Shown: positions 1 through 53,822 of the stretch, piece after piece
Layout: every line of letters begins with the position of its first letter
How positions within the stretch are numbered: the first letter of the stretch is position 1
Assembly: GCA_025462835.1 (NCBI GenBank)
Contig: JAOAPH010000108.1
Coordinates: 1 to 53,822 of the forward strand
Direction of reading: 5' to 3'
DNA length: 53,822 bases
From: Candidatus Angelobacter sp.
GTDB taxonomy: Bacteria; Acidobacteriota; Terriglobia; Terriglobales; Acidobacteriaceae
Translations under genes and position numbers: made by a program
Notes under the pieces: generated by a model
Seen by the model: only the letters and a program-made list of their open reading frames with translations
The model's database searches: none
Told to the model about the DNA's origin: nothing

Positions 1-88
1 TGGATGTGTTCCAGTTTGCCAATAGTTTAGAGGCCGCCTGCGGTGTTTTGGCGAAGAGGACGATGCCGGAAGTGGCTCGGCCCAACCG

Positions 89-433
89 GTGGAGAGGGTT
101 GGCGTTGGGGGTTTGCTTTTGCACCAAATATCGGCCGTTGAGGCTGGACTTCAAACGGTAGGCTTGCTGTGCGACGGAATGAATGGCGTGGCCGCAGCCA
201 AGGCCGCTGCGAACAGGGGAGTGGAAGTGGTGCCCATAAGCCAGTATGCGCGCGCTCCGTTTTCCTGTGTGTGGCCATCGCGGGAAGGGAACTGGCACGA
301 AGGACTGCAGCTCGGATTCGCAGCTATTGATGAGAAGGAGATCAGTCGCGGCGTGCAAGAACTGGCGATTGCGCTGGACCAGTTGCGTCGCGGTAAAGGA
401 AAGCTGAGAAATCGACTCACTTATAAGAGTTGA
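89..433 (+). pseudogene. C-terminal remnant of a MocR/GntR-type (PLP-fold) regulator
   Basis: The 114 residues resemble the end of the aminotransferase-like domain of MocR regulators: an EAGLQTVGLL stretch, then AAKAAANRGVEVVPIS, then a terminal LGFAAIDEKEISRGVQELAIAL helix. Family members are about 450-500 aa with an N-terminal winged helix, so most of the protein is missing. Upstream, all three forward frames meet stops (TAG at 23-25, 28-30 and 159-161), so the reading frame does not continue cleanly to the window edge. I read it as a frameshifted, decayed gene. It could also be a coincidental open frame. The following 434-606 stretch shows nothing recognisable. Confidence 0.5.
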
Positions 434-606
434 CCATCCATAGGTTGCTCTGCACTCGAACTTGTGAAATGTCTCGCTGACTGGTGCACGGCAGTTGGCG
501 AACTCCCCGGCATCTCGGCAGATTGCGGGACACGTATTTCGGTTCCGGAAAGTCAGCATCCGGAATACGCGACCGCGAACTGCAGCTAGCGCCTTCAGCA
601 GTGATC

Positions 607-1626
607 CTATCGTGTCGTGACGACGATCTTGCCGGTCTGAACGCCCGATTCCACGTAGCGATGCGCTGCAACGATATCGTCGAGCTTGAAGACGCGGTCT
701 ACCGTCGGATTCAGGAGCCCCTTCTCAATGTTGCTATTGATGAAAGTGATGGCACGCTCGACAGCTTGCGTGTCAGGCGGAATCCCCAACGTTGGCGCGC
801 CTGTAAAATCGAGGACCTTGTAGACATGGAACTTGAGCGTTCTTATGAACAGGTCCCAAATGGGCACTGCCATTTCGCCATCTCCTCCTTTGAAGCCGTA
901 AAGTATCAGATGGCCGTGTCGCTTTATCACCCTGCCTAAAGTTGCAAGCTGCGCCCCTCCGACAGCGTCATAGACCACTTCGGCGCCCTCGCCATTTGTT
1001 GCGGCCAGTACCCGCTCCGCAAGATTCTCTTCCTCTGTAGCAATGACGATATCCGCGCCTGCCTTCTTCAATGCAGCGGCCTTTTTTGAGGTTCGTGTAC
1101 TAGCGATCACCCGCAGACCAGCAAGCTTAGCCAGCTGTATCGCCGCTAAGCCGGTGGACGAGGATGCCGCTGTGATCAGCACAGTTTCGCCTTTGGAAAC
1201 TTTCGCCAGCTCGAATAGCGCAAAGTAGCCTGTCATATAAGCCATCCAATAGGATGCCGCTTCAACCTCGGTGAGCCTTTGCGGATAGCGCGCAACAGAG
1301 GTGACCGGCATCACGACCAACTCACCATAGGCTGAGTAGTTGCCCTGGTTGTGAGCCGGAAAGGTTGAAACCTTGTCTCCAATCTTGAAACCTTGCACGC
1401 CCGGCCCCAGCTTTTCAATCGTCCCTGACACCTCGTAACCGAGACCGGCGGGAAGCTGCGGCGTTTCGAGATATTGGTTCCGCCTCCACATCACCTCGGC
1501 AAAGTTCATGCCGATGGCGGCTACCTTGATGCGCACTTCGTTCGCGCCAGGTTCACGAACTTCAATCTCCTCGATCTTCAATACCTCCGCGGGTCCGTAT
1601 TCATGAAAACGTATCACTTTGCTCAT
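607..1626 (-). CDS. Zinc-independent NADPH:quinone reductase-like MDR oxidoreductase
   Basis: A 339-aa medium-chain dehydrogenase/reductase. The N-terminal GroES-like half opens with SKVIRFHEYGPAEVLKIEEIEV. The Rossmann half carries an ITAASSSTGLAAIQLAK nucleotide-binding turn near residues 145-165 and ends YVESGVQTGKIVVTTR, typical of quinone oxidoreductases. The Cys cluster for structural zinc is absent. The start is the ATG at 1626, preceded by GAGGTGA; a longer open frame reaching 1791 overlaps the upstream gene and lacks this ribosome site. It is the second gene of a two-gene unit with the NmrA gene (71 nt apart). Likely role: NAD(P)H-dependent reduction of quinones or other electrophiles. 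The substrate is unknown. Confidence 0.85.
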   Translation of the reverse strand: MSKVIRFHEYGPAEVLKIEEIEVREPGANEVRIKVAAIGMNFAEVMWRRNQYLETPQLPAGLGYEVSGTIEKLGPGVQGFKIGDKVSTFPAHNQGNYSAYGELVVMPVTSVARYPQRLTEVEAASYWMAYMTGYFALFELAKVSKGETVLITAASSSTGLAAIQLAKLAGLRVIASTRTSKKAAALKKAGADIVIATEEENLAERVLAATNGEGAEVVYDAVGGAQLATLGRVIKRHGHLILYGFKGGDGEMAVPIWDLFIRTLKFHVYKVLDFTGAPTLGIPPDTQAVERAITFINSNIEKGLLNPTVDRVFKLDDIVAAHRYVESGVQTGKIVVTTR

Positions 1627-1697
1627 TGGAATCACCTCGGTTGATTTGTGGTAGTGCGATGTGTGCAGCCGCGCCAGGTCGTTCACGCCAACGTGCC

Positions 1698-2654
1698 TCA
1701 AGCGCCGAAAGATTGCGCTTTCCCCTGCCACTTGGTCGTGCGCAGGAACTGCTCCCAACTGACACTGCTCGGGTTCACTTGCCGGCTCCACAGCAGATCG
1801 CGGTCTTTGCGGTGGTAGCCGTATTCCACCGCGTACTCCGCCATCCCCAAAAGCTCGCGCACGAACAGCTCGTTGGCGCCAAACGCGGGAAAGTGGTGAA
1901 GCAGCCCCTCGCGTGTGAACGCTGAGCTGTATGCGGCCTTTTTCCCGGTGACACGTATAAACGTCTCGACCATCTCATTGGGCGAGATGATGTCGCCGAT
2001 CACCGGCAAAGATTTGCCAGCGTACTTGTCGGGATTGGAGACGATCTCCAAAACCGCAGGGCCGGTCGCGGTCAGCGGATCGACAAACGGCGCGCGGAAA
2101 TCTTTAGGCAAATAAATGGGGAACACCAATGTGTCGCCATCCATGCGCGGTGGGTAGTATTCGAGCAGATTGGTGTAATAAAACGCCAAGTGGATAAACG
2201 AGCTGGTGACAGGCAGCGTGCGAATGTACTCCTCAACTTTGGCTTTGTCAGTGAAGTGCGGTGCAAACTTCTTATTTCCGGTAATTTTGTCCACGTTTTC
2301 CAGGCTGCTGAAAACGATGTGCTGTACACCTGCTTCAACGGCGGCATCCGCTTGCTGCTTGCCAAGTTCCGTCTCGTGTGTCGCTGGTGGCAAGATGGCC
2401 GGCGTCATCAGAAACACGCCCTGAGAGCCCCGGAATGCATTCACGAAGTCTTTTTCGTGTCCCAGCTCAAGCGGCACCGTCATGAGCTCCGCGCCTTGTC
2501 GCGCCAGGCTTTGCGCCTCAGGGGAGTCGACTCGGCTGGTGAGGGCGCGTACGCGGTAGCGTCCGCTTTGCAGCAGCGTGTGCGCGGCGCTGCGACCTTG
2601 CTTGCTCAGTGCGCCGACGACGGTAATAAGTGGTTTGCTGTTTTTTGACATCAT
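1698..2654 (-). CDS. NmrA/HSCARG-type NAD(P)-binding protein
   Basis: A 318-aa atypical short-chain dehydrogenase fold. The N-terminal ITVVGALSKQGRSAAHTLL holds the glycine motif for the dinucleotide. It is followed by TSR and a GVFLMTPAILPPATHETELGKQQADAAVEAGVQHIVFSS stretch (residues about 78-116), typical of NmrA-like proteins. These act as NADP(H)-sensing regulators or as reductases; the sequence does not decide which. The start is the first of two consecutive ATGs at 2654, preceded by TAGGAG. It is the first gene of the operon with the quinone reductase and is divergent from the ArsR-type regulator, whose putative operators lie in the shared gap, so repression by that protein is likely. 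Confidence 0.82.
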   Translation of the reverse strand: MMSKNSKPLITVVGALSKQGRSAAHTLLQSGRYRVRALTSRVDSPEAQSLARQGAELMTVPLELGHEKDFVNAFRGSQGVFLMTPAILPPATHETELGKQQADAAVEAGVQHIVFSSLENVDKITGNKKFAPHFTDKAKVEEYIRTLPVTSSFIHLAFYYTNLLEYYPPRMDGDTLVFPIYLPKDFRAPFVDPLTATGPAVLEIVSNPDKYAGKSLPVIGDIISPNEMVETFIRVTGKKAAYSSAFTREGLLHHFPAFGANELFVRELLGMAEYAVEYGYHRKDRDLLWSRQVNPSSVSWEQFLRTTKWQGKAQSFGA

Positions 2655-2693
2655 CGTTCTCCTACGGTTTCCCCCGATGCCATTACATCAGTA

Positions 2694-2711
2694 GTTCGAC
2701 AAATATCGAAC
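2694..2711. promoter_or_regulatory. Inverted repeat, putative ArsR-type operator 1
   Basis: GTTCGA, six bases, TCGAAC: a perfect 6-bp-arm dyad in the divergent gap, 40 bp ahead of the NmrA start. The same arm and spacer length recur at 2752-2771. It probably binds the product of the gene starting at 2772. Confidence 0.65.
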
Positions 2712-2751
2712 AGTTGCACAGATTCGCCGTTCCGACTGGCGGATGCAAAAT

Positions 2752-2771
2752 AGTTCGAGTAAAATCGAACT
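2752..2771. promoter_or_regulatory. Inverted repeat, putative ArsR-type operator 2
   Basis: AGTTCGA, six bases, TCGAACT: perfect 7-bp arms ending directly against the GTG start codon of the regulator. Its centre lies 59 bp from that of operator 1. The position implies steric autorepression; it also leaves no room for a conventional ribosome-binding site. Confidence 0.68.
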
Positions 2772-3074
2772 GTGCCCAAGGTGAAAAGTCCGAAAAAGCT
2801 GGCCGTCTTATCGGAGGTGTTGGCTGCTTTGGCCGACCCATTGCGACTGAAGATTGTGCGGATGCTAGATGCGGAGGGTGAGAAATCCTGCGGATCCTTC
2901 GAGATCGAAATCCCGAAGTCGTCACTTTCTCATCACTTCAAGGTGCTCAGGGATTCGGGGATAGTCCTTACTCATCGCGAAGGCAAGAACCAGATCAATG
3001 CCTTGAATCGTGGGGCATTAAAGAAACAGTATCCGGGACTACTGGAGTCAGTGCTGCGGGCGAAATCCGATTGA
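2772..3074 (+). CDS. ArsR/SmtB-family winged-helix repressor
   Basis: A 100-aa protein with the ArsR core: AALADPLRLKIVRMLD (helix 1-2), a KSSLSHHFKVLRDSGIV recognition helix and wing (about residues 49-65), and a C-terminal dimer helix. The metal-binding ELCVCD motif is absent. Cys40 is the only cysteine. An in-frame stop (TAA at 2760-2762) forces the start to GTG 2772 or GTG 2781; neither has a clear Shine-Dalgarno site. It is divergent from the NmrA/quinone-reductase operon with two dyads between. Likely autoregulated and sensing an organic or oxidising signal (inference). Confidence 0.85.
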   Translation: MPKVKSPKKLAVLSEVLAALADPLRLKIVRMLDAEGEKSCGSFEIEIPKSSLSHHFKVLRDSGIVLTHREGKNQINALNRGALKKQYPGLLESVLRAKSD

Positions 3075-3191
3075 AGGGCGACGAGAATTCACATTCAATG
3101 CAACGAGCCGTGACGAAAACATTTAGAATCTCACGGTGGTTCATCGAAATCGGATAGGTTTGGTGCTTGAATTAGATGGGGGTACCAGAGC

Positions 3192-5282
3192 ATGGGCTCT
3201 GATGGTGTAGCAGTCTGGGCGTTCTCTGAATCGTCGCTTTCTGATTCATCGATTTATCGTTATGAGGCTCTGCTGCGAGCTTCAAGTGCGATCGCGACAT
3301 GTCGGGATGGTGAACGGGTCGTCCAAAGGTTTGCGGATGAGCTGCGGAAGTTCATAAGGTTTGACTACATTGTTATTACTGTCATTGAGGAGTCAACAGG
3401 CGAAGTACGCTGGCGGCTGTTTAATGCCTATGAGGCGGACGAGAACATGGACTCGCCAGTGTTTCAGCCGCACGAAACCCCAAGCGGTTGGGTCTATGAG
3501 AACCAACAACCGATGGTGATTCCTGATTGGAACACTGAGAGTCGCTATGACCGCCTGGGTGAGTTCCTAAGAAGTTGCAACATCCGGTCCTCGTGCACTC
3601 TTCCGCTCTCTACAGTTCATCGCCGCGTTGGCACGCTCGCGGTCGGCGTTTCCACTCCGAATTCGTATTCCGAGGAAGAAGTCCAGTTTCTTAGCCTGGT
3701 TGCGGAGCACATCGCGTTGGCCGTCGACAGCGCAATCAGTTTTGAGAGTTCAATGGAGGCAAGGGCGGAGTTAGAGATCCAGAAGGACCGTCTTCAGTTG
3801 GTCCTAGATCTTACAAATCGTCTCGTCTCTAATCTCGAGCTTCAAGATCTGCTCCGCGAAGTGTCCGCCACCGTTCGGCGGGTGATGAATTGTGATGCTT
3901 CTGGGGTGGCACTACCAGATGGTGACGATACGTACTTGCGTTTCTTTGCCCTGGATTTCCCTGAAGGGAAGGGTTTTCTCACTTCAGAAACGCGCATCTC
4001 GATTCAAGAATCTCCGGTTGGTATTGCCTATAGGACCGGTGAGGTGCAACTACGCGGTAAGCCTGATATTCAGCTGGATTGTCCCGAGGCCTGCGCGAAA
4101 CCGGCTTTACGCGAAGGCCTGAATTCGGGTTGTTTTCTACCTCTGATTGGGCGAAATCGTCCATTGGGTGTTCTGGCATTGTCGCGATTCGCGGTAGGCG
4201 GATTCACAGGCGACGAGATCAACTTCCTCCAGCAGGTCGCGCGACAGATCGCTATCGCGGTGGAGAATGCTTTGGCGTACGGCGAGATCGCTGAGCTTAA
4301 AGAGAAGCTCGCGCAGGAAAAGCTGTACTTGGAAGATGAGATTCGTGGCGAATTCGATTTCGAAGGCATCGTGGGGCAGAGTTCTGGCCTGAGAAATGTG
4401 CTGCAGTTGGTGGAGACCGTTGCCGCCACTGATTCGACTGTCTTTCTACTCGGCGAGACGGGGACAGGCAAGGAACTGATCGCCAGGGCAATTCACGACC
4501 GCAGTCGCAGGAAAGAGCGAACTTTTGTGAGGATGAATTGTGCAGCCATCCCCACAGGTTTGCTGGAGAGCGAACTGTTCGGTCACGAGCGCGGCGCGTT
4601 TACCGGGGCGGTGTCGCAAAAGCTAGGCCGGCTGGAACTTGCCGACCGCGGAACACTTTTCCTCGATGAAGTTGGAGACATCCCGCTGGAACTTCAGCCA
4701 AAATTGTTGCGTGCATTGCAGGAACGGGAATTCGAACGCCTCGGAAGCACTCATACGAAGAAGGTGGATATTCGGCTGATCGCTGCAACAAACCGGAACC
4801 TAGGGACGATGATGGAGGATGGTGAATTCCGCTCCGACCTCTATTACAGGCTGAACGTCTTTCCGATCCGGATCCCGCCGCTCAGAGAGCGTCCGGAAGA
4901 CATTCCTTTGCTGGTCCGTTACTTCACGCAGAAATACGCGAGGCGCATGGAGAAGGGAATCGAAAATATTCCATCGGACGCACTCAAGAAGCTGAGCCAA
5001 TGGCACTGGCCCGGGAATATCCGCGAATTGGAGAACTTTGTGGAGCGAGCCGTGATCTTGACGCGAGGCCGCAGTTTGGAATTTCCACTCAGTGAACTGA
5101 AGACTAACTCCGCAAAAACGATTCCAGCGCGAGTGTCGCAGTCAGACAGCCTCGAACAAATTCTTCGCGCGTTAAAGGAATCCGGGGGACAAATCGGAGG
5201 TCCGAACGGGGCGGCTGCCCGGCTTGGTCTCAAGCGGACTACGCTCATCTCGCGGATGAAGAAGCTCAATATTACTTACTAA
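3192..5282 (+). CDS. GAF-GAF-AAA+-Fis sigma-54 activator (FhlA-like enhancer-binding protein)
   Basis: A 696-aa bacterial enhancer-binding protein. Two GAF sensor domains (about residues 30-185 and 205-370) and a short coiled linker ([17 protein letters not shown]) precede the AAA+ domain (about 385-610). The AAA+ domain has Walker A GETGTGKE near 421, the sigma-54 contact loop GAFTGA near 468, Walker B LFLDEVGD near 489, and the [18 protein letters not shown] signature. A Fis-type helix-turn-helix ([21 protein letters not shown]) ends the protein. It drives open-complex formation at sigma-54 promoters in response to a small ligand or gas bound by GAF. Directly downstream are five TCGAC repeats and a sigma-54 promoter, the expected target. 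Its AAA and Fis parts closely match those of the activator at 27314-28732. Confidence 0.93.
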
Positions 5283-5284
5283 TG

Positions 5285-5342
5285 TCGACAAGATGAGCTA
5301 ACCTTCGACACCCTCTTCGACGCGTCATCGACACTTTTCGAC
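5285..5342. promoter_or_regulatory. Cluster of TCGAC repeats, putative enhancer (UAS)
   Basis: Five TCGAC copies start at 5285, 5305, 5317, 5328 and 5338. The last four are about one helical turn apart. TTCGACACC occurs twice exactly, and the first copy lies in the palindrome TGTCGACA. The cluster is 91-148 bp upstream of the -12 element at 5432-5433, the usual place for an enhancer-binding protein. The rest of the 268-nt gap shows no gene. Confidence 0.6.
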
Positions 5343-5418
5343 ACCTCTCCAATTCTCTCTCTCCCTTCCAACCTCACGAAAACAAAGGAAAGTGACACAA
5401 CTGTGATCCACATGCGTT

Positions 5419-5434
5419 TGGCGATGTCCGTGCA
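5419..5434 (+). promoter_or_regulatory. Sigma-54 (-24/-12) promoter for the first efflux unit
   Basis: TGGCGATGTCCGTGCA matches TGGCAC-N5-TTGCW with the strict GG-to-GC spacing. The predicted start is near 5445, giving a leader of about 105 nt to the STAS gene. Confidence 0.62.
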
Positions 5435-5550
5435 TTAGTCACGGGCAAGATGTTGTTCGTGAGCATCGCAAAATACTTGTAAAAAAAGAGACTGAACTGT
5501 CGATTTCACATTTGTCAATCGACGTATAAGTAGAGCCCGGGGCAAGCGTC

Positions 5551-5859
5551 ATGTTGAAGATCACCGTAAACCACAACGAAACCCAAACGACACTGGTGCT
5601 CGAAGGCCAGCTTGTGGACCCATGGCTCGCCGAGCTCGAGCGCGTGTGGGCCGAGGCTCGCAGCAATGGGAACACACGCGGGGCGGTGATCGATCTGAAA
5701 GACGTGACTTCCATCAGCAAACGGGGGCAGGAACTTCTTGAAGAGATGATGACGAATGGCGCGAAATTCCACTGCTTGCGCGGAGTGCTGACCATGCATG
5801 TCGTCAAGCGGGTGATTCACAGGATGGTTTCGAAGAATACGAAGGATGGAAATAAATGA
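5551..5859 (+). CDS. STAS-domain-like protein (anti-sigma-antagonist fold)
   Basis: A 102-aa single-domain protein. The pattern of strands and helices (LKITVNHNETQTTLVLEGQLVDPWLAELERVWAEA, then GAVIDLKDVTSISKRGQELLEEMMTNGAKF) fits STAS proteins such as SpoIIAA. The usual phospho-acceptor region reads TSISKRGQ, so a serine or threonine is available but the classical DSSG motif is not. It is first in a five-gene unit and overlaps the next gene by ATGA, so it is probably translated in a fixed ratio with the sigma-like protein. A partner-switch role is suggested by the fold and by the PP2C phosphatase at 32133. No direct evidence links them. Confidence 0.75.
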   Translation: MLKITVNHNETQTTLVLEGQLVDPWLAELERVWAEARSNGNTRGAVIDLKDVTSISKRGQELLEEMMTNGAKFHCLRGVLTMHVVKRVIHRMVSKNTKDGNK

Positions 5860-6377
5860 GGACACAATATCAAGAGAGCAGCGATAGCGCCCAATTGAAA
5901 GTAACGGAATATGCAGCTGAGCAGGACTTCTGCAAGATATTCCACGCAGAGATGCAGTCTTTTTATCAGCTTGCGTTGATGCTGACGGGGAGTCACACCA
6001 AAGCGGAGCAGTCTTTTTCGGCTGCGCTGAGCGACTGCCTTCGAGCGACGGGCACCTTCAAGGCGTGGGCGTTGTCGCGCAGTCGACTCGCGGTCATTGA
6101 AAGAGCAATCAAGAATGCGGAACCGACATTGCGCGAAGTGCCAGCCGGCGTGAGTAAACAGATGGAAGCGATCTTGCGACTGGATGTGTTCGATCGTTTT
6201 GTCTACGTACTTACTGTTCTCGAAACATACAGCATTCGTGATTGCGCCATTCTACTGAGACGTCGGGTAACAGAGATCAACGCGGCCAGGTTGCGGGTAA
6301 TGGCAGCCATCGCCGCGCCCGCGAACCAGGTGCTTGCCCCTATCAACAATCTTCTACTCGCTCCCCTATCAGCCTAG
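5856..6377 (+). CDS. Degenerate sigma-70/ECF-like protein
   Basis: A 173-aa protein. Residues about 25-60 (FCKIFHAEMQSFYQLALMLTGSHTKAEQSF) resemble sigma region 2.1-2.2 of ECF factors. Residues about 120-150 (LETYSIRDCAILLRRRVTEINAARLRVM) resemble region 4. The aromatic/basic patch of region 2.3-2.4 that melts and reads the -10 box is hard to find, so it may not act as a true sigma factor. It overlaps the STAS gene by four bases (ATGA) and precedes the RND adaptor by 41 nt. Such a protein could titrate the STAS partner or bind RNA polymerase. The function is unknown. Confidence 0.65.
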   Translation: MRTQYQESSDSAQLKVTEYAAEQDFCKIFHAEMQSFYQLALMLTGSHTKAEQSFSAALSDCLRATGTFKAWALSRSRLAVIERAIKNAEPTLREVPAGVSKQMEAILRLDVFDRFVYVLTVLETYSIRDCAILLRRRVTEINAARLRVMAAIAAPANQVLAPINNLLLAPLSA

Positions 6378-6418
6378 ACATCTGCAACCATAATTTTTTG
6401 ACATTCGGAAAGAGAGTC

Positions 6419-7543
6419 ATGATCAAACGTATTCTGTTGACCTTAGTAGTAGCAGTGGTGGGAATCGGAGCTTTGGGCTTTGCGAAGTTCCAACAGATTC
6501 AAACGGCGGTGAAGGCCCACAGTTTCACACCTCCCCCGACGGCGGTGACGACGATCGTAGCCAAGCAGGAACAATGGTCATCGTCATTGAAATCGGTGGG
6601 CACAACGGTTGCTGTGCAAGGCGTGACGGTAAGCGCCGATCTTCCCGGCATCGTCGAGAGAATCTCGTTTGATTCTGGTCGGCAGGTGCATGTTGGCGAA
6701 GTGCTGGTAGAGCTCGACACGCGACAAGAGAAGGCCCAACTGGCAGCTGCGGAAGCGGACCGCGATCTAGCAGTGCTGAACTACGATCGGACCAAGTCCA
6801 TGGTGGAGCAAGGGGCAGTCACTCGGGCGGACTTCGATCGCACCGCAGCCGAAAAGAGTTCAACCGAAGCGAAAGTAGGCGAGATTCGCGCCACCATTGC
6901 CCGAAAGACGATTCGAGCGCCATTCACAGGTGTATTGGGCCTTCGGCAAGTCAACTTGGGACAGTACCTTTCCGCGGGAAACCCGGTCGTGCCCCTGCAA
7001 TCGCTCGACCCCATCTACGTAAATTTCGGCGTGCCTCAACAGGTTGCGTTCCAGGTGAAGGTCGGGCAGCGGGTGCAGGTCACGGCGAGTGATGCCGCAG
7101 GGCTGACGTTTGAAGCGCGCGTGACGGCGATTGATTCCGTCGTTGACGAATCCACTCGCAACATTCGTGTGCAAGCTACCTTGTCAAACCCTAAAGGGAA
7201 ATTGCGTCCTGGGATGTTCGTCGATGCGGAGCTTCAAACCGGCCAGGCGCAATCTGCAGTGTCATTGCCTGCGTCGGCCATAAGCTACGCACCTTACGGC
7301 AACTCGGTCTTCATTGTGAGCGAATTAAAAGATCCCACAGGCAAGACCTATCGCGGTGTGCGACAGCAGTTCGTAAAAATAGAGCGTTCGCGAGGTGACC
7401 AGGTGGCGATCATCTCGGGAGTAAATCCCGGCGACGAGGTTGTCACGTCAGGAACTTTCAAGCTTCGAAATGGCGCGGCCGTGAATGTGGAGAACAAGGT
7501 CCAGCCCCAAAACAATCCGGCGCCAAAGCCGGAAGATAGCTAA
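6419..7543 (+). CDS. RND efflux periplasmic adaptor (membrane fusion protein)
   Basis: A 374-aa adaptor. One N-terminal membrane anchor (IKRILLTLVVAVVGIGALGF) is followed by a lipoyl/barrel-sandwich half (TTVAVQGVTVSADLPGIVERISFDSG), an alpha-hairpin (AEADRDLAVLNYDRTKSMVEQGAVTRADFDR), the second lipoyl half (KTIRAPFTGVLGLRQVNLGQYLSAGNPVVPL), then beta-barrel and membrane-proximal domains. It bridges the inner-membrane pump and the outer-membrane channel. The start is ATG 6419 after GGAAAGAG; a longer open frame runs back into the sigma-like gene and is not needed. It is nine nt ahead of the pump gene. Confidence 0.93.
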   Translation: MIKRILLTLVVAVVGIGALGFAKFQQIQTAVKAHSFTPPPTAVTTIVAKQEQWSSSLKSVGTTVAVQGVTVSADLPGIVERISFDSGRQVHVGEVLVELDTRQEKAQLAAAEADRDLAVLNYDRTKSMVEQGAVTRADFDRTAAEKSSTEAKVGEIRATIARKTIRAPFTGVLGLRQVNLGQYLSAGNPVVPLQSLDPIYVNFGVPQQVAFQVKVGQRVQVTASDAAGLTFEARVTAIDSVVDESTRNIRVQATLSNPKGKLRPGMFVDAELQTGQAQSAVSLPASAISYAPYGNSVFIVSELKDPTGKTYRGVRQQFVKIERSRGDQVAIISGVNPGDEVVTSGTFKLRNGAAVNVENKVQPQNNPAPKPEDS

Positions 7544-7552
7544 GGAGCGGCG

Positions 7553-10500
7553 ATGAAGTTCACTGACGTTTTTATTAAACGACCAGTTCTGGCGATTGTG
7601 GTGAGCCTGGTGATCTTGATCGCTGGCTTGCAATCGATCCGCTCATTAAGTGTCCGCCAATATCCGCGTAGTGACATCGCGGTGGTGAGAATCACCACGA
7701 CTTATGTCGGCGCCAACTCTGATCTGGTGCGCGGTTTCATTACTACGCCGTTAGAGCGTGTGATCGCCAGCGCAGATGGAATCGATTACATGGAGTCCTC
7801 GAGCGCGCAGGGTGTGAGCACTATTACTGTGCACTTGAAACTCAATTACGACACCAATGCTGCATTGACGCAGGTGCAGGCGAAGGTGGCGCAGGTTCGG
7901 AACGATCTCCCGCCGGAAGCAGAGGCTCCGATCATCGAACTGGAGAATGCAGACACGCAGTTTGCAGCCATCTATATCGGCTTCTCCTCGAAAGACCTGG
8001 ACCAGAACCAGATCACCGATTACCTGACTCGTGTTGTGCAGCCGAAGTTGAGCGCAATCAGCGGCGTGCAGCGCGCGGACATCCTCGGGAATCGCACGTT
8101 CGCAATGCGTATTTGGCTGAAGCCGGACAAGATGACTGCTCTCGGCATCTCGCCATCAGCGATACAAGACGCGTTGGCGAGGAACAACTATCTTTCGGCG
8201 CTGGGAAAAACAAAAGGGTCGATGGTGTCAGTAAACCTGATCGCCAACACCGACCTTCGTTCGCCGGAAGAGTTCCGCCAAATGGTGGTGAAGCAAGAAA
8301 ACGGAAGCATCGTTCGACTGGGCGACGTTGCTGACGTTGTTCTCGGTGCGGAGAACTACGATCAAGACGTCCGATTTAATGGCGAGACCGCAACCTTCAT
8401 GGGTGTCTGGGTGCTTCCGACAGCGAACTCTCTAGACGTGGTTCGCCGCGTTCGCGAAGCCATGCCCGAGATAAGGGCGCAGTTGCCGACCGGAATGAAT
8501 GTTGGCATCCCATATGATTCGACAGAGTACATCCAGGACGCGATCAAGGAAGTGCTGCATACGTTGACTGAGACTTTGATCATCGTCGTGATCGTGATCT
8601 TCCTGTTTCTCGGCTCAATGAGGTCAGTGCTCATCCCCGTTGTGGCGATTCCGATCTCACTGATCGGTGCCGTCTTCCTGATGATGGCCGCTGGTTTCAC
8701 CATCAACTTGCTGACGCTGTTGGCCATCGTGCTCGCAGTGGGGCTAGTCGTGGATGACGCCATCGTTGTGGTAGAAAACGTTGAACGCCACCTGCATAGC
8801 GGCAAGACGGCATTTCAAGCTGCTATCGATGCTGCGCGCGAGCTGGTCGGACCTATCATCGCAATGACGATCACGCTCGCTGCCGTTTATGCGCCCGTAG
8901 GCATTCAGGGCGGCCTTACTGGAGCGCTCTTCCGGGAATTTGCATTCACGCTCGCCGGTGCTGTTGCTGTTTCCGGCGTCGTAGCACTTGTCTTATCACC
9001 GATGATGAGCGCGAATCTTCTGCGAAGTGGTGATACGGACCGGGGTTTCGCTGGCTGGGTCAATCATCGGTTTGACAGCCTTCGTAGTGCGTATACGCGC
9101 GCGTTGACCGGAACCTTGGGTTACAGGTCCGTCGTTCTCACAGTCTGGGCAGTGGTGGTGATCTTAGCTGTACCGTTCTACATGTTCTCTATGAAGGAAC
9201 TGGCACCCGCGGAAGATCAGGGAGTGGTATTCGGAATCATCCAGGCATCGCCGAATTCAACGCTGGATCAGACGAATCTTTACACCCAACAGGTACATGA
9301 CATCTACCGGTCGATGCCTGAAACAGGCAGCATCTTCCAGATCATCTCTCCAAACGGTGGATTCGGAGGAATGGTTACGAAACCCTGGAGCGAGCGGAAA
9401 AAGAGTGCGCAAGCATTGATGATGCAGTCCATGGGTCCGCTCTCCCAAGTGCCAGGCATTCGCGTGATACCGACAACGCCACCACCTCTCCCGGGCGGCG
9501 GTGACTTTCCCGTCGATCTTGTCATCGCTTCCGCGGCTGAGCCGAAGGAACTGACTGACATCGCGAACAGGCTCGTGGAGAAAGCGTACAAAAGCGGGAT
9601 GTTCATCTTTGCGGATGCTGATATGAAGTTCGATCAGCCGCAGACTGAGGTTGTCTTTGACCGTGACAAGCTTCGTTCGCAGGGCGTGGACCTCAGTCAG
9701 GCCGGTCGGGATCTGTCTGCACTGTTGGGCGGCAATTACGTCAATCGCTTTAGCATTCAGGGCCGAAGCTACAAGGTGATTCCTCAGGTGAAGCGGGTGC
9801 AGCGCCTCACGCCCGAGCAGCTCTCTGAGATTTACGTTACCGGCGCTCAAGGCAAGCTGGTACCGCTCTCGACCTTCGCGACTTTACGCTCGACCACTGA
9901 GCCTCGGGATTTAAGAAAATTCCAGCAGCTCAACGCGGTGCGCATACAGGGAGTCATTCCTCCAAACGTCACTCTGGACCAAGCGCTGAGCTTCCTGGAG
10001 AACGAAGCTCAGAAGGACCTCCCCAGGGGATTCACGATCGACTACGCCGGCCAATCACGACAGTTGCGTGTGGAAGGAAGCAAGTTCCTGGGCACGTTCT
10101 TGTTGTCTGGCATCTTGATCTACCTGGTACTGGCGGCTCAGTTTGAAAGCTTCCGCGATCCGTTCATCATCCTTGCCGGGTCAGTACCTCTGGCACTTTC
10201 GGGCGCACTGATGTTCTCGTTTCTGGGATTTACCACCTTGAACATCTACAGCCAGGTGGGATTGATCACGCTGGTGGGATTGATCTCGAAGAACGGAATC
10301 CTCATCGTGCAATTCGCGAATGAGCTGCAGATAGCCGGGAAGAACAAAGTGGAGGCTGTCCTGGAAGCGGCCGCTACGCGTCTGAGACCAATCATGATGA
10401 CCACCGCTGCCACCGTGATGGGGCACTTCCCGCTGATTCTCGCCACGGGACCCGGAGCCGGTGCGCGTAACAGCATTGGCATCATGCTGGTGAGCGGCAT

Positions 10501-10615
10501 GATCATCGGCACGGCGTTTACGCTTTTCATTGTGCCCTCTATCTATGTCTTGGTTGCTAAGACGCACGCCGCAGAGACTACCGAGCAACTTGTTGCCGAG
10601 GGCGCGGCGGCATGA
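7553..10615 (+). CDS. RND multidrug efflux permease (HAE1 family, MexB/MexF-like)
   Basis: A 1020-aa proton-driven inner-membrane pump of normal family length. It has 12 predicted membrane segments in the two-repeat layout, with large periplasmic loops after TM1 and TM7. The TM4 proton-relay pair is seen in GLVVDDAIVVVENVERH. TM1 begins FIKRPVLAIVVSLVILIAGL, the HAE1 signature. It works with the adaptor upstream and the outer-membrane factor downstream, which it overlaps (ATGA). The start ATG follows GGAGCGGCG. The substrate cannot be read from sequence; organic antibiotics, solvents or a product of the polyketide genes downstream are possible. Confidence 0.95.
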   Translation: MKFTDVFIKRPVLAIVVSLVILIAGLQSIRSLSVRQYPRSDIAVVRITTTYVGANSDLVRGFITTPLERVIASADGIDYMESSSAQGVSTITVHLKLNYDTNAALTQVQAKVAQVRNDLPPEAEAPIIELENADTQFAAIYIGFSSKDLDQNQITDYLTRVVQPKLSAISGVQRADILGNRTFAMRIWLKPDKMTALGISPSAIQDALARNNYLSALGKTKGSMVSVNLIANTDLRSPEEFRQMVVKQENGSIVRLGDVADVVLGAENYDQDVRFNGETATFMGVWVLPTANSLDVVRRVREAMPEIRAQLPTGMNVGIPYDSTEYIQDAIKEVLHTLTETLIIVVIVIFLFLGSMRSVLIPVVAIPISLIGAVFLMMAAGFTINLLTLLAIVLAVGLVVDDAIVVVENVERHLHSGKTAFQAAIDAARELVGPIIAMTITLAAVYAPVGIQGGLTGALFREFAFTLAGAVAVSGVVALVLSPMMSANLLRSGDTDRGFAGWVNHRFDSLRSAYTRALTGTLGYRSVVLTVWAVVVILAVPFYMFSMKELAPAEDQGVVFGIIQASPNSTLDQTNLYTQQVHDIYRSMPETGSIFQIISPNGGFGGMVTKPWSERKKSAQALMMQSMGPLSQVPGIRVIPTTPPPLPGGGDFPVDLVIASAAEPKELTDIANRLVEKAYKSGMFIFADADMKFDQPQTEVVFDRDKLRSQGVDLSQAGRDLSALLGGNYVNRFSIQGRSYKVIPQVKRVQRLTPEQLSEIYVTGAQGKLVPLSTFATLRSTTEPRDLRKFQQLNAVRIQGVIPPNVTLDQALSFLENEAQKDLPRGFTIDYAGQSRQLRVEGSKFLGTFLLSGILIYLVLAAQFESFRDPFIILAGSVPLALSGALMFSFLGFTTLNIYSQVGLITLVGLISKNGILIVQFANELQIAGKNKVEAVLEAAATRLRPIMMTTAATVMGHFPLILATGPGAGARNSIGIMLVSGMIIGTAFTLFIVPSIYVLVAKTHAAETTEQLVAEGAAA

Positions 10616-10623
10616 GGAAACCT

Positions 10624-12030
10624 ATGAAAACAACAGCTAGCCTTTCCGTAACATTCATTATGGCGATCGTGCTCACCGGCTGCGCAGTGGGCACGCAATA
10701 CAAACGGCCGGCAGTTGCCACGCCACCCGAGTTTCGCGGGGAGACAACGTCCAAAGCGGATGCGGCTTCACTCGCGGATCTGAAATGGTTCGAGGTTTTC
10801 AAGGATGAGCAACTTCGGCAACTTCTGGCCGCAGCTGTGCAGAACAACTATGACGTTCGAGAGGCAGCTGCCCGCGTGGAAGGAGCGCGTGCGTTATTGG
10901 GAATCACACGAGCAGATCAGCTTCCGACGATCAGCACGAGCGGCGGCCTGACGACACAACGCACCTCAGCCAATGGTGCTTTCACGTTGCCGCAAAACCT
11001 AGATCTGACCCGCACATACGGTTCAGTTGGGTCGAACCTACTCTCCTATGAGGTGGATCTCTGGGGCCGGTTGCGAAATGCAACCGCCGCTGCGCGGGCG
11101 GATATGCTCGCGTCCGAAGAGAATCGAAAAACCATAGTCACCGGCGTGGTGAGCGACGTAACCAGTGCATATTACGATCTACTGGAACTTGATGCGGAAC
11201 TCGAGATCGCAAAACGCACGCTGACGAGCCGCGAAAGTTCACTTCGGCTGATCGAGAGCCGGGAAAAGGTCGGTTTGGCTTCGACCCTGGAAGTGCGGCA
11301 GGGCCAACAGCTCGTGCAAGTCGCGGCTCAAAGCCTTCCAATCATCGAGCAACAGATTGCGCAGACTGAGAACCGGCTTCGGCTCCTCGTTGGAGAACTT
11401 CCGGGTCCAGTCGCACGGACACAACTCTTGGCTCAAAAACAACCGCCAGTGGTGCCTGCGGGAGTGCCTTCGGCTTTGCTGCAGCGCCGGCCTGATATTC
11501 GCGCAGCCGAACAAACCCTTGTCGCCTCGAATGCAAGGATCGCCGTAGCTCGGGCAGCGTATTTTCCGACGATCAGCCTAACGGGTATTTTGGGCTTCCA
11601 GAGCAATCAACTGGGAAGTTTATTTACGGGTCCAAACAAAGCCTGGCAATTTGCGCCACAATTGGCGCAACCGGTCTTCACTGGTGGCAGGCTTCGCTCG
11701 AACGTACAATTCGCCCGCGCGCAACAGGACGTTGCACTCGTGCAGTATGAGCGAACCGTCCAGACCGCCTTCCGCGAAGTATCGGATTCACTGGTGCAAT
11801 ACGAAACCGTAGGACACGTCCGCGGCCAGCAAGAAGCGCTTGTAGCTACGCTGCAGGACCGGTCCCGCCTCTCGTACGTCCGTTACCGCGGCGGTGTTGC
11901 AACGTTACTGGATGCCCTCGACGCTGATCGGGATCTATTCGATGCGGAACTGCGGTTAGCTCAGTTGCGGCGCGATGAACTGGCAACCGTTGTTCATTTA
12001 TATCGAGCGCTCGGTGGAGGTTGGCAATGA
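10624..12030 (+). CDS. NodT/OprM-type outer-membrane efflux lipoprotein
   Basis: A 468-aa outer-membrane factor. The signal peptide ends in the lipobox LTGC (Cys20), then AVGTQYKRP, the usual start of mature OprM-like proteins. Two repeated helical/strand halves follow, with ELLQRRPDI-type motifs (ALLQRRPDIRAAEQTL) in the middle. I chose the ATG at 10624 because GAGG sits six bases before it; an ATG at 10612 overlaps the pump stop (ATGA) and would add MRKP. It completes the tripartite pump. A small dyad lies 21 nt after the stop. Confidence 0.93.
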   Translation: MKTTASLSVTFIMAIVLTGCAVGTQYKRPAVATPPEFRGETTSKADAASLADLKWFEVFKDEQLRQLLAAAVQNNYDVREAAARVEGARALLGITRADQLPTISTSGGLTTQRTSANGAFTLPQNLDLTRTYGSVGSNLLSYEVDLWGRLRNATAAARADMLASEENRKTIVTGVVSDVTSAYYDLLELDAELEIAKRTLTSRESSLRLIESREKVGLASTLEVRQGQQLVQVAAQSLPIIEQQIAQTENRLRLLVGELPGPVARTQLLAQKQPPVVPAGVPSALLQRRPDIRAAEQTLVASNARIAVARAAYFPTISLTGILGFQSNQLGSLFTGPNKAWQFAPQLAQPVFTGGRLRSNVQFARAQQDVALVQYERTVQTAFREVSDSLVQYETVGHVRGQQEALVATLQDRSRLSYVRYRGGVATLLDALDADRDLFDAELRLAQLRRDELATVVHLYRALGGGWQ

Positions 12031-12050
12031 GCGTGACGGTGCTTTCGCCC

Positions 12051-12073
12051 GGCCTCACACCAGTGTAGAGGCC
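12051..12073 (+). terminator. Possible terminator hairpin after the first efflux unit
   Basis: GGCCTC and GAGGCC arms surround an inner ACAC/GTGT pair. There is no T-run after it, so intrinsic termination is uncertain. The rest of the 154-nt gap before the polyketide gene shows no clear promoter. Confidence 0.35.
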
Positions 12074-12184
12074 TATGCGCCAGCCTTAGTACCTGTCGCG
12101 TTAATTTTCTAGCGTTCTACCAATCCGACCACAACTATTTCGGCAACTCTAGTGTTTCTACTCTGTAAGCCCGGATTACCACAC

Positions 12185-13237
12185 ATGACAAAGATTGCTG
12201 GCGTCGCCAGCGCATTTCCCCACCACTATTATCGGCAGGAGCAGATCGCCCAGGCCCTAAAGAAAAACTGGGCCGGCAAGATTGAAAACCCCCAAGTCCT
12301 CGACCGTTTGTTGACGCGCGTAGGTGTTGAGGGGCGGCATCTCGCTTTGCCGATTGAACGTTATGAGCAGATATCTACATGGGGGCAAGCGAATGATTCG
12401 TGGATCGAAGTCGCCGAAGAACTTGGCGAGCAGTCCCTTTGCAGAGCGTTGACTCGAGCCGGTCTTGAGCCCACGGACATCAATGCGATTTTCTTTACTT
12501 CAGTAACAGGCATCGCCAGTCCATCCATCGACGCCAAACTGATCAATCGGATGGGGCTCTCGCGCAACATCAAGCGCGTTCCGATCTTCGGGTTGGGATG
12601 CGTAGCCGGAGCGGCGGGCATTGCGCGCGCGGCTGATTACGTCCGCGCATATCCTGACCAAGTGGCTGCTCTGGTTTCGGTGGAATTGTGCTCATTGACC
12701 TGGCAGCGCGAAGATTTATCCGTGGCTAACATCATTTCGTCCGGACTGTTCGGCGATGGCGCCGCTTCTGTCGTGATCACTGGAAGCGAACGTTCGCGTC
12801 CCGGTCCGCAAATCATTGATTCCCGTTCATCGTTTTATCCGGGTACGGAAGATGTGATGGGTTGGGAGATTTCCGAGAAGGGCTTCCAGATCGTTCTTTC
12901 GCCGGATGTGGCAAAGGTGATCAAGGAAAATCTGGGTCAAGATGTCGATGGCTTCCTCGCAGACAACGGACTAGATCGTTCCGATATCGGTGCGTGGATC
13001 ATGCATACCGGTGGACCCAAAGTGTTGGAAGCGACTGCGGAAGCGCTTGACCTCCCCGAGGGAGCCCTCGAAGCTTCGTGGCAGTGCTTGCGCTCGGTTG
13101 GCAATCTGTCTTCGACTTCAGTGTTGTTGGTGCTGGACGACGTGATGCGGCGTCGGTGTCCTGCGCCGGGTACCTACGCAATTCTCGCGGCCATGGGGCC
13201 GGGCTTTTGCGCAGAGCTAGTACTCCTGCAATTTTAG
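12185..13237 (+). CDS. Type III polyketide synthase (chalcone/stilbene/alkylresorcinol synthase family)
   Basis: A 350-aa protein (family usually 350-400). The catalytic triad is visible: Cys139 in FGLGCVAGAAG, His274 in IMHTGGPKVL, and Asn307 in SVGNLSSTSVLLVL. The enzyme is a homodimer that extends an acyl-CoA with malonyl-CoA and cyclises the chain, giving pyrones, resorcinols or related phenols. The start ATG 12185 fits the family N terminus (TKIAGVASAFP); a longer frame from 12152 adds an unlikely extension. The FAD oxidoreductase follows six bases later, so the pair probably makes and oxidises one product, as in bacterial alkylresorcinol/quinone loci. The starter unit is unknown. Confidence 0.92.
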   Translation: MTKIAGVASAFPHHYYRQEQIAQALKKNWAGKIENPQVLDRLLTRVGVEGRHLALPIERYEQISTWGQANDSWIEVAEELGEQSLCRALTRAGLEPTDINAIFFTSVTGIASPSIDAKLINRMGLSRNIKRVPIFGLGCVAGAAGIARAADYVRAYPDQVAALVSVELCSLTWQREDLSVANIISSGLFGDGAASVVITGSERSRPGPQIIDSRSSFYPGTEDVMGWEISEKGFQIVLSPDVAKVIKENLGQDVDGFLADNGLDRSDIGAWIMHTGGPKVLEATAEALDLPEGALEASWQCLRSVGNLSSTSVLLVLDDVMRRRCPAPGTYAILAAMGPGFCAELVLLQF

Positions 13238-13243
13238 TAAAAC

Positions 13244-14362
13244 GTGAAAAGCGTAATTCAAAACTCAGAAGTATTCATCGTCGGTGGAGGACCTGCGGGA
13301 CTTGCGGCTGCGATTGCAAGTCGTCGAGCAGGCTTTTCTGTCGCCCTCGCCGACTGTGCGCGGCCGCCTATCGACAAAGCATGCGGAGAGGGAATCATGC
13401 CTGACGGGCTTGCCGCGTTGCGCGCCCTCGGCGTTGAATTGCCGCGAAATGTAGGTTTTCCATTTAGCGGAATCAGATTCTTGAGCGGGGAGAAAGCAGT
13501 CGATGCTTGCTTTCCGCACGGCAAGGGCATCGGTATTCGCCGGACGCTATTGCATCAGGTTCTTCTCCATGAAGCTTCGCGACTGGGCGTAGAGATGTAT
13601 TGGGGTGCTCGAGTCGCGGCCCTTGAAGGCGGAAGAATAACGATGGATGGGCGTCCCGTTGAAAGTAAATGGCTGATCGCGGCAGATGGTCAGAATTCAG
13701 CGATACGCAAATGGGCGGGGCTCGACCGGGGCAAGACCCGTCGTCGTCGTTTCGGATTTCGGCGACATTTCCAGCTAGAGCCGTGGTCAGAATTTGTTGA
13801 GATCTCATGGAGTGATCGGGCGCAGATGTACGTCACTCCTGTGGCATCAGACCGAATTTGTGTCGCGCTGATTACCGGGGAGCAGAGCCTGCGCTTTGAC
13901 GATGGACTGCGACTGTTCCCAGCGGTGGAATCGCATTTGCAAAATGCAATTCCGATCACCCATGAACAAGGTGCGCTGTCGCCTTCGCGTCAGTTGGAGA
14001 GCGTGTACAGCGGAAACCTCGCTTTGATCGGTGAAGCTTCAGGATCGGTTGACGCAATCACCGGCGACGGCTTGTCATTGGCATTTCAGCAGGCAGTGGC
14101 TTTGGCTGCTGCCATGCGCGGCGAAAATCTCTCCGCTTACCAGAGTGAACACCGGCGTATCGCTCAGCTGCCTCGATTCATGGCTGAAATCATGCTGGCG
14201 ATGGATGGACGCCCGCGCTTCCGGAATCGCGTGTTTAGTGCGCTGACGGCCAACCCTGCATTATTCGAGCGAATGTTGGCAGTGCACACCGGGGCGATCC
14301 CACCCCTCTCTTTCGGTGCACGTAGTGCAGCCTCACTCGGATGGCACCTGCTCACTGCATGA
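13244..14362 (+). CDS. FAD-dependent oxidoreductase of the geranylgeranyl-reductase/hydroxylase type
   Basis: A 372-aa flavoprotein. The N-terminal VFIVGGGPAGLAAAIASRRAG is the FAD ADP-binding fold. LIAADGQNSAIRKWAG (about 145-160) is the DG motif, and LIGEASGSVDAITGDGLSLAFQQA (about 260-285) is the second FAD motif, with Glu replacing the usual Asp of GD. It starts at GTG 13244, six bases after the polyketide synthase stop. Such enzymes hydroxylate phenolic polyketides (SrsC-like) or reduce prenyl chains. With a type III synthase as partner, oxidation of a resorcinol to a quinol/quinone is the best guess. Confidence 0.85.
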   Translation: MKSVIQNSEVFIVGGGPAGLAAAIASRRAGFSVALADCARPPIDKACGEGIMPDGLAALRALGVELPRNVGFPFSGIRFLSGEKAVDACFPHGKGIGIRRTLLHQVLLHEASRLGVEMYWGARVAALEGGRITMDGRPVESKWLIAADGQNSAIRKWAGLDRGKTRRRRFGFRRHFQLEPWSEFVEISWSDRAQMYVTPVASDRICVALITGEQSLRFDDGLRLFPAVESHLQNAIPITHEQGALSPSRQLESVYSGNLALIGEASGSVDAITGDGLSLAFQQAVALAAAMRGENLSAYQSEHRRIAQLPRFMAEIMLAMDGRPRFRNRVFSALTANPALFERMLAVHTGAIPPLSFGARSAASLGWHLLTA

Positions 14363-14379
14363 TCTTCAGGAGAAGTCTG

Positions 14380-14979
14380 TTGACGAAAATCCTACACCGC
14401 CAACTTCCTTTGAGGACCGCACTGTTCGTTGTCCTCAGCATTCTGTTTGGGAAAGCCGCTCTCGCGCAGGAGTCCGTTGCCCGCTTCACGCCAGCCCAGA
14501 CGAAGGTCACTTTTACGCTGAGCGATCCTCTTCACACGGTTCGTGGGACATTCACATTAAAGCAGGGCGAGGTGCGATTCAATCGCGAATCAGGGGTTGC
14601 GAGCGGCGCGTTGGTCATCGACGCCAAGAGCGGGGATAGCGGCAGCGCTGGTCGCGACAAGAAGATGCACAAAGAGGTAATCGAGAGCGACAAATTTCCG
14701 GAGATCACGTTCATTCCCCAGCGAATAGTTGGTCGTGTGCCTGCTGACGGCAATGTGCAAATCCAGGTTGCGGGCATCTTCAGGATCCACGGCGCGGACC
14801 ACCCGCTCACATTGATTGTGCCGTTGCAGATATCGGGCGATAACGTCAAGGCGACAATCGCTTTCGACGTTCCCTATGTTCAATGGGGCATGAAGGATCC
14901 CAGTGTTTTCATGCTACGTTGCGGGAAATCTGTCCGGATTGAGATTGAGGCAACTGGACAAATTTCCGCGGCGAAATGA
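14380..14979 (+). CDS. Secreted YceI-family lipocalin-like protein
   Basis: A 199-aa protein. A cleavable signal peptide (LRTALFVVLSILFGKAALAQE) precedes a YceI beta-barrel with TKVTFTLSDPLHTVRGTFTLKQGEVRF and KKMHKEVIESDKFPEITF motifs. YceI proteins hold a polyisoprenoid or quinone-like lipid in the periplasm. AGGAG lies seven bases before TTG 14380, which I took as the start; ATG 14359 overlaps the upstream stop (ATGA) but has no ribosome site. Its place after the polyketide/FAD pair suggests it may carry their hydrophobic product. Confidence 0.87.
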   Translation: MTKILHRQLPLRTALFVVLSILFGKAALAQESVARFTPAQTKVTFTLSDPLHTVRGTFTLKQGEVRFNRESGVASGALVIDAKSGDSGSAGRDKKMHKEVIESDKFPEITFIPQRIVGRVPADGNVQIQVAGIFRIHGADHPLTLIVPLQISGDNVKATIAFDVPYVQWGMKDPSVFMLRCGKSVRIEIEATGQISAAK

Positions 14980-14980
14980 A

Positions 14981-15799
14981 TCATGGGATACGGGCAAGTT
15001 CTTTCTTGTACAGGCCGTTCTGCGAAAATTCTGCGGCCAGCCCCTGCAACAGAGATCGAGCCGTGTTGGAATCCTTGTCGCGCATAGCGGCGACGGCCAA
15101 CAACAACCGCGCGAATGGAGCGAGGTAGTGTCCTTTTGTTGCTGTGAGCTTTAGTTTCTCGATGCCTTGCTGTTTGTCAGTCTGTGCTCCCGTGATCCGC
15201 AGGAACCAGCGCACGGGCGCAGCATTAATGCCCAAGAGATAGTTCTCGACGCCTACGGCGAGGTAAGCGTCATAGCAAGTTGGATCAAGTGTTAGCAATC
15301 GTTCTGCAAGTCCGCGAGAACTCTTCATGTAGCCCAGACCGGCTAGGTTCCTCTTTTCAATCAGCGACGCGTAGTCTCCACGCAATCCGTTCGCGAGAAT
15401 GAGCGCGAACAATGCATTCGTATCATTCGGCGATTTTGACAACCGTTCGTTAGCTATTGCGTCGCCGGCCGCAAGCTCTTCATCAAACGATTTCTTCACG
15501 GCCGGATCGGCTGAAGTTTTCGGACGGCTCTCGAATCTGCTATCCGCGGTGAAGAGATCGAACTCCAGAACACGCAAGCGGTCGAATTCGCTGAAGAGAT
15601 ATGCGGCCGCGTTGGAAACGTGTCCCAGCGGGTCTTGCGGGTAGGCGCGTTCGTATTCGGTGAAGGTGGAATGGGCGTGGGGAAAGTTCAGGTTGTACAT
15701 ATCGCGATAGCCGCTATCGAGAAGTGGCTGCGACGATGTCGCTGCTGTAGCTCCGGCGAGCAGCATCAACGCAATACCCGAAACAACAATCGTTCTCAT
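14981..15799 (-). CDS. Secreted TPR-like hypothetical protein
   Basis: A 272-aa protein. It has an N-terminal signal peptide (RTIVVSGIALMLLAGATAATS), then helical repeats. The pattern SGYRDMYNLNFPHAHSTFTEYERAYPQDPLGHVSNAAAYLF and later SSRGLAERLLTLDPTCYDAYLAVGVENYLLG looks like divergent TPRs. There is no catalytic motif. The ATG at 15799 is two bases after the aminotransferase stop, so the two are probably co-translated; GTG 15802 is an alternative. It converges with the YceI gene with almost no gap. Function unknown; it could be a periplasmic scaffold. Confidence 0.7.
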   Translation of the reverse strand: MRTIVVSGIALMLLAGATAATSSQPLLDSGYRDMYNLNFPHAHSTFTEYERAYPQDPLGHVSNAAAYLFSEFDRLRVLEFDLFTADSRFESRPKTSADPAVKKSFDEELAAGDAIANERLSKSPNDTNALFALILANGLRGDYASLIEKRNLAGLGYMKSSRGLAERLLTLDPTCYDAYLAVGVENYLLGINAAPVRWFLRITGAQTDKQQGIEKLKLTATKGHYLAPFARLLLAVAAMRDKDSNTARSLLQGLAAEFSQNGLYKKELARIP

Positions 15800-15801
15800 C
15801 A

Positions 15802-17163
15802 CTAGATGTTGGCCACGCGACTGACGAGCCCAAGCGCCTCGGTCCAGAACGCGCCAGAGGAATGCACTTCGCGAACTACCCGTTCAATCGACTGGATGAA
15901 GCGTTCCATCTGTGTTTCGGTTACGCCCAGCGGCGGCGCAACTTTCAGCACCATGAAATTGTTCCCGCATATCTGGGTGAGTATATGTTCTTGCCGGAAC
16001 ATCCGCATCACCAGCATTTGACCGAACATGCCCGGGTGAATGCGCTGGAAGGCTTCAAAGCCAAGCCGCAGCGAGAGCTTCGAGGGCGTCTTGAATCGAA
16101 TGCCGCTCAACATCCCCGCCCCCAACACCTCGTTCACCATTTCGTAGGGCCCCAAAGCCTGACGAAGCTGATCGCGAAGCCATGCGCCTTTTTCCTCCGC
16201 GCACCTGCCCAAGTCTTCGTCTTCTAACACATCAAGCGTGGCCAGGCCTGCCCGCATCGCCAGGCTGTTCTCCCCGAATGTAGACGTGTGGACGATGGCC
16301 TTCTTCAACGAAGTAAAGACAGATTCATAGATAGCATTTCGCATCAGCACTGCGCCGACTGGGATCAGTCCTCCGCTCAGAGCTTTTGCGAGTATCACCA
16401 TGTCGGGCTTCACACCATAACTGTGCGCGGCAAGGAACGGGCCCGTCCTATGTAGTCCAGTCTGAACTTCATCAAAGACCAGTAAGGTGCCGTGTTTGCG
16501 GCACAGCGCTTCGGCCTCGCGCCAATACTCTACGGAAGGGACGCGAATGCCCGCCTCTGATTGGATAGGTTCGACGATGTAAGCTGCGTATTTTCCAGAG
16601 GCCAGCTTTGTTCGGAGCTTTTCAAGCTCGCCGAAAGGAACGCTTTCGGTATCAGGTAGAAGTGGGCCGAATCCTTCGCTCCAGAATTTGTTGTCCATTA
16701 ACGAGAGCGCACCGCAGGTCAGCCCGTGAAAGCCGCCTTCGGCATAAAGTATCCCGTTGCGTCGCGTATGCGCCCGTGAAAATTTGATGGCCGCTTCCAC
16801 TCCTTCACTGCCTGAGCTACAGAAGAAAGCCTTTTCCAAGCCTCCTCCAGCGAGACGGCAAAGCCGGGTACCCAGCTCTCCGGCCAATTCCGGAACATGG
16901 CTCTGCAACATGGCCGGGCCACTCTTCGCAAGTTCGTCTTGAAGGGCGGCAACAATCCTTGGGTGATTGTGGCCGGTATTGTGAACGCAATAGCCGGAAA
17001 GGAAATCAAGAAACACTCTGCCGTCGGCGGCAAATAGCTCCGCTCCCTGGCAGCGTTCATAGGAGACGTTCATCTGCAACAGGTCGAGCAATTTGACCCA
17101 TTGAGGATTTACATGTTCAACGTAGGATTCTGCAGTTGTTGTTGCGATGCTCTGGATCGGCAA
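15802..17163 (-). CDS. Class III PLP-dependent aminotransferase
   Basis: A 453-aa protein of the ornithine/acetylornithine/putrescine aminotransferase group. Visible are LDFLSGYCVHNTGHNHP, the PLP-phosphate CSSGSEGVEAAIKFSR (about 115-130), FDEVQTGLHRTG with the ring-binding Asp, and the Schiff-base lysine in LAKALSGG. The start is TTG 17163 with GGAGG just upstream; ATGs further in would cut the family N terminus. It forms a two-gene unit with the TPR-like gene. The amino donor/acceptor cannot be fixed. Resemblance to hopanoid-type aminotransferases is possible but unproven, and no hopanoid gene is in the window. Confidence 0.85.
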   Translation of the reverse strand: MPIQSIATTTAESYVEHVNPQWVKLLDLLQMNVSYERCQGAELFAADGRVFLDFLSGYCVHNTGHNHPRIVAALQDELAKSGPAMLQSHVPELAGELGTRLCRLAGGGLEKAFFCSSGSEGVEAAIKFSRAHTRRNGILYAEGGFHGLTCGALSLMDNKFWSEGFGPLLPDTESVPFGELEKLRTKLASGKYAAYIVEPIQSEAGIRVPSVEYWREAEALCRKHGTLLVFDEVQTGLHRTGPFLAAHSYGVKPDMVILAKALSGGLIPVGAVLMRNAIYESVFTSLKKAIVHTSTFGENSLAMRAGLATLDVLEDEDLGRCAEEKGAWLRDQLRQALGPYEMVNEVLGAGMLSGIRFKTPSKLSLRLGFEAFQRIHPGMFGQMLVMRMFRQEHILTQICGNNFMVLKVAPPLGVTETQMERFIQSIERVVREVHSSGAFWTEALGLVSRVANI

Positions 17164-17275
17164 TTCCCCTCCGGGGGTCGGGTAAGTAAAGACCTGCTCT
17201 ATGCTAAACCCAGAATAGAAGGGGAAGTCTCTTTTTGAGTCTGTACCGGGTCAAAGGAAGTCATTCAGAGCTGGA

Positions 17276-17326
17276 GTGTCGGTAGACCAGAGCCCGACCG
17301 TCAGCACTGCCCGACACTTCGACACC
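17276..17326. promoter_or_regulatory. GTGTCGG / CCGAC / CGACAC half-site cluster, putative enhancer (UAS)
   Basis: Half-sites: GTGTCGG at 17276, CCGACCG at 17294, CCGACAC at 17311 and TTCGACACC at 17318, the last identical to two copies before the first efflux unit. GTGTCGG and CCGACAC are exact inverted copies. The cluster is 130-180 bp upstream of the -12 at 17455-17456. The 417-nt gap (17164-17580) holds this, the promoter at 17442, and no gene that I can support. Confidence 0.55.
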
Positions 17327-17441
17327 CGCCGAAAATCTTGCAGCCATCTTTCTGCGTTCAACAACTTCTAAATCTTTATGAATGAACTGCGTTCTGAATT
17401 GCATTCTGAAATTTGAATGTTCAGGAATCGGCAACGCGCAA

Positions 17442-17457
17442 TGGTATTGAGATTGCT
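17442..17457 (+). promoter_or_regulatory. Sigma-54 (-24/-12) promoter for the second efflux operon
   Basis: TGGTATTGAGATTGCT: the -24 GG and a full TTGCT -12 at the strict spacing. The predicted start is near 17468, giving a leader of about 113 nt. Confidence 0.65.
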
Positions 17458-17580
17458 TAAACCATGACATCAACCCGCGTCGGCGTTCCCTACGCAGCGC
17501 TCGAAGGAGCTAAATACGCAAAACTGGGAGGCACGTAATTCCATTTGCCTGCGTCGGCGCGTCAGAGAGTTGAGTGAATT

Positions 17581-20500
17581 ATGTGGATCGTTGCGCTTGC
17601 GCTTAGGCGGCCGTACACGTTCGTAGTGGTAGCCATCCTCATCTTGATCATGGGTGTGCTCTCGATTCTTCGCACACCCACGGATATCTTCCCGAATATC
17701 GACATTCCGGTGGTCGCCATCGTCTGGAACTTCACCGGGCTTCTGCCGGAGGATATGGATGCCCGAATCGTCCGCATCACACAGCTGGCACTTACCACGA
17801 CGGTAGATAACATCGAACACATCGAGTCGCAGTCGTTGTACGGAGTTGCTGTCGTCAAAGTGTTTTTGCAGCCGACAGCGAACATTCAGCGAGGCATTGC
17901 ACAGATCACAGCTGTCTCCCAGACCCAGCTCAGGCAGTTGCCTACAGGAACTACACCACCCCTTATCATCAGCTATAGCGCATCGACCGTTCCGATTTTG
18001 CAACTCGCCCTCTCTGGCCAAGGTCTCTCCGAGCAGCAGCTCAACGATTTCGCCCTAAACTTCGTCCGTACTCAGCTCATCACTGTTCCGGGAGCGTCGG
18101 TACCTTACCCCTATGGTGGAAAACAACGACAAGTGCAGGTGGACCTGAATACAACCGCGTTGCAGTCGAAGGGTCTCTCTGCGCTGGACGTGGTCAATGC
18201 GATCAGCGTGAATAACCTCATCCTGCCCTCGGGCACGGCCAAGATAGGCCCCACGGAATATGACGTGGATATCCCAAACGCAGCGCCGGTAACGATCGAG
18301 GATCTAAACCGCATACCCATCAAAACAATCGGCAGCACCACCATCTACATGCAAGATGTTGCCTGGGTACGGGACGGCTTCCCCCCGCAAACCAATATCG
18401 TAAGAGTGAACGGGGAGCGGTCAGTATTGCTGACAGTCGAAAAGGCTGGAAATGCGTCAACGCTGAGCATCATAGCGGGCATCAAGTCTCTTCTGCCGCA
18501 GATCGCAACGACGCTTCCACCCGCGCTAAAGATCACACCTCTCGCCGACCAGAGCATTTTTGTCAAAGGCGCCATCAGTGGTGTGGTCAGGGAGGCCGTG
18601 ATTGCCGCGTGCCTTACGGCTCTCATGGTTCTAATTTTTCTGGGGAGCTGGCGCAGCACCCTCATCATTGCGACTTCGATCCCCCTGGCGATCCTGACCT
18701 CGCTGATCACGCTGAGTGCGATCGGGGAAACCATCAACATCATGACGCTGGGCGGGATGGCACTGGCCGTCGGCATCCTGGTGGACGATGCCACCGTAGA
18801 AGTTGAGAACATCAACAGGAACCGGGCTCTAACGCCAGAGAAGAACATGGACGATGTGGTGTTGGAGAGCGCGTCTCAGATAGCCACGCCGGCATTCGTC
18901 TCCACACTGTCGATCAGCATCGTTTTCGTTCCCATGTTCTTGCTGTCCGGCGTGGCCAAGTACCTCTTCGTGCCGCTCGCGGAAGGAGTAGTGTTCGCAA
19001 TGTTGGCATCCTACTTTCTCTCCCGGACGATCGTTCCCACGATGGCCAAGTACCTGTTGCCCGGCCAGAAAATGGAATCCGGGGAGGTCCGTGCAGCGAG
19101 CCGCAATCCGCTGGTCAGACTTCAGCAACGCTTTGAGGAAGCTTTTGAAAAGTTCCGTGAGGGCTATCACAGTCTGCTGGGGAAAGCTCTGCATCACCGG
19201 CGTCTTTTTCTGACCGCTTTCTTCGCAGCATGTCTCGTCTCATTGGCGATTCTGATCCCCTGGCTGGGTGAGGACTTCTTTCCCACCGTAGACGCAGGAA
19301 GTTTCCTTCTGCATCTCCGCGGCCCCACGGGGATGCGCATTGAACAGTCTGCCCATCTTTGCGATCTAGTGGAGCAATCGATTCGACGACAGATTCCGGC
19401 AGACCAAGTCTCAAACATCATCGACAATATAGGTCTGCCCTATAGCGGAATCAACCTTGCTTACAGCAGTTCGGCGCCGGTCGGGACCATGGATGCCGAT
19501 ATTCTGGTTACGCTGTCCCCGAAACACCAACCTACTGAAGAATTTGTTCACAAACTTCGCCTGACACTCCCTTCAGAATTTCCGGGGGCGAGCTTTTATT
19601 TCCTGCCTTCTGACATGGTCGGTCAGATTCTGAACTTCGGTCTGCCAGCTCCCATTGACATCCAGGTTGTCGGAAATAACATAGAAGGTAACCGGCAGTT
19701 CGCAGACGCATTGCTACAGAAGATCAGGTATGTTACAGGAACGGCTGACCTGCGGATCCAACAGCCCTTCGATCAACCTTATCTGAACCTCCAAGTCGAA
19801 CGCACCAAGGCCCAGCAACTTGGCTTCACGGCGCAAAACATAGCGCAAAACCTCCTCGTCTCACTTAGCGGTAGCTTCCAGACATCGCCAACGTTCTGGG
19901 TTGATACAAAGACACAGGTCAGCTATCAAATCGCAACCCAGACTCCGCAGTACCGTGTAGATACGCTGCAGGACCTAGTTAACATCCCAGTCACCGGATT
20001 AAACGCGACGGTTCCCCCGTCGCTCATGGCCAGTCTGATGTCGATGAAACGAGGGACGGGCATGGCGACAGTTTCTCGCTACAACATTGCGCCCGTCATT
20101 GATATTTACGGCTCGGTCGCAGGACGCGACCTGGGCGGAGTATCTACCGACATCAACAAGATAATTGATGCCGCGCGAAAGGACTTACCACGCGGCTCTC
20201 AAGTGATTGTTCGCGGGCAGGTGCAGACGATGCGGTCCTCTTACATCGGCCTTATGGGCGGCCTGGTGTTTGCCATCGTGCTCGTCTATCTGCTGATCGT
20301 GGTCAACTTCCAGTCGTGGCTGGATCCCTTCATCATTATCACCGCATTGCCTGCGGCGCTGGCGGGAATCGCCTGGATGCTGTTCGTGACCAAAACGCAT
20401 TTGAGCGTACCTGCGCTCACGGGAGCGATCATGTGCATGGGCGTTGCAACCGCGAACAGCATATTGGTAGTGAGCTTCGCGACTGAACAGATGATGGACG

Positions 20501-20763
20501 GTAAGGATTCCATCGCCGCTTCACTGGAGGCCGGCTTTACCCGTTTTCGTCCTGTGCTGATGACTGCCTTGGCAATGATCATCGGCATGGTACCGATGGC
20601 GCTAGGGCTTGGCGATGGTGGCGAAGAAAACGCTCCCCTGGGAAGGGCCGTCATTGGCGGGCTGCTATTCGCGACAGTTTCCACGCTGTTCTTTGTGCCC
20701 ACGGTTTTCAGCGTGCTGCACGGGATCCGGCAGCGTCGAGCCCAAGCCAGGAGCAAGCAATAG
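17581..20763 (+). CDS. RND efflux permease, second system
   Basis: A 1060-aa RND pump. TM1 is LRRPYTFVVVAILILIMGVLSI. The TM4 acidic pair is in GILVDDATVEVENINRN. Twelve membrane segments and two periplasmic porter halves follow the family layout. It differs clearly from the pump at 7553 (for example ATVEVENINRN against AIVVVENVERH), so it is not a recent duplicate. The operon order pump-adaptor-outer membrane factor also differs from the first unit. The start ATG has only a weak GAGTGA site. Substrate unknown; heavy-metal pumps have a longer signature not seen here. Confidence 0.94.
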   Translation: MWIVALALRRPYTFVVVAILILIMGVLSILRTPTDIFPNIDIPVVAIVWNFTGLLPEDMDARIVRITQLALTTTVDNIEHIESQSLYGVAVVKVFLQPTANIQRGIAQITAVSQTQLRQLPTGTTPPLIISYSASTVPILQLALSGQGLSEQQLNDFALNFVRTQLITVPGASVPYPYGGKQRQVQVDLNTTALQSKGLSALDVVNAISVNNLILPSGTAKIGPTEYDVDIPNAAPVTIEDLNRIPIKTIGSTTIYMQDVAWVRDGFPPQTNIVRVNGERSVLLTVEKAGNASTLSIIAGIKSLLPQIATTLPPALKITPLADQSIFVKGAISGVVREAVIAACLTALMVLIFLGSWRSTLIIATSIPLAILTSLITLSAIGETINIMTLGGMALAVGILVDDATVEVENINRNRALTPEKNMDDVVLESASQIATPAFVSTLSISIVFVPMFLLSGVAKYLFVPLAEGVVFAMLASYFLSRTIVPTMAKYLLPGQKMESGEVRAASRNPLVRLQQRFEEAFEKFREGYHSLLGKALHHRRLFLTAFFAACLVSLAILIPWLGEDFFPTVDAGSFLLHLRGPTGMRIEQSAHLCDLVEQSIRRQIPADQVSNIIDNIGLPYSGINLAYSSSAPVGTMDADILVTLSPKHQPTEEFVHKLRLTLPSEFPGASFYFLPSDMVGQILNFGLPAPIDIQVVGNNIEGNRQFADALLQKIRYVTGTADLRIQQPFDQPYLNLQVERTKAQQLGFTAQNIAQNLLVSLSGSFQTSPTFWVDTKTQVSYQIATQTPQYRVDTLQDLVNIPVTGLNATVPPSLMASLMSMKRGTGMATVSRYNIAPVIDIYGSVAGRDLGGVSTDINKIIDAARKDLPRGSQVIVRGQVQTMRSSYIGLMGGLVFAIVLVYLLIVVNFQSWLDPFIIITALPAALAGIAWMLFVTKTHLSVPALTGAIMCMGVATANSILVVSFATEQMMDGKDSIAASLEAGFTRFRPVLMTALAMIIGMVPMALGLGDGGEENAPLGRAVIGGLLFATVSTLFFVPTVFSVLHGIRQRRAQARSKQ

Positions 20764-20773
20764 GAGCAACAAT

Positions 20774-21991
20774 ATGTTTGGAGTCAGTATGCAACAGAAG
20801 ACAGAACTCGAGCCATTGAGGGCTGCGGGAGACGAAAAGAAGTCTCATAAAGGTTGGATAGCCGTTGTGATTGTATTGCTCCTGGTAGCAGGGGTGTTGA
20901 CATACGGGATAGTGTCTCGCATCCGCGCAAAGGCAGCGTTAAGCAAAGAGACCGCGAAGACGGCTGTACCCCCGGTATCAGTCGTGCCTCCGAAGCCATC
21001 TACGCCGGCGCAGGACATCATCCTGCCGGGAAACGTAGAACCATTTATTGCTTCACCGATCTACGCCCAAACGACTGGCTATCTGAAAAAGTGGTATTTC
21101 GATATTGGAGCACACGTCAAAAAGGGGCAATTACTTGCTGTGGTCGACAGTCCAGCAGTCGATCAGCAATACGCACAAGCGCGCAGCAACCTGTCGACCG
21201 CGGAGGCGAACCTCAGGCTGGCAGAGATCACGAAAAACCGTTACCTGGGACTACTGAAGACCCATGCTGTTGCCCAGCAGGACGCGGACAATGCGGTTGG
21301 TACCTACAATGCGAACAAGGCCATCGTCGACGCAAATCGGGCCAACGTACAGCAGTTCCAGGTTTTGAAGGAATTTGAAAGGGTTTATGCGCCGTTCGAT
21401 GGCGTAATCACCGCTCGCAATACCGACATTGGAGATCTCATTACTTCCGGCAGCACTGCCGCTAACAATTCGAGGACCGATCTCTTTCATATTTCCCAGC
21501 CGGGTAAGTTGCGCGTGTATGTAAACGTTCCAGAAGAATATTCTCGCGGTGTGAAACCCGGCATGACCGCACAGCTCGCACTGGCTGAATTCCCTGGCCG
21601 GCAGTTCCAGGGTGTGCTCGTGCGCACTGCTGAAGCCATCAACATGACCACCCGCACATTGCTCATAGAGGTTCAAGTTGACAATCCTACGAACACATTG
21701 CTCACTGGCTCGTATGCGGAAGTGCACCTGAAGGTGCCGGATTCGAATCCGACGTTCGTGATTCCGGTCAATACTCTGATATTCCGCGCGCAAGGTTTAC
21801 ACGTTGGCGTGGTAAAGGACGGGAAGGCGGTAGTCACGCCTGTTACTGCAGGTCGCGATTTCGGCAATACGATAGAGATCGTTCACGGCCTCAATGCCGG
21901 TGACCAAATCATCGTGAACCCGTCAGATTCTCTCGTTACCGGTCAAGCTGTGCAGACCGTCCAAGCGTCTTTGCCAGGGGATTTGAAGTGA
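20774..21991 (+). CDS. RND efflux periplasmic adaptor, second system
   Basis: A 405-aa membrane fusion protein. A cytoplasmic N-terminal tail is followed by one membrane anchor (GWIAVVIVLLLVAGVLTYGIV, about residues 24-44). The lipoyl halves are around PIYAQTTGYLKKWYFDIGAHVKKGQLLAVVD and ERVYAPFDGVITARNTDIGDLI, with a long alpha-hairpin between. The start is ATG 20774 with TAGGAG ahead; the longer frame runs back inside the pump gene. Its end overlaps the next gene (GTGA). It couples the pump at 17581 to the channel at 21988. Confidence 0.93.
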   Translation: MFGVSMQQKTELEPLRAAGDEKKSHKGWIAVVIVLLLVAGVLTYGIVSRIRAKAALSKETAKTAVPPVSVVPPKPSTPAQDIILPGNVEPFIASPIYAQTTGYLKKWYFDIGAHVKKGQLLAVVDSPAVDQQYAQARSNLSTAEANLRLAEITKNRYLGLLKTHAVAQQDADNAVGTYNANKAIVDANRANVQQFQVLKEFERVYAPFDGVITARNTDIGDLITSGSTAANNSRTDLFHISQPGKLRVYVNVPEEYSRGVKPGMTAQLALAEFPGRQFQGVLVRTAEAINMTTRTLLIEVQVDNPTNTLLTGSYAEVHLKVPDSNPTFVIPVNTLIFRAQGLHVGVVKDGKAVVTPVTAGRDFGNTIEIVHGLNAGDQIIVNPSDSLVTGQAVQTVQASLPGDLK

Positions 21992-23487
21992 ACCGCTTGG
22001 CAAAGGCGAAACCTTTCGACAAGGCATGCTCGTCTTGGATGGTGCTCCTTCTCGCGGTCGGCGTGCTGCAATTTAACGGCTGCACGGTCGGACCAACGTA
22101 TCGACGTCCTGCAGCCGTAGATTCTCCCTATACAGTTCCGCCAGCCTATAAAGAGGTTGGCAATTGGAAGACTGCCCAACCGAGTGATCAGTTCCTCGGT
22201 GGCAACTGGTGGGAGATATTTCAGGATCCGCAGCTGAATGCCCTGGAACAACAGGTCAATGTCTCGAACCAAAATCTAAAGGTGGCGCAGGCCCAATACG
22301 CGCAAGCGCGCGCGCTGGTCCGCTATAACCGTGCCGATTTTTTTCCGACGGTCACCGCGGGCGCGAGCGCAACCCGGAGCAGGACGTCGTCAAACCGTCC
22401 ACCTGTTAACTCGATATTCAACGGCATTACTTCCAGCGACTTCCAAATTCCTTTCGAATTGTCCTATCAAGTCGACGCGTTCGGGCGCGTGCGCCGCAAC
22501 GTCGAGTCGTTTCGCGCACAGGCACAAGCCAGCGCAGCCGATCTGGCAACCGTTAACCTGAGCATGCATACCCAGCTTGCTTTATTTTACTTTGAAGCGC
22601 GCAGCCTGGATGCACAAGAGCAGCTTCTGCTATCGACGGTCAAGGAGTACACACAATTCCTGCAATTAACAGAGAACAGGTTTACCGGAGGAGTCGCTTC
22701 TGAGGTGGATGTCCAACAGGCGAAAACGCAACTCAAGACGACAGAGGCGCTGGCAATAGATGTGGGTGTGCAACGGGCACAGTTCGAACATGCGGTTGCA
22801 ACTCTGATCGGGAAACCTCCCTCCACGTTCGATCTTCCTCCGCTCCCTCTGACCGCGCCCCCTCCTGTGATTCCGCCGGGGGTTCCTTCAGAACTGCTCG
22901 AACGCCGCCCTGATATCTCTGCTTCCGAGAGATTGATGCAGTCTTCAAACGCGCAGATCGGAGTGGCCAAGGCGGCGTATTATCCCACCATCAACTTGAC
23001 TGCCACTGGTGGGTTTGAGAGCAGCGTGATCACAACATTACTTTCCGGCCCAAGCATTCTCTGGTCCGCCGGGCCTTCAGCGGCGGTCACGGTATTCGAC
23101 GTCGGGAGGCGGCGGGCTCTCACAGACGAGGCGCTCGCTGCTTACGATCAAACCGTCGCTACCTATCGGCAAACAGTCCTAACGAGTTTTCAGCAAGTAG
23201 AAGACAATCTAGCCGCACTGCGAATTCTGGAGCACGAGGCGCAGGTTCAAAATGAAGCTGTGATTGCGGCCCAGAGGTCGCTTCAACTTTCGCTTCAACG
23301 ATACAGTGGTGGCGTCACCAGTTACCTGGAAGTGACCACCGCTCAGACTGCGGCGCTTTCTGACGAAATTACCGCAGTCAATATTCTGGGACGCCGCTTG
23401 GTGGCCGCAGTCCAACTGGTGCAGGCTCTGGGTGGCGGATGGGATACATCGCAATTGCCATCGATGAAATCGGTAAGCGCGCGATGA
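21988..23487 (+). CDS. NodT-type outer-membrane efflux lipoprotein, second system
   Basis: A 499-aa outer-membrane factor with a lipobox FNGC after a hydrophobic signal, then TVGPTYRRP. The central ELLERRPDISASERLMQSSNAQIGVAKAAYYPTINL motif is typical of the family. It starts at GTG 21988, overlapping the adaptor stop, and ends nine bases before the -24 element of the next operon, so the sigma-54 promoter at 23496 sits directly behind it. Confidence 0.93.
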   Translation: MNRLAKAKPFDKACSSWMVLLLAVGVLQFNGCTVGPTYRRPAAVDSPYTVPPAYKEVGNWKTAQPSDQFLGGNWWEIFQDPQLNALEQQVNVSNQNLKVAQAQYAQARALVRYNRADFFPTVTAGASATRSRTSSNRPPVNSIFNGITSSDFQIPFELSYQVDAFGRVRRNVESFRAQAQASAADLATVNLSMHTQLALFYFEARSLDAQEQLLLSTVKEYTQFLQLTENRFTGGVASEVDVQQAKTQLKTTEALAIDVGVQRAQFEHAVATLIGKPPSTFDLPPLPLTAPPPVIPPGVPSELLERRPDISASERLMQSSNAQIGVAKAAYYPTINLTATGGFESSVITTLLSGPSILWSAGPSAAVTVFDVGRRRALTDEALAAYDQTVATYRQTVLTSFQQVEDNLAALRILEHEAQVQNEAVIAAQRSLQLSLQRYSGGVTSYLEVTTAQTAALSDEITAVNILGRRLVAAVQLVQALGGGWDTSQLPSMKSVSAR

Positions 23488-23495
23488 AGCTCGAC

Positions 23496-23511
23496 TGGCC
23501 AATGGATTGCA
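23496..23511 (+). promoter_or_regulatory. Sigma-54 (-24/-12) promoter for the reductase/oxidase operon
   Basis: TGGCCAATGGATTGCA: TGGC plus a full TTGCA -12 at the strict spacing, one of the best matches in the window. The predicted start is near 23522, 33 nt before the aldo-keto reductase ATG. No CGACAC cluster is seen upstream, where the efflux gene lies. Confidence 0.68.
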
Positions 23512-23554
23512 ATGAATCCTGCGTGTACGACAAATTGGAAACTGGAGGAAGGCG

Positions 23555-24535
23555 ATGGAAAAACGCCAACTAGGTAACAGCGACATGAAAATTACTTCCA
23601 TCGGGGTTGGAGCGTGGGCGATCGGAGGCGGCGGCTGGGAGTTCGGTTGGGGACCACAGGATGACAGCAAATCTATTGCTGCCATTCAAGAGGCACTTGA
23701 TCACGGAATCAATTGGATAGACACCGCTGCGGTGTATGGTCTGGGCCACTCGGAAGAGGTTGTCGCACGCGCTCTCCAGGACAGGAGCAATCGTCCTTAT
23801 GTATTCACAAAGTGCTCACTGGTTTGGAACGATCGGCGAGAGATCGGGCACTCGCTGAAAGCGGATTCGATCCGGCGAGAATGCGAAGCAAGTCTTCGCC
23901 GGCTGAATGTGGATGCCATCGACTTGTATCAAGTCCATTGGCCCGATCCCGATGCGGAGATCGAAGAGGGTTGGGCGGAGATGGCACGCCTAAAAAAAGA
24001 AGGCAAGGTTCGCTTTATCGGAGTATCCAATTTCGACGTCGAACAAATGAAGCGCGCAGAGCGTATTGCCCCGATCACTTCATTGCAACCGCCTTATTCT
24101 CTGCTCGCACGTGATATTGAGCACTCCGTCCTGCCTTATACAGCGCAGGAGAAGATCGGCGTCATCGTATATTCACCGATGTACTCGGGCCTTCTCAGTG
24201 GCGCTATGACACGTGACCGCGTAGAGAAATTTCCTGCCGACGACTGGCGACGGGGGAATCCTAATTTCCAGGAGCCGCTTCTTTCCCGCAATCTTCGTTT
24301 GGCGGGCTTATTGGGAGATATCGGCAGCCGTCATGGACGAACGGCGGGCGAAGTGGCAATCGCATGGACGCTTCACAACAGCGCCGTTACCGCAGCGATC
24401 GTCGGAGTCCGAAACCGGGAGCAGGTCTCCGGAATCATTGGAGCCGGCGATTTCCGGTTGAGCGAAAAGGAATTCGATGAGATCGAATCCGCCTTGGCTC
24501 AGGAAGTACTGGAAGTGTCGTCCGCTGATGATTAA
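23555..24535 (+). CDS. Aldo-keto reductase
   Basis: A 326-aa (alpha/beta)8-barrel NADPH-dependent oxidoreductase. The catalytic tetrad positions are visible: Asp and Tyr in NWIDTAAVYGLGHSEE, Lys in YVFTKCSL, His in DLYQVHWPD. The cofactor region is TAAIVGVRNREQVSGII near the C terminus. The start ATG follows GGAGGAAGGCG. It is first gene after the sigma-54 promoter and 38 nt ahead of the multicopper oxidase. It probably reduces an aldehyde or ketone; the pairing suggests detoxification of reactive carbonyls or phenols. Confidence 0.92.
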   Translation: MEKRQLGNSDMKITSIGVGAWAIGGGGWEFGWGPQDDSKSIAAIQEALDHGINWIDTAAVYGLGHSEEVVARALQDRSNRPYVFTKCSLVWNDRREIGHSLKADSIRRECEASLRRLNVDAIDLYQVHWPDPDAEIEEGWAEMARLKKEGKVRFIGVSNFDVEQMKRAERIAPITSLQPPYSLLARDIEHSVLPYTAQEKIGVIVYSPMYSGLLSGAMTRDRVEKFPADDWRRGNPNFQEPLLSRNLRLAGLLGDIGSRHGRTAGEVAIAWTLHNSAVTAAIVGVRNREQVSGIIGAGDFRLSEKEFDEIESALAQEVLEVSSADD

Positions 24536-24573
24536 CGCTGGTTCAAAGTGAATTTGCACTCGCGGGGCAGGCA

Positions 24574-26070
24574 GTGACGAAAGCGGGCCCAAAGTCGATT
24601 CTTCTGAAAGAAAATCGACTTGTGCTTTGGAGTGTGTTTATGTTGATAACACCTCTGCTTGCTCAGCAAGAAACTGTACTTGACGCTCCAGAGGTTCGAA
24701 CTCCGTTCACGCTCAGCGCTGTTTACGATCCTGGCGCCGGACACAATGCATTCTCCTTCGCCGGCAAAGATGTGCCTCCGACCATTCGCGTTTCGCCGGG
24801 CGGGGAAATAAAAGTCAAATACGAAAACCGACTGCCCGTCGTTTCACACGAGAAGTGCGTTGACGTCCCTTGCAAGAACATAAGCAATTTGCACTTCCAT
24901 GGCATGCACGTATCGCCTGAGCGCCCGCAAGATGACGTGCTGACAATGCTGGCGTACCCGGGTCAAAAGCTAGGTTATCGAGTCGAGGTGCCGACCGATG
25001 CGCCGCCCGGGCTGTACTGGTACCACACTCATCCGCACGAGGAGAGCGATCGTCAGGCGATTGACGGAATGTCGGGCGCAATCGTGGTCGAAGGCATTGA
25101 CAGATATTATCCTGAGGTCAGAAAACTTCGGGAGCGTGTGCTCGTCCTTCGGGATCGGGAAATCGAAAAAGATGATCCGAGCCGTGAGCAGATCAAGCAG
25201 CAAGTGGGAATCCCCAAAGGCCGTTGCGGGAAGTCCGATGAGCAAGAGCCGGAGCGGGTCTTCACTTTGAACGGTCAACTCCGTCCGCTGATCCCCATCG
25301 GCGCTGGTGAGCGCCAGTTCTGGCGCATCGTAAATGCTTCACCGGATCTTTATGCTGACCTGCAGCTGGATGGACAACCGTTGCAGATCGTCGCACTGGA
25401 TGGCATGCCGCTCTCGTACCATGACCCGAATCGCCGGACGCGCAATGTCACTCACATCTTTCTCCCACCTGCTGGACGCGTCGAAGCGATAGTGACCGGC
25501 CCGGCTGCTGGTGCGCACTCAACATTGCGAACGCGGTGTATCGACACCGGGCCCGATGGCGACGCTAATCCCGAGATGGTGATTGCGGACGTTGTAGGCG
25601 GAATGGAAGATCCCTCGCGGGTACGGGAAGTTCCAGCAACAGAAAGTTTGCCGATTTACAAAGAACCGTCCACTCGGCAGATGGAAGCTCTCGAGAAGAG
25701 CTCGCCGGATTTCACCGTCACTTTCACGGAAGACAAGAAGGGCTTTTATATCAATGGAAGAAAATTCTCGATGGATGAACTTCCAATGCTGCGCGTTCGC
25801 ATCGGGTCATATCAACATTGGCGGGTGCTAAATCCAACGCACGAATTGCACCCTTTTCACATCCACCAGGTCCATTTTCTCGCTTACGCGACAAATGGGA
25901 TCCAATCGAAAACTGCGGACTGGCTCGACACGGTAGACGTCCCTTATGGGGGTTCGGTTGACCTGGTTATGGATTTCACCGATCCGGTGATTCGAGGGAT
26001 GTCTGTGTTTCACTGCCATCTTCTGAGTCATGAAGACAAGGGGATGATGGCAAAGATCTTGTTCGAGTAG
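24574..26070 (+). CDS. Multicopper oxidase
   Basis: A 498-aa laccase-like protein with an N-terminal hydrophobic export segment (LVLWSVFMLITPLLAQQ). All four copper-ligand motifs are present: NLHFHGMH, YWYHTHPHEE, HPFHIHQVHF and HCHLLSHEDKGMM; the last carries the type 1 Cys-His pair and axial Met. It oxidises phenols or metal ions while reducing oxygen to water, outside the cytoplasm. The start is taken as GTG 24574; no ATG lies nearby in frame before the export segment. Probably co-transcribed with the reductase before it and the FixJ-like regulator after it (39 nt). Confidence 0.92.
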   Translation: MTKAGPKSILLKENRLVLWSVFMLITPLLAQQETVLDAPEVRTPFTLSAVYDPGAGHNAFSFAGKDVPPTIRVSPGGEIKVKYENRLPVVSHEKCVDVPCKNISNLHFHGMHVSPERPQDDVLTMLAYPGQKLGYRVEVPTDAPPGLYWYHTHPHEESDRQAIDGMSGAIVVEGIDRYYPEVRKLRERVLVLRDREIEKDDPSREQIKQQVGIPKGRCGKSDEQEPERVFTLNGQLRPLIPIGAGERQFWRIVNASPDLYADLQLDGQPLQIVALDGMPLSYHDPNRRTRNVTHIFLPPAGRVEAIVTGPAAGAHSTLRTRCIDTGPDGDANPEMVIADVVGGMEDPSRVREVPATESLPIYKEPSTRQMEALEKSSPDFTVTFTEDKKGFYINGRKFSMDELPMLRVRIGSYQHWRVLNPTHELHPFHIHQVHFLAYATNGIQSKTADWLDTVDVPYGGSVDLVMDFTDPVIRGMSVFHCHLLSHEDKGMMAKILFE

Positions 26071-26109
26071 GAAACCACGGTTTTGTTTGCAAGAAACACC
26101 AGGAGCGCT

Positions 26110-26760
26110 ATGCCGGAGCTAAAAGAGATCGTCTTCGTCGTAGACGACGATGCTTCTGTGCGAGATAGTTTGGAAAGCCTGATTCGCTCTGCAGGGTTGA
26201 AGGTTGAGAGCTTTGCATCTGCGCGCCAATTTTTGGCCTTCCAAAAGACGGATGTGCCCAGCTGTTTGATCTTGGACGTACGTCTGCCGGGTCTGGGCGG
26301 GCTCGACCTGCAAAAGCGGATGGCGGAGTTCAATATCGACATGCCCATTATCTTTATCACTGGTCACGGCGATGTTCCGACAACAGTGCGGGCGATGAAA
26401 GCCGGTGCGGTTGAGTTTCTTACTAAGCCGTTCATCGACCGCGATCTGCTGGATGCGATCGAGCAGGCGATAGAACGCGATCGGGCCGCGCGTCAGCAGC
26501 AAGCGGAGATGAGCGAGCTGTGCAACCGCTATGAATCACTGACGCCACGCGAACGGGAGGTAATGGGGCGCGTAGTCTCCGGGCTGCTCAATAAGCAAGT
26601 TGCCGCTGAGCTAGGCACCAGCGAGATCACTGTCAAAGTTCATCGCGGCCAGGTCATGCACAAGATGCAGGCTGATTCCTTGGCGGAGCTGGTGAAAATG
26701 TCTGAAAGGCTAAAGGTACGTGCCACAAAAAGATCGAGAGATGACTGCAACAATCGGTAG
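26110..26760 (+). CDS. FixJ-like response regulator (receiver + LuxR-type HTH)
   Basis: A 216-aa regulator. The receiver domain (1-125) has the acidic VVDDDAS pocket, phospho-acceptor Asp56 in LILDVRLPG, the Thr/Gly of FITGHGD and Lys of FLTKPF. The C-terminal LuxR/GerE helix-turn-helix is [40 protein letters not shown]. The start ATG 26110 follows AGGAG. It is the likely partner of the PAS histidine kinase at 30030, whose H-box is of the same FixL/TodS-associated kind. The dyads at 26772-26805, just behind its stop, may be its binding sites. Confidence 0.93.
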
Positions 26761-26771
26761 CCCAAGTGTAC

Positions 26772-26805
26772 CTATACCAACGTATAGCCCTATACCAAGG
26801 TGTAA
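26772..26805. promoter_or_regulatory. CTATACCAA direct repeats / dyads, putative regulator site
   Basis: CTATACCAA occurs at 26772-26780 and 26790-26798, 18 bp apart. The first copy is half of a perfect dyad CTATAC-CAAC-GTATAG (26772-26787). The second is half of an imperfect one (CTATAC-CAAG-GTGTAA). They lie just ahead of the sigma-54 element at 26813. Binding by the neighbouring FixJ-like protein is an inference. Confidence 0.55.
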
Positions 26806-26812
26806 TGGACTT

Positions 26813-26828
26813 TGGCCCAAAGACTGCT
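26813..26828 (+). promoter_or_regulatory. Sigma-54 (-24/-12) promoter for the stand-alone receiver
   Basis: TGGCCCAAAGACTGCT at the strict spacing. The predicted start coincides with, or is one base before, the GTG start codon at 26840, so the mRNA would be leaderless. Confidence 0.55.
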
Positions 26829-26839
26829 AGATTGAATGT

Positions 26840-27262
26840 GTGGCTAATGTTCCTTCCATTTCGGTTGTCGACGATGACGCTTCCATCCGTGAATCGCTTC
26901 GGGGATTAATCAGATCGATCGGTTTCTCGGCCAACATATTTGCCTCCGCCGAAGAGTTCTTGAACTCAGATAATCTTTGCAAAACGGATTGCCTGATACT
27001 TGATGTCCGTATGCCGGGGATGAATGGGATCGAGCTTCAGCGTCAGCTGACGGTCAATCGTTGTGAAAGCCCGGTGATCTTCATCACGGCCCATGGAGAT
27101 GAGGAAGCTCGTGCACGAGCTCTTAGAGATGGCGCTGTGGCTTACTTATTCAAGCCATTCAGTGAGGACGCGTTATTGAATGCGGTTCACACTGCCCTGG
27201 ACTCGAAAAATGGTGGAGCGAAAGGCGATCGAAACAGTGAAGAAGAGAGCCACGCGACATGA
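26840..27262 (+). CDS. Stand-alone receiver-domain response regulator
   Basis: A 140-aa CheY-like protein with only a receiver domain. Seen: VVDDDASIRESL, phospho-acceptor Asp55 in LILDVRMPG, FITAHGDE and the Lys of YLFKPF. No output domain; the last 20 residues are charged and probably flexible. The start must be GTG 26840: upstream ATG 26836 is out of frame and stops at once. There is no ribosome-binding site. It may shuttle or drain phosphate between the kinase at 30030 and the two larger regulators. Confidence 0.88.
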   Translation: MANVPSISVVDDDASIRESLRGLIRSIGFSANIFASAEEFLNSDNLCKTDCLILDVRMPGMNGIELQRQLTVNRCESPVIFITAHGDEEARARALRDGAVAYLFKPFSEDALLNAVHTALDSKNGGAKGDRNSEEESHAT

Positions 27263-27313
27263 TGCGCGCTGAAACTGAATTGGTGAAATGCTGCACGCCA
27301 AAGAGGTAACGTT

Positions 27314-28732
27314 ATGAGTGAGTCATATTCTCCCATCTACGTGGTGGATGATGATGAATCGATACTTGAGGCTGTGGGAAGTTTGGTTCGATCAGCGGGA
27401 TTCCCTGTAGAGACCTTTGCGTCCGCGCAGGAGTTTCTGACGAGCCCCCGGGAAAATCCTCCGAGCTGTTTGGTCCTGGACGTACAGCTCCCTGGCTTAA
27501 GTGGGCTCGAGCTGCAACAGGAGCTTACGAAGTCCGATGTCCGGGTCCCGATTATTTTCCTCACAGGTCACGGCGATATCCCGATGTCGGTTCGAGCGAT
27601 GAAAGCGGGCGCCATTGAGTTCTTGACCAAGCCTTTTCACGATGAGGACCTGCTAGATGCGATTCAGTACGGGATTGCCCGGAGTAGTGGTTCGGAGCAG
27701 CATCGGACAGATAGCCCCCGCTTATCAATCGAACCGCTAAAGGGCTCATCCTTCAATGATCTCCACTTGGAAGAAGAGGTTGGAAATCATACTGGCTTTG
27801 ATGGAATCGTGGGTCAGAGTCGAGCTCTCCGCCAGGCGCTCCAGCTAGTGGACATGGTGGCAGGCAGCGATTCGACCGTCCTCTTGCGTGGGGAGACAGG
27901 CACAGGAAAAGAACGGATCGCGCGCGCTATTCACGATCGTAGCCACCGGAAGCAGCGACCGTTCGTAAAACTGAACTGCGCTGCCATTCCCAGCGGGCTG
28001 CTGGAGAGCGAACTCTTTGGGCACGAGCGGGGAGCCTTCACCGGCGCCATTACTCAAAAGATAGGCAGGTTTGAACTGGCCGATGGCGGTACGTTGTTTC
28101 TGGACGAAGTTGGAGATATTCCGCTCGAACTTCAGCCCAAACTCTTACGGGCTCTACAGGAACGGGAATTCGAGCGCCTGGGTAGCACGCGCACAAAAAA
28201 GGTCGACGTTCGACTAGTGGCAGCCACCAATTGCAACCTGGAAGAGATGATCGCTAAAAAGGAGTTCCGCTGCGACCTGTACTATCGGCTGAATGTTTTT
28301 CCCATCCACATCCCTCCACTGCGTGAGCGTTCGGAAGACATTCCTTTGCTGCTGCAATACTTCACGCAGAAGTACGCGCGCCGTATGCAAAAGGAGATTG
28401 AGATTGTTCCAGCAGCAGCTCTGAGCGAACTGACACGTTGGCATTGGCCAGGAAACATTCGTGAGCTTGAGAATCTCGTCGAGCGCGCAGTGGTACTTAC
28501 ACGAGACAGCAGCCTTGCGATCTCGGTTCCTGAGTTGATGAAAAGCGGCGCAAACGCCGGGCCCGTGAAAGTTGACGACTTGGACGAGCAAGAGCACATT
28601 GTGCGGACCTTGAAAGAGACTCAAGGGCGGGTCGGCGGCCCGAACGGAGCCGCGGCCCGCATGGGCTTGAAACGGACGACACTGATTACACGGATGAAGA
28701 AAATGGGAATCGACGCGCGCAAGGTGGCCTAA
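27314..28732 (+). CDS. NtrC-type sigma-54 response regulator (receiver-AAA+-Fis)
   Basis: A 472-aa enhancer-binding protein. The receiver (1-125) has phospho-acceptor Asp56 in VLDVQLPG and Lys in FLTKPF. The AAA+ domain (about 155-385) has [14 protein letters not shown] and LFLDEVGD. The Fis HTH is [21 protein letters not shown]. Sensor I region reads AATNCNL, where Arg is usual (AATNRNL in the paralogue at 3192). AAA and Fis regions are nearly identical to that paralogue, so both probably act on the same enhancers, one through phosphorylation and one through GAF ligands. The ATG follows AGAGGTAACGTT. It converges with the next gene with eight bases between. Confidence 0.94.
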   Translation: MSESYSPIYVVDDDESILEAVGSLVRSAGFPVETFASAQEFLTSPRENPPSCLVLDVQLPGLSGLELQQELTKSDVRVPIIFLTGHGDIPMSVRAMKAGAIEFLTKPFHDEDLLDAIQYGIARSSGSEQHRTDSPRLSIEPLKGSSFNDLHLEEEVGNHTGFDGIVGQSRALRQALQLVDMVAGSDSTVLLRGETGTGKERIARAIHDRSHRKQRPFVKLNCAAIPSGLLESELFGHERGAFTGAITQKIGRFELADGGTLFLDEVGDIPLELQPKLLRALQEREFERLGSTRTKKVDVRLVAATNCNLEEMIAKKEFRCDLYYRLNVFPIHIPPLRERSEDIPLLLQYFTQKYARRMQKEIEIVPAAALSELTRWHWPGNIRELENLVERAVVLTRDSSLAISVPELMKSGANAGPVKVDDLDEQEHIVRTLKETQGRVGGPNGAAARMGLKRTTLITRMKKMGIDARKVA

Positions 28733-28740
28733 GTCTCATC

Positions 28741-29160
28741 TCAGCGATAGACCATAGGAATCTCAACGCGATTCTCTCTGGTCGGATTCGGGAGTCCGTA
28801 CGCGGCCGTTAGTATTCGCTTGCCGTACTTGCCCCATACTTCGTAAAGGTGATGTTCGCCATTCTGAGTCCTGAAGACGAGTTTGAAATCACTCTCCTTC
28901 ACTGGATCCTCGTCAACAGGAAGCATGTATGCTTCGTTGGCGGTCTTACCGCCCTTGAGGCGGAAAAATACCAGATTTGGCGAAACCTCATGCTCAATCT
29001 GGTAATCACCGGCGGGGAGCTGGCTATCTCCGATCCAGAATCCAAATGGAATTGTTGCATGGGCAGTTTTTTGATTCTGCGCCGCACCCGGAGTTGCGAG
29101 AAGCAGAAGGACAGAGCAGACCAACAACAAATTTTTAAGTCGTCTCGCGCGGATCTTCAT
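28741..29160 (-). CDS. Small secreted 'LPAG-Y' family protein
   Basis: A 139-aa protein with a signal peptide (LLLVCSVLLLLATPGAAQ). The mature part has TIPFGFWIGDSQLPAGDYQIE, a LKGGKTANEAYMLPV stretch and a VWGKYGKRILTAAYGLPN end. A second family member is at 37275, sharing F-F-x-G-x-S-x-LPAG-x-Y and the K-YGK motif. The fold looks all-beta. Such proteins recur in Acidobacteriota as secreted hypotheticals; function unknown. Its ATG lies at the edge of the 309-nt gap leading to the gene at 29470. Confidence 0.75.
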   Translation of the reverse strand: MKIRARRLKNLLLVCSVLLLLATPGAAQNQKTAHATIPFGFWIGDSQLPAGDYQIEHEVSPNLVFFRLKGGKTANEAYMLPVDEDPVKESDFKLVFRTQNGEHHLYEVWGKYGKRILTAAYGLPNPTRENRVEIPMVYR

Positions 29161-29340
29161 ATCGTGTTCCTCTCTACCAGGCAGATGATTTGGCCGTCTC
29201 GAGATATTGCGCTCTCATCTTCCACAGCCCGTACCCTACAGTGCAAGATGCTTGCCACTGAGACCTAGAAGCAAATAAATGCAATTGATTGAAATGACTG
29301 CCTGTTGTATCAGGGTTGCCGCCGCCGACCTCGGGATCCA

Positions 29341-29390
29341 GTGTCGGAGTGTCGCCGCAAGCACCGACAAAACCTAGAGTAAACGACACC
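29341..29390. promoter_or_regulatory. GTGTCG / CGACA half-site cluster, putative enhancer (UAS)
   Basis: GTGTCGG at 29341, GTGTCG at 29349, CCGACA at 29364 and CGACACC at 29384; another CGAC starts at 29336. They sit 67-116 bp upstream of the -12 at 29456-29457. The rest of the 309-nt gap (29161-29469) shows no gene. Confidence 0.55.
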
Positions 29391-29442
29391 GTAATGCCGA
29401 AGAATTGGCTCAGCCCTCTCTATCACGAGTGATCAGTAAAAC

Positions 29443-29458
29443 TGGAACGTCGCGTGCT
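29443..29458 (+). promoter_or_regulatory. Sigma-54 (-24/-12) promoter for the pseudo-receiver gene
   Basis: TGGAACGTCGCGTGCT at the strict spacing. The last base of the -12 GC is 13 bases before the ATG at 29470, the same offset as at the 26813 promoter, so the transcript would again be leaderless. Confidence 0.58.
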
Positions 29459-29469
29459 TCACCTATCGC

Positions 29470-29853
29470 ATGGCAGTCGAGAGAATCCTTTACATATCCG
29501 ATCAGACGGCCAGCAGCAATTCGGTTTTGGCCGCCCTCAAGGCCAGCGGCTATGAGGTTGTGAGCACTGACGGCTCAACGGACGCGGTCGCGCTTCTATT
29601 CGTGATGCATTCCGTGGCTGCTGTCCTGGTGGATGATCGTGCCAGGGAACAGACCAGATTTGACTTGACGCGAACCCTAAGGGCGATTCGTCCTGATGTT
29701 CCGATCACCTTGCTCTGCGGCGTTCAGATGGATCGCTTGGCGTCATTGGCGGATGCTTATGTGAGCACGGGACAGCCACTCGAAAAGATGGCGCCGGCAG
29801 TACAGCGTCTGCTGACCGCGAAGCGTTTTCAAGTGCTGAGCAAGGAATGCTGA
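29470..29853 (+). CDS. Degenerate (pseudo-)receiver protein
   Basis: A 127-aa protein with the alternating strand/helix pattern of a receiver: ILYISDQTASSNSVLAALKASGYEVVSTDGS, then VAAVLVDDRAREQTRFDLTRTLRAIRPDVPITLLCG. The acidic pocket is reduced to one Asp (ISDQ), the acceptor position reads VLVDDRA, and the conserved Lys-Pro loop is STGQP without Lys. It is probably not phosphorylated in the normal way. No DNA-binding domain. The ATG has no ribosome site, in keeping with the leaderless promoter. A regulatory partner of the kinase downstream is plausible. Confidence 0.7.
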   Translation: MAVERILYISDQTASSNSVLAALKASGYEVVSTDGSTDAVALLFVMHSVAAVLVDDRAREQTRFDLTRTLRAIRPDVPITLLCGVQMDRLASLADAYVSTGQPLEKMAPAVQRLLTAKRFQVLSKEC

Positions 29854-29990
29854 TCTAGAGCTTCGTGTCTCCGCGAAGTGCACGGCGATACTGCAAAAGC
29901 CAAATTAATCAGCCGAAAACTTTTTGCAACCTTTTCTATGCTCCACATAATCGACATGGTCAGAGGAGCCACTGTCTGATTTAGGATTTT

Positions 29991-30016
29991 CCATGCAGGT
30001 AAGTGTACCTGCATGG
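29991..30016. repeat. Perfect 11-bp inverted repeat before the histidine kinase
   Basis: CCATGCAGGTA, a four-base loop (AGTG), TACCTGCATGG. The right arm ends three bases before the GGAG ribosome-binding site of the kinase. There is no T-run, so it is more likely an operator or a translation-control hairpin than a terminator. Confidence 0.75.
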
Positions 30017-30029
30017 CCGGAGCAGAAGC

Positions 30030-31970
30030 ATGTCCAGATTCAATCCTTTTCTGTGGCGCAGGCCGCCTGTGATTTTGCGTTATGGGATCGCGGTTCTGTC
30101 TGTGACCGTAGCGCTGATCCTTTCATCGTGGGCGGCGCTACATCTGCAAGCAGCTCCCGTGTCACTGTTTCTCTCTGCCGTCATGCTTGCTGCGTGGTTC
30201 GGTGGAGTTGGGCCAGGATTGCTGGCTGTTGTCTTCTCCGTTTTCGTTTTCTACTATTACATTCTGCCGCCAATAGGCTTAGGCGCAAAAGCCGCTGACG
30301 AGATACCACGCCTTCTCGCTTTTACAACTTCAACGCTGGTTGTCGGGTTGCTGAGTGCTGCGCAAAGGAGCGCCACGGAATCGCTCAGGCGCACGCGCGA
30401 TGATCTGAAAGGAAGCGTTCAAGAACTCGAGATGACGAACCTGGCCTTGCAAGCAGAAAGCGGGGAGCGCAAGGAAGCTGAGAATGATTTGCGACGCAGC
30501 CAGGCATATTTGGCCGAAGCACAAGGATTAAGCCATACCGGCAGCTTCGGGTGGAATGCTTCGACCAACGAGATCGTCTGGTCAGAGGAGAGCTTTCGAA
30601 TCTTCAAATACGACCGAACGACGCAACCAACCATGGAACGTATTGTCCAACGAGTTCATCCGGAAGATGCCGCCCTCGTGAAACAAACGATCGCGCGTGC
30701 GTCCCAGGATGGGAAGAATTTTGAACATGAATATCGTTTGCTCATGCCGGATGGTTCCGTCAAGTATGTTCATGTTGTGGCACATAGTTCACGCGATGAA
30801 TCTCGCAACTCAGAGTTTGTGGGAGCCGTCATGGACGTCACCGCTGAAAAGCAGGCGCAAGAAGCCCTACGGAACAGCGAGCAGCACTGGCGCGATGCAT
30901 TTGAGAACAACCCAACCATGTACTTCATGATGGATGCCGCGGGTACCATCATGGCGGTGAACCCCTTCGGCGCTGAACAACTGGGCTATACGGTGGATGA
31001 GCTGGTGGGTCAGCCGGTGCTCAACATTTTTTATGAGCCTGATCGGGAGGCGGTCAAAAGGAAGGTCGCTCTCTGCCTGGAACAACTCGGCCGCTCGATG
31101 ACTTGGGAATTCCGCAAAATGCGCAAAGATGGCTCGGTGGTTTGGGTTCGCGAAACCGCCAGAGGCGTCCTCAGGTCGAACGATCATGTTGTTTTGATCG
31201 CCTGTGAAGATATCACCGAGCAGAAGCGTGCGGAAGAAGCGCTGCGTCAGGCGCAAGCGGACCTTGCGCACGTGAGTCGCGTGACAACCATGGGAGAGTT
31301 GACTGCGTCACTGGCGCACGAAGTAAATCAACCGATTGCCGCCGCCGTCACTAACGCGAATGCCTGCTCGCGCTGGCTCGCTGCCCACCCTCCCAACCTG
31401 GAAGAAGCGCGCGCTGCCGCAAAGAGGATCGTGAGGGATGGAACGCGGGCTGCGGAAATCATCAGCAGGATCCGCCTGCTCTTCAAGAAGGGTGCTCCGG
31501 TAAGGGAGTTGGTCGACCTAAATCATGTCATTCGAGAGATGGTTGTTCTCCTGCGCGGCGAGGCGACGCGATACTCCATATCAGTCCGGACCGAATTGGC
31601 GGCAGATCTTCCCCAGCCCACAGGAGATCGCGTGCAATTGCAGCAGGTCATGATGAACCTTTTCATGAACAGCATTGAAGCGATGAAGGAAGTGGATGAG
31701 ATCCGCGAGCTCGCCATTAAGTCGCAGCGAACGGAAGACGAGCAGATTCTGGTGTCCGTCAGAGATACTGGCGTGGGGCTACCCCCTGAGCAGGCTGACA
31801 AAGTCTTCGACGCGTTCTTCAGCACGAAGCCTCAAGGGACTGGAATGGGGTTATCCATCAGTCGTTCTATAGTTGAGTCACATGGCGGCCGTTTGTGGGC
31901 TGCGGAAAATTCTCAGCGCGGCGCAAGTTTTTGTTTCACTTTGCCCACCAACACCGATTCGCATGAATGA
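30030..31970 (+). CDS. Membrane PAS-PAS sensor histidine kinase
   Basis: A 646-aa kinase. Residues about 12-105 form a DUF4118-like membrane region of three or four segments (YGIAVLSVTVALILSSWAAL; VSLFLSAVMLAAWFGG; LLAVVFSVFVFYYYILPPIG). A coiled segment leads to PAS1 (about 165-280; HTGSFGWNASTNEIVWSEESFRIF, PAC end AVMDVTAEKQAQEAL) and PAS2 (about 285-405). The HisKA domain has phospho-His430 in LAHEVNQPIAA. The ATPase has MNLFMNSIEAM (N box), DTGVGLP (G1) and GTGMGLSIS (G2). The start ATG 30030 is set by GGAG seven bases ahead; the GTG at 30003 lies in the hairpin. It likely feeds the FixJ-like and NtrC-type regulators nearby. Confidence 0.93.
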   Translation: MSRFNPFLWRRPPVILRYGIAVLSVTVALILSSWAALHLQAAPVSLFLSAVMLAAWFGGVGPGLLAVVFSVFVFYYYILPPIGLGAKAADEIPRLLAFTTSTLVVGLLSAAQRSATESLRRTRDDLKGSVQELEMTNLALQAESGERKEAENDLRRSQAYLAEAQGLSHTGSFGWNASTNEIVWSEESFRIFKYDRTTQPTMERIVQRVHPEDAALVKQTIARASQDGKNFEHEYRLLMPDGSVKYVHVVAHSSRDESRNSEFVGAVMDVTAEKQAQEALRNSEQHWRDAFENNPTMYFMMDAAGTIMAVNPFGAEQLGYTVDELVGQPVLNIFYEPDREAVKRKVALCLEQLGRSMTWEFRKMRKDGSVVWVRETARGVLRSNDHVVLIACEDITEQKRAEEALRQAQADLAHVSRVTTMGELTASLAHEVNQPIAAAVTNANACSRWLAAHPPNLEEARAAAKRIVRDGTRAAEIISRIRLLFKKGAPVRELVDLNHVIREMVVLLRGEATRYSISVRTELAADLPQPTGDRVQLQQVMMNLFMNSIEAMKEVDEIRELAIKSQRTEDEQILVSVRDTGVGLPPEQADKVFDAFFSTKPQGTGMGLSISRSIVESHGGRLWAAENSQRGASFCFTLPTNTDSHE

Positions 31971-32012
31971 TGGCTGTGGGCTGCATGCCAGAACGGCTGT
32001 TCTGCAACATCG

Positions 32013-32067
32013 GTGTCAACTGACACTGCCGAGCCCACGACACCTCGACTCATTCAGTCATTCGTCG
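32013..32067. promoter_or_regulatory. GTGTCA-TGACAC dyad plus CGACACC/CTCGAC sites, putative enhancer (UAS)
   Basis: A perfect dyad GTGTCA-AC-TGACAC (32013-32026) is followed by CGACACC at 32038, CTCGAC at 32044 and GTCGAG at 32064. The group is 49-103 bp upstream of the -12 at 32115-32116. The half-sites match those at the other sigma-54 promoters. Confidence 0.58.
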
Positions 32068-32101
32068 AGAAGCAAGCCCTTTTAAATCAATGCTCATCAT
32101 T

Positions 32102-32117
32102 TGGAAGCCTGCTTGCT
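32102..32117 (+). promoter_or_regulatory. Sigma-54 (-24/-12) promoter for the PP2C phosphatase
   Basis: TGGAAGCCTGCTTGCT: a full TTGCT -12 at the strict spacing. The predicted start, near 32128, is about five bases before ATG 32133, which supports that start codon. Confidence 0.6.
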
Positions 32118-32132
32118 CTAAAGAATAGATTC

Positions 32133-33320
32133 ATGAGCTGGCTGTCACTTTTTCGGGAGGACGTTGGGGCGGGAGTTCGCAAGTGGCTTCCACTCGCGTT
32201 TGTGTTGGGATCGATCGCCATTGTTGCTTACGCTGACGGCATCGCCAGTTCAGTCCCGCTTGGGTATCTCTACGTCTTGCCACTCGGGATCGGCGCCATG
32301 TTCCTGCGCTCTGAGATCAGCTACGGACTTATTGCCATCTGTGCTGTTTTGCATGATTTACTCCGTCCCGATTATTTGACGCTCCACGGTCGTATCGCTC
32401 ACAACATCACCGGAATTATCGTATTTTCGTTTGTTGTATATGCCATCCAGCGGTACGTGAAGCAAAGGGAAGTATTGTCCAGAGCGGTGCGCCAGCAGCG
32501 CGATGATCTTCTCCACGACGTGGAACTCGCAGGACAAGTGCAGCGCATGTTTCTTCCCGTGGGCCGGCCAGCCATTCCCGGACTGGATATTGTGGGAATG
32601 ATGCAACCGGCACGTGGCGTGGGTGGTGACTACTACGACTACATACCTATCGATGAACATACGATTCAGATCGTGATCGCCGATGTGGCCGGAAAAGGGG
32701 TGCCTGCTGCGCTACTGATGTCGGCGGCAGCGGCGTCGATGCAACTGGAGGCCAACCAGGCTCGAGACATGCTGGAGATCGTTGGCCGACTGAACGGCGG
32801 AATTCACTCTGTCTCAGATGGGATCCGATATGTAACGTTGCTGCTTGCAGAGGTGGACGCCAATGGCCGAACATTGCGCTACGTGAACTGTGGACATAAT
32901 CCGGCAATCCTGTATCAGGAAAAGACCGGTGAGGCAGTGTCTATGGACTCTTCCTGTCCGCCGCTGGGAATGTTTTCCCAAGCTTCATGTGAGATCGGCC
33001 GATACGACCTTGCCGTCGGCGATGTGATGGTCTTTTACACTGATGGTGTAACGGAAGCAGAGAACCGGACTGGAGAAGAATTCGGTATAGAGCGTCTCCA
33101 GGCAGTAGTGCGGCGTAGTTCGTCTTTGTCTGCAGAGGGCATCATGGGCGCAATCTTTCATGCGACGGCCGACTTCCACCAGGGGCTTGGCTTCAACGAC
33201 GATGTCACCATCCTGGTAGTGAAATGCAATTTCGACGGGCCTGAGCTGGTTCATTCGCGCAAGCGCTCTGACAGGGACGTGGAACCTCTCGCGGCAACAA
33301 TCAATGCGGATCGCGAATGA
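32133..33320 (+). CDS. Membrane SpoIIE/RsbU-type PP2C serine phosphatase
   Basis: A 395-aa protein. The N-terminal third has about four membrane segments (WLPLAFVLGSIAIVAYADG; PLGYLYVLPLGIGAMFL; ISYGLIAICAVLHDLL; ITGIIVFSFVVYAIQRY). A coiled linker (QRDDLLHDVELAGQVQRMFLP) leads to the PP2C/SpoIIE domain with ARGVGGDYYDYI, VIADVAGKGVPAALLMS, FYTDGVTEAEN and FNDDVTILVV, holding the metal-binding Asp residues. It dephosphorylates a protein partner, classically a STAS antagonist; the STAS protein at 5551 is a candidate. Start: ATG 32133 fits the promoter at 32102; GTG 32013 would add 40 unlikely residues. Confidence 0.9.
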   Translation: MSWLSLFREDVGAGVRKWLPLAFVLGSIAIVAYADGIASSVPLGYLYVLPLGIGAMFLRSEISYGLIAICAVLHDLLRPDYLTLHGRIAHNITGIIVFSFVVYAIQRYVKQREVLSRAVRQQRDDLLHDVELAGQVQRMFLPVGRPAIPGLDIVGMMQPARGVGGDYYDYIPIDEHTIQIVIADVAGKGVPAALLMSAAAASMQLEANQARDMLEIVGRLNGGIHSVSDGIRYVTLLLAEVDANGRTLRYVNCGHNPAILYQEKTGEAVSMDSSCPPLGMFSQASCEIGRYDLAVGDVMVFYTDGVTEAENRTGEEFGIERLQAVVRRSSSLSAEGIMGAIFHATADFHQGLGFNDDVTILVVKCNFDGPELVHSRKRSDRDVEPLAATINADRE

Positions 33321-33376
33321 CATACGGAATGTCGTAGAACCGACCAGGAAATCTACAAAGTGGTTATGATTGCAAG

Positions 33377-34078
33377 ATGATCGCACCCGGAGAGGCTTCC
33401 CATAATGACGTAATTTTGGCGACCGAGCACCTGAGCCGGGTGGTCGGCGGCGTCACTCTCGTCAACGATGTTTCAGTCGAGATACACACGAGGGAGCTTG
33501 TGGCGGTGGTGGGACCAAGCGGCTCGGGCAAGAGTTCATTTCTTCGTTTGTTGAACAGACTGGATGAACCTACTAGCGGAACTGTGACCTTCGAAGGACT
33601 GGACTACAGGCTGATCCCGCCGCGCGAACTGAGGCGCAAGATCGGAATGGTTACTCAGCGAGCTTACCTTTTCCCTGGCAGTGTCGCCGATAACATCAGC
33701 TTTGGCCCGCGGCAACGCGGTGAAGAAATGCCTCCCGACGAGATTGACGGATTGTTGGTTCACGTCGGCTTGCCAGGATTCAGCGACCGGAATGTTGCCA
33801 ATCTTTCCGGAGGTGAAGCGCAGCGAGTCTCATTGGCGCGCGCGCTTGCCAACTCGCCTACAGTCTTGCTGCTTGATGAACCTACTTCAGCGCTGGACCA
33901 AGAGGCTAAGATCGGGATCGAGTCACTCATTGAAAAAATAGTGCAGCAGAGCCAGTTGACCTGCGTGTTGGTCACTCACGATTTCGAGCAGGCATCCCGC
34001 GTGGCTGATCGAGTGATGGTTTTCCAAGCCGGCCGCGTACTCAGGGTCGGAAGCGCAACAGAGGTGCTACATGCTTAA
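33377..34078 (+). CDS. fetA: ABC transporter ATPase, FetA (YbbL)-like
   Basis: A 233-aa ATPase with Walker A GPSGSGKSS, Q-loop VTQRAYLFPG, signature LSGGEAQRVSLARAL, Walker B VLLLDEPTSALD and H-loop VTHDF. The compact size and the FetB-like permease overlapping its end (ATG of fetB lies within the last codons) identify the FetAB type, a two-component system linked to iron export and oxidative-stress resistance in enteric bacteria, and related to plant ALS3/STAR. Substrate here unproven. Confidence 0.87.
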   Translation: MIAPGEASHNDVILATEHLSRVVGGVTLVNDVSVEIHTRELVAVVGPSGSGKSSFLRLLNRLDEPTSGTVTFEGLDYRLIPPRELRRKIGMVTQRAYLFPGSVADNISFGPRQRGEEMPPDEIDGLLVHVGLPGFSDRNVANLSGGEAQRVSLARALANSPTVLLLDEPTSALDQEAKIGIESLIEKIVQQSQLTCVLVTHDFEQASRVADRVMVFQAGRVLRVGSATEVLHA

Positions 34079-34868
34079 TATGTTTTTTCGAGGTCCACTT
34101 CAGCTCGGGATTGCGCAGGCCGCAGTTACAGCGCTGGCTGCGATGATTGTCGTGTTGCTGGCTCGTAGCCGAAATATCCATTTGGAAAGTGACTTGGCGC
34201 TGGCGTTATTGCGTGGCGCCGTCCAGATCGTTGCGGTCGGGTCTATCTTGGGGATCCTCCTACGCAGTCCGCGTTGGACTGGCGGATTGTTACTGGCGGC
34301 GATGATCCTTGCTGCGGGAACAATTTCAAGAAGGCGCGCTAAAGGTTTGCCCGCGGCATTCGAGATATCCACTTACGCCATCGCATGCGGGGCAGGGTCG
34401 GTCATTGCGGTGATGACCTTGCTGGGTGTTATTGATACTGCGATCACATCTCTCATCCCGATCGGCAGCATGCTGATTGCGAATGCGATGAACACGAATG
34501 GTTTGACTCTCAACCGTTTTCGCGCTGACGTGATTGCGCATACCGGAGAGATCGAAACAGCGTTAGCGTTGGGGGCCGCACCGAAACAAAGCGTAGCGCC
34601 TTATTCCGAAGCTTCCTTCGAGGCCAGCTTGATTCCCGCGATTGATTCTCTGCGCTCGCTGGGAATCGTTTGGATCCCTGGAGTGATGGCAGGAATGCTG
34701 TTGTCCGGGGCCAGCCCGTTTTATGCGGCAATCTACCAGTTCGTTGTGGTTGCCATGATCTTTACTGCATCAGGTTTGACATCGCTTGTAAGCACACTTC
34801 TGATCCAGACTCATGCGTTTACGCCGGCCGAACAGCTCGTGATTCGGCCCGGTCTCGCCATCCAGTAG
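34071..34868 (+). CDS. fetB: FetB (YbbM)-like metal-export permease
   Basis: A 265-aa membrane protein with about seven hydrophobic segments. It carries the family features LLRGAVQIVAVGSILG near residue 45, IPIGSMLIANAMNTNGLTLNRF near 130-150, EIETALALGAAPKQSV near 160-175, and a late GIVWIPGVMAGMLLSGASPFYAAIYQFVV. The UPF0014 family usually has about 260 residues, so it is complete. It overlaps the ATPase gene by eight bases. It could limit free iron beside the copper oxidase and oxalate genes. Confidence 0.88.
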   Translation: MLNMFFRGPLQLGIAQAAVTALAAMIVVLLARSRNIHLESDLALALLRGAVQIVAVGSILGILLRSPRWTGGLLLAAMILAAGTISRRRAKGLPAAFEISTYAIACGAGSVIAVMTLLGVIDTAITSLIPIGSMLIANAMNTNGLTLNRFRADVIAHTGEIETALALGAAPKQSVAPYSEASFEASLIPAIDSLRSLGIVWIPGVMAGMLLSGASPFYAAIYQFVVVAMIFTASGLTSLVSTLLIQTHAFTPAEQLVIRPGLAIQ

Positions 34869-34916
34869 CGCGTTTACTTCGGCTACGTTCAAGTCCTCAG
34901 TCGAATTTCTGCAAAG

Positions 34917-34987
34917 CCGACCAGCGGCTGACTCCCGACCAGCGGCTGCCTCCAAACTGTCGTAAGTCCGACGAAAGTCGTTGACGA
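34917..34987. promoter_or_regulatory. Tandem CCGACCAGCGGCTG repeats and CGAC/GTCG cluster, putative enhancer
   Basis: The 14-mer CCGACCAGCGGCTG occurs at 34917-34930 and 34935-34948 (18-bp period). GTCG at 34959, CGAC at 34969, GTCG at 34977 and GACG at 34983 follow. The group is about 105-174 bp upstream of the -12 at 35090-35091. Nothing else recognisable lies in the 377-nt gap 34869-35245 apart from the promoter. Confidence 0.5.
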
Positions 34988-35076
34988 AAGAAGCTTTCTC
35001 AGACAAGCAGAACTGCATAACTCACATTCACCCTCTGGTCGTGAATGCCTTTACTCCCCCAGCGCAAAAACGTCTT

Positions 35077-35092
35077 TGGCATCTCAAATGCT
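35077..35092 (+). promoter_or_regulatory. Sigma-54 (-24/-12) promoter for the oxalate decarboxylase gene
   Basis: TGGCATCTCAAATGCT: TGGCA plus TGCT at the strict spacing. The predicted start is near 35103, about 143 nt before the ATG. Confidence 0.6.
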
Positions 35093-35245
35093 TTTCTTGG
35101 GTAGAGACGTCGAAAACCGACATCTGCTCAGGCCTGCCCCAACACCGCGTGATCCCAAAGGACGAGCGCCGTTTGGAGCTTCCCCGACGACCAGATAGCG
35201 AAACTTCGACGCCTCACATTCTTCTCAAGAACTGGAGATCTCTCG

Positions 35246-36433
35246 ATGGCTTTACCTAAGACTCAAGACCGCGAACAGACCAAATCCCCTAATGGGCCGC
35301 AACCGATCCGTGGTGATCGGGGTGCTTCTATCATGGGGCCGCGAAATGTGCCGCTGGAGCGCGAGAACCCCGACCTGCTCGCCTCGCCTCCCACCGACGC
35401 CGGTACCATCCCCAACCTCAAGTTTTCCTTCGCGACCGCGCGCAACCGCCTCACTGATGGCGGCTGGGCGCGCGAGGTCACAGTCCGCGAACTTCCGATA
35501 GCAACGGAGCTTGCGGGGGTAAACATGCGCCTTAAACCAGGCGGCATCCGGGAACTGCACTGGCACAAGGCGGCCGAATGGGCGTACATGCTCGCCGGAC
35601 GTTGCCGCATCACCGCCGTTGACGCGCAAGGCCGCAATTTCATCGATGATGTCGGTGTCGGTGACCTATGGAATTTTCCGGCCGGTATTCCTCACTCGAT
35701 CCAAGGGTTGGAGGAAGGCTGTGAGTTCCTGCTGGTGTTCGATGACGGCAATTTTTCAGAGAACGAAACTTTCCTTCTCAGCGATTGGCTTGCACATACG
35801 CCGCGGGAGGTGCTGGCCAAGAACTTCGGCGTCCCCGAGGCTGCGTTCGACAACCTTGCAAGTAATCCTGAGTGGATCTTCGGCGGAAAAGTGCCCGGCC
35901 CGCTTGCGTCGGACGCAGTTAAGTCACCCGCAGGTACCGTGCCGGTGACCTTGAGCCACCACTTACTGGCCCAGAAACCGATCAAGGTGGCGGGAGGTCA
36001 GGTTCGGATCGCTGATTCGTCCAACTTTACGGCTGCGAAGACCATTGCTGCAGGGTTGATTGAGATTGAGCCAGGCGGGATTCGGGAATTGCATTGGCAC
36101 CCCAACACCGACGAGTGGCAGTACTACATCAGCGGACAGGGGCGTATGACCGTGTTTGCCTCAAGCGGCAAAGCTCGGACTTTCGATTATCAAGCAGGGG
36201 ACGTTGGCTACGTGCCATTCGCGATGGGCCACTACGTCGAGAACACAGGCGACGAGACGCTGCGCTTCCTGGAAATGTTCCGCAGCCCCTACTTCGCCGA
36301 CATCTCGCTGAATCAGTGGTTGGCGCTGACCCCGACCGAGTTGGTGCAGGCACATCTGAACCTGGACCAAAACACGATGGGTGCCCTGAAAAAGGAAAAG
36401 CCGATCATCGCTGCATCACGCAGCACGTCCTGA
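35246..36433 (+). CDS. oxdC: Bicupin oxalate decarboxylase
   Basis: A 395-aa protein with two cupin barrels, each with a manganese site: [10 protein letters not shown] (His105, His107, Glu111) with a later GIPHSI His, and [11 protein letters not shown] with GHYVENTG. The lid loop reads Ser-Glu-Asn-Glu-Thr at 171-175, close to the SENST lid of Bacillus OxdC, whose Glu is the proton donor for decarboxylation; oxalate oxidase variants lose it. It converts oxalate to formate and CO2. No signal peptide is obvious, so it is probably cytoplasmic. The gene stands alone after the sigma-54 promoter. Confidence 0.9.
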
Positions 36434-36439
36434 GCGGTG

Positions 36440-36455
36440 TGGCAATTGGTGTGCA
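36440..36455 (+). promoter_or_regulatory. Sigma-54 (-24/-12) promoter for the DUF1275 gene
   Basis: TGGCAATTGGTGTGCA: TGGCA plus TGCA at the strict spacing, seven bases after the oxdC stop. The predicted start near 36466 leaves about six bases before ATG 36472. Confidence 0.55.
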
Positions 36456-36471
36456 ATAGAGAGTAAAGAGT

Positions 36472-37221
36472 ATGAAGAGTGAATCATCGAGAAACTTCCA
36501 CGACCGGTCGGACGCATTCAAGGTTCGCGACCTGCTGCTTAATGCGCTAGCAGTTTCGTCCGGAGCCGTCGACGCGATCAGCTACCTTTCTCTGGGCAAG
36601 GTCTTCTCCGCTTTCATGACGGGGAATATCGCCTTCCTTGGCCTCCGCATTGCGGGCGCTGGTGGGCCGGGCAAAGTGGCCATCCTTGTCGCGATGATTG
36701 CGTTTGCGGTGGGCGTCTACATCTCGGCGCGGGTCGTAAGGCCAACTGAAGGTTCTGGCGTGTGGCCGCAAAGGGTAACGGTCGCGCTCAGCATTTCGCT
36801 GATCCCCCATGCTGCTTTCGTTGCCGTTTGGTTCGCGAGTAACGGTCAACCTTCGATCAATGTCTCACACGTTCTCCTTGGCGTGTGGGGCATTGCGATG
36901 GGAATGCAGAGCGCCGCGGTGCGAAATCTTCATGTGGAAGGCGTGTTTACGACCGCTGCGACGGCAACCATCATCGTGCTTGTCAGCGACTTCGCCAACT
37001 GGTCAGTAACAGCTGCAGAGAGGCGGCGGCTTGCAGGCATTCTCGTTTCATTGTTCGTCGGCGCAACTGCCGGGGGCTTGCTGCTGGTCCATGCGCAGAT
37101 CTATGCGCCCGTCCTGCCATTCGCGATCACGCTCGCGACCGTCGCAACAGCGGCCATCGTCATGCGGGAGCGCGACAACAACAGACTTAACCAACTTGAT
37201 TTATTGAAGGAGAAACCATGA
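36472..37221 (+). CDS. DUF1275 (YoaK-like) membrane protein
   Basis: A 249-aa protein with six predicted membrane segments and the family opening LLLNALAVSSGAVDAISYLSLGKVFSAFMTGNIAFLGLRIAG. A later AMGMQSAAVRNLHVEGVFTTAATATIIVL matches the second half of the family. Transport or stress roles have been proposed for relatives; none is proved. It lies 38 nt after oxdC, so could be read from that transcript as well as from its own promoter. Its stop overlaps a tiny ORF (ATGA). Confidence 0.85.
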   Translation: MKSESSRNFHDRSDAFKVRDLLLNALAVSSGAVDAISYLSLGKVFSAFMTGNIAFLGLRIAGAGGPGKVAILVAMIAFAVGVYISARVVRPTEGSGVWPQRVTVALSISLIPHAAFVAVWFASNGQPSINVSHVLLGVWGIAMGMQSAAVRNLHVEGVFTTAATATIIVLVSDFANWSVTAAERRRLAGILVSLFVGATAGGLLLVHAQIYAPVLPFAITLATVATAAIVMRERDNNRLNQLDLLKEKP

Positions 37222-37253
37222 AAACAAAAAACCCTTTAGGAGAAACAAAATGA
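37218..37253 (+). CDS. Tiny 11-codon ORF linking two genes
   Basis: ATG 37218 follows AAGGAGAAACC and overlaps the DUF1275 stop. The peptide is MKTKNPLGETK, and its TGA overlaps the ATG at 37250. Both junctions are ATGA. It may be a leader for coupled translation or simply a duplicated ribosome-site segment (GGAGAAAC recurs at 37209 and 37239). Confidence 0.35.
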   Translation: MKTKNPLGETK

Positions 37254-37274
37254 ATATTTTTCACAAGCTAGCTT

Positions 37275-37700
37275 GTGCTCATGAGTGCGGCCTTATTCCT
37301 CACGGCAATCCCTGCTGTGGCGCAGATCGATCAAATGGTGAAGTTCGACGCACCATTCGCTTTCTATGCAGGAAACAGCAAGTTGCCTGCCGGCAGTTAC
37401 ACAGTGACTCACTCGCCCGACAACTTCGACGTCCTTGAGCTAGAAAATGCAGATCATTCGCAATCCGCATTTGTGGAGTGCATGACGGTGGACGCAAATA
37501 CTGCTCCGTCGTCTGACACCGAGGTCACTTTCAACAAGTACGGCAAGACCGATTTCTTGAGCCATATCTCGTTGCAAGGCGATAGTGCCGAGATAGAGAT
37601 CCTGCGGTCAAAAGCCGAACAGAATGCAGCCCAAGCCGCTGCTGCCGTTCAACATTCGCTCTCTGCTCAGAGCGGCCGGCAGGAGCAGGTAGCCCGATGA
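37275..37700 (+). CDS. Small secreted 'LPAG-Y' family protein with frameshifted signal peptide
   Basis: 141 codons in this frame. The mature part has QMVKFDAPFAFYAGNSKLPAGSYTVTHSP and VTFNKYGKTDFLSHISLQG, matching the secreted protein at 28741; the tail is Ala/Gln-rich. The only strong ribosome site (AGGAGAAAC) serves ATG 37250, which begins MNIFHKLA and then runs in another frame. Dropping one base near 37274 joins it to VLMSAALFLTAIPAVAQ, a normal signal peptide. So either the gene has a one-base insertion, the assembly has an error, or translation begins at GTG 37275 with a short signal. Confidence 0.6.
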   Translation: MLMSAALFLTAIPAVAQIDQMVKFDAPFAFYAGNSKLPAGSYTVTHSPDNFDVLELENADHSQSAFVECMTVDANTAPSSDTEVTFNKYGKTDFLSHISLQGDSAEIEILRSKAEQNAAQAAAAVQHSLSAQSGRQEQVAR

Positions 37701-37730
37701 TCACAAAAGAAACCATATAAAGGAGAAATC

Positions 37731-38267
37731 ATGAAAGTACAAAATGCAGTCGTTTTAATCGCAATGCTCTTTTTTCTGACCGCTGCGTCATTCGCGCAGC
37801 AAGTGAAAACCGACTACGACCGGAGCGCAAATTTTGGCCAGTACAAGACGTACTCGTGGCAAGACGTCAAGACAAAAGATCCGCTGTGGGTCGATCGAAT
37901 CAAGAAGGACGTCGATGCAGCGTTGACAGCAAAAGGCTGGATGCAAGTGCCCTCGGGCGGCAACATCTCACTGGTGGCAATGGAGGTTACTACCAACCAA
38001 CAGACCCTCAACACGTATTACGACAATTCCGGAGGATTCGGAAGACGTTTCCGTGGCGGAGGCTTTGGGACCTCGACTACGACAGTTGACAACTACAAGG
38101 TCGGAACCCTGGTGCTCGACATGACGGATTCGCAGACGCAGAAATTGGTCTGGCGAGGCTCTGCCACTGACGCGCTATCGAACAAGTCCGACAAAAACAT
38201 CAAGAATCTCGACAAGGGAGTGCAGAAGATGCTTAAGAACTTCCCGCCGGGAGAACCGAAAAAGTAG
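37731..38267 (+). CDS. DUF4136 secreted protein
   Basis: A 178-aa protein. The signal peptide (VVLIAMLFFLTAASFAQQ) is followed by KTDYDRSANFGQYKTYSWQDVKT, the DUF4136 opening, and VGTLVLDMTDSQTQKLVWRGSATDAL, its central strand pair. A glycine-rich loop (GGFGRRFRGGGFG) sits between. The end KNIKNLDKGVQKMLKNFPP is the usual terminal helix. Domain members are periplasmic or lipid-anchored; function unknown. The ATG follows AAAGGAGAAATC. Confidence 0.87.
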   Translation: MKVQNAVVLIAMLFFLTAASFAQQVKTDYDRSANFGQYKTYSWQDVKTKDPLWVDRIKKDVDAALTAKGWMQVPSGGNISLVAMEVTTNQQTLNTYYDNSGGFGRRFRGGGFGTSTTTVDNYKVGTLVLDMTDSQTQKLVWRGSATDALSNKSDKNIKNLDKGVQKMLKNFPPGEPKK

Positions 38268-38371
38268 GAGGGAGATTTCCAATCTTTTTCTTTTGTGAAG
38301 GTCGCAACCGACTGAGATGTGCCAAAGGAATTTTGGCTAATGCTCAGCCGGCGCGACCGGGAGAAATAACG

Positions 38372-39463
38372 ATGAAATTACTTAAACAGCATTTGACATT
38401 GTTTTTATGCGTATCCCTGGTGCTAGCTACTTCGTCAGGTGGATTTGCCCAACAAGCGGACCAATCCACTGCACCAACATCCACGGATTTGTCGTCCACA
38501 ACACCAACGCCGGTTCAGTCCGCACAGGAGACGCCCGAACAGTTGCAGCAACTTGTAGCTCCGATCGCCTTGTATCCGGATGCACTGGTTGCGCAGATAC
38601 TCGCAGCCTCGACCTATCCGGCTCAAGTCGTGGAAGCTGACCGATGGATGCAGCAGCATTCCAACCTGAAGGGAGACCAATTAGCCCAGGAAGTAAATAA
38701 GCAGAATTGGGACCCCAGTGTAAAAGCCCTCGCGCAATTTCCTACCGTTCTTGCGAACTTGGATAAGAACATTACCTGGACCTCGGGACTTGGGGACGCC
38801 TACACGAACCAACCACAGGATGTAATGAACGCAGTCCAAGTGATGCGTCAACGGGCGCAGCAGTCTGGGAACTTGAAAATCACGCCGCAGGAGAATGTAA
38901 CCACTCAGGGCCAGACGATCGTGATCCAACCGGCGAACCCGCAGGTGGTTTACGTGCCGGAATACGATCCATGGGTTGTGTATGGATACCCTGTCGTCGC
39001 CTATCCAGGCTGGTATTCGTATCCCGGACTCTATATCGCAGAGCCAGGGATCGCGTTTGGCTTAGGCTTTGGTGTTGGCTTCTTTAGCGGATTTGGGTGG
39101 GGTTTCCACAACTGGGGATTTGATTGGCGCGACCGCAGGGTTCTTTTCAATCACAACACTTTCATCTCCCATAGCCGAACCTTCGTCAACCGCGGCGACT
39201 TTGGTCGCGGGCGGGAAGGATTCAATCGCGGAGGGGAATTTCGCGGCGGCGGCTTCAATCACGCTCAGGGATTTCGCGGCGGCGGAGAATTTCACGGCGG
39301 CGCTCCGGTCTCTCACGGATTTGCAGAACCGCATGGCGGCACGGGCGTTCATTCCGGCGCCTTCAGCGGCTTTAATCATGGAGGCGTTGCAAGGGGATTC
39401 TCGGCCCACGGAGCGTCGAGTTTTCACGGAGGTGGCGGTCACGGAGGCGGTGGTCACAGGTAG
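38372..39463 (+). CDS. DUF3300 secreted protein with Gly/His-rich tail
   Basis: A 363-aa protein with a signal peptide (LTLFLCVSLVLATSSGGFAQQ). A DUF3300 core (LVAPIALYPDALVAQILAASTYPAQVVEADRWM and QPANPQVVYVPEYDPWVVYG) ends near residue 225. The last 100 residues are a low-complexity Gly/Phe/His repeat tail (RGGGFNHAQGFRGGGEFHGG and alike), like secreted or metal-binding tails. The start is ATG 38372 with GGGAG ahead; a frame beginning at 38333 lacks a site. Neighbouring DUF4136 and DUF2950 genes suggest one envelope module. Confidence 0.87.
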   Translation: MKLLKQHLTLFLCVSLVLATSSGGFAQQADQSTAPTSTDLSSTTPTPVQSAQETPEQLQQLVAPIALYPDALVAQILAASTYPAQVVEADRWMQQHSNLKGDQLAQEVNKQNWDPSVKALAQFPTVLANLDKNITWTSGLGDAYTNQPQDVMNAVQVMRQRAQQSGNLKITPQENVTTQGQTIVIQPANPQVVYVPEYDPWVVYGYPVVAYPGWYSYPGLYIAEPGIAFGLGFGVGFFSGFGWGFHNWGFDWRDRRVLFNHNTFISHSRTFVNRGDFGRGREGFNRGGEFRGGGFNHAQGFRGGGEFHGGAPVSHGFAEPHGGTGVHSGAFSGFNHGGVARGFSAHGASSFHGGGGHGGGGHR

Positions 39464-39504
39464 TTTGCATCACTCAAAGCATTCGCAGATTGTAAGCACG
39501 TTGT

Positions 39505-39548
39505 AGATATGGAGAAGACATCATGAAGATATGGAGAAGACGTTATGA
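39505..39548. repeat. 22-bp tandem duplication covering a ribosome site and start codon
   Basis: Two units, 39505-39526 and 39527-39548, share AGATATGGAGAAGAC and end in ATGA, differing only in three bases between. Each has GGAGAAG and an ATG. The first ATG (39523) is out of frame and gives a short peptide; the second (39545) starts the DUF2950 gene. Confidence 0.75.
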
Positions 39549-40393
39549 ACAGAAAAACGACCACTTTCGAAAAAGCTCTTAGAGCCAGGCTTACAGCGAT
39601 GGCTGCCTCTGCAACATTCGCATTGCTGCTGGCAGGCTATGCCCCACCTGGTTTTGCTCAGAGTCCGGCCCCACAGAACTTTTCGTCACCGGAAAAGGCA
39701 TCTCGCGCTCTTGTTGCTGCCGTGAAGGCGGATGACGACGAGGCGATGATGAAGATCCTCGGAGCAGGAAAAGCACTCGTTACTTTGGAGGACCAGGCTC
39801 AAAACAAGCAGGAGCGTGAGCAGTTCGTTAATAAGTATAACGAGATGCACCGCCTGGTGCTTGAGCCGGACCGGACCACGGTCTTGTACATCGGCGCAGA
39901 GAACTGGCCTTTTCCCGTCCCGCTTGTATCCAGCAACGGTACCTGGCACTTCGACGCCAGGACCGGCATGAGAGAAGTACTGTACCGGCGAATCGGCGAA
40001 AACGAAACTAAGGCGATTGAAACCTGCCACGCTTTAGCTGAGACAAAACGAGAGGAGCAGTCAAGTCAGGAAGGAGGAGCTGGTGGTAATTCGCTTAGCG
40101 CTTTGCTGACGGCGAGCAATGATGGTTCCGCAAAACTGCAAGATAAGCCAGTTCAATCGGACGGCTACTACTTCCGGGTCCTCCGCGGCGCGAACAAGAA
40201 TGCGCATGACGCCGGGGACACAGGAGTCAGCTTTATTGCCTATCCCGTGGAGTACAGAGAATCTGGCGTGATGACTTTCATAGTCAGCGGCGATGACGTT
40301 GTGTACCAAAAAGATCTGGGCCCGAACACGGGGAAGCTGGGCAAGACCATGACCACGTACCAGCCGGGTTCGACATGGCGGAAAGCGGAATGA
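39545..40393 (+). CDS. DUF2950 secreted protein
   Basis: A 282-aa protein. A signal region (LTAMAASATFALLLAGYAPPGFAQ) is followed by NFSSPEKASRALVAAVKADDDEAMMKILG, the DUF2950 opening, and WPFPVPLVSSNGTWHFDARTG plus YYFRVLRGANKNAHDA and FIAYPVEYRESGVMTFIVS in the C-terminal half. Genes of this family often sit next to DUF3300 genes, as here. Likely periplasmic; function unknown. Start as described for the duplicated ribosome site. Confidence 0.87.
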   Translation: MNRKTTTFEKALRARLTAMAASATFALLLAGYAPPGFAQSPAPQNFSSPEKASRALVAAVKADDDEAMMKILGAGKALVTLEDQAQNKQEREQFVNKYNEMHRLVLEPDRTTVLYIGAENWPFPVPLVSSNGTWHFDARTGMREVLYRRIGENETKAIETCHALAETKREEQSSQEGGAGGNSLSALLTASNDGSAKLQDKPVQSDGYYFRVLRGANKNAHDAGDTGVSFIAYPVEYRESGVMTFIVSGDDVVYQKDLGPNTGKLGKTMTTYQPGSTWRKAE

Positions 40394-40405
40394 GGGTCTC
40401 GCAAT

Positions 40406-40427
40406 CGCCGAGGATTCTCCCTCGGCG
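40406..40427. terminator. GC-rich hairpin between converging genes
   Basis: CGCCGAGG and CCTCGGCG arms with a six-base loop, 13 bases after the DUF2950 stop and ahead of the converging gene's end at 40513. No T-run on either strand. Confidence 0.45.
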
Positions 40428-40512
40428 GGACGAGTGCAGAACGAATAAAAAGACACCTCACTCGTTGTGAGACAACCTGCCATCGCCGCGGTTGTGGCAG
40501 TGATATCGCTGA

Positions 40513-41214
40513 TCACTGCTTGACGAACTGATAGAGCCGCTCATCGTAGGGCGCGCCCAAGAGCGGATCTATATTCGTCCGAAAGTCCACCGTATGCTGC
40601 TCGCTCACATGGGCCTCGAATGCCTTCAGGTTTGCGAAGGTCTCGACGAGCTGGAAGTGGTTCGGGGTCGGAATTTGGCTGAGCACGGCGAACGTCTGGG
40701 CCCCGGGATCGTTGAGGCTGTCGCTCACGAATGTATTAAGCAGCGGTTGGGCCTGGGGCACGTTCTGGGGGTCGACATCCACGTGCGTGATCACAAAAAT
40801 CTGACGGGCCTGTGCGTGTTGATCGCGAGGATTCACGGCGCCTGTGAGCAGAATGCCGGGCCGTTGATCGAGTGGCGCTTCCAACAGAGGCGTTAGTTGG
40901 GTCTGGATGGCCTGGGTCGCCGACGAGTTCTGGAAGTCCGCGAACGTCTGCGCACTGCTCCAGGTCTCGAACAGAGCGAAGAAGTTCGGGCGGTCGATCT
41001 GCTGTAGCACATTGAAGCGGATGACACCGGAACTGTTCTCGGCCTGCGCGGCCAGTTCTTCGAGCACTTCGCTCCCGGCCTTTGTGTCCGCCGACTTGAA
41101 CTCCACGTAGACGACAACGAACTGCTGCGGCTGGGCCTGAGCCATAGCTCTGCCAGCGAAGCTGGAGAGCGCTGCAAGAAGCAGGAACACGAATAGCAAT
41201 CGTTTAAGAAACAT
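40513..41214 (-). CDS. Secreted protein with two antibiotic-biosynthesis-monooxygenase (ABM) domains
   Basis: A 233-aa protein. The signal peptide (LLFVFLLLAALSSFAGRAMAQ) precedes two ferredoxin-like ABM repeats: QFVVVYVEFKSADTKAGSEVLEELAAQAENSSGVIRFNVLQQIDRPNFFALFETW, and IFVITHVDVDPQNVPQAQPLL with FAVLSQIPTPNHFQLVETFANLKAFEAH. ABM proteins are small cofactor-free quinol oxygenases or heme-degrading enzymes; two in one exported chain is unusual. The start is ATG 41214 with AGGAGG ahead. A GC hairpin lies between it and the upstream gene. Confidence 0.82.
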   Translation of the reverse strand: MFLKRLLFVFLLLAALSSFAGRAMAQAQPQQFVVVYVEFKSADTKAGSEVLEELAAQAENSSGVIRFNVLQQIDRPNFFALFETWSSAQTFADFQNSSATQAIQTQLTPLLEAPLDQRPGILLTGAVNPRDQHAQARQIFVITHVDVDPQNVPQAQPLLNTFVSDSLNDPGAQTFAVLSQIPTPNHFQLVETFANLKAFEAHVSEQHTVDFRTNIDPLLGAPYDERLYQFVKQ

Positions 41215-41267
41215 ATAAATCCTCCTTTGCATGTTTCGCAAAGCCATAAATTGCGGAATGCAGAACC

Positions 41268-41286
41268 CGCGGGCGATAGGCCCGCG
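41268..41286 (-). other. GC-rich hairpin between the TIGR03118 and ABM genes
   Basis: CGCGGGC and GCCCGCG arms around GATAG, nine bases after the TIGR03118 stop on the minus strand. There is no T-run; it may be an intercistronic processing or attenuation element. Confidence 0.4.
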
Positions 41287-41294
41287 CCATATTT

Positions 41295-42377
41295 CTAAAA
41301 CGTGATCACGCCAAATAGGCCGTTTGCATAACTGTTCGGGCCCGCTGTAAAGAAGAGTTGGTTGTGCGCACCGTTCGCGGCGGTGTCATGACCAAACTCC
41401 ACAGCCCAAATATTGTCGACCTCAATAGCTTTTCCGCTCGCGTCGCGAAGTGGGCCGAGAAATTGACCCGTCTGCGGATTGAACGCGTTGATCCGGCCTC
41501 TAGAAATGTTGTTGCTGATCAGAATCGCATTACTCATAGGACCAAAATCAGCCGGCGCCAGCGCAATGCCCCAGGGCGAATGCAGAGGGCCGTGGAGGGC
41601 GTCGTGCTTCACCAAATTGCCCGCTGTATCAAAAACGTCCACGAAGCCACCCTGCGCTTTGTTCAGGGCGGTGAACGTCACCCAAATGTTGCCGTTTACG
41701 GTTTGAATTCCGTAAGGGACAAAATTTTTCGGAATGGCCGGATCGTCGAACGACTTCACCAGGCTAAATGAGCTATCGAACATATCGACTCTGCCGTTCG
41801 GACCACCATCGGCGGCATAGAGGAATGTCTTGCCTTCCTGGTTGGTCGCGATAGCCAAGCCCGTGTAGACCGCACCTGCGCTCGCTCGATCGACCGCGAT
41901 AGTGGCATGAGTGGCGCCCGTAGTCGGATTAACTAAGCCGACTGCGGGATTCCAGCCGCTGATCGTGCCGTCTAATGTGGCGAAGATAAAAATCGATCGG
42001 CCCGATCTGCCGTTCTCCTTGATCGTAAAGTCGGTGGCATTGGTGCTGATGTTTCCAACGATGCCGGACGGCGTGCCAAGCGTCCCCGCGGGACTGGATG
42101 GCGCAGGCGGGACGGTCACGAAATTCGTGGATCCGCCGCTGGCGATAACTGGTTGACCCGCTGCGGTGTACAGGCTGGAGTCCCCGCTGCCATTGTCACT
42201 GACCCACCAGGGGCTGGTGGGGAGTGCAACGAGACCCCAGGCGTTGATCAGATTTGGGTCAGTAGTAGGCGCTACTCCCGGCTGATTCGACACTAGATCG
42301 GTGCGGTTATATTGTGCCGAGGCCGCCGTGATTATTAGTGCAATTAAGAGCGGAACTGTGAGCATTCTTAACTTCAT
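41295..42377 (-). CDS. TIGR03118-family secreted beta-propeller-like protein
   Basis: A 360-aa protein. The signal peptide (LTVPLLIALIITAASAQ) precedes TDLVSNQPGVAPTTDPNLINAWGLVALPTSPWWVSDNGSG, the family signature. NHL-like repeats follow (LFYAADGGPNG-type strands, HGPLHSPWGIALAPADFG, SRGRINAFNPQTGQFLGPLRDASG), ending in NQLFFTAGPNSYANGLFGVITF. Exported; function unknown. The start ATG follows AAGGAGAAAGCG. The ABM gene is 81 nt downstream in the same direction. Confidence 0.87.
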   Translation of the reverse strand: MKLRMLTVPLLIALIITAASAQYNRTDLVSNQPGVAPTTDPNLINAWGLVALPTSPWWVSDNGSGDSSLYTAAGQPVIASGGSTNFVTVPPAPSSPAGTLGTPSGIVGNISTNATDFTIKENGRSGRSIFIFATLDGTISGWNPAVGLVNPTTGATHATIAVDRASAGAVYTGLAIATNQEGKTFLYAADGGPNGRVDMFDSSFSLVKSFDDPAIPKNFVPYGIQTVNGNIWVTFTALNKAQGGFVDVFDTAGNLVKHDALHGPLHSPWGIALAPADFGPMSNAILISNNISRGRINAFNPQTGQFLGPLRDASGKAIEVDNIWAVEFGHDTAANGAHNQLFFTAGPNSYANGLFGVITF

Positions 42378-42454
42378 CGCTTTCTCCTTTTCTCTTTGTG
42401 ACCCGACGCGTTCGTTTTGTCATTGGCATCGCGAAAGATTCACAAATCTGGTGG

Positions 42455-42487
42455 GACAACCTGCCATTATTGAAATGGCAGGCTGTC
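42455..42487. repeat. Strong hairpin sharing GACAACCTGCCAT with 40471-40483
   Basis: CCTGCCATT (42460-42468), loop ATTGA, AATGGCAGG (42474-42482), flanked by a further GACA/TGTC pair with one mismatch. The 13-mer GACAACCTGCCAT starting it recurs exactly at 40471, where TGGCAG follows. It sits between the ferritin-like stop and the TIGR03118 start. Without a T-run it is not a standard terminator. Confidence 0.6.
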
Positions 42488-42564
42488 ACGTTATTGTCAG
42501 AAGGATTGAGAATCACAGGGACACCGTCGATCTACGCCATGAATCCTGCGTCTCACGCAAGCCA

Positions 42565-43704
42565 TCAGTCTTCGTCGTCTCTTCCAGACCTCGCTTTATC
42601 CGCATCTGCTGCGAGATCCTGGAGGAGTTGAAAGAACTGCGGCGATTGACCGATGAAAAGTCCATCTGCCGTCAGGGCCTTGGCTGCGGCCATTGCAGCC
42701 CCTTGTGTCTCGGTGGGACGAATGATGGAGCAGACCGGGAATTTTCGACTGAGGAATGGACATGGTTCAGGCATGATCAAATTTGTCTGGAATTCCTCTC
42801 CGTCAAAAGGCGCTGCATTAAGGTTCGGGAACACCAGCTGTGGATTTGAGGTAGTGGGGTCGGTAAGCGGAGGTGCATTGCCAGCCTTGTCGTGCCAAGT
42901 CTGGAAGTGCGCTATCTCAGTCCCGCCGATACTGAGCAGCACCCTCAAAACCTCCGTATGCGTGACTCTTTGGGCGAGCGAGGGATAAAGACTGGTGCCA
43001 CCCTGCTCGATGAATCCAAAATGAAATCCCGCAGTGTTAGCGATTGCTTGGAGATGGTTGGGCGGAGTCAGGTCAGCGTCGGTTCTGGGAATGGCGGGAA
43101 ACTTCCCTTGAAACAAAGTCGGGATGGCTTGCGCGAACGTAAAGTTGGGATCGAGATCGGGATTGTTGGCGCTGCTGCGATAACGGGTCCACCAACTGGT
43201 GTCGACAGTCAGCTGCATGAGGTTTGTGAGCCGCGCCTTGCCGCTGGATCCGGTCGCCGTACTACCCTGCAAGGTGCGAAACTGATCCAGGTTGACTGGA
43301 GCCGCGCCCTTCGCAACCAGGAAAGCGTCAATGAATGTGAAATGGCTGAATTCGTCATCAGTATTGTCGTGGATGTACTGGTTCATGTCCCCATCAAGTA
43401 CCTGAAGGGCCGCGGTGTATTGCGGATTCCCAGTTCCTCCTGGGACTTCGCTGTCTTGGATCCCTCCTAGTTCGTTGTATTGTTGCCACAAGTCGGTTTC
43501 AATGATTTCGGCGGCAGCCAGGAACCTGAGAATTGCCGCGTCTCCTTTTGTCAGGCCGCCTGGTTTTACATCTTTGGTAAAGGCGGCAAGCTCGTTGCTG
43601 AGCAGCCCTGGACCGAGAGTGGCGGCTCCTGCTGCGAACACACTCTTTTTCAAAAACGAACGCCGGTTGCCGCTGCGATTGAACACACTGCTGATCTCTT
43701 TCAT
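42565..43704 (-). CDS. Tat-exported ferritin-like domain protein
   Basis: A 379-aa protein. The N terminus has a twin-arginine signal (Arg14-Arg15 in RRSFLKKS then VFAAGAATLGPGLL). The mature part opens LTKGDAAILRFLAAAEIIETDLWQQYNELGG and later has DDEFSHFTFIDAFLVAKG, and TEIAHFQTWHDK; these Glu/His positions suit a ferritin-like four-helix bundle as in desiccation-related proteins. Whether a metal is bound is not certain. Its own upstream gap (43705-43966) faces the divergent regulator gene at 43967. Confidence 0.83.
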   Translation of the reverse strand: MKEISSVFNRSGNRRSFLKKSVFAAGAATLGPGLLSNELAAFTKDVKPGGLTKGDAAILRFLAAAEIIETDLWQQYNELGGIQDSEVPGGTGNPQYTAALQVLDGDMNQYIHDNTDDEFSHFTFIDAFLVAKGAAPVNLDQFRTLQGSTATGSSGKARLTNLMQLTVDTSWWTRYRSSANNPDLDPNFTFAQAIPTLFQGKFPAIPRTDADLTPPNHLQAIANTAGFHFGFIEQGGTSLYPSLAQRVTHTEVLRVLLSIGGTEIAHFQTWHDKAGNAPPLTDPTTSNPQLVFPNLNAAPFDGEEFQTNLIMPEPCPFLSRKFPVCSIIRPTETQGAAMAAAKALTADGLFIGQSPQFFQLLQDLAADADKARSGRDDED

Positions 43705-43966
43705 GTCATTTTTCCTTTTCTGGACAGAGTCATCCGCTTACGCTCCCAAACTCCTGTCCGAGAAGTCAGCAAGCCCGTCCGTAGTTCTTGTTGCAATACT
43801 TGTTTTCCGACAACTTCGCCGGGCCATACCTCTACTTGCCACGCGCGACCACTTTGTCTTTTTTGTACAGCCATTGCAATGCGCAGGACATCATCTACTT
43901 GTTGAATAGTTGTCTGCTGCCTTGAGACTTTGAATTGGCAGTCAGACGGTGAAGCGGGAGTTGTGG

Positions 43967-44725
43967 ATGGATTCGCTGAACCCAATTCGGACAGCGATCA
44001 AGTTCGGTGACTACGAGTTCAACCTTCTGGCCCGAGAACTGCGCAAGAGTGGACGAAAAATAAAGCTCCAGGACCAACCATTTCACATTCTTGCGATACT
44101 GCTGGGGGTTCCGGGCACGTTGGTTTCACGAGAGCACTTGCGCCAAGAGTTGTGGGCAGTGGACACGTTTGTTGATTTCGAACACGGGCTCAACCGTGCA
44201 ATCAGCAAACTGCGTGAGTCCTTAGGCGATTCCTCGTCCCGCCCCAAATATATTGAAACGGTTGCGCGACACGGTTACCGGTTCATTGCTCGAACGGAGA
44301 TAATCGAGCCGTCAGGGATTGGCCGCAAACTTCGACTGGCCGTGCTCCCGTGCAACAACCTCAGCGGTGGTCCTGCGGAGGAATTGTTCAGTGACGGCAT
44401 GACCGAGGAGATGATTGCCCAGCTTGGGCAGCTGGAGCCGGGCCGCCTTGGGGTAATAGGTCGGACATCCTCCATGCAGTATAAGGGGTCCCACAAAGGC
44501 ATAGATCAGATCGGCCGCGAGCTACATGTTGACTACATCCTGGAAGGCAGCGTGCGGCGTGCGGCCGATCGCATACGTGTTACGGCGCAGCTGATCGGGG
44601 TTTCCGACCAGACCCATCTCTGGGCGGAGAGCTACGATTGCAAATTCAAAGACTTGCTGACGATGCAGTCGGATATCGCAGGTCGCGTACGACGCTCATT
44701 ATCGCGCCGGTTGCGATCGCTCTGA
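43967..44725 (+). CDS. Winged-helix regulator with short TolB-like (FlgO-type) domain
   Basis: A 252-aa protein. Residues about 10-105 are an OmpR/CadC-type winged helix (FGDYEFNLLARELRKSGRKIKLQDQPFHILAILL ... YIETVARHGYRFIA). Residues about 118-250 are the TolB-N/adenylate-cyclase-associated module (RKLRLAVLPCNNLSGGPAEELFSDGMTEEMIAQLGQL ... GRTSSMQYKGSHKGIDQIGRELHVDYILEGSVRR). In Acidobacteriota this pair is normally followed by many TPRs; here the protein stops after the module. Start: ATG 43967 with GGGAG six bases ahead; GTG 43949 would add six residues. It may control the divergent ferritin-like gene. Confidence 0.85.
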   Translation: MDSLNPIRTAIKFGDYEFNLLARELRKSGRKIKLQDQPFHILAILLGVPGTLVSREHLRQELWAVDTFVDFEHGLNRAISKLRESLGDSSSRPKYIETVARHGYRFIARTEIIEPSGIGRKLRLAVLPCNNLSGGPAEELFSDGMTEEMIAQLGQLEPGRLGVIGRTSSMQYKGSHKGIDQIGRELHVDYILEGSVRRAADRIRVTAQLIGVSDQTHLWAESYDCKFKDLLTMQSDIAGRVRRSLSRRLRSL

Positions 44726-44738
44726 CTCGCCTTCCGAT

Positions 44739-45899
44739 TTATTGCAATTTCCGAATCCCACGCTGTGTCACGAGATAAACAGCGAAGCTGCCTAGCCAGT
44801 GTCCGCCTTCGTAATGTTCTCCCGTGACTGCGGCCAACCCTGCATCCCGATGTGCGGCGGCGGTTGCGCGTAGCGCGGGCAAGCGGCGGTCGTTCTTAGG
44901 CAAGCTTGAGGCGATGCCTTCGAGCATCCAGGCGCGGCTGAGATTCAGGCCGTCTAAATGCGCGAGCTTGGGATCGCTGCGGTCGGGGCTGATGACGGTT
45001 GGCAGCCATGTGGTCGATTCCGATGTGGGAATTAGAGGAAGAAATTTTGTGAGCCACGCCGCGAACTCAGACGGCGGCAACACGCGTCGCATGACGTCGG
45101 CCTCGGCGATGCATGGAGAAAGGAAATCCTCTCCCGATGGTTCATACGCCAGCGGACAGTTGGTGTCATTCAAATAAAACTGTCGCGCTTTGCTGGTGAG
45201 CAGATCGAGAAATGCGCGGTCATTTGCGTCCGAGCCGGAGCCTCGTGCCGCGTCGATCAGTAGTCCGGACCCGAAGGCGGTTTGATTGTGTTCGCCTATG
45301 CGAATAGGGTTGGAAAGTTTTGGCAGCCAAGTCTTCAGCCTATCTTTGGCGGACTGCTCCAAGGGAGCGAGATTGGCGGAGAGCTCGCGCGCCATAGGGT
45401 CGTCCCACTCGCGCAACTCCTGTCCGAGTTGTAGCAGCCACGCCAACCCGTACGGGCGCTCGAAGCTGGCGCGTCCTTCGTCCTTGAGATAGATAACTTC
45501 TTGCGCAATGTTTGCCGGAGTGATGCTCTGTTGCAAGGCGGCGCGGGCGCGGGAAACAAACGGCGCGTCAGGAAATGTGCGCGCAAGGCGTGCGAGGAGC
45601 CAGTGTCCGTGGACGGAAGAGTGCCAGTCGTAACATCCATAGAAGGCCGGAGTGAGCTTGCGCGGCGGGGCAACATCCGCATCGCTGCTGAGGTTGTGCG
45701 AGATCTTGTTGGGATACTCCTTGTGGACGCAAGCGAGCGCCAGGTCTGCGAATCGGGTTGCTGCAGAAACGTCAAATTTTTGCGCGGGCGCAGACTTCGG
45801 ATTCACGGTTTTTGAAACATCAGACATGGCGGCAAAGGCGCCGGCCGTCAACGCCAGAAATGCCATGAGTAACAGTTTTTTAGATGAATTTCGAGGCAT
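44739..45899 (-). CDS. DUF2891 secreted protein
   Basis: A 386-aa protein. An export signal (KLLLMAFLALTAGAFAAM) precedes a helical, probably (alpha/alpha)-barrel domain with FYGCYDWHSSVHGHWLLARL, the DUF2891 hallmark, then GWLLQLGQELREWDDP-like repeats, AFLDLLTSKARQFYLNDTNCPLAYEPSGEDFLSPC and EHYEGGHWLGSFAVYLVT. Conserved Asp/His/Glu residues suggest an enzyme, but the reaction is unknown. The start ATG 45899 is chosen for the signal peptide; a longer frame from 45926 is possible. It converges with the winged-helix gene. Confidence 0.83.
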   Translation of the reverse strand: MPRNSSKKLLLMAFLALTAGAFAAMSDVSKTVNPKSAPAQKFDVSAATRFADLALACVHKEYPNKISHNLSSDADVAPPRKLTPAFYGCYDWHSSVHGHWLLARLARTFPDAPFVSRARAALQQSITPANIAQEVIYLKDEGRASFERPYGLAWLLQLGQELREWDDPMARELSANLAPLEQSAKDRLKTWLPKLSNPIRIGEHNQTAFGSGLLIDAARGSGSDANDRAFLDLLTSKARQFYLNDTNCPLAYEPSGEDFLSPCIAEADVMRRVLPPSEFAAWLTKFLPLIPTSESTTWLPTVISPDRSDPKLAHLDGLNLSRAWMLEGIASSLPKNDRRLPALRATAAAHRDAGLAAVTGEHYEGGHWLGSFAVYLVTQRGIRKLQ

Positions 45900-45985
45900 G
45901 CTGAAAACAATAACATGGGCAGTCATATATATTTTCGGCGCAGGTAAACCCGAAATCCGATCTTTCGTCTATACCTTGTAACAAG

Positions 45986-46555
45986 ATGGAATTGAGCGTG
46001 CCCATCACGGCAACCAAGCAGTCCGCAGAGAGCCAGGAGCTTGCGGGTTTTGATTGCATGATGCGTGAGCATCAGCAGCGGATCTACCGTTTCCTGTTCG
46101 CGATGCTGCGCGACCAGGACGCCGCGAGCACGCTGACGCAGGAATGTTTTCTGCGCGCATTCAAAGGATGGAAGTCGTTTCGCGGCGACTCGAGCGTGGC
46201 GACGTGGTTGACGAGAATCGCCGTGAACCTGGCACGGGACCATCATCGCAATCGAAAGCTGGCATTCTGGCGCAGACTGTTCACCGTGCAACCCGGCGAA
46301 GACGTAACGGTGATGGCCGAGGCGCAGGCGGAATTGCGCGCTGATCCGGAGCGCAGCGTGCTGGCTAAAGAGAAGGCGACCGCGGTCTGGGAGATTGTGA
46401 GCAAGTTGCCCCCGCAGCAACGCGCCATCTTTACTCTGCGGTTTGCCGAGGAGATGAGCATTGAGGAGATTGCACAGGCCATGTCTTTGCAACAAGGCAC
46501 CGTGAAAACGCACTTGTTTCGCGCGCTGGCAACAGTGAGGAAGGCAAGCAGATGA
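45986..46555 (+). CDS. ECF-type RNA polymerase sigma factor
   Basis: A 189-aa sigma factor with region 2 (FDCMMREHQQRIYRFLFAMLRDQDAASTLTQECFLRAFKGWKSFRGDSSVATWLTRIAVNLARDHHR) and region 4 (VSKLPPQQRAIFTLRFAEEMSIEEIAQAMSLQQGTVKTHLFRALATVRK). The next gene overlaps by ATGA and encodes its anti-sigma factor. Upstream, TAAACC (45945) and GTCTAT (45967) are 16 bases apart, a layout like ECF promoters, so autoregulation is possible. The Spy-like gene probably completes the unit as a target or modulator. Confidence 0.92.
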   Translation: MELSVPITATKQSAESQELAGFDCMMREHQQRIYRFLFAMLRDQDAASTLTQECFLRAFKGWKSFRGDSSVATWLTRIAVNLARDHHRNRKLAFWRRLFTVQPGEDVTVMAEAQAELRADPERSVLAKEKATAVWEIVSKLPPQQRAIFTLRFAEEMSIEEIAQAMSLQQGTVKTHLFRALATVRKASR

Positions 46556-47043
46556 AACATATCGATGAACAACAGTGGAACGCGTGGTTGGCCGAGCGAC
46601 AAGATCGAGATTCGCTCTTGAACTCGCATCTTCTGTCCTGCGAAGTGTGCCGCGCGGAAGGGGAGCGATTACGGAAGATGGTCGCAGACTTCTCAAAAGC
46701 GGCACATTCGGAAGCGGCGCAGGACGAAAGCTTTTGGAGCCGACAGCGGGCGCAAGTGCTACAGGGACTTGATGAAGACAAGAGTTCGTCATGGTCTTTG
46801 CGTTGGCGATGGGCTGTGCCTGTCCCGATTGCCGTCTTGAGCGTGGTGGTCGCGCTGGTGCTGATGAAGAATCCCACTCCAAAGGTAATCCCTGTGCAAT
46901 CAAGCGATGCAAGCGATGAAGCGCTGCTACTGCAAGTGCAATACGACATGTATAGGAAAGTGCCGTCGGCACTGGAGCCGGCAGGATTGCTAGTGCAAGA
47001 GCGTAACCGGGTGCTTACATCGAAAAAAACTCAGGCCAAGTGA
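46552..47043 (+). CDS. Zinc-type (ZAS) membrane anti-sigma factor
   Basis: A 163-aa protein. The N-terminal cytoplasmic part has His26-x3-Cys30-x2-Cys33 in HLLSCEVC, the ZAS zinc motif. One membrane segment follows (WAVPVPIAVLSVVVALVLM, about residues 87-105), then a short outer domain of about 55 residues. It should hold the sigma factor at 45986 until released by an envelope or redox signal. The four-base overlap with the sigma gene gives coupled translation. Confidence 0.85.
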   Translation: MKHIDEQQWNAWLAERQDRDSLLNSHLLSCEVCRAEGERLRKMVADFSKAAHSEAAQDESFWSRQRAQVLQGLDEDKSSSWSLRWRWAVPVPIAVLSVVVALVLMKNPTPKVIPVQSSDASDEALLLQVQYDMYRKVPSALEPAGLLVQERNRVLTSKKTQAK

Positions 47044-47067
47044 TGCAAGAAATCTAAGGAGAGACGA

Positions 47068-47685
47068 ATGAAGAGGGAATTGAAAGCAGTTGCTTTGGCA
47101 ATCACGTTCTTGTTTTCGTGTTTAGCAATGGCGCAGGACGGGCCGCCGCCACCACCGCAAGGCGGACCTCCTCCGGGAGAACGCGGCTTCTCGACAAGGA
47201 AGGGTGGAGGTGAAAGCCGGGAAATAATGATCCGTGATGGAGAGCGTGGGCCTATCGAGTTCAGCATGAGACAAGAGGGCGGTGGGCCATTTCCGCAAGG
47301 AAAGTGGTGGAAGAATTCCGAGTTGGTGAAAAAGATAGGCGTCTCTGAGTCGCAAGTGCAGCAGATGGAAAAGATATTCCAGGACACGCGGCTGAGATTG
47401 ATCGACATGCACGCCAATCTGGAGAAACAGGAAGCGCTGATGGAGCCGCTGATCGAGTCAGATCGTCCTGATGAAGCCAAGGTGCTTCAGCAGATAGATA
47501 AAGTGGCATCGGCGCGGGCTGAGTTGGAAAAAACAAACGCGCAGATGTTGCTGGGTATCCGTCGAGTGTTGACGGTGGAGCAATGGAACAAGCTGAAGGC
47601 GATGCCGCAACCCCGGGGCCCATTCAGAGTCAGCGGGCCGGGAAACGTCTTTTTTGAGGGAGGCCCCCCACCGCCGCTTGAGTAG
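47068..47685 (+). CDS. Spy/CpxP-like periplasmic protein
   Basis: A 205-aa protein with a signal peptide (AVALAITFLFSCLAMAQ), a Pro/Gly-rich linker (DGPPPPPQGGPPPGERG), then two helices like the LTxxQ family: KKIGVSESQVQQMEKIFQDTRLRLIDMHANLEKQEALMEPLIES and a LLGIRRVLTVEQWNKLKAMP end. Relatives sense envelope stress or metals and keep proteins folded. Twenty-four bases after the anti-sigma gene with GGAGAGACGA ahead, so it belongs to the same unit and may report to the anti-sigma factor. Confidence 0.82.
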   Translation: MKRELKAVALAITFLFSCLAMAQDGPPPPPQGGPPPGERGFSTRKGGGESREIMIRDGERGPIEFSMRQEGGGPFPQGKWWKNSELVKKIGVSESQVQQMEKIFQDTRLRLIDMHANLEKQEALMEPLIESDRPDEAKVLQQIDKVASARAELEKTNAQMLLGIRRVLTVEQWNKLKAMPQPRGPFRVSGPGNVFFEGGPPPPLE

Positions 47686-47703
47686 ATGTTTTGATTCTCG
47701 CGT

Positions 47704-48150
47704 TTACCAGTTTGGGGATGTCGGGACGTTGGCACTCACAAGATGTTGCTTGGCCCTTTCAATCAATTGAGGGCTCAAAGGAACGCTCCGCGATGTCTCC
47801 AAACTGGCTTCAACTGCAACGCAGTCGCTGGTGGCAACCAGCTTCTGCGTTTCGTAGTTGTGCATCTGGTGCAGAAATCGAAAGTATTTTTCTCCCACCG
47901 TTAGAAATCCACTCTTGATGGTGACTAGCTCGCCGCCGCGCAATTCTTCCAAAAACTGATAATTCTGGCGGATGATGGCCAACCGGCAGTTCTGTTGCTT
48001 GATGGATGCCGGCGTCACACCCACCGCATGCAGCAGGAACCATGTGGCTTGGTCGAAGCGCGAGACGTACATCTGCGAGTTCATGTGCGCAGTGAAGTCA
48101 TACTCCGATGCGAGTATGGCTCCCTTGAATGTGTGGACCCAATCAGCCAT
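47704..48150 (-). CDS. Hotdog-fold acyl-CoA thioesterase of the box cluster
   Basis: A 148-aa protein. HMNSQMYVSRFDQATWFLLHAVGV carries the hotdog helix with an Asn/Asp-type active site of the 4-hydroxybenzoyl-CoA thioesterase group, and FLEELRGGELVTIKSGFLTVGEKYFRFLHQMHN gives the strands. It follows the semialdehyde dehydrogenase stop by 18 bases in the same direction and has its own AGGAAGGGA site. In this setting it probably releases stalled benzoyl-CoA or pathway thioesters, as proposed for thioesterases in box clusters of other bacteria. Confidence 0.8.
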   Translation of the reverse strand: MADWVHTFKGAILASEYDFTAHMNSQMYVSRFDQATWFLLHAVGVTPASIKQQNCRLAIIRQNYQFLEELRGGELVTIKSGFLTVGEKYFRFLHQMHNYETQKLVATSDCVAVEASLETSRSVPLSPQLIERAKQHLVSANVPTSPNW

Positions 48151-48168
48151 GTTGTCCCTTCCTGGCTT

Positions 48169-49758
48169 TTACGATTCGGGAATCTCTACTGCGCGGCCCG
48201 CGATTGCCGTCAATGTTGTGCCTGATCCCTGGACAGCCACTCTTTGATGATAGAGCCACATGCCGTGCAATCCGCCTAGTTCTTCTCCGCCACCGGCGCG
48301 CCCCGGACCTCCATGCAGGAGCGAGGGGAGAACGACGCCGTGTCCTGTGTGGGAGTCGCCGATCGAGGGGTCGACTAACAATACACGCCCGTGGCTGCTG
48401 CCGAGTGCAGTGGCGGCATCCGCAAGATAATTTGTATCTGCGCTGAACACGGAAACGGCGAGCGATCCGCCGCCGCGTCTTGCGATGTCGAATGAATCAA
48501 CTTTGTCGCGATAAGGAACGATGGTCGCCACCGGGCCGAAAACTTCGAGGTCATTGACTAACGCGGATTGCGAAGCATTGCCGACCTCGAACAGTGTTGG
48601 CGGAACGAATGCGCCGGCGTGGGGATCAGCATCGACGGGCGTGAACTTCGCCGGGCGATACCTGATGCTTGCCTCTTTGCTCAGCGACTTGATTCCCTCT
48701 TCGACGCTCTTGCGCTGCTGCGCATTAACCACAGGGCCCATCCCGACAGCGGCGTTCTCAGGATTGCCGACTTTCACTTCGGAGAGCGCGGTCACCAGAG
48801 CTGCGGCGACACCTGCGGCGCGATCGGCAGGAACCAGCACGCGGCGAATGGCTGTACATTTTTGTCCGGCCTTGAGAGTCATCTCGCGCACGACTTCACG
48901 GACGAAGAAATTCGAACTGGCGCTTCCGTCGGCGACATCGGGGCCGAGCAGCGCGGCGTTCAGGCTGTCTGCCTCAATGTTGACGCGCACTCCCTGTTGT
49001 TGAATGCGCGGATGTTGGCGGATCTGCTGTCCTGTAGAGGCCGAGCCGGTGAAGGCGACAACATCTCCGAATTGGAGATGATCGAGCAGATCATTTGGCG
49101 CGCCGCAAAGAATAGACAAGCTTCCGTCTGGAAGAATTCCCGCGTCGATCACCGAGGCGACCATCTCCTTAGCCAACCAGCATGTGGACGTAGCCGGCTT
49201 GGCGAAAACAGGCATCCCGGAGAGCAGAGTGACCGCAGCTTTTTCCCAAAGTCCCCATCCGGGGAAATTGAAGGCGTTGATGTGCACAGCAACGCCCGAC
49301 ATGGGAATGCCGATGTGAAGTCCCTGGAAATTCGGATCGCGCGCGAGGCGAGCGGGAGCGCCGTCAGCGAGCGCATTGGAATCGCCAAGCGCGGCGCCGA
49401 CCTTCGCGAAGTACTTCAGCGTGCCGATGGAACCATCCACGTCCATGCCCGCGTCGGCCTTCGTGTTGCCGGAGTTCTTGCGAGCGATCTCAAACCACTG
49501 CTCGCGTTTTGCGGCGAGCACGTCAGCAATCTTACCCAAGAGAGCGGCGCGTTGAGCGTAGCCGAGCTTTCGCAATTCGGATCCGCCGACACGACGCGAA
49601 TAATCAAGCGCGGCGCCGAGATCCAAACCCTTAGAACTGGCAAATGCAATGGTGGATCCGTCTGTCGGATTGACGAGTGCGGTTCCGCGGTCACTGCCGC
49701 TTTGCCATTTGCCGCTGAGATAACTTTGAACAACGATGGGTTCTGTTTGCGAGGACAT
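48169..49758 (-). CDS. boxD: 3,4-dehydroadipyl-CoA semialdehyde dehydrogenase
   Basis: A 529-aa aldehyde dehydrogenase. The NADP region (KPATSTCWLAKEMV), the catalytic base in VNIEADSLNAALLG, and the nucleophile in KAGQKCTAIRRV are visible. Family resemblance, and the neighbouring boxR, boxC and boxB, point to the enzyme oxidising the ring-cleavage product of the box pathway to 3,4-dehydroadipyl-CoA. The start ATG 49758 overlaps the flavodoxin stop (TAATG), so the two are co-translated; a frame reaching 49812 adds an unlikely stretch. Confidence 0.9.
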   Translation of the reverse strand: MSSQTEPIVVQSYLSGKWQSGSDRGTALVNPTDGSTIAFASSKGLDLGAALDYSRRVGGSELRKLGYAQRAALLGKIADVLAAKREQWFEIARKNSGNTKADAGMDVDGSIGTLKYFAKVGAALGDSNALADGAPARLARDPNFQGLHIGIPMSGVAVHINAFNFPGWGLWEKAAVTLLSGMPVFAKPATSTCWLAKEMVASVIDAGILPDGSLSILCGAPNDLLDHLQFGDVVAFTGSASTGQQIRQHPRIQQQGVRVNIEADSLNAALLGPDVADGSASSNFFVREVVREMTLKAGQKCTAIRRVLVPADRAAGVAAALVTALSEVKVGNPENAAVGMGPVVNAQQRKSVEEGIKSLSKEASIRYRPAKFTPVDADPHAGAFVPPTLFEVGNASQSALVNDLEVFGPVATIVPYRDKVDSFDIARRGGGSLAVSVFSADTNYLADAATALGSSHGRVLLVDPSIGDSHTGHGVVLPSLLHGGPGRAGGGEELGGLHGMWLYHQRVAVQGSGTTLTAIAGRAVEIPES

Positions 49759-50234
49759 TATGCGTGCTCCGTAGATGTTTGTAGATGCTGCTCGACCCAG
49801 GGCACGACCCACTCGGCAGCGACTTCTTCCGGCAGAGTTCCCGAGCTGGCGTCGTGCAGCAGGATGTCACCGGCGCGGCGCGCGCCAAGCTTGGTAAGCA
49901 GAGCGTCGAAGCGCTTGCCGCCATCGCAATAGGTCTCTTTATATGTGCGGTCGCCGAGGGCGATCACTCCGTAAGTGACAGATGAAAGATTAGGCATGTC
50001 GGTTTCTAGCCTTGCGAATAGCTTCTGCGCGTTGTCGGGAACGTCGCCTTGGCCGTAAGTAGATGTGCAGATGAGGAAGACGCCGCCGCGCTGGAAGACC
50101 GAAGAGTCGAGCTTATCCATCATCTCGATCGAGGCTTGATGGCCGGCATTCTCGAGCGCCTGCTCGACTTCTTGCGCCACCATCTCTGCTGTCCCGGTCA
50201 TAGTGCCAACCAGAATCGTGATGCTAACCCCCAT
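49758..50234 (-). CDS. MioC-like flavodoxin in the box cluster
   Basis: A 158-aa FMN protein. The phosphate loop is GTMTGTAEMVAQEVE (residues about 10-24); CTSTYGQGDVPDNAQKL and ALGDRTYKETYCDGGKRF are the two isoalloxazine-binding loops. It is first in a three-gene minus-strand unit with boxD and the thioesterase, and is divergent from boxR. No BoxA-type reductase lies in the window, so the flavodoxin may deliver electrons to BoxB; this is inference. Start: ATG 50234, the first Met that keeps the flavodoxin strand 1 (ITILVGT). Confidence 0.88.
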   Translation of the reverse strand: MGVSITILVGTMTGTAEMVAQEVEQALENAGHQASIEMMDKLDSSVFQRGGVFLICTSTYGQGDVPDNAQKLFARLETDMPNLSSVTYGVIALGDRTYKETYCDGGKRFDALLTKLGARRAGDILLHDASSGTLPEEVAAEWVVPWVEQHLQTSTEHA

Positions 50235-50273
50235 GCGTTCCCTCTGCTACGTCCGGAATTGGATGCGAATTGC

Positions 50274-50311
50274 TGCAAAAGAAGTACTTAGGCAGTATAA
50301 TTCATGTTGCA
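50274..50311. promoter_or_regulatory. TGCA sites flanking a TATAAT box, putative BoxR operator
   Basis: TGCA at 50274 and 50308 bracket a perfect TATAAT at 50296-50301 in the boxR/flavodoxin gap. BzdR/BoxR repressors are known to bind TGCA-containing repeats. The same TATAATTC plus TGCA arrangement occurs before boxC. Confidence 0.6.
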
Positions 50312-50319
50312 GCGAGAGC

Positions 50320-51243
50320 ATGGGAAATAATACTTCACAGGTGTCTCAGGTTCCTCCTGAACAGAATGCCGAGCGAGAGACAGAATATCTGAAATCGCTT
50401 GGCGACCGTGTGCGTGAAGCACGCGCGCGGCGGGGAATGACGCGCAAAATATTGGGGCGCGATTCAGGCGTCTCTGAACGCTACCTGGCCCAACTCGAGC
50501 GTGGTCAGGGGAACGTTTCCATTCTGCTATTGCGGGACATCGCCCGGGCTCTGGACATCCCCTTGGAGTTGCTGGTGCTGCAAGGACCGGAGCCGCCGAT
50601 CGACCTCATCCATACAACAGAATTTCTGCGCCGCTTGCGGCCGGAAGAGCTCACGCAAGCACGACAACTGCTGATTGACAATTTTGCCGGAGTGGATACG
50701 GACACGCGTCGCAATCGTATCGCTCTGATCGGACTGCGCGGAGCAGGGAAGTCCACGCTTGGGGCGATGCTGGCAGAGCGCCTGGAAATGCCGTTCATAG
50801 AGCTCGACCGGCTGATTGAGCAAGCCAGCGGAGTGACGGTCAATGTGATATTCGATCTCTACGGGCAGAGCGGATTTCGCCGGCTCGAACGCCGATGCCT
50901 GGAGCAGGTGCTGGAGCGACATCCGCGATTTGTGCTGTCGAGTGGCGGCAGCCTTGTTTCCGAACCTGCGACTTTCGAGCGGCTTCTCACGACTTGCTTC
51001 ACCATCTGGCTGCGAACGACTCCTGAAGAACATATGCAGCGGGTGATCGCGCAAGGGGACATGCGTCCGATGGCAGACAATGATGAATCCATGTCAGACC
51101 TGCGGCGCATTCTCGCCGTCCGCGAGCCGCTGTATGGAATGGCAGATAAGGCGATCGATACCAGCAGCCAGTCATTGGGCGAGAGCTTGACCATGTTGTT
51201 GGGAGCAGTTCGCGGTGAGGAACACTCGCCTGCAAAGTCATAA
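50320..51243 (+). CDS. boxR: BoxR/BzdR-type repressor (HTH + shikimate-kinase-like domain)
   Basis: A 307-aa regulator. The XRE-type HTH (about 20-85: LGDRVREARARRGMTRKILGRDSGVSERYLAQLERGQGNVSILLLRDIARAL) is joined to a shikimate-kinase-like domain (about 130-300) with P-loop IALIGLRGAGKSTLGAMLAERL and a LSSGGSLV loop. In this family the kinase-like part binds benzoyl-CoA and relieves repression of the box genes. The start ATG 50320 leaves the TGCA/TATAAT region upstream; a frame from 50203 would overlap the flavodoxin. It controls, by inference, both the divergent unit and boxCB. Confidence 0.93.
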   Translation: MGNNTSQVSQVPPEQNAERETEYLKSLGDRVREARARRGMTRKILGRDSGVSERYLAQLERGQGNVSILLLRDIARALDIPLELLVLQGPEPPIDLIHTTEFLRRLRPEELTQARQLLIDNFAGVDTDTRRNRIALIGLRGAGKSTLGAMLAERLEMPFIELDRLIEQASGVTVNVIFDLYGQSGFRRLERRCLEQVLERHPRFVLSSGGSLVSEPATFERLLTTCFTIWLRTTPEEHMQRVIAQGDMRPMADNDESMSDLRRILAVREPLYGMADKAIDTSSQSLGESLTMLLGAVRGEEHSPAKS

Positions 51244-51253
51244 ATCTGTGATA

Positions 51254-51315
51254 TGCATTATAATTCCTAATTGAGTTAATGCATCAAAATAGATGCACAA
51301 TAATACTCGACTGCA
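51254..51315 (+). promoter_or_regulatory. boxC promoter with four TGCA sites
   Basis: TGCA at 51254, 51280, 51294 and 51312, with TATAAT at 51259-51264 directly after the first. The spacings (26, 14, 18) are irregular. The sites overlap the -10 and the likely initial transcribed region, suiting repression by BoxR. Confidence 0.65.
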
Positions 51316-51326
51316 GAGGAACACCC

Positions 51327-53009
51327 ATGCAAGCTGTCCCTGAAGAAACTACAAAGCCCGAGCTGATCACCTTTGATCGTTCCAGCGATTCGTACAAGCA
51401 CTGGAAGCTGGCCATCGATGGCCGGATTGCGACCTTATCCATGGACGTGAGCGAAGATTGCGGCCTGAAGCCAGGCTACAAACTCAAGCTGAATTCATAC
51501 GATCTCGGCGTCGATATTGAGCTGCACGACATTTTGCAACGGATCCGATTTGAGCATCCGCAAGTTGCGTGTGTGGTGCTGACCAGCGGCAAGGAGCGGA
51601 TGTTCTGCGCCGGCGCGAACATTTATATGTTGGGATCCTCGTCGCACGCGTGGAAGGTCAACTTCTGCAAATTCACGAACGAGACGCGCGACGGAATGGA
51701 AGATTCGAGCCGCCATGACGGGCTGAAATTTCTGGCCGCACTGAATGGCATTACTGCAGGCGGCGGATATGAGTTGGCGCTGGCGTGCGACGATATCGTC
51801 CTCATCGACGATCGTTCCAGCGCGATCAGTCTTCCGGAAGTTCCACTGCTAGGTGTGCTTCCCGGCACCGGCGGCTTGACTCGCGTGGTGGACAAACGAA
51901 AAGTGCGTCGCGATCTTGCCGATATGTTCTGCACCAATCCTGATGGTGTTCGCGGGGACCGTGCAAAATCCTGGGGACTGGTGGATGAGGTCGTACCTCC
52001 CGCGAAGTTTCAAGCAGTTGTGCGGGAGCGCGCGGAAAAACTCGCAGCTTCATCATCGCGACCCGCCGCTGCGAAGGGAATAAAGTTCGGCGCTCTTCAA
52101 CGGAAGATCGACGACAACGGTTACCACTACAAATACGTTGATGTCGTATTCGATCGCACGGCGCGGACTGCGACTCTCACGGTCAGCGCTCCCGAAGGCG
52201 CGCAGCCGGAGACTGTGCAACAAATCCATGCGGCGGCGCAAGACGGCAACTGGTGGCCGCTGGAGCTGGCACGCGAGCTTGACGATGCCATTCTGTTGCT
52301 CAGAACGAATGAGTTGGAACTCGGGCTTCTGCTATTGAAGACCAAGGGCAGCGCGGATGCGGTGTTGGCGGCCGACGCAGTGTTACTGAAGAATCAGAGT
52401 GATTCGCTGGTGCGCGAGACGATCGGGTTCCTTCGCCGCACATTTGCCCGGCTCGACGTTTCTTCGCGCAGCATGTATGCGATCATCGAACCGGGATCGT
52501 GCTTCGCTGGAATCCTGTATGAACTCGCGCTCGCTGCCGATCGCAGCTACATGCTCATTGAATCGGAAGATGGAGCAAAGCCTGAGATCGCGTTGGACGG
52601 AATGAACTTCGGACTGCTTCCGATGGTGAACGGCCGCAGCCGTCTTGAGACTCGCTTCCTCGGCGCGCCAGAGAAGGTCAAAGAATTCGAAAAGCAAATC
52701 GGCGAAAAGATCGACGCAGAAGAGGCAGAGGAACTCGGGCTAGTGACGGTCGCGCCCGACAGCCTGGATTGGGATGATGAGATTCGAATCGCGATCGAAG
52801 AGCGCGCGAGTCTTTCTCCTGATGCGCTCACCGGAATGGAAGCCAGCTTGCGCTTTGCCGGCAACGAGACGCTGGAGACAAAAGTGTTTGGACGGCTTTC
52901 GGCGTGGCAGAACTGGGTCTTCATCCGACCGAATTCAACCGGTGAACATGGGGCCTTGAAGCTTTTTGGCAAGGGATCAAAAGCAAGATTCAATTGGGAG
53001 AGAGTGTAA
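51327..53009 (+). CDS. boxC: 2,3-epoxybenzoyl-CoA dihydrolase (BoxC)
   Basis: A 560-aa crotonase-superfamily enzyme, long like known BoxC. The N-terminal half has the oxyanion-hole stretches CVVLTSGKERMFCAGANIYML and LNGITAGGGYELALACDDIVL. The C-terminal half has a second, degenerate domain ending FGKGSKARFNWERV. It opens the epoxide ring hydrolytically after BoxB. The start ATG 51327 follows GAGGA; a frame from 51279 lies in the operator region. The boxB ATG follows the TAA directly, so the two are coupled. Confidence 0.95.
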   Translation: MQAVPEETTKPELITFDRSSDSYKHWKLAIDGRIATLSMDVSEDCGLKPGYKLKLNSYDLGVDIELHDILQRIRFEHPQVACVVLTSGKERMFCAGANIYMLGSSSHAWKVNFCKFTNETRDGMEDSSRHDGLKFLAALNGITAGGGYELALACDDIVLIDDRSSAISLPEVPLLGVLPGTGGLTRVVDKRKVRRDLADMFCTNPDGVRGDRAKSWGLVDEVVPPAKFQAVVRERAEKLAASSSRPAAAKGIKFGALQRKIDDNGYHYKYVDVVFDRTARTATLTVSAPEGAQPETVQQIHAAAQDGNWWPLELARELDDAILLLRTNELELGLLLLKTKGSADAVLAADAVLLKNQSDSLVRETIGFLRRTFARLDVSSRSMYAIIEPGSCFAGILYELALAADRSYMLIESEDGAKPEIALDGMNFGLLPMVNGRSRLETRFLGAPEKVKEFEKQIGEKIDAEEAEELGLVTVAPDSLDWDDEIRIAIEERASLSPDALTGMEASLRFAGNETLETKVFGRLSAWQNWVFIRPNSTGEHGALKLFGKGSKARFNWERV

Positions 53010-53822
53010 ATGTCGATCAACTATCAGGACCGCATTCCGAACAACGTCGATCTCGGTTCCAACCGCACACTCCAACGCGCGCTGGAACATTGGCAGCCGG
53101 AATTCCTTAAATGGTGGCAAGATCTTGGGCCTAGCGATTTCCAATTATCGAACGTCTATCTGCGCACTGCGACCTCCGTGGACGCAAAAGGTTGGGCGAC
53201 GTATGGCTACGTCAATATGCCCGATTATCGCTGGGGAATTTTTCTGGCGGACCGCGATCCTAACCGTCGCATTGGATTCGGCGACAACTATGGCCAGGAA
53301 GTCTGGCAGCAGATCCCCGGAGAATTTCGCTCGACGTTTCGCCGATTGATCGTCACGCAGGGGGATACGGAACCGGCTTCAGTCGAACAGCAACGGCTGC
53401 TTGGGCACACGGCGCCGTCACTCTATGACCTGCGAAATCTTTTCCAAGTGAACGTTGAAGAAGGTCGGCACCTCTGGGCCATGGTCTATTTGCTGCACGC
53501 GCATTTCGGCCGTGATGGACGCGAGGAAGCAGAAGAGTTGCTGGAGCGCCATTCCGGTGATGCGGACAAGCCGCGCATCCTCGGCACCTTTAACGAGCCG
53601 ATCAGCGACTGGCTCAGCTTTTTCATGTTCACCTACTTTACTGACCGTGACGGAAAATTTCAGTTGAAGTCGCTGGCGGAGTCGAGCTTTGATCCGCTCG
53701 CGCGCACATGCCAATTCATGCTCACCGAAGAGGCGCATCATATGTTCGTCGGAGACACGGGAATCTCCCGCGTGATCCGGCGGACGCTGGAAGTGATGAA
53801 AGAGATTGGCAGCGATGATGCC
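53010..53822 (+). CDS. boxB: Benzoyl-CoA 2,3-epoxidase, oxygenase subunit BoxB (partial)
   Basis: The first 271 codons of a diiron epoxidase of about 470 aa; the window ends inside the gene. INYQDRIPNNVDLGSNRTLQRALEHWQPEFLKWW is the usual N terminus. Diiron ligands seen so far are in FQVNVEEGRHLWAMVYLLHAHFGRDG and LTEEAHHMFVG. It forms 2,3-epoxybenzoyl-CoA with oxygen and electrons from a reductase partner (BoxA in known systems, not present here). It starts on the base after the boxC stop. Confidence 0.95.
   Translation, partial: MSINYQDRIPNNVDLGSNRTLQRALEHWQPEFLKWWQDLGPSDFQLSNVYLRTATSVDAKGWATYGYVNMPDYRWGIFLADRDPNRRIGFGDNYGQEVWQQIPGEFRSTFRRLIVTQGDTEPASVEQQRLLGHTAPSLYDLRNLFQVNVEEGRHLWAMVYLLHAHFGRDGREEAEELLERHSGDADKPRILGTFNEPISDWLSFFMFTYFTDRDGKFQLKSLAESSFDPLARTCQFMLTEEAHHMFVGDTGISRVIRRTLEVMKEIGSDDA

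Follow-up and report, generated by a model that had tools for sequence, protein, structure and literature searches.

Partner switching by STAS proteins is usually understood as a phosphorylation switch, and in the antagonist SpoIIAA the phosphorylated serine is the residue that follows the Asp in the D-S-S-G motif. MlaB, the cytosolic STAS subunit of MlaFEDB, is a STAS-only protein encoded together with an envelope transporter; it binds an ABC ATPase and has no anti-sigma role. The nearest biological parallel to the locus described here is SypA of Vibrio fischeri. This single-domain STAS protein is the product of the first gene in its locus, which is turned on by an activator of its own, SypG, and continues with synthesis and export genes. 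SypA is switched at S56 by the kinase/phosphatase SypE, and the non-phosphorylatable SypA-S56A variant is active (PMC4517449). On the sigma side, the sigma-like domain of PhyR, a protein of the general stress response of alphaproteobacteria, has an ECF-sigma fold that is degenerate in the regions contacting core RNA polymerase and promoter (PMC8103513).

The window, a stretch of 53,822 nt that makes up contig C47 of a draft Candidatus Angelobacter genome (3.6 Mb, completeness 84%), contains an operon in which relatives of these parts occur together (Table 1). The four-base overlap of the STAS and sigma-like reading frames noted in the original prediction was seen as an ATGA junction (5856-5859), which was also found at the second STAS/sigma-like pair of the same genome, with a similar junction at a pair in a relative (L049). 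The pair leads a complete RND pump, as had been claimed, with genes for the periplasmic adaptor, permease and outer-membrane factor lying together and all three assigned by Pfam and NCBIfam. Compared with the syp locus, in which there is neither a sigma mimic nor a drug-type pump, the window has K57 in place of S56, no SypE-like protein was seen, and its activator carries two GAF domains whereas SypG is a response regulator.

Table 1. Features of the window discussed in the text.
Feature	Position	Strand	Size, basis and remarks
GAF-GAF-AAA+-HTH sigma-54 activator (enhancer-binding protein, FhlA/NorR-like, GAFTGA loop)	3192..5282	+	696 aa; Pfam Sigma54_activat 238 bits, two GAF domains
Array of TCGACA-type repeats, candidate activator sites	5283..5345		Densest TCGACA cluster in the 53.8-kb window
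Sigma-54-type -24/-12 site TTGGCGATGTCCGTGCA	5418..5434	+	Motif score against shuffles and random 250-mers
STAS-fold protein without phospho-acceptor Ser/Thr (S56-K57-R58-G59)	5551..5859	+	102 aa; profile, AlphaFold/Foldseek
Degenerate ECF-sigma-like protein, region 4 fold kept	5856..6377	+	173 aa; AlphaFold/Foldseek, profile, alignment
RND periplasmic adaptor (MFP)	6419..7543	+	TIGR01730 251.8 bits
RND permease, HAE1 multidrug type	7553..10615	+	PF00873 870.8 bits; NF033617 1117 bits
Outer-membrane factor (OMF), NodT type	10612..12030	+	TIGR01845 381.8 bits
Membrane RsbU/SpoIIE-type PP2C phosphatase	32013..33320	+	Pfam SpoIIE 159.7 bits; judged outside the efflux system

The sigma-54 promoter proposed in front of the operon is supported by a -24/-12 site, by enrichment of the motif across the phylum and by the activator gene upstream. 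The site in Table 1 was the best one upstream of the STAS gene in the window (shuffle p ~0.01, with 2.7% of random 250-mers reaching its score); its score is acceptable, and its distance to the STAS start is greater than is usual among relatives. Phylum-wide, the motif reached p<=0.05 in 30 of 45 regions upstream of STAS genes (one ordinary STAS gene, L125, being included among the 45 as an unlinked case), and the best site was 38-60 nt before the STAS start in 28 of the 45 loci. Scores of at least 20 were obtained for 47% of the upstream STAS regions versus 2.5% of random 250-mers. The repeat array, which reads TGTCGACA, TTCGACAC, TTCGACG, ATCGACAC and again TTCGACAC, contributes to six copies of TCGACA in the intergenic region between the activator and STAS genes, a number that was reached in none of 2000 shuffles. 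TCGACA-like repeats were also found upstream of three other pairs (C197, L049 and L050), with single copies or repeats at two more (L051 and L159); they are clear near the relatives of the window, though not at every locus of the phylum. This pattern suggests that the repeats are putative binding sites of the activator, which shares its domain order and sigma-54 interaction domain with FhlA/NorR-type GAF-AAA+ activators and differs from them in its proposed TCGACA-type repeats and in belonging to a separate, STAS-linked clade. In the activator tree, this clade was set apart from the remaining activators of the genome with a support of 0.999, the sole non-linked member being the second activator of the window (27314-28732). 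At the level of sequence, the operon therefore has the two marks of a sigma-54 regulon, a -24/-12 promoter and a dedicated AAA+ activator, and a control layer running from activator through repeats and promoter to operon is very probable and well supported.

The recurrence of this arrangement was followed with a four-row STAS alignment, which gave five loci in a scan of the genome contigs, and in relatives represented by Acidobacteria metagenome genomes. The STAS family profile had matches in 89 of 396 genomes of the phylum, the weaker of which may be ordinary STAS proteins. Neighborhoods were read for 44 STAS loci (4 kb upstream and 4 kb downstream), and an activator of the same type was present within 4 kb upstream in 37 of them, of which 33 have it on the strand of the STAS gene; among the seven loci without one, L096 and L101 are cut by contig ends. 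By comparison, none of the seven neighborhoods read for ordinary STAS genes of the window's genome had an activator within 4 kb upstream. Queries for exporter genes of the MFP/RND/OMF and ABC kinds found them within 4 kb downstream at half of the loci (22/44), and inspection of L107 and L160 by eye showed MFS exporters there. At different loci, the STAS gene precedes RND, MacB-type ABC or EmrB-type MFS exporters.

The complete STAS/sigma-like pair was found behind the same activator clade at seven loci, so that its linkage to efflux genes is conserved in relatives. The pair in the window is followed by the adaptor, permease and outer-membrane factor, the second pair of the genome (contig C197) by a Spy/CpxP-like protein, MFP and RND, and the closest orthologous operon (L159, genome G585) by MFP-RND. 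The others head an ABC exporter (L049), OMF-MFP-RND (L051) or an MFS exporter (L160, genome G508), the exception being L050, where the contig ends. STAS genes without a sigma-like partner recur far more widely than the pair. At one related locus (L115) the gene behind STAS is an intact ECF gene, and at two others (L107 and L109) STAS and OMF sequences are joined in one reading frame.

Neither the STAS nor the sigma domain was found above the Pfam threshold in the two proteins of the window, and their folds were recovered by other means, with AlphaFold and Foldseek returning a STAS fold for the first and a sigma fold for the second. The STAS family profile matched TM1442 (6e-8) and SpoIIAA (4e-5), and the AlphaFold model of the window protein (pLDDT 84.8) matched RsfB, RsbV and SpoIIAA with E-values down to 1.2e-5; MlaB was also among both the structure and the profile matches. 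Because profile and model agree, the identification as a STAS protein is right, and the fold is that of SpoIIAA/RsbV. The aligned SpoIIAA structure is mutated at its phosphosite and reads D-A-S-G, which places the phosphosite directly after the Asp. At the D-S/T-x-G position the window protein reads S-K-R-G, with K57 at the phosphosite and the preceding Asp replaced by Ser. A phosphosite Ser/Thr was present in 6 of the 44 STAS proteins of the family, whereas 7 of the 8 ordinary STAS proteins encoded in the window's genome have one (Fisher p 9e-5). All seven STAS proteins paired with a sigma-like protein lack it (the residue of L160 being taken by reading its sequence), and in the sigma-paired subfamily the preceding Asp is mostly gone as well. 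Judging from these missing residues, the STAS protein would not be switchable by serine phosphorylation, and the loss of its phosphate switch is very likely. The protein thus resembles SpoIIAA/RsbV antagonists in fold and profile and differs from them in lacking the phospho-acceptor, in having no RsbW/SpoIIAB-type kinase gene next to it among the window genes recognized on reading and in its predicted sigma-54-driven co-transcription with a pump.

These residues also bear on the suggestion that efflux is controlled by partner switching through the membrane PP2C phosphatase at 32133. The phosphatase itself was correctly assigned to the RsbU/SpoIIE type. Its reading frame starts at GTG 32013 or ATG 32133, and TTGGAAGCCTGCTTGCT, found by eye, lies ~16-32 nt upstream of the ATG, yet inside the longer reading frame. 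The assembly contains nine further phosphatases with a full-length SpoIIE-type domain, ten in all, and nothing was found that ties this one to the operon, of which it was accordingly rejected as a part. In classical partner switching, the phosphatase would dephosphorylate the STAS protein and the neighboring sigma factor would then be freed from an RsbW-type kinase. The STAS fold, an RsbU-type PP2C within the same window and the existence of RsbW-like kinases in the genome are all in keeping with such a scheme, but the phospho-acceptor is missing here and in most of the family, no RsbW-type kinase gene was seen among the window genes recognized by reading of the ORFs, and the sigma-like protein is without core-binding and -10 elements. 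Ordinary phosphorylatable STAS proteins are encoded elsewhere in the genome, and the RsbW-like proteins of another contig (C115) adjoin a phosphorylatable STAS gene of their own. With the phosphosite lost, the phosphatase one of ten and the parts of a switch located elsewhere, switching of this pair by phosphorylation is therefore unlikely, and the classical scheme extremely so; this part of the original prediction was not upheld.

For the sigma-like protein, AlphaFold gave a confident two-domain helical model (pLDDT 85.7) with the sigma2-sigma4 arrangement of ECF factors. Only two Foldseek matches had E < 0.001, both to RpoE of the RpoE-NepR complex, and among the 50 matches listed almost all were sigma factors or PhyR sigma-like domains. 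The best match of the family profile in the PDB was likewise the PhyR sigma-like domain (8.8e-5), and orthologues of the window protein reach Pfam Sigma70_r4_2. In spite of the retained fold, none of the 12 members has the region 2.2 QE motif, and in each of them region 2.3 is short by six residues, whereas both elements are complete in ten aligned ECF factors of the same phylum, which had been picked by their QE-motif pattern with the length of region 2.3 playing no part in the choice. In sigma factors, these parts of regions 2.2 and 2.3 serve to bind core RNA polymerase and to contact the -10 element, and the L051 member additionally lacks ~20 residues of region 4. Because these losses are shared by all 12 members, the protein is probably a mimic and no working sigma; loss of sigma activity is likely, and it is expected from the missing residues that the protein would be unable to stand in for a sigma factor at the polymerase.

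Alternatively, it might be a functional ECF sigma that has diverged strongly and, as is the case for HrpL, is expressed under the control of sigma-54, given that the region 4 fold is kept and recognized in orthologues and that an intact ECF gene follows the STAS gene at the related locus L115; the universal absence of the region 2.2 and 2.3 elements, together with the shortened region 4 of the L051 member, makes this highly unlikely. The description of a sigma-like protein with weak promoter-reading regions was a good one, as judged from the same losses and from the parallel with PhyR, whose sigma-like domain is similarly degenerate in its core and promoter contacts (PMC8103513). Unlike PhyR, in which such a domain is joined to a receiver domain and acts with NepR, the window protein consists of the sigma-like domain only, stands alone and is paired with a STAS protein; NepR had no match in the assembly (84% complete).

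Taken side by side, both proteins of the pair are similar to anti-anti-sigma domains, the STAS protein to TM1442/SpoIIAA and the sigma-like protein to the PhyR sigma-like domain. Because of this double likeness, and because non-phosphorylatable SypA is active, the reading preferred here, with slightly less than even confidence, is that of a sigma-54-controlled efflux module in which STAS protein and sigma mimic act by dosage, without phosphorylation. The GAF domains would sense a small molecule, upon which the activator would bind the TCGACA repeats and turn on the operon via sigma-54, so that the pump and the pair would rise together. The two proteins could then serve as standing decoys whose effect is set by the amount made, the STAS protein as an always-on binder of the anti-anti-sigma type, the mimic in a decoy role similar to that of PhyR. 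Their target might be a cytosolic partner, either an anti-sigma factor or, as feedback, the activator itself, and its titration could couple the induction of efflux to a wider response. Weighing against this reading are the absence of a NepR match from the assembly, the correlation of STAS distances with the adaptor, the seven of 44 STAS loci at which no activator lies within 4 kb upstream and the 22 at which the exporter queries found no gene within 4 kb downstream. Extended to the phylum, the proposal is more tentative and on balance doubtful: sigma-54 activators would drive export operons led by a switchless STAS protein, sometimes with a sigma mimic, and two structurally unrelated anti-anti-sigma modules would act as dosage-controlled decoys linking efflux to a sigma-70-family response without phosphorylation.

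Two other roles were weighed against the linkage data. The STAS protein, with the mimic where present, could bind the activator, at its GAF domains or its AAA+ domain, and lower its activity after the operon has been induced, much as PspA does with PspF. The activator is the most constant neighbor of the STAS gene, across different exporters and where none follows, and the STAS-linked activators are one clade. After correction for the adaptor, STAS and activator distances correlated when near-identical loci were removed (partial r 0.30-0.33, p<0.01), but only a weak partial correlation was obtained from the full set (0.13, p 0.115). Gene linkage by itself is no sign of binding, and we know of no example of STAS feedback on an enhancer-binding protein; such feedback is rather unlikely, though with an appreciable chance of being right. 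Mantel tests of STAS against activator or adaptor leaned in opposite directions before and after removal of near-identical loci, and STAS distances track the adaptor about as well as the activator, with an outcome that shifts with sampling, so that the test did not separate feedback from a role on the side of the pump. In the latter case, the STAS protein would sit on the cytosolic face of the transporter and, like MlaB in MlaFEDB, govern how it is assembled or how active it is, which would suit its place in front of three kinds of exporter, the MlaB matches, the correlation of STAS and adaptor distances and the two in-frame STAS-OMF reading frames. However, the exporters come from three superfamilies that are unrelated and share no cytosolic surface, most of them are RND or MFS pumps without an ATPase for an MlaB-like protein to bind, and several STAS-activator loci have no exporter, so that this role is improbable.

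The module consists of known parts in a combination of which no description was found in the literature searched on STAS proteins with efflux, sigma-54 or Acidobacteria; a review devoted to STAS proteins makes no mention of efflux, Acidobacteria or sigma-54, and no paper on the control of efflux in soil Acidobacteria was found in the literature searched. A different use of STAS domains is suggested by the many STAS proteins with the fold kept and the switch lost, whose genes go together with a single sigma-54 activator clade and with exporters from three superfamilies. If the reading as STAS protein and sigma mimic holds, this would be, to our knowledge, the first case of adjacent genes for both kinds of anti-anti-sigma module, and the interest would rise if the partner proved to be a sigma regulator. 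The module provides proteins overlooked by Pfam with a function that can be tested, and the conserved TCGACA repeats and -24/-12 sites offer a handle on efflux control in soil Acidobacteria. Apart from the pairs, other sigma-like genes stand alone.

The pairing of STAS and sigma-like genes recurred in the genome from which the window derives (L053, see table), where the sigma-like gene was followed by genes for a Spy/CpxP-like periplasmic protein and then the adaptor (MFP) and RND permease. The STAS locus L115, with its intact ECF sigma gene, possibly represents an ancestral state of the STAS/sigma-like pair. The arrangement at L116 may be similar, with a candidate ECF reading frame overlapping the STAS gene. 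In the sigma-like member of L051 (3551-4093), region 4 was also short by about 20 residues.

Joint STAS and outer-membrane factor (OMF) frames were found in two families (L107 and L109), with a signal-peptide-like stretch separating the two parts; each frame is either a fusion or contains an internal start. In a single family (L094, L095, L098, L099 and L100), STAS was followed by RND permease frames of about 1475 residues, exceeding the usual length by some 400 residues.

STAS loci with joint reading frames or with sigma or sigma-like genes
Locus	Position	Feature	Length (aa)
L107	8387-10045	STAS and TolC-type OMF, single unbroken frame	552
L109	7484-9112	STAS and TolC-type OMF, single unbroken frame	542
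L053	G000:C197:1-9000	Activator-STAS-sigma-like operon, second in the window's genome	
L115	4615-5689	STAS gene then intact ECF sigma gene, activator ahead of both	

About 6 kb downstream of the STAS-headed pump operon, the window itself contained another set of tripartite RND pump genes (17581-23487), an operon that encodes permease, adaptor and OMF and lacks STAS. Another activator (27314-28732), with receiver and AAA+ domains, was not followed by a STAS gene in the window, and its AAA+ domain grouped within the clade of sigma-54 activators adjoining STAS genes. An inverted TCGAC/GTCGA pair and TTGGAAGCCTGCTTGCT were located at 32048-32117, 5' of the ATG (32133) of the membrane PP2C phosphatase. 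These sequences resemble in kind those preceding the window STAS gene; PP2C and the STAS operon possibly belong to one regulon.
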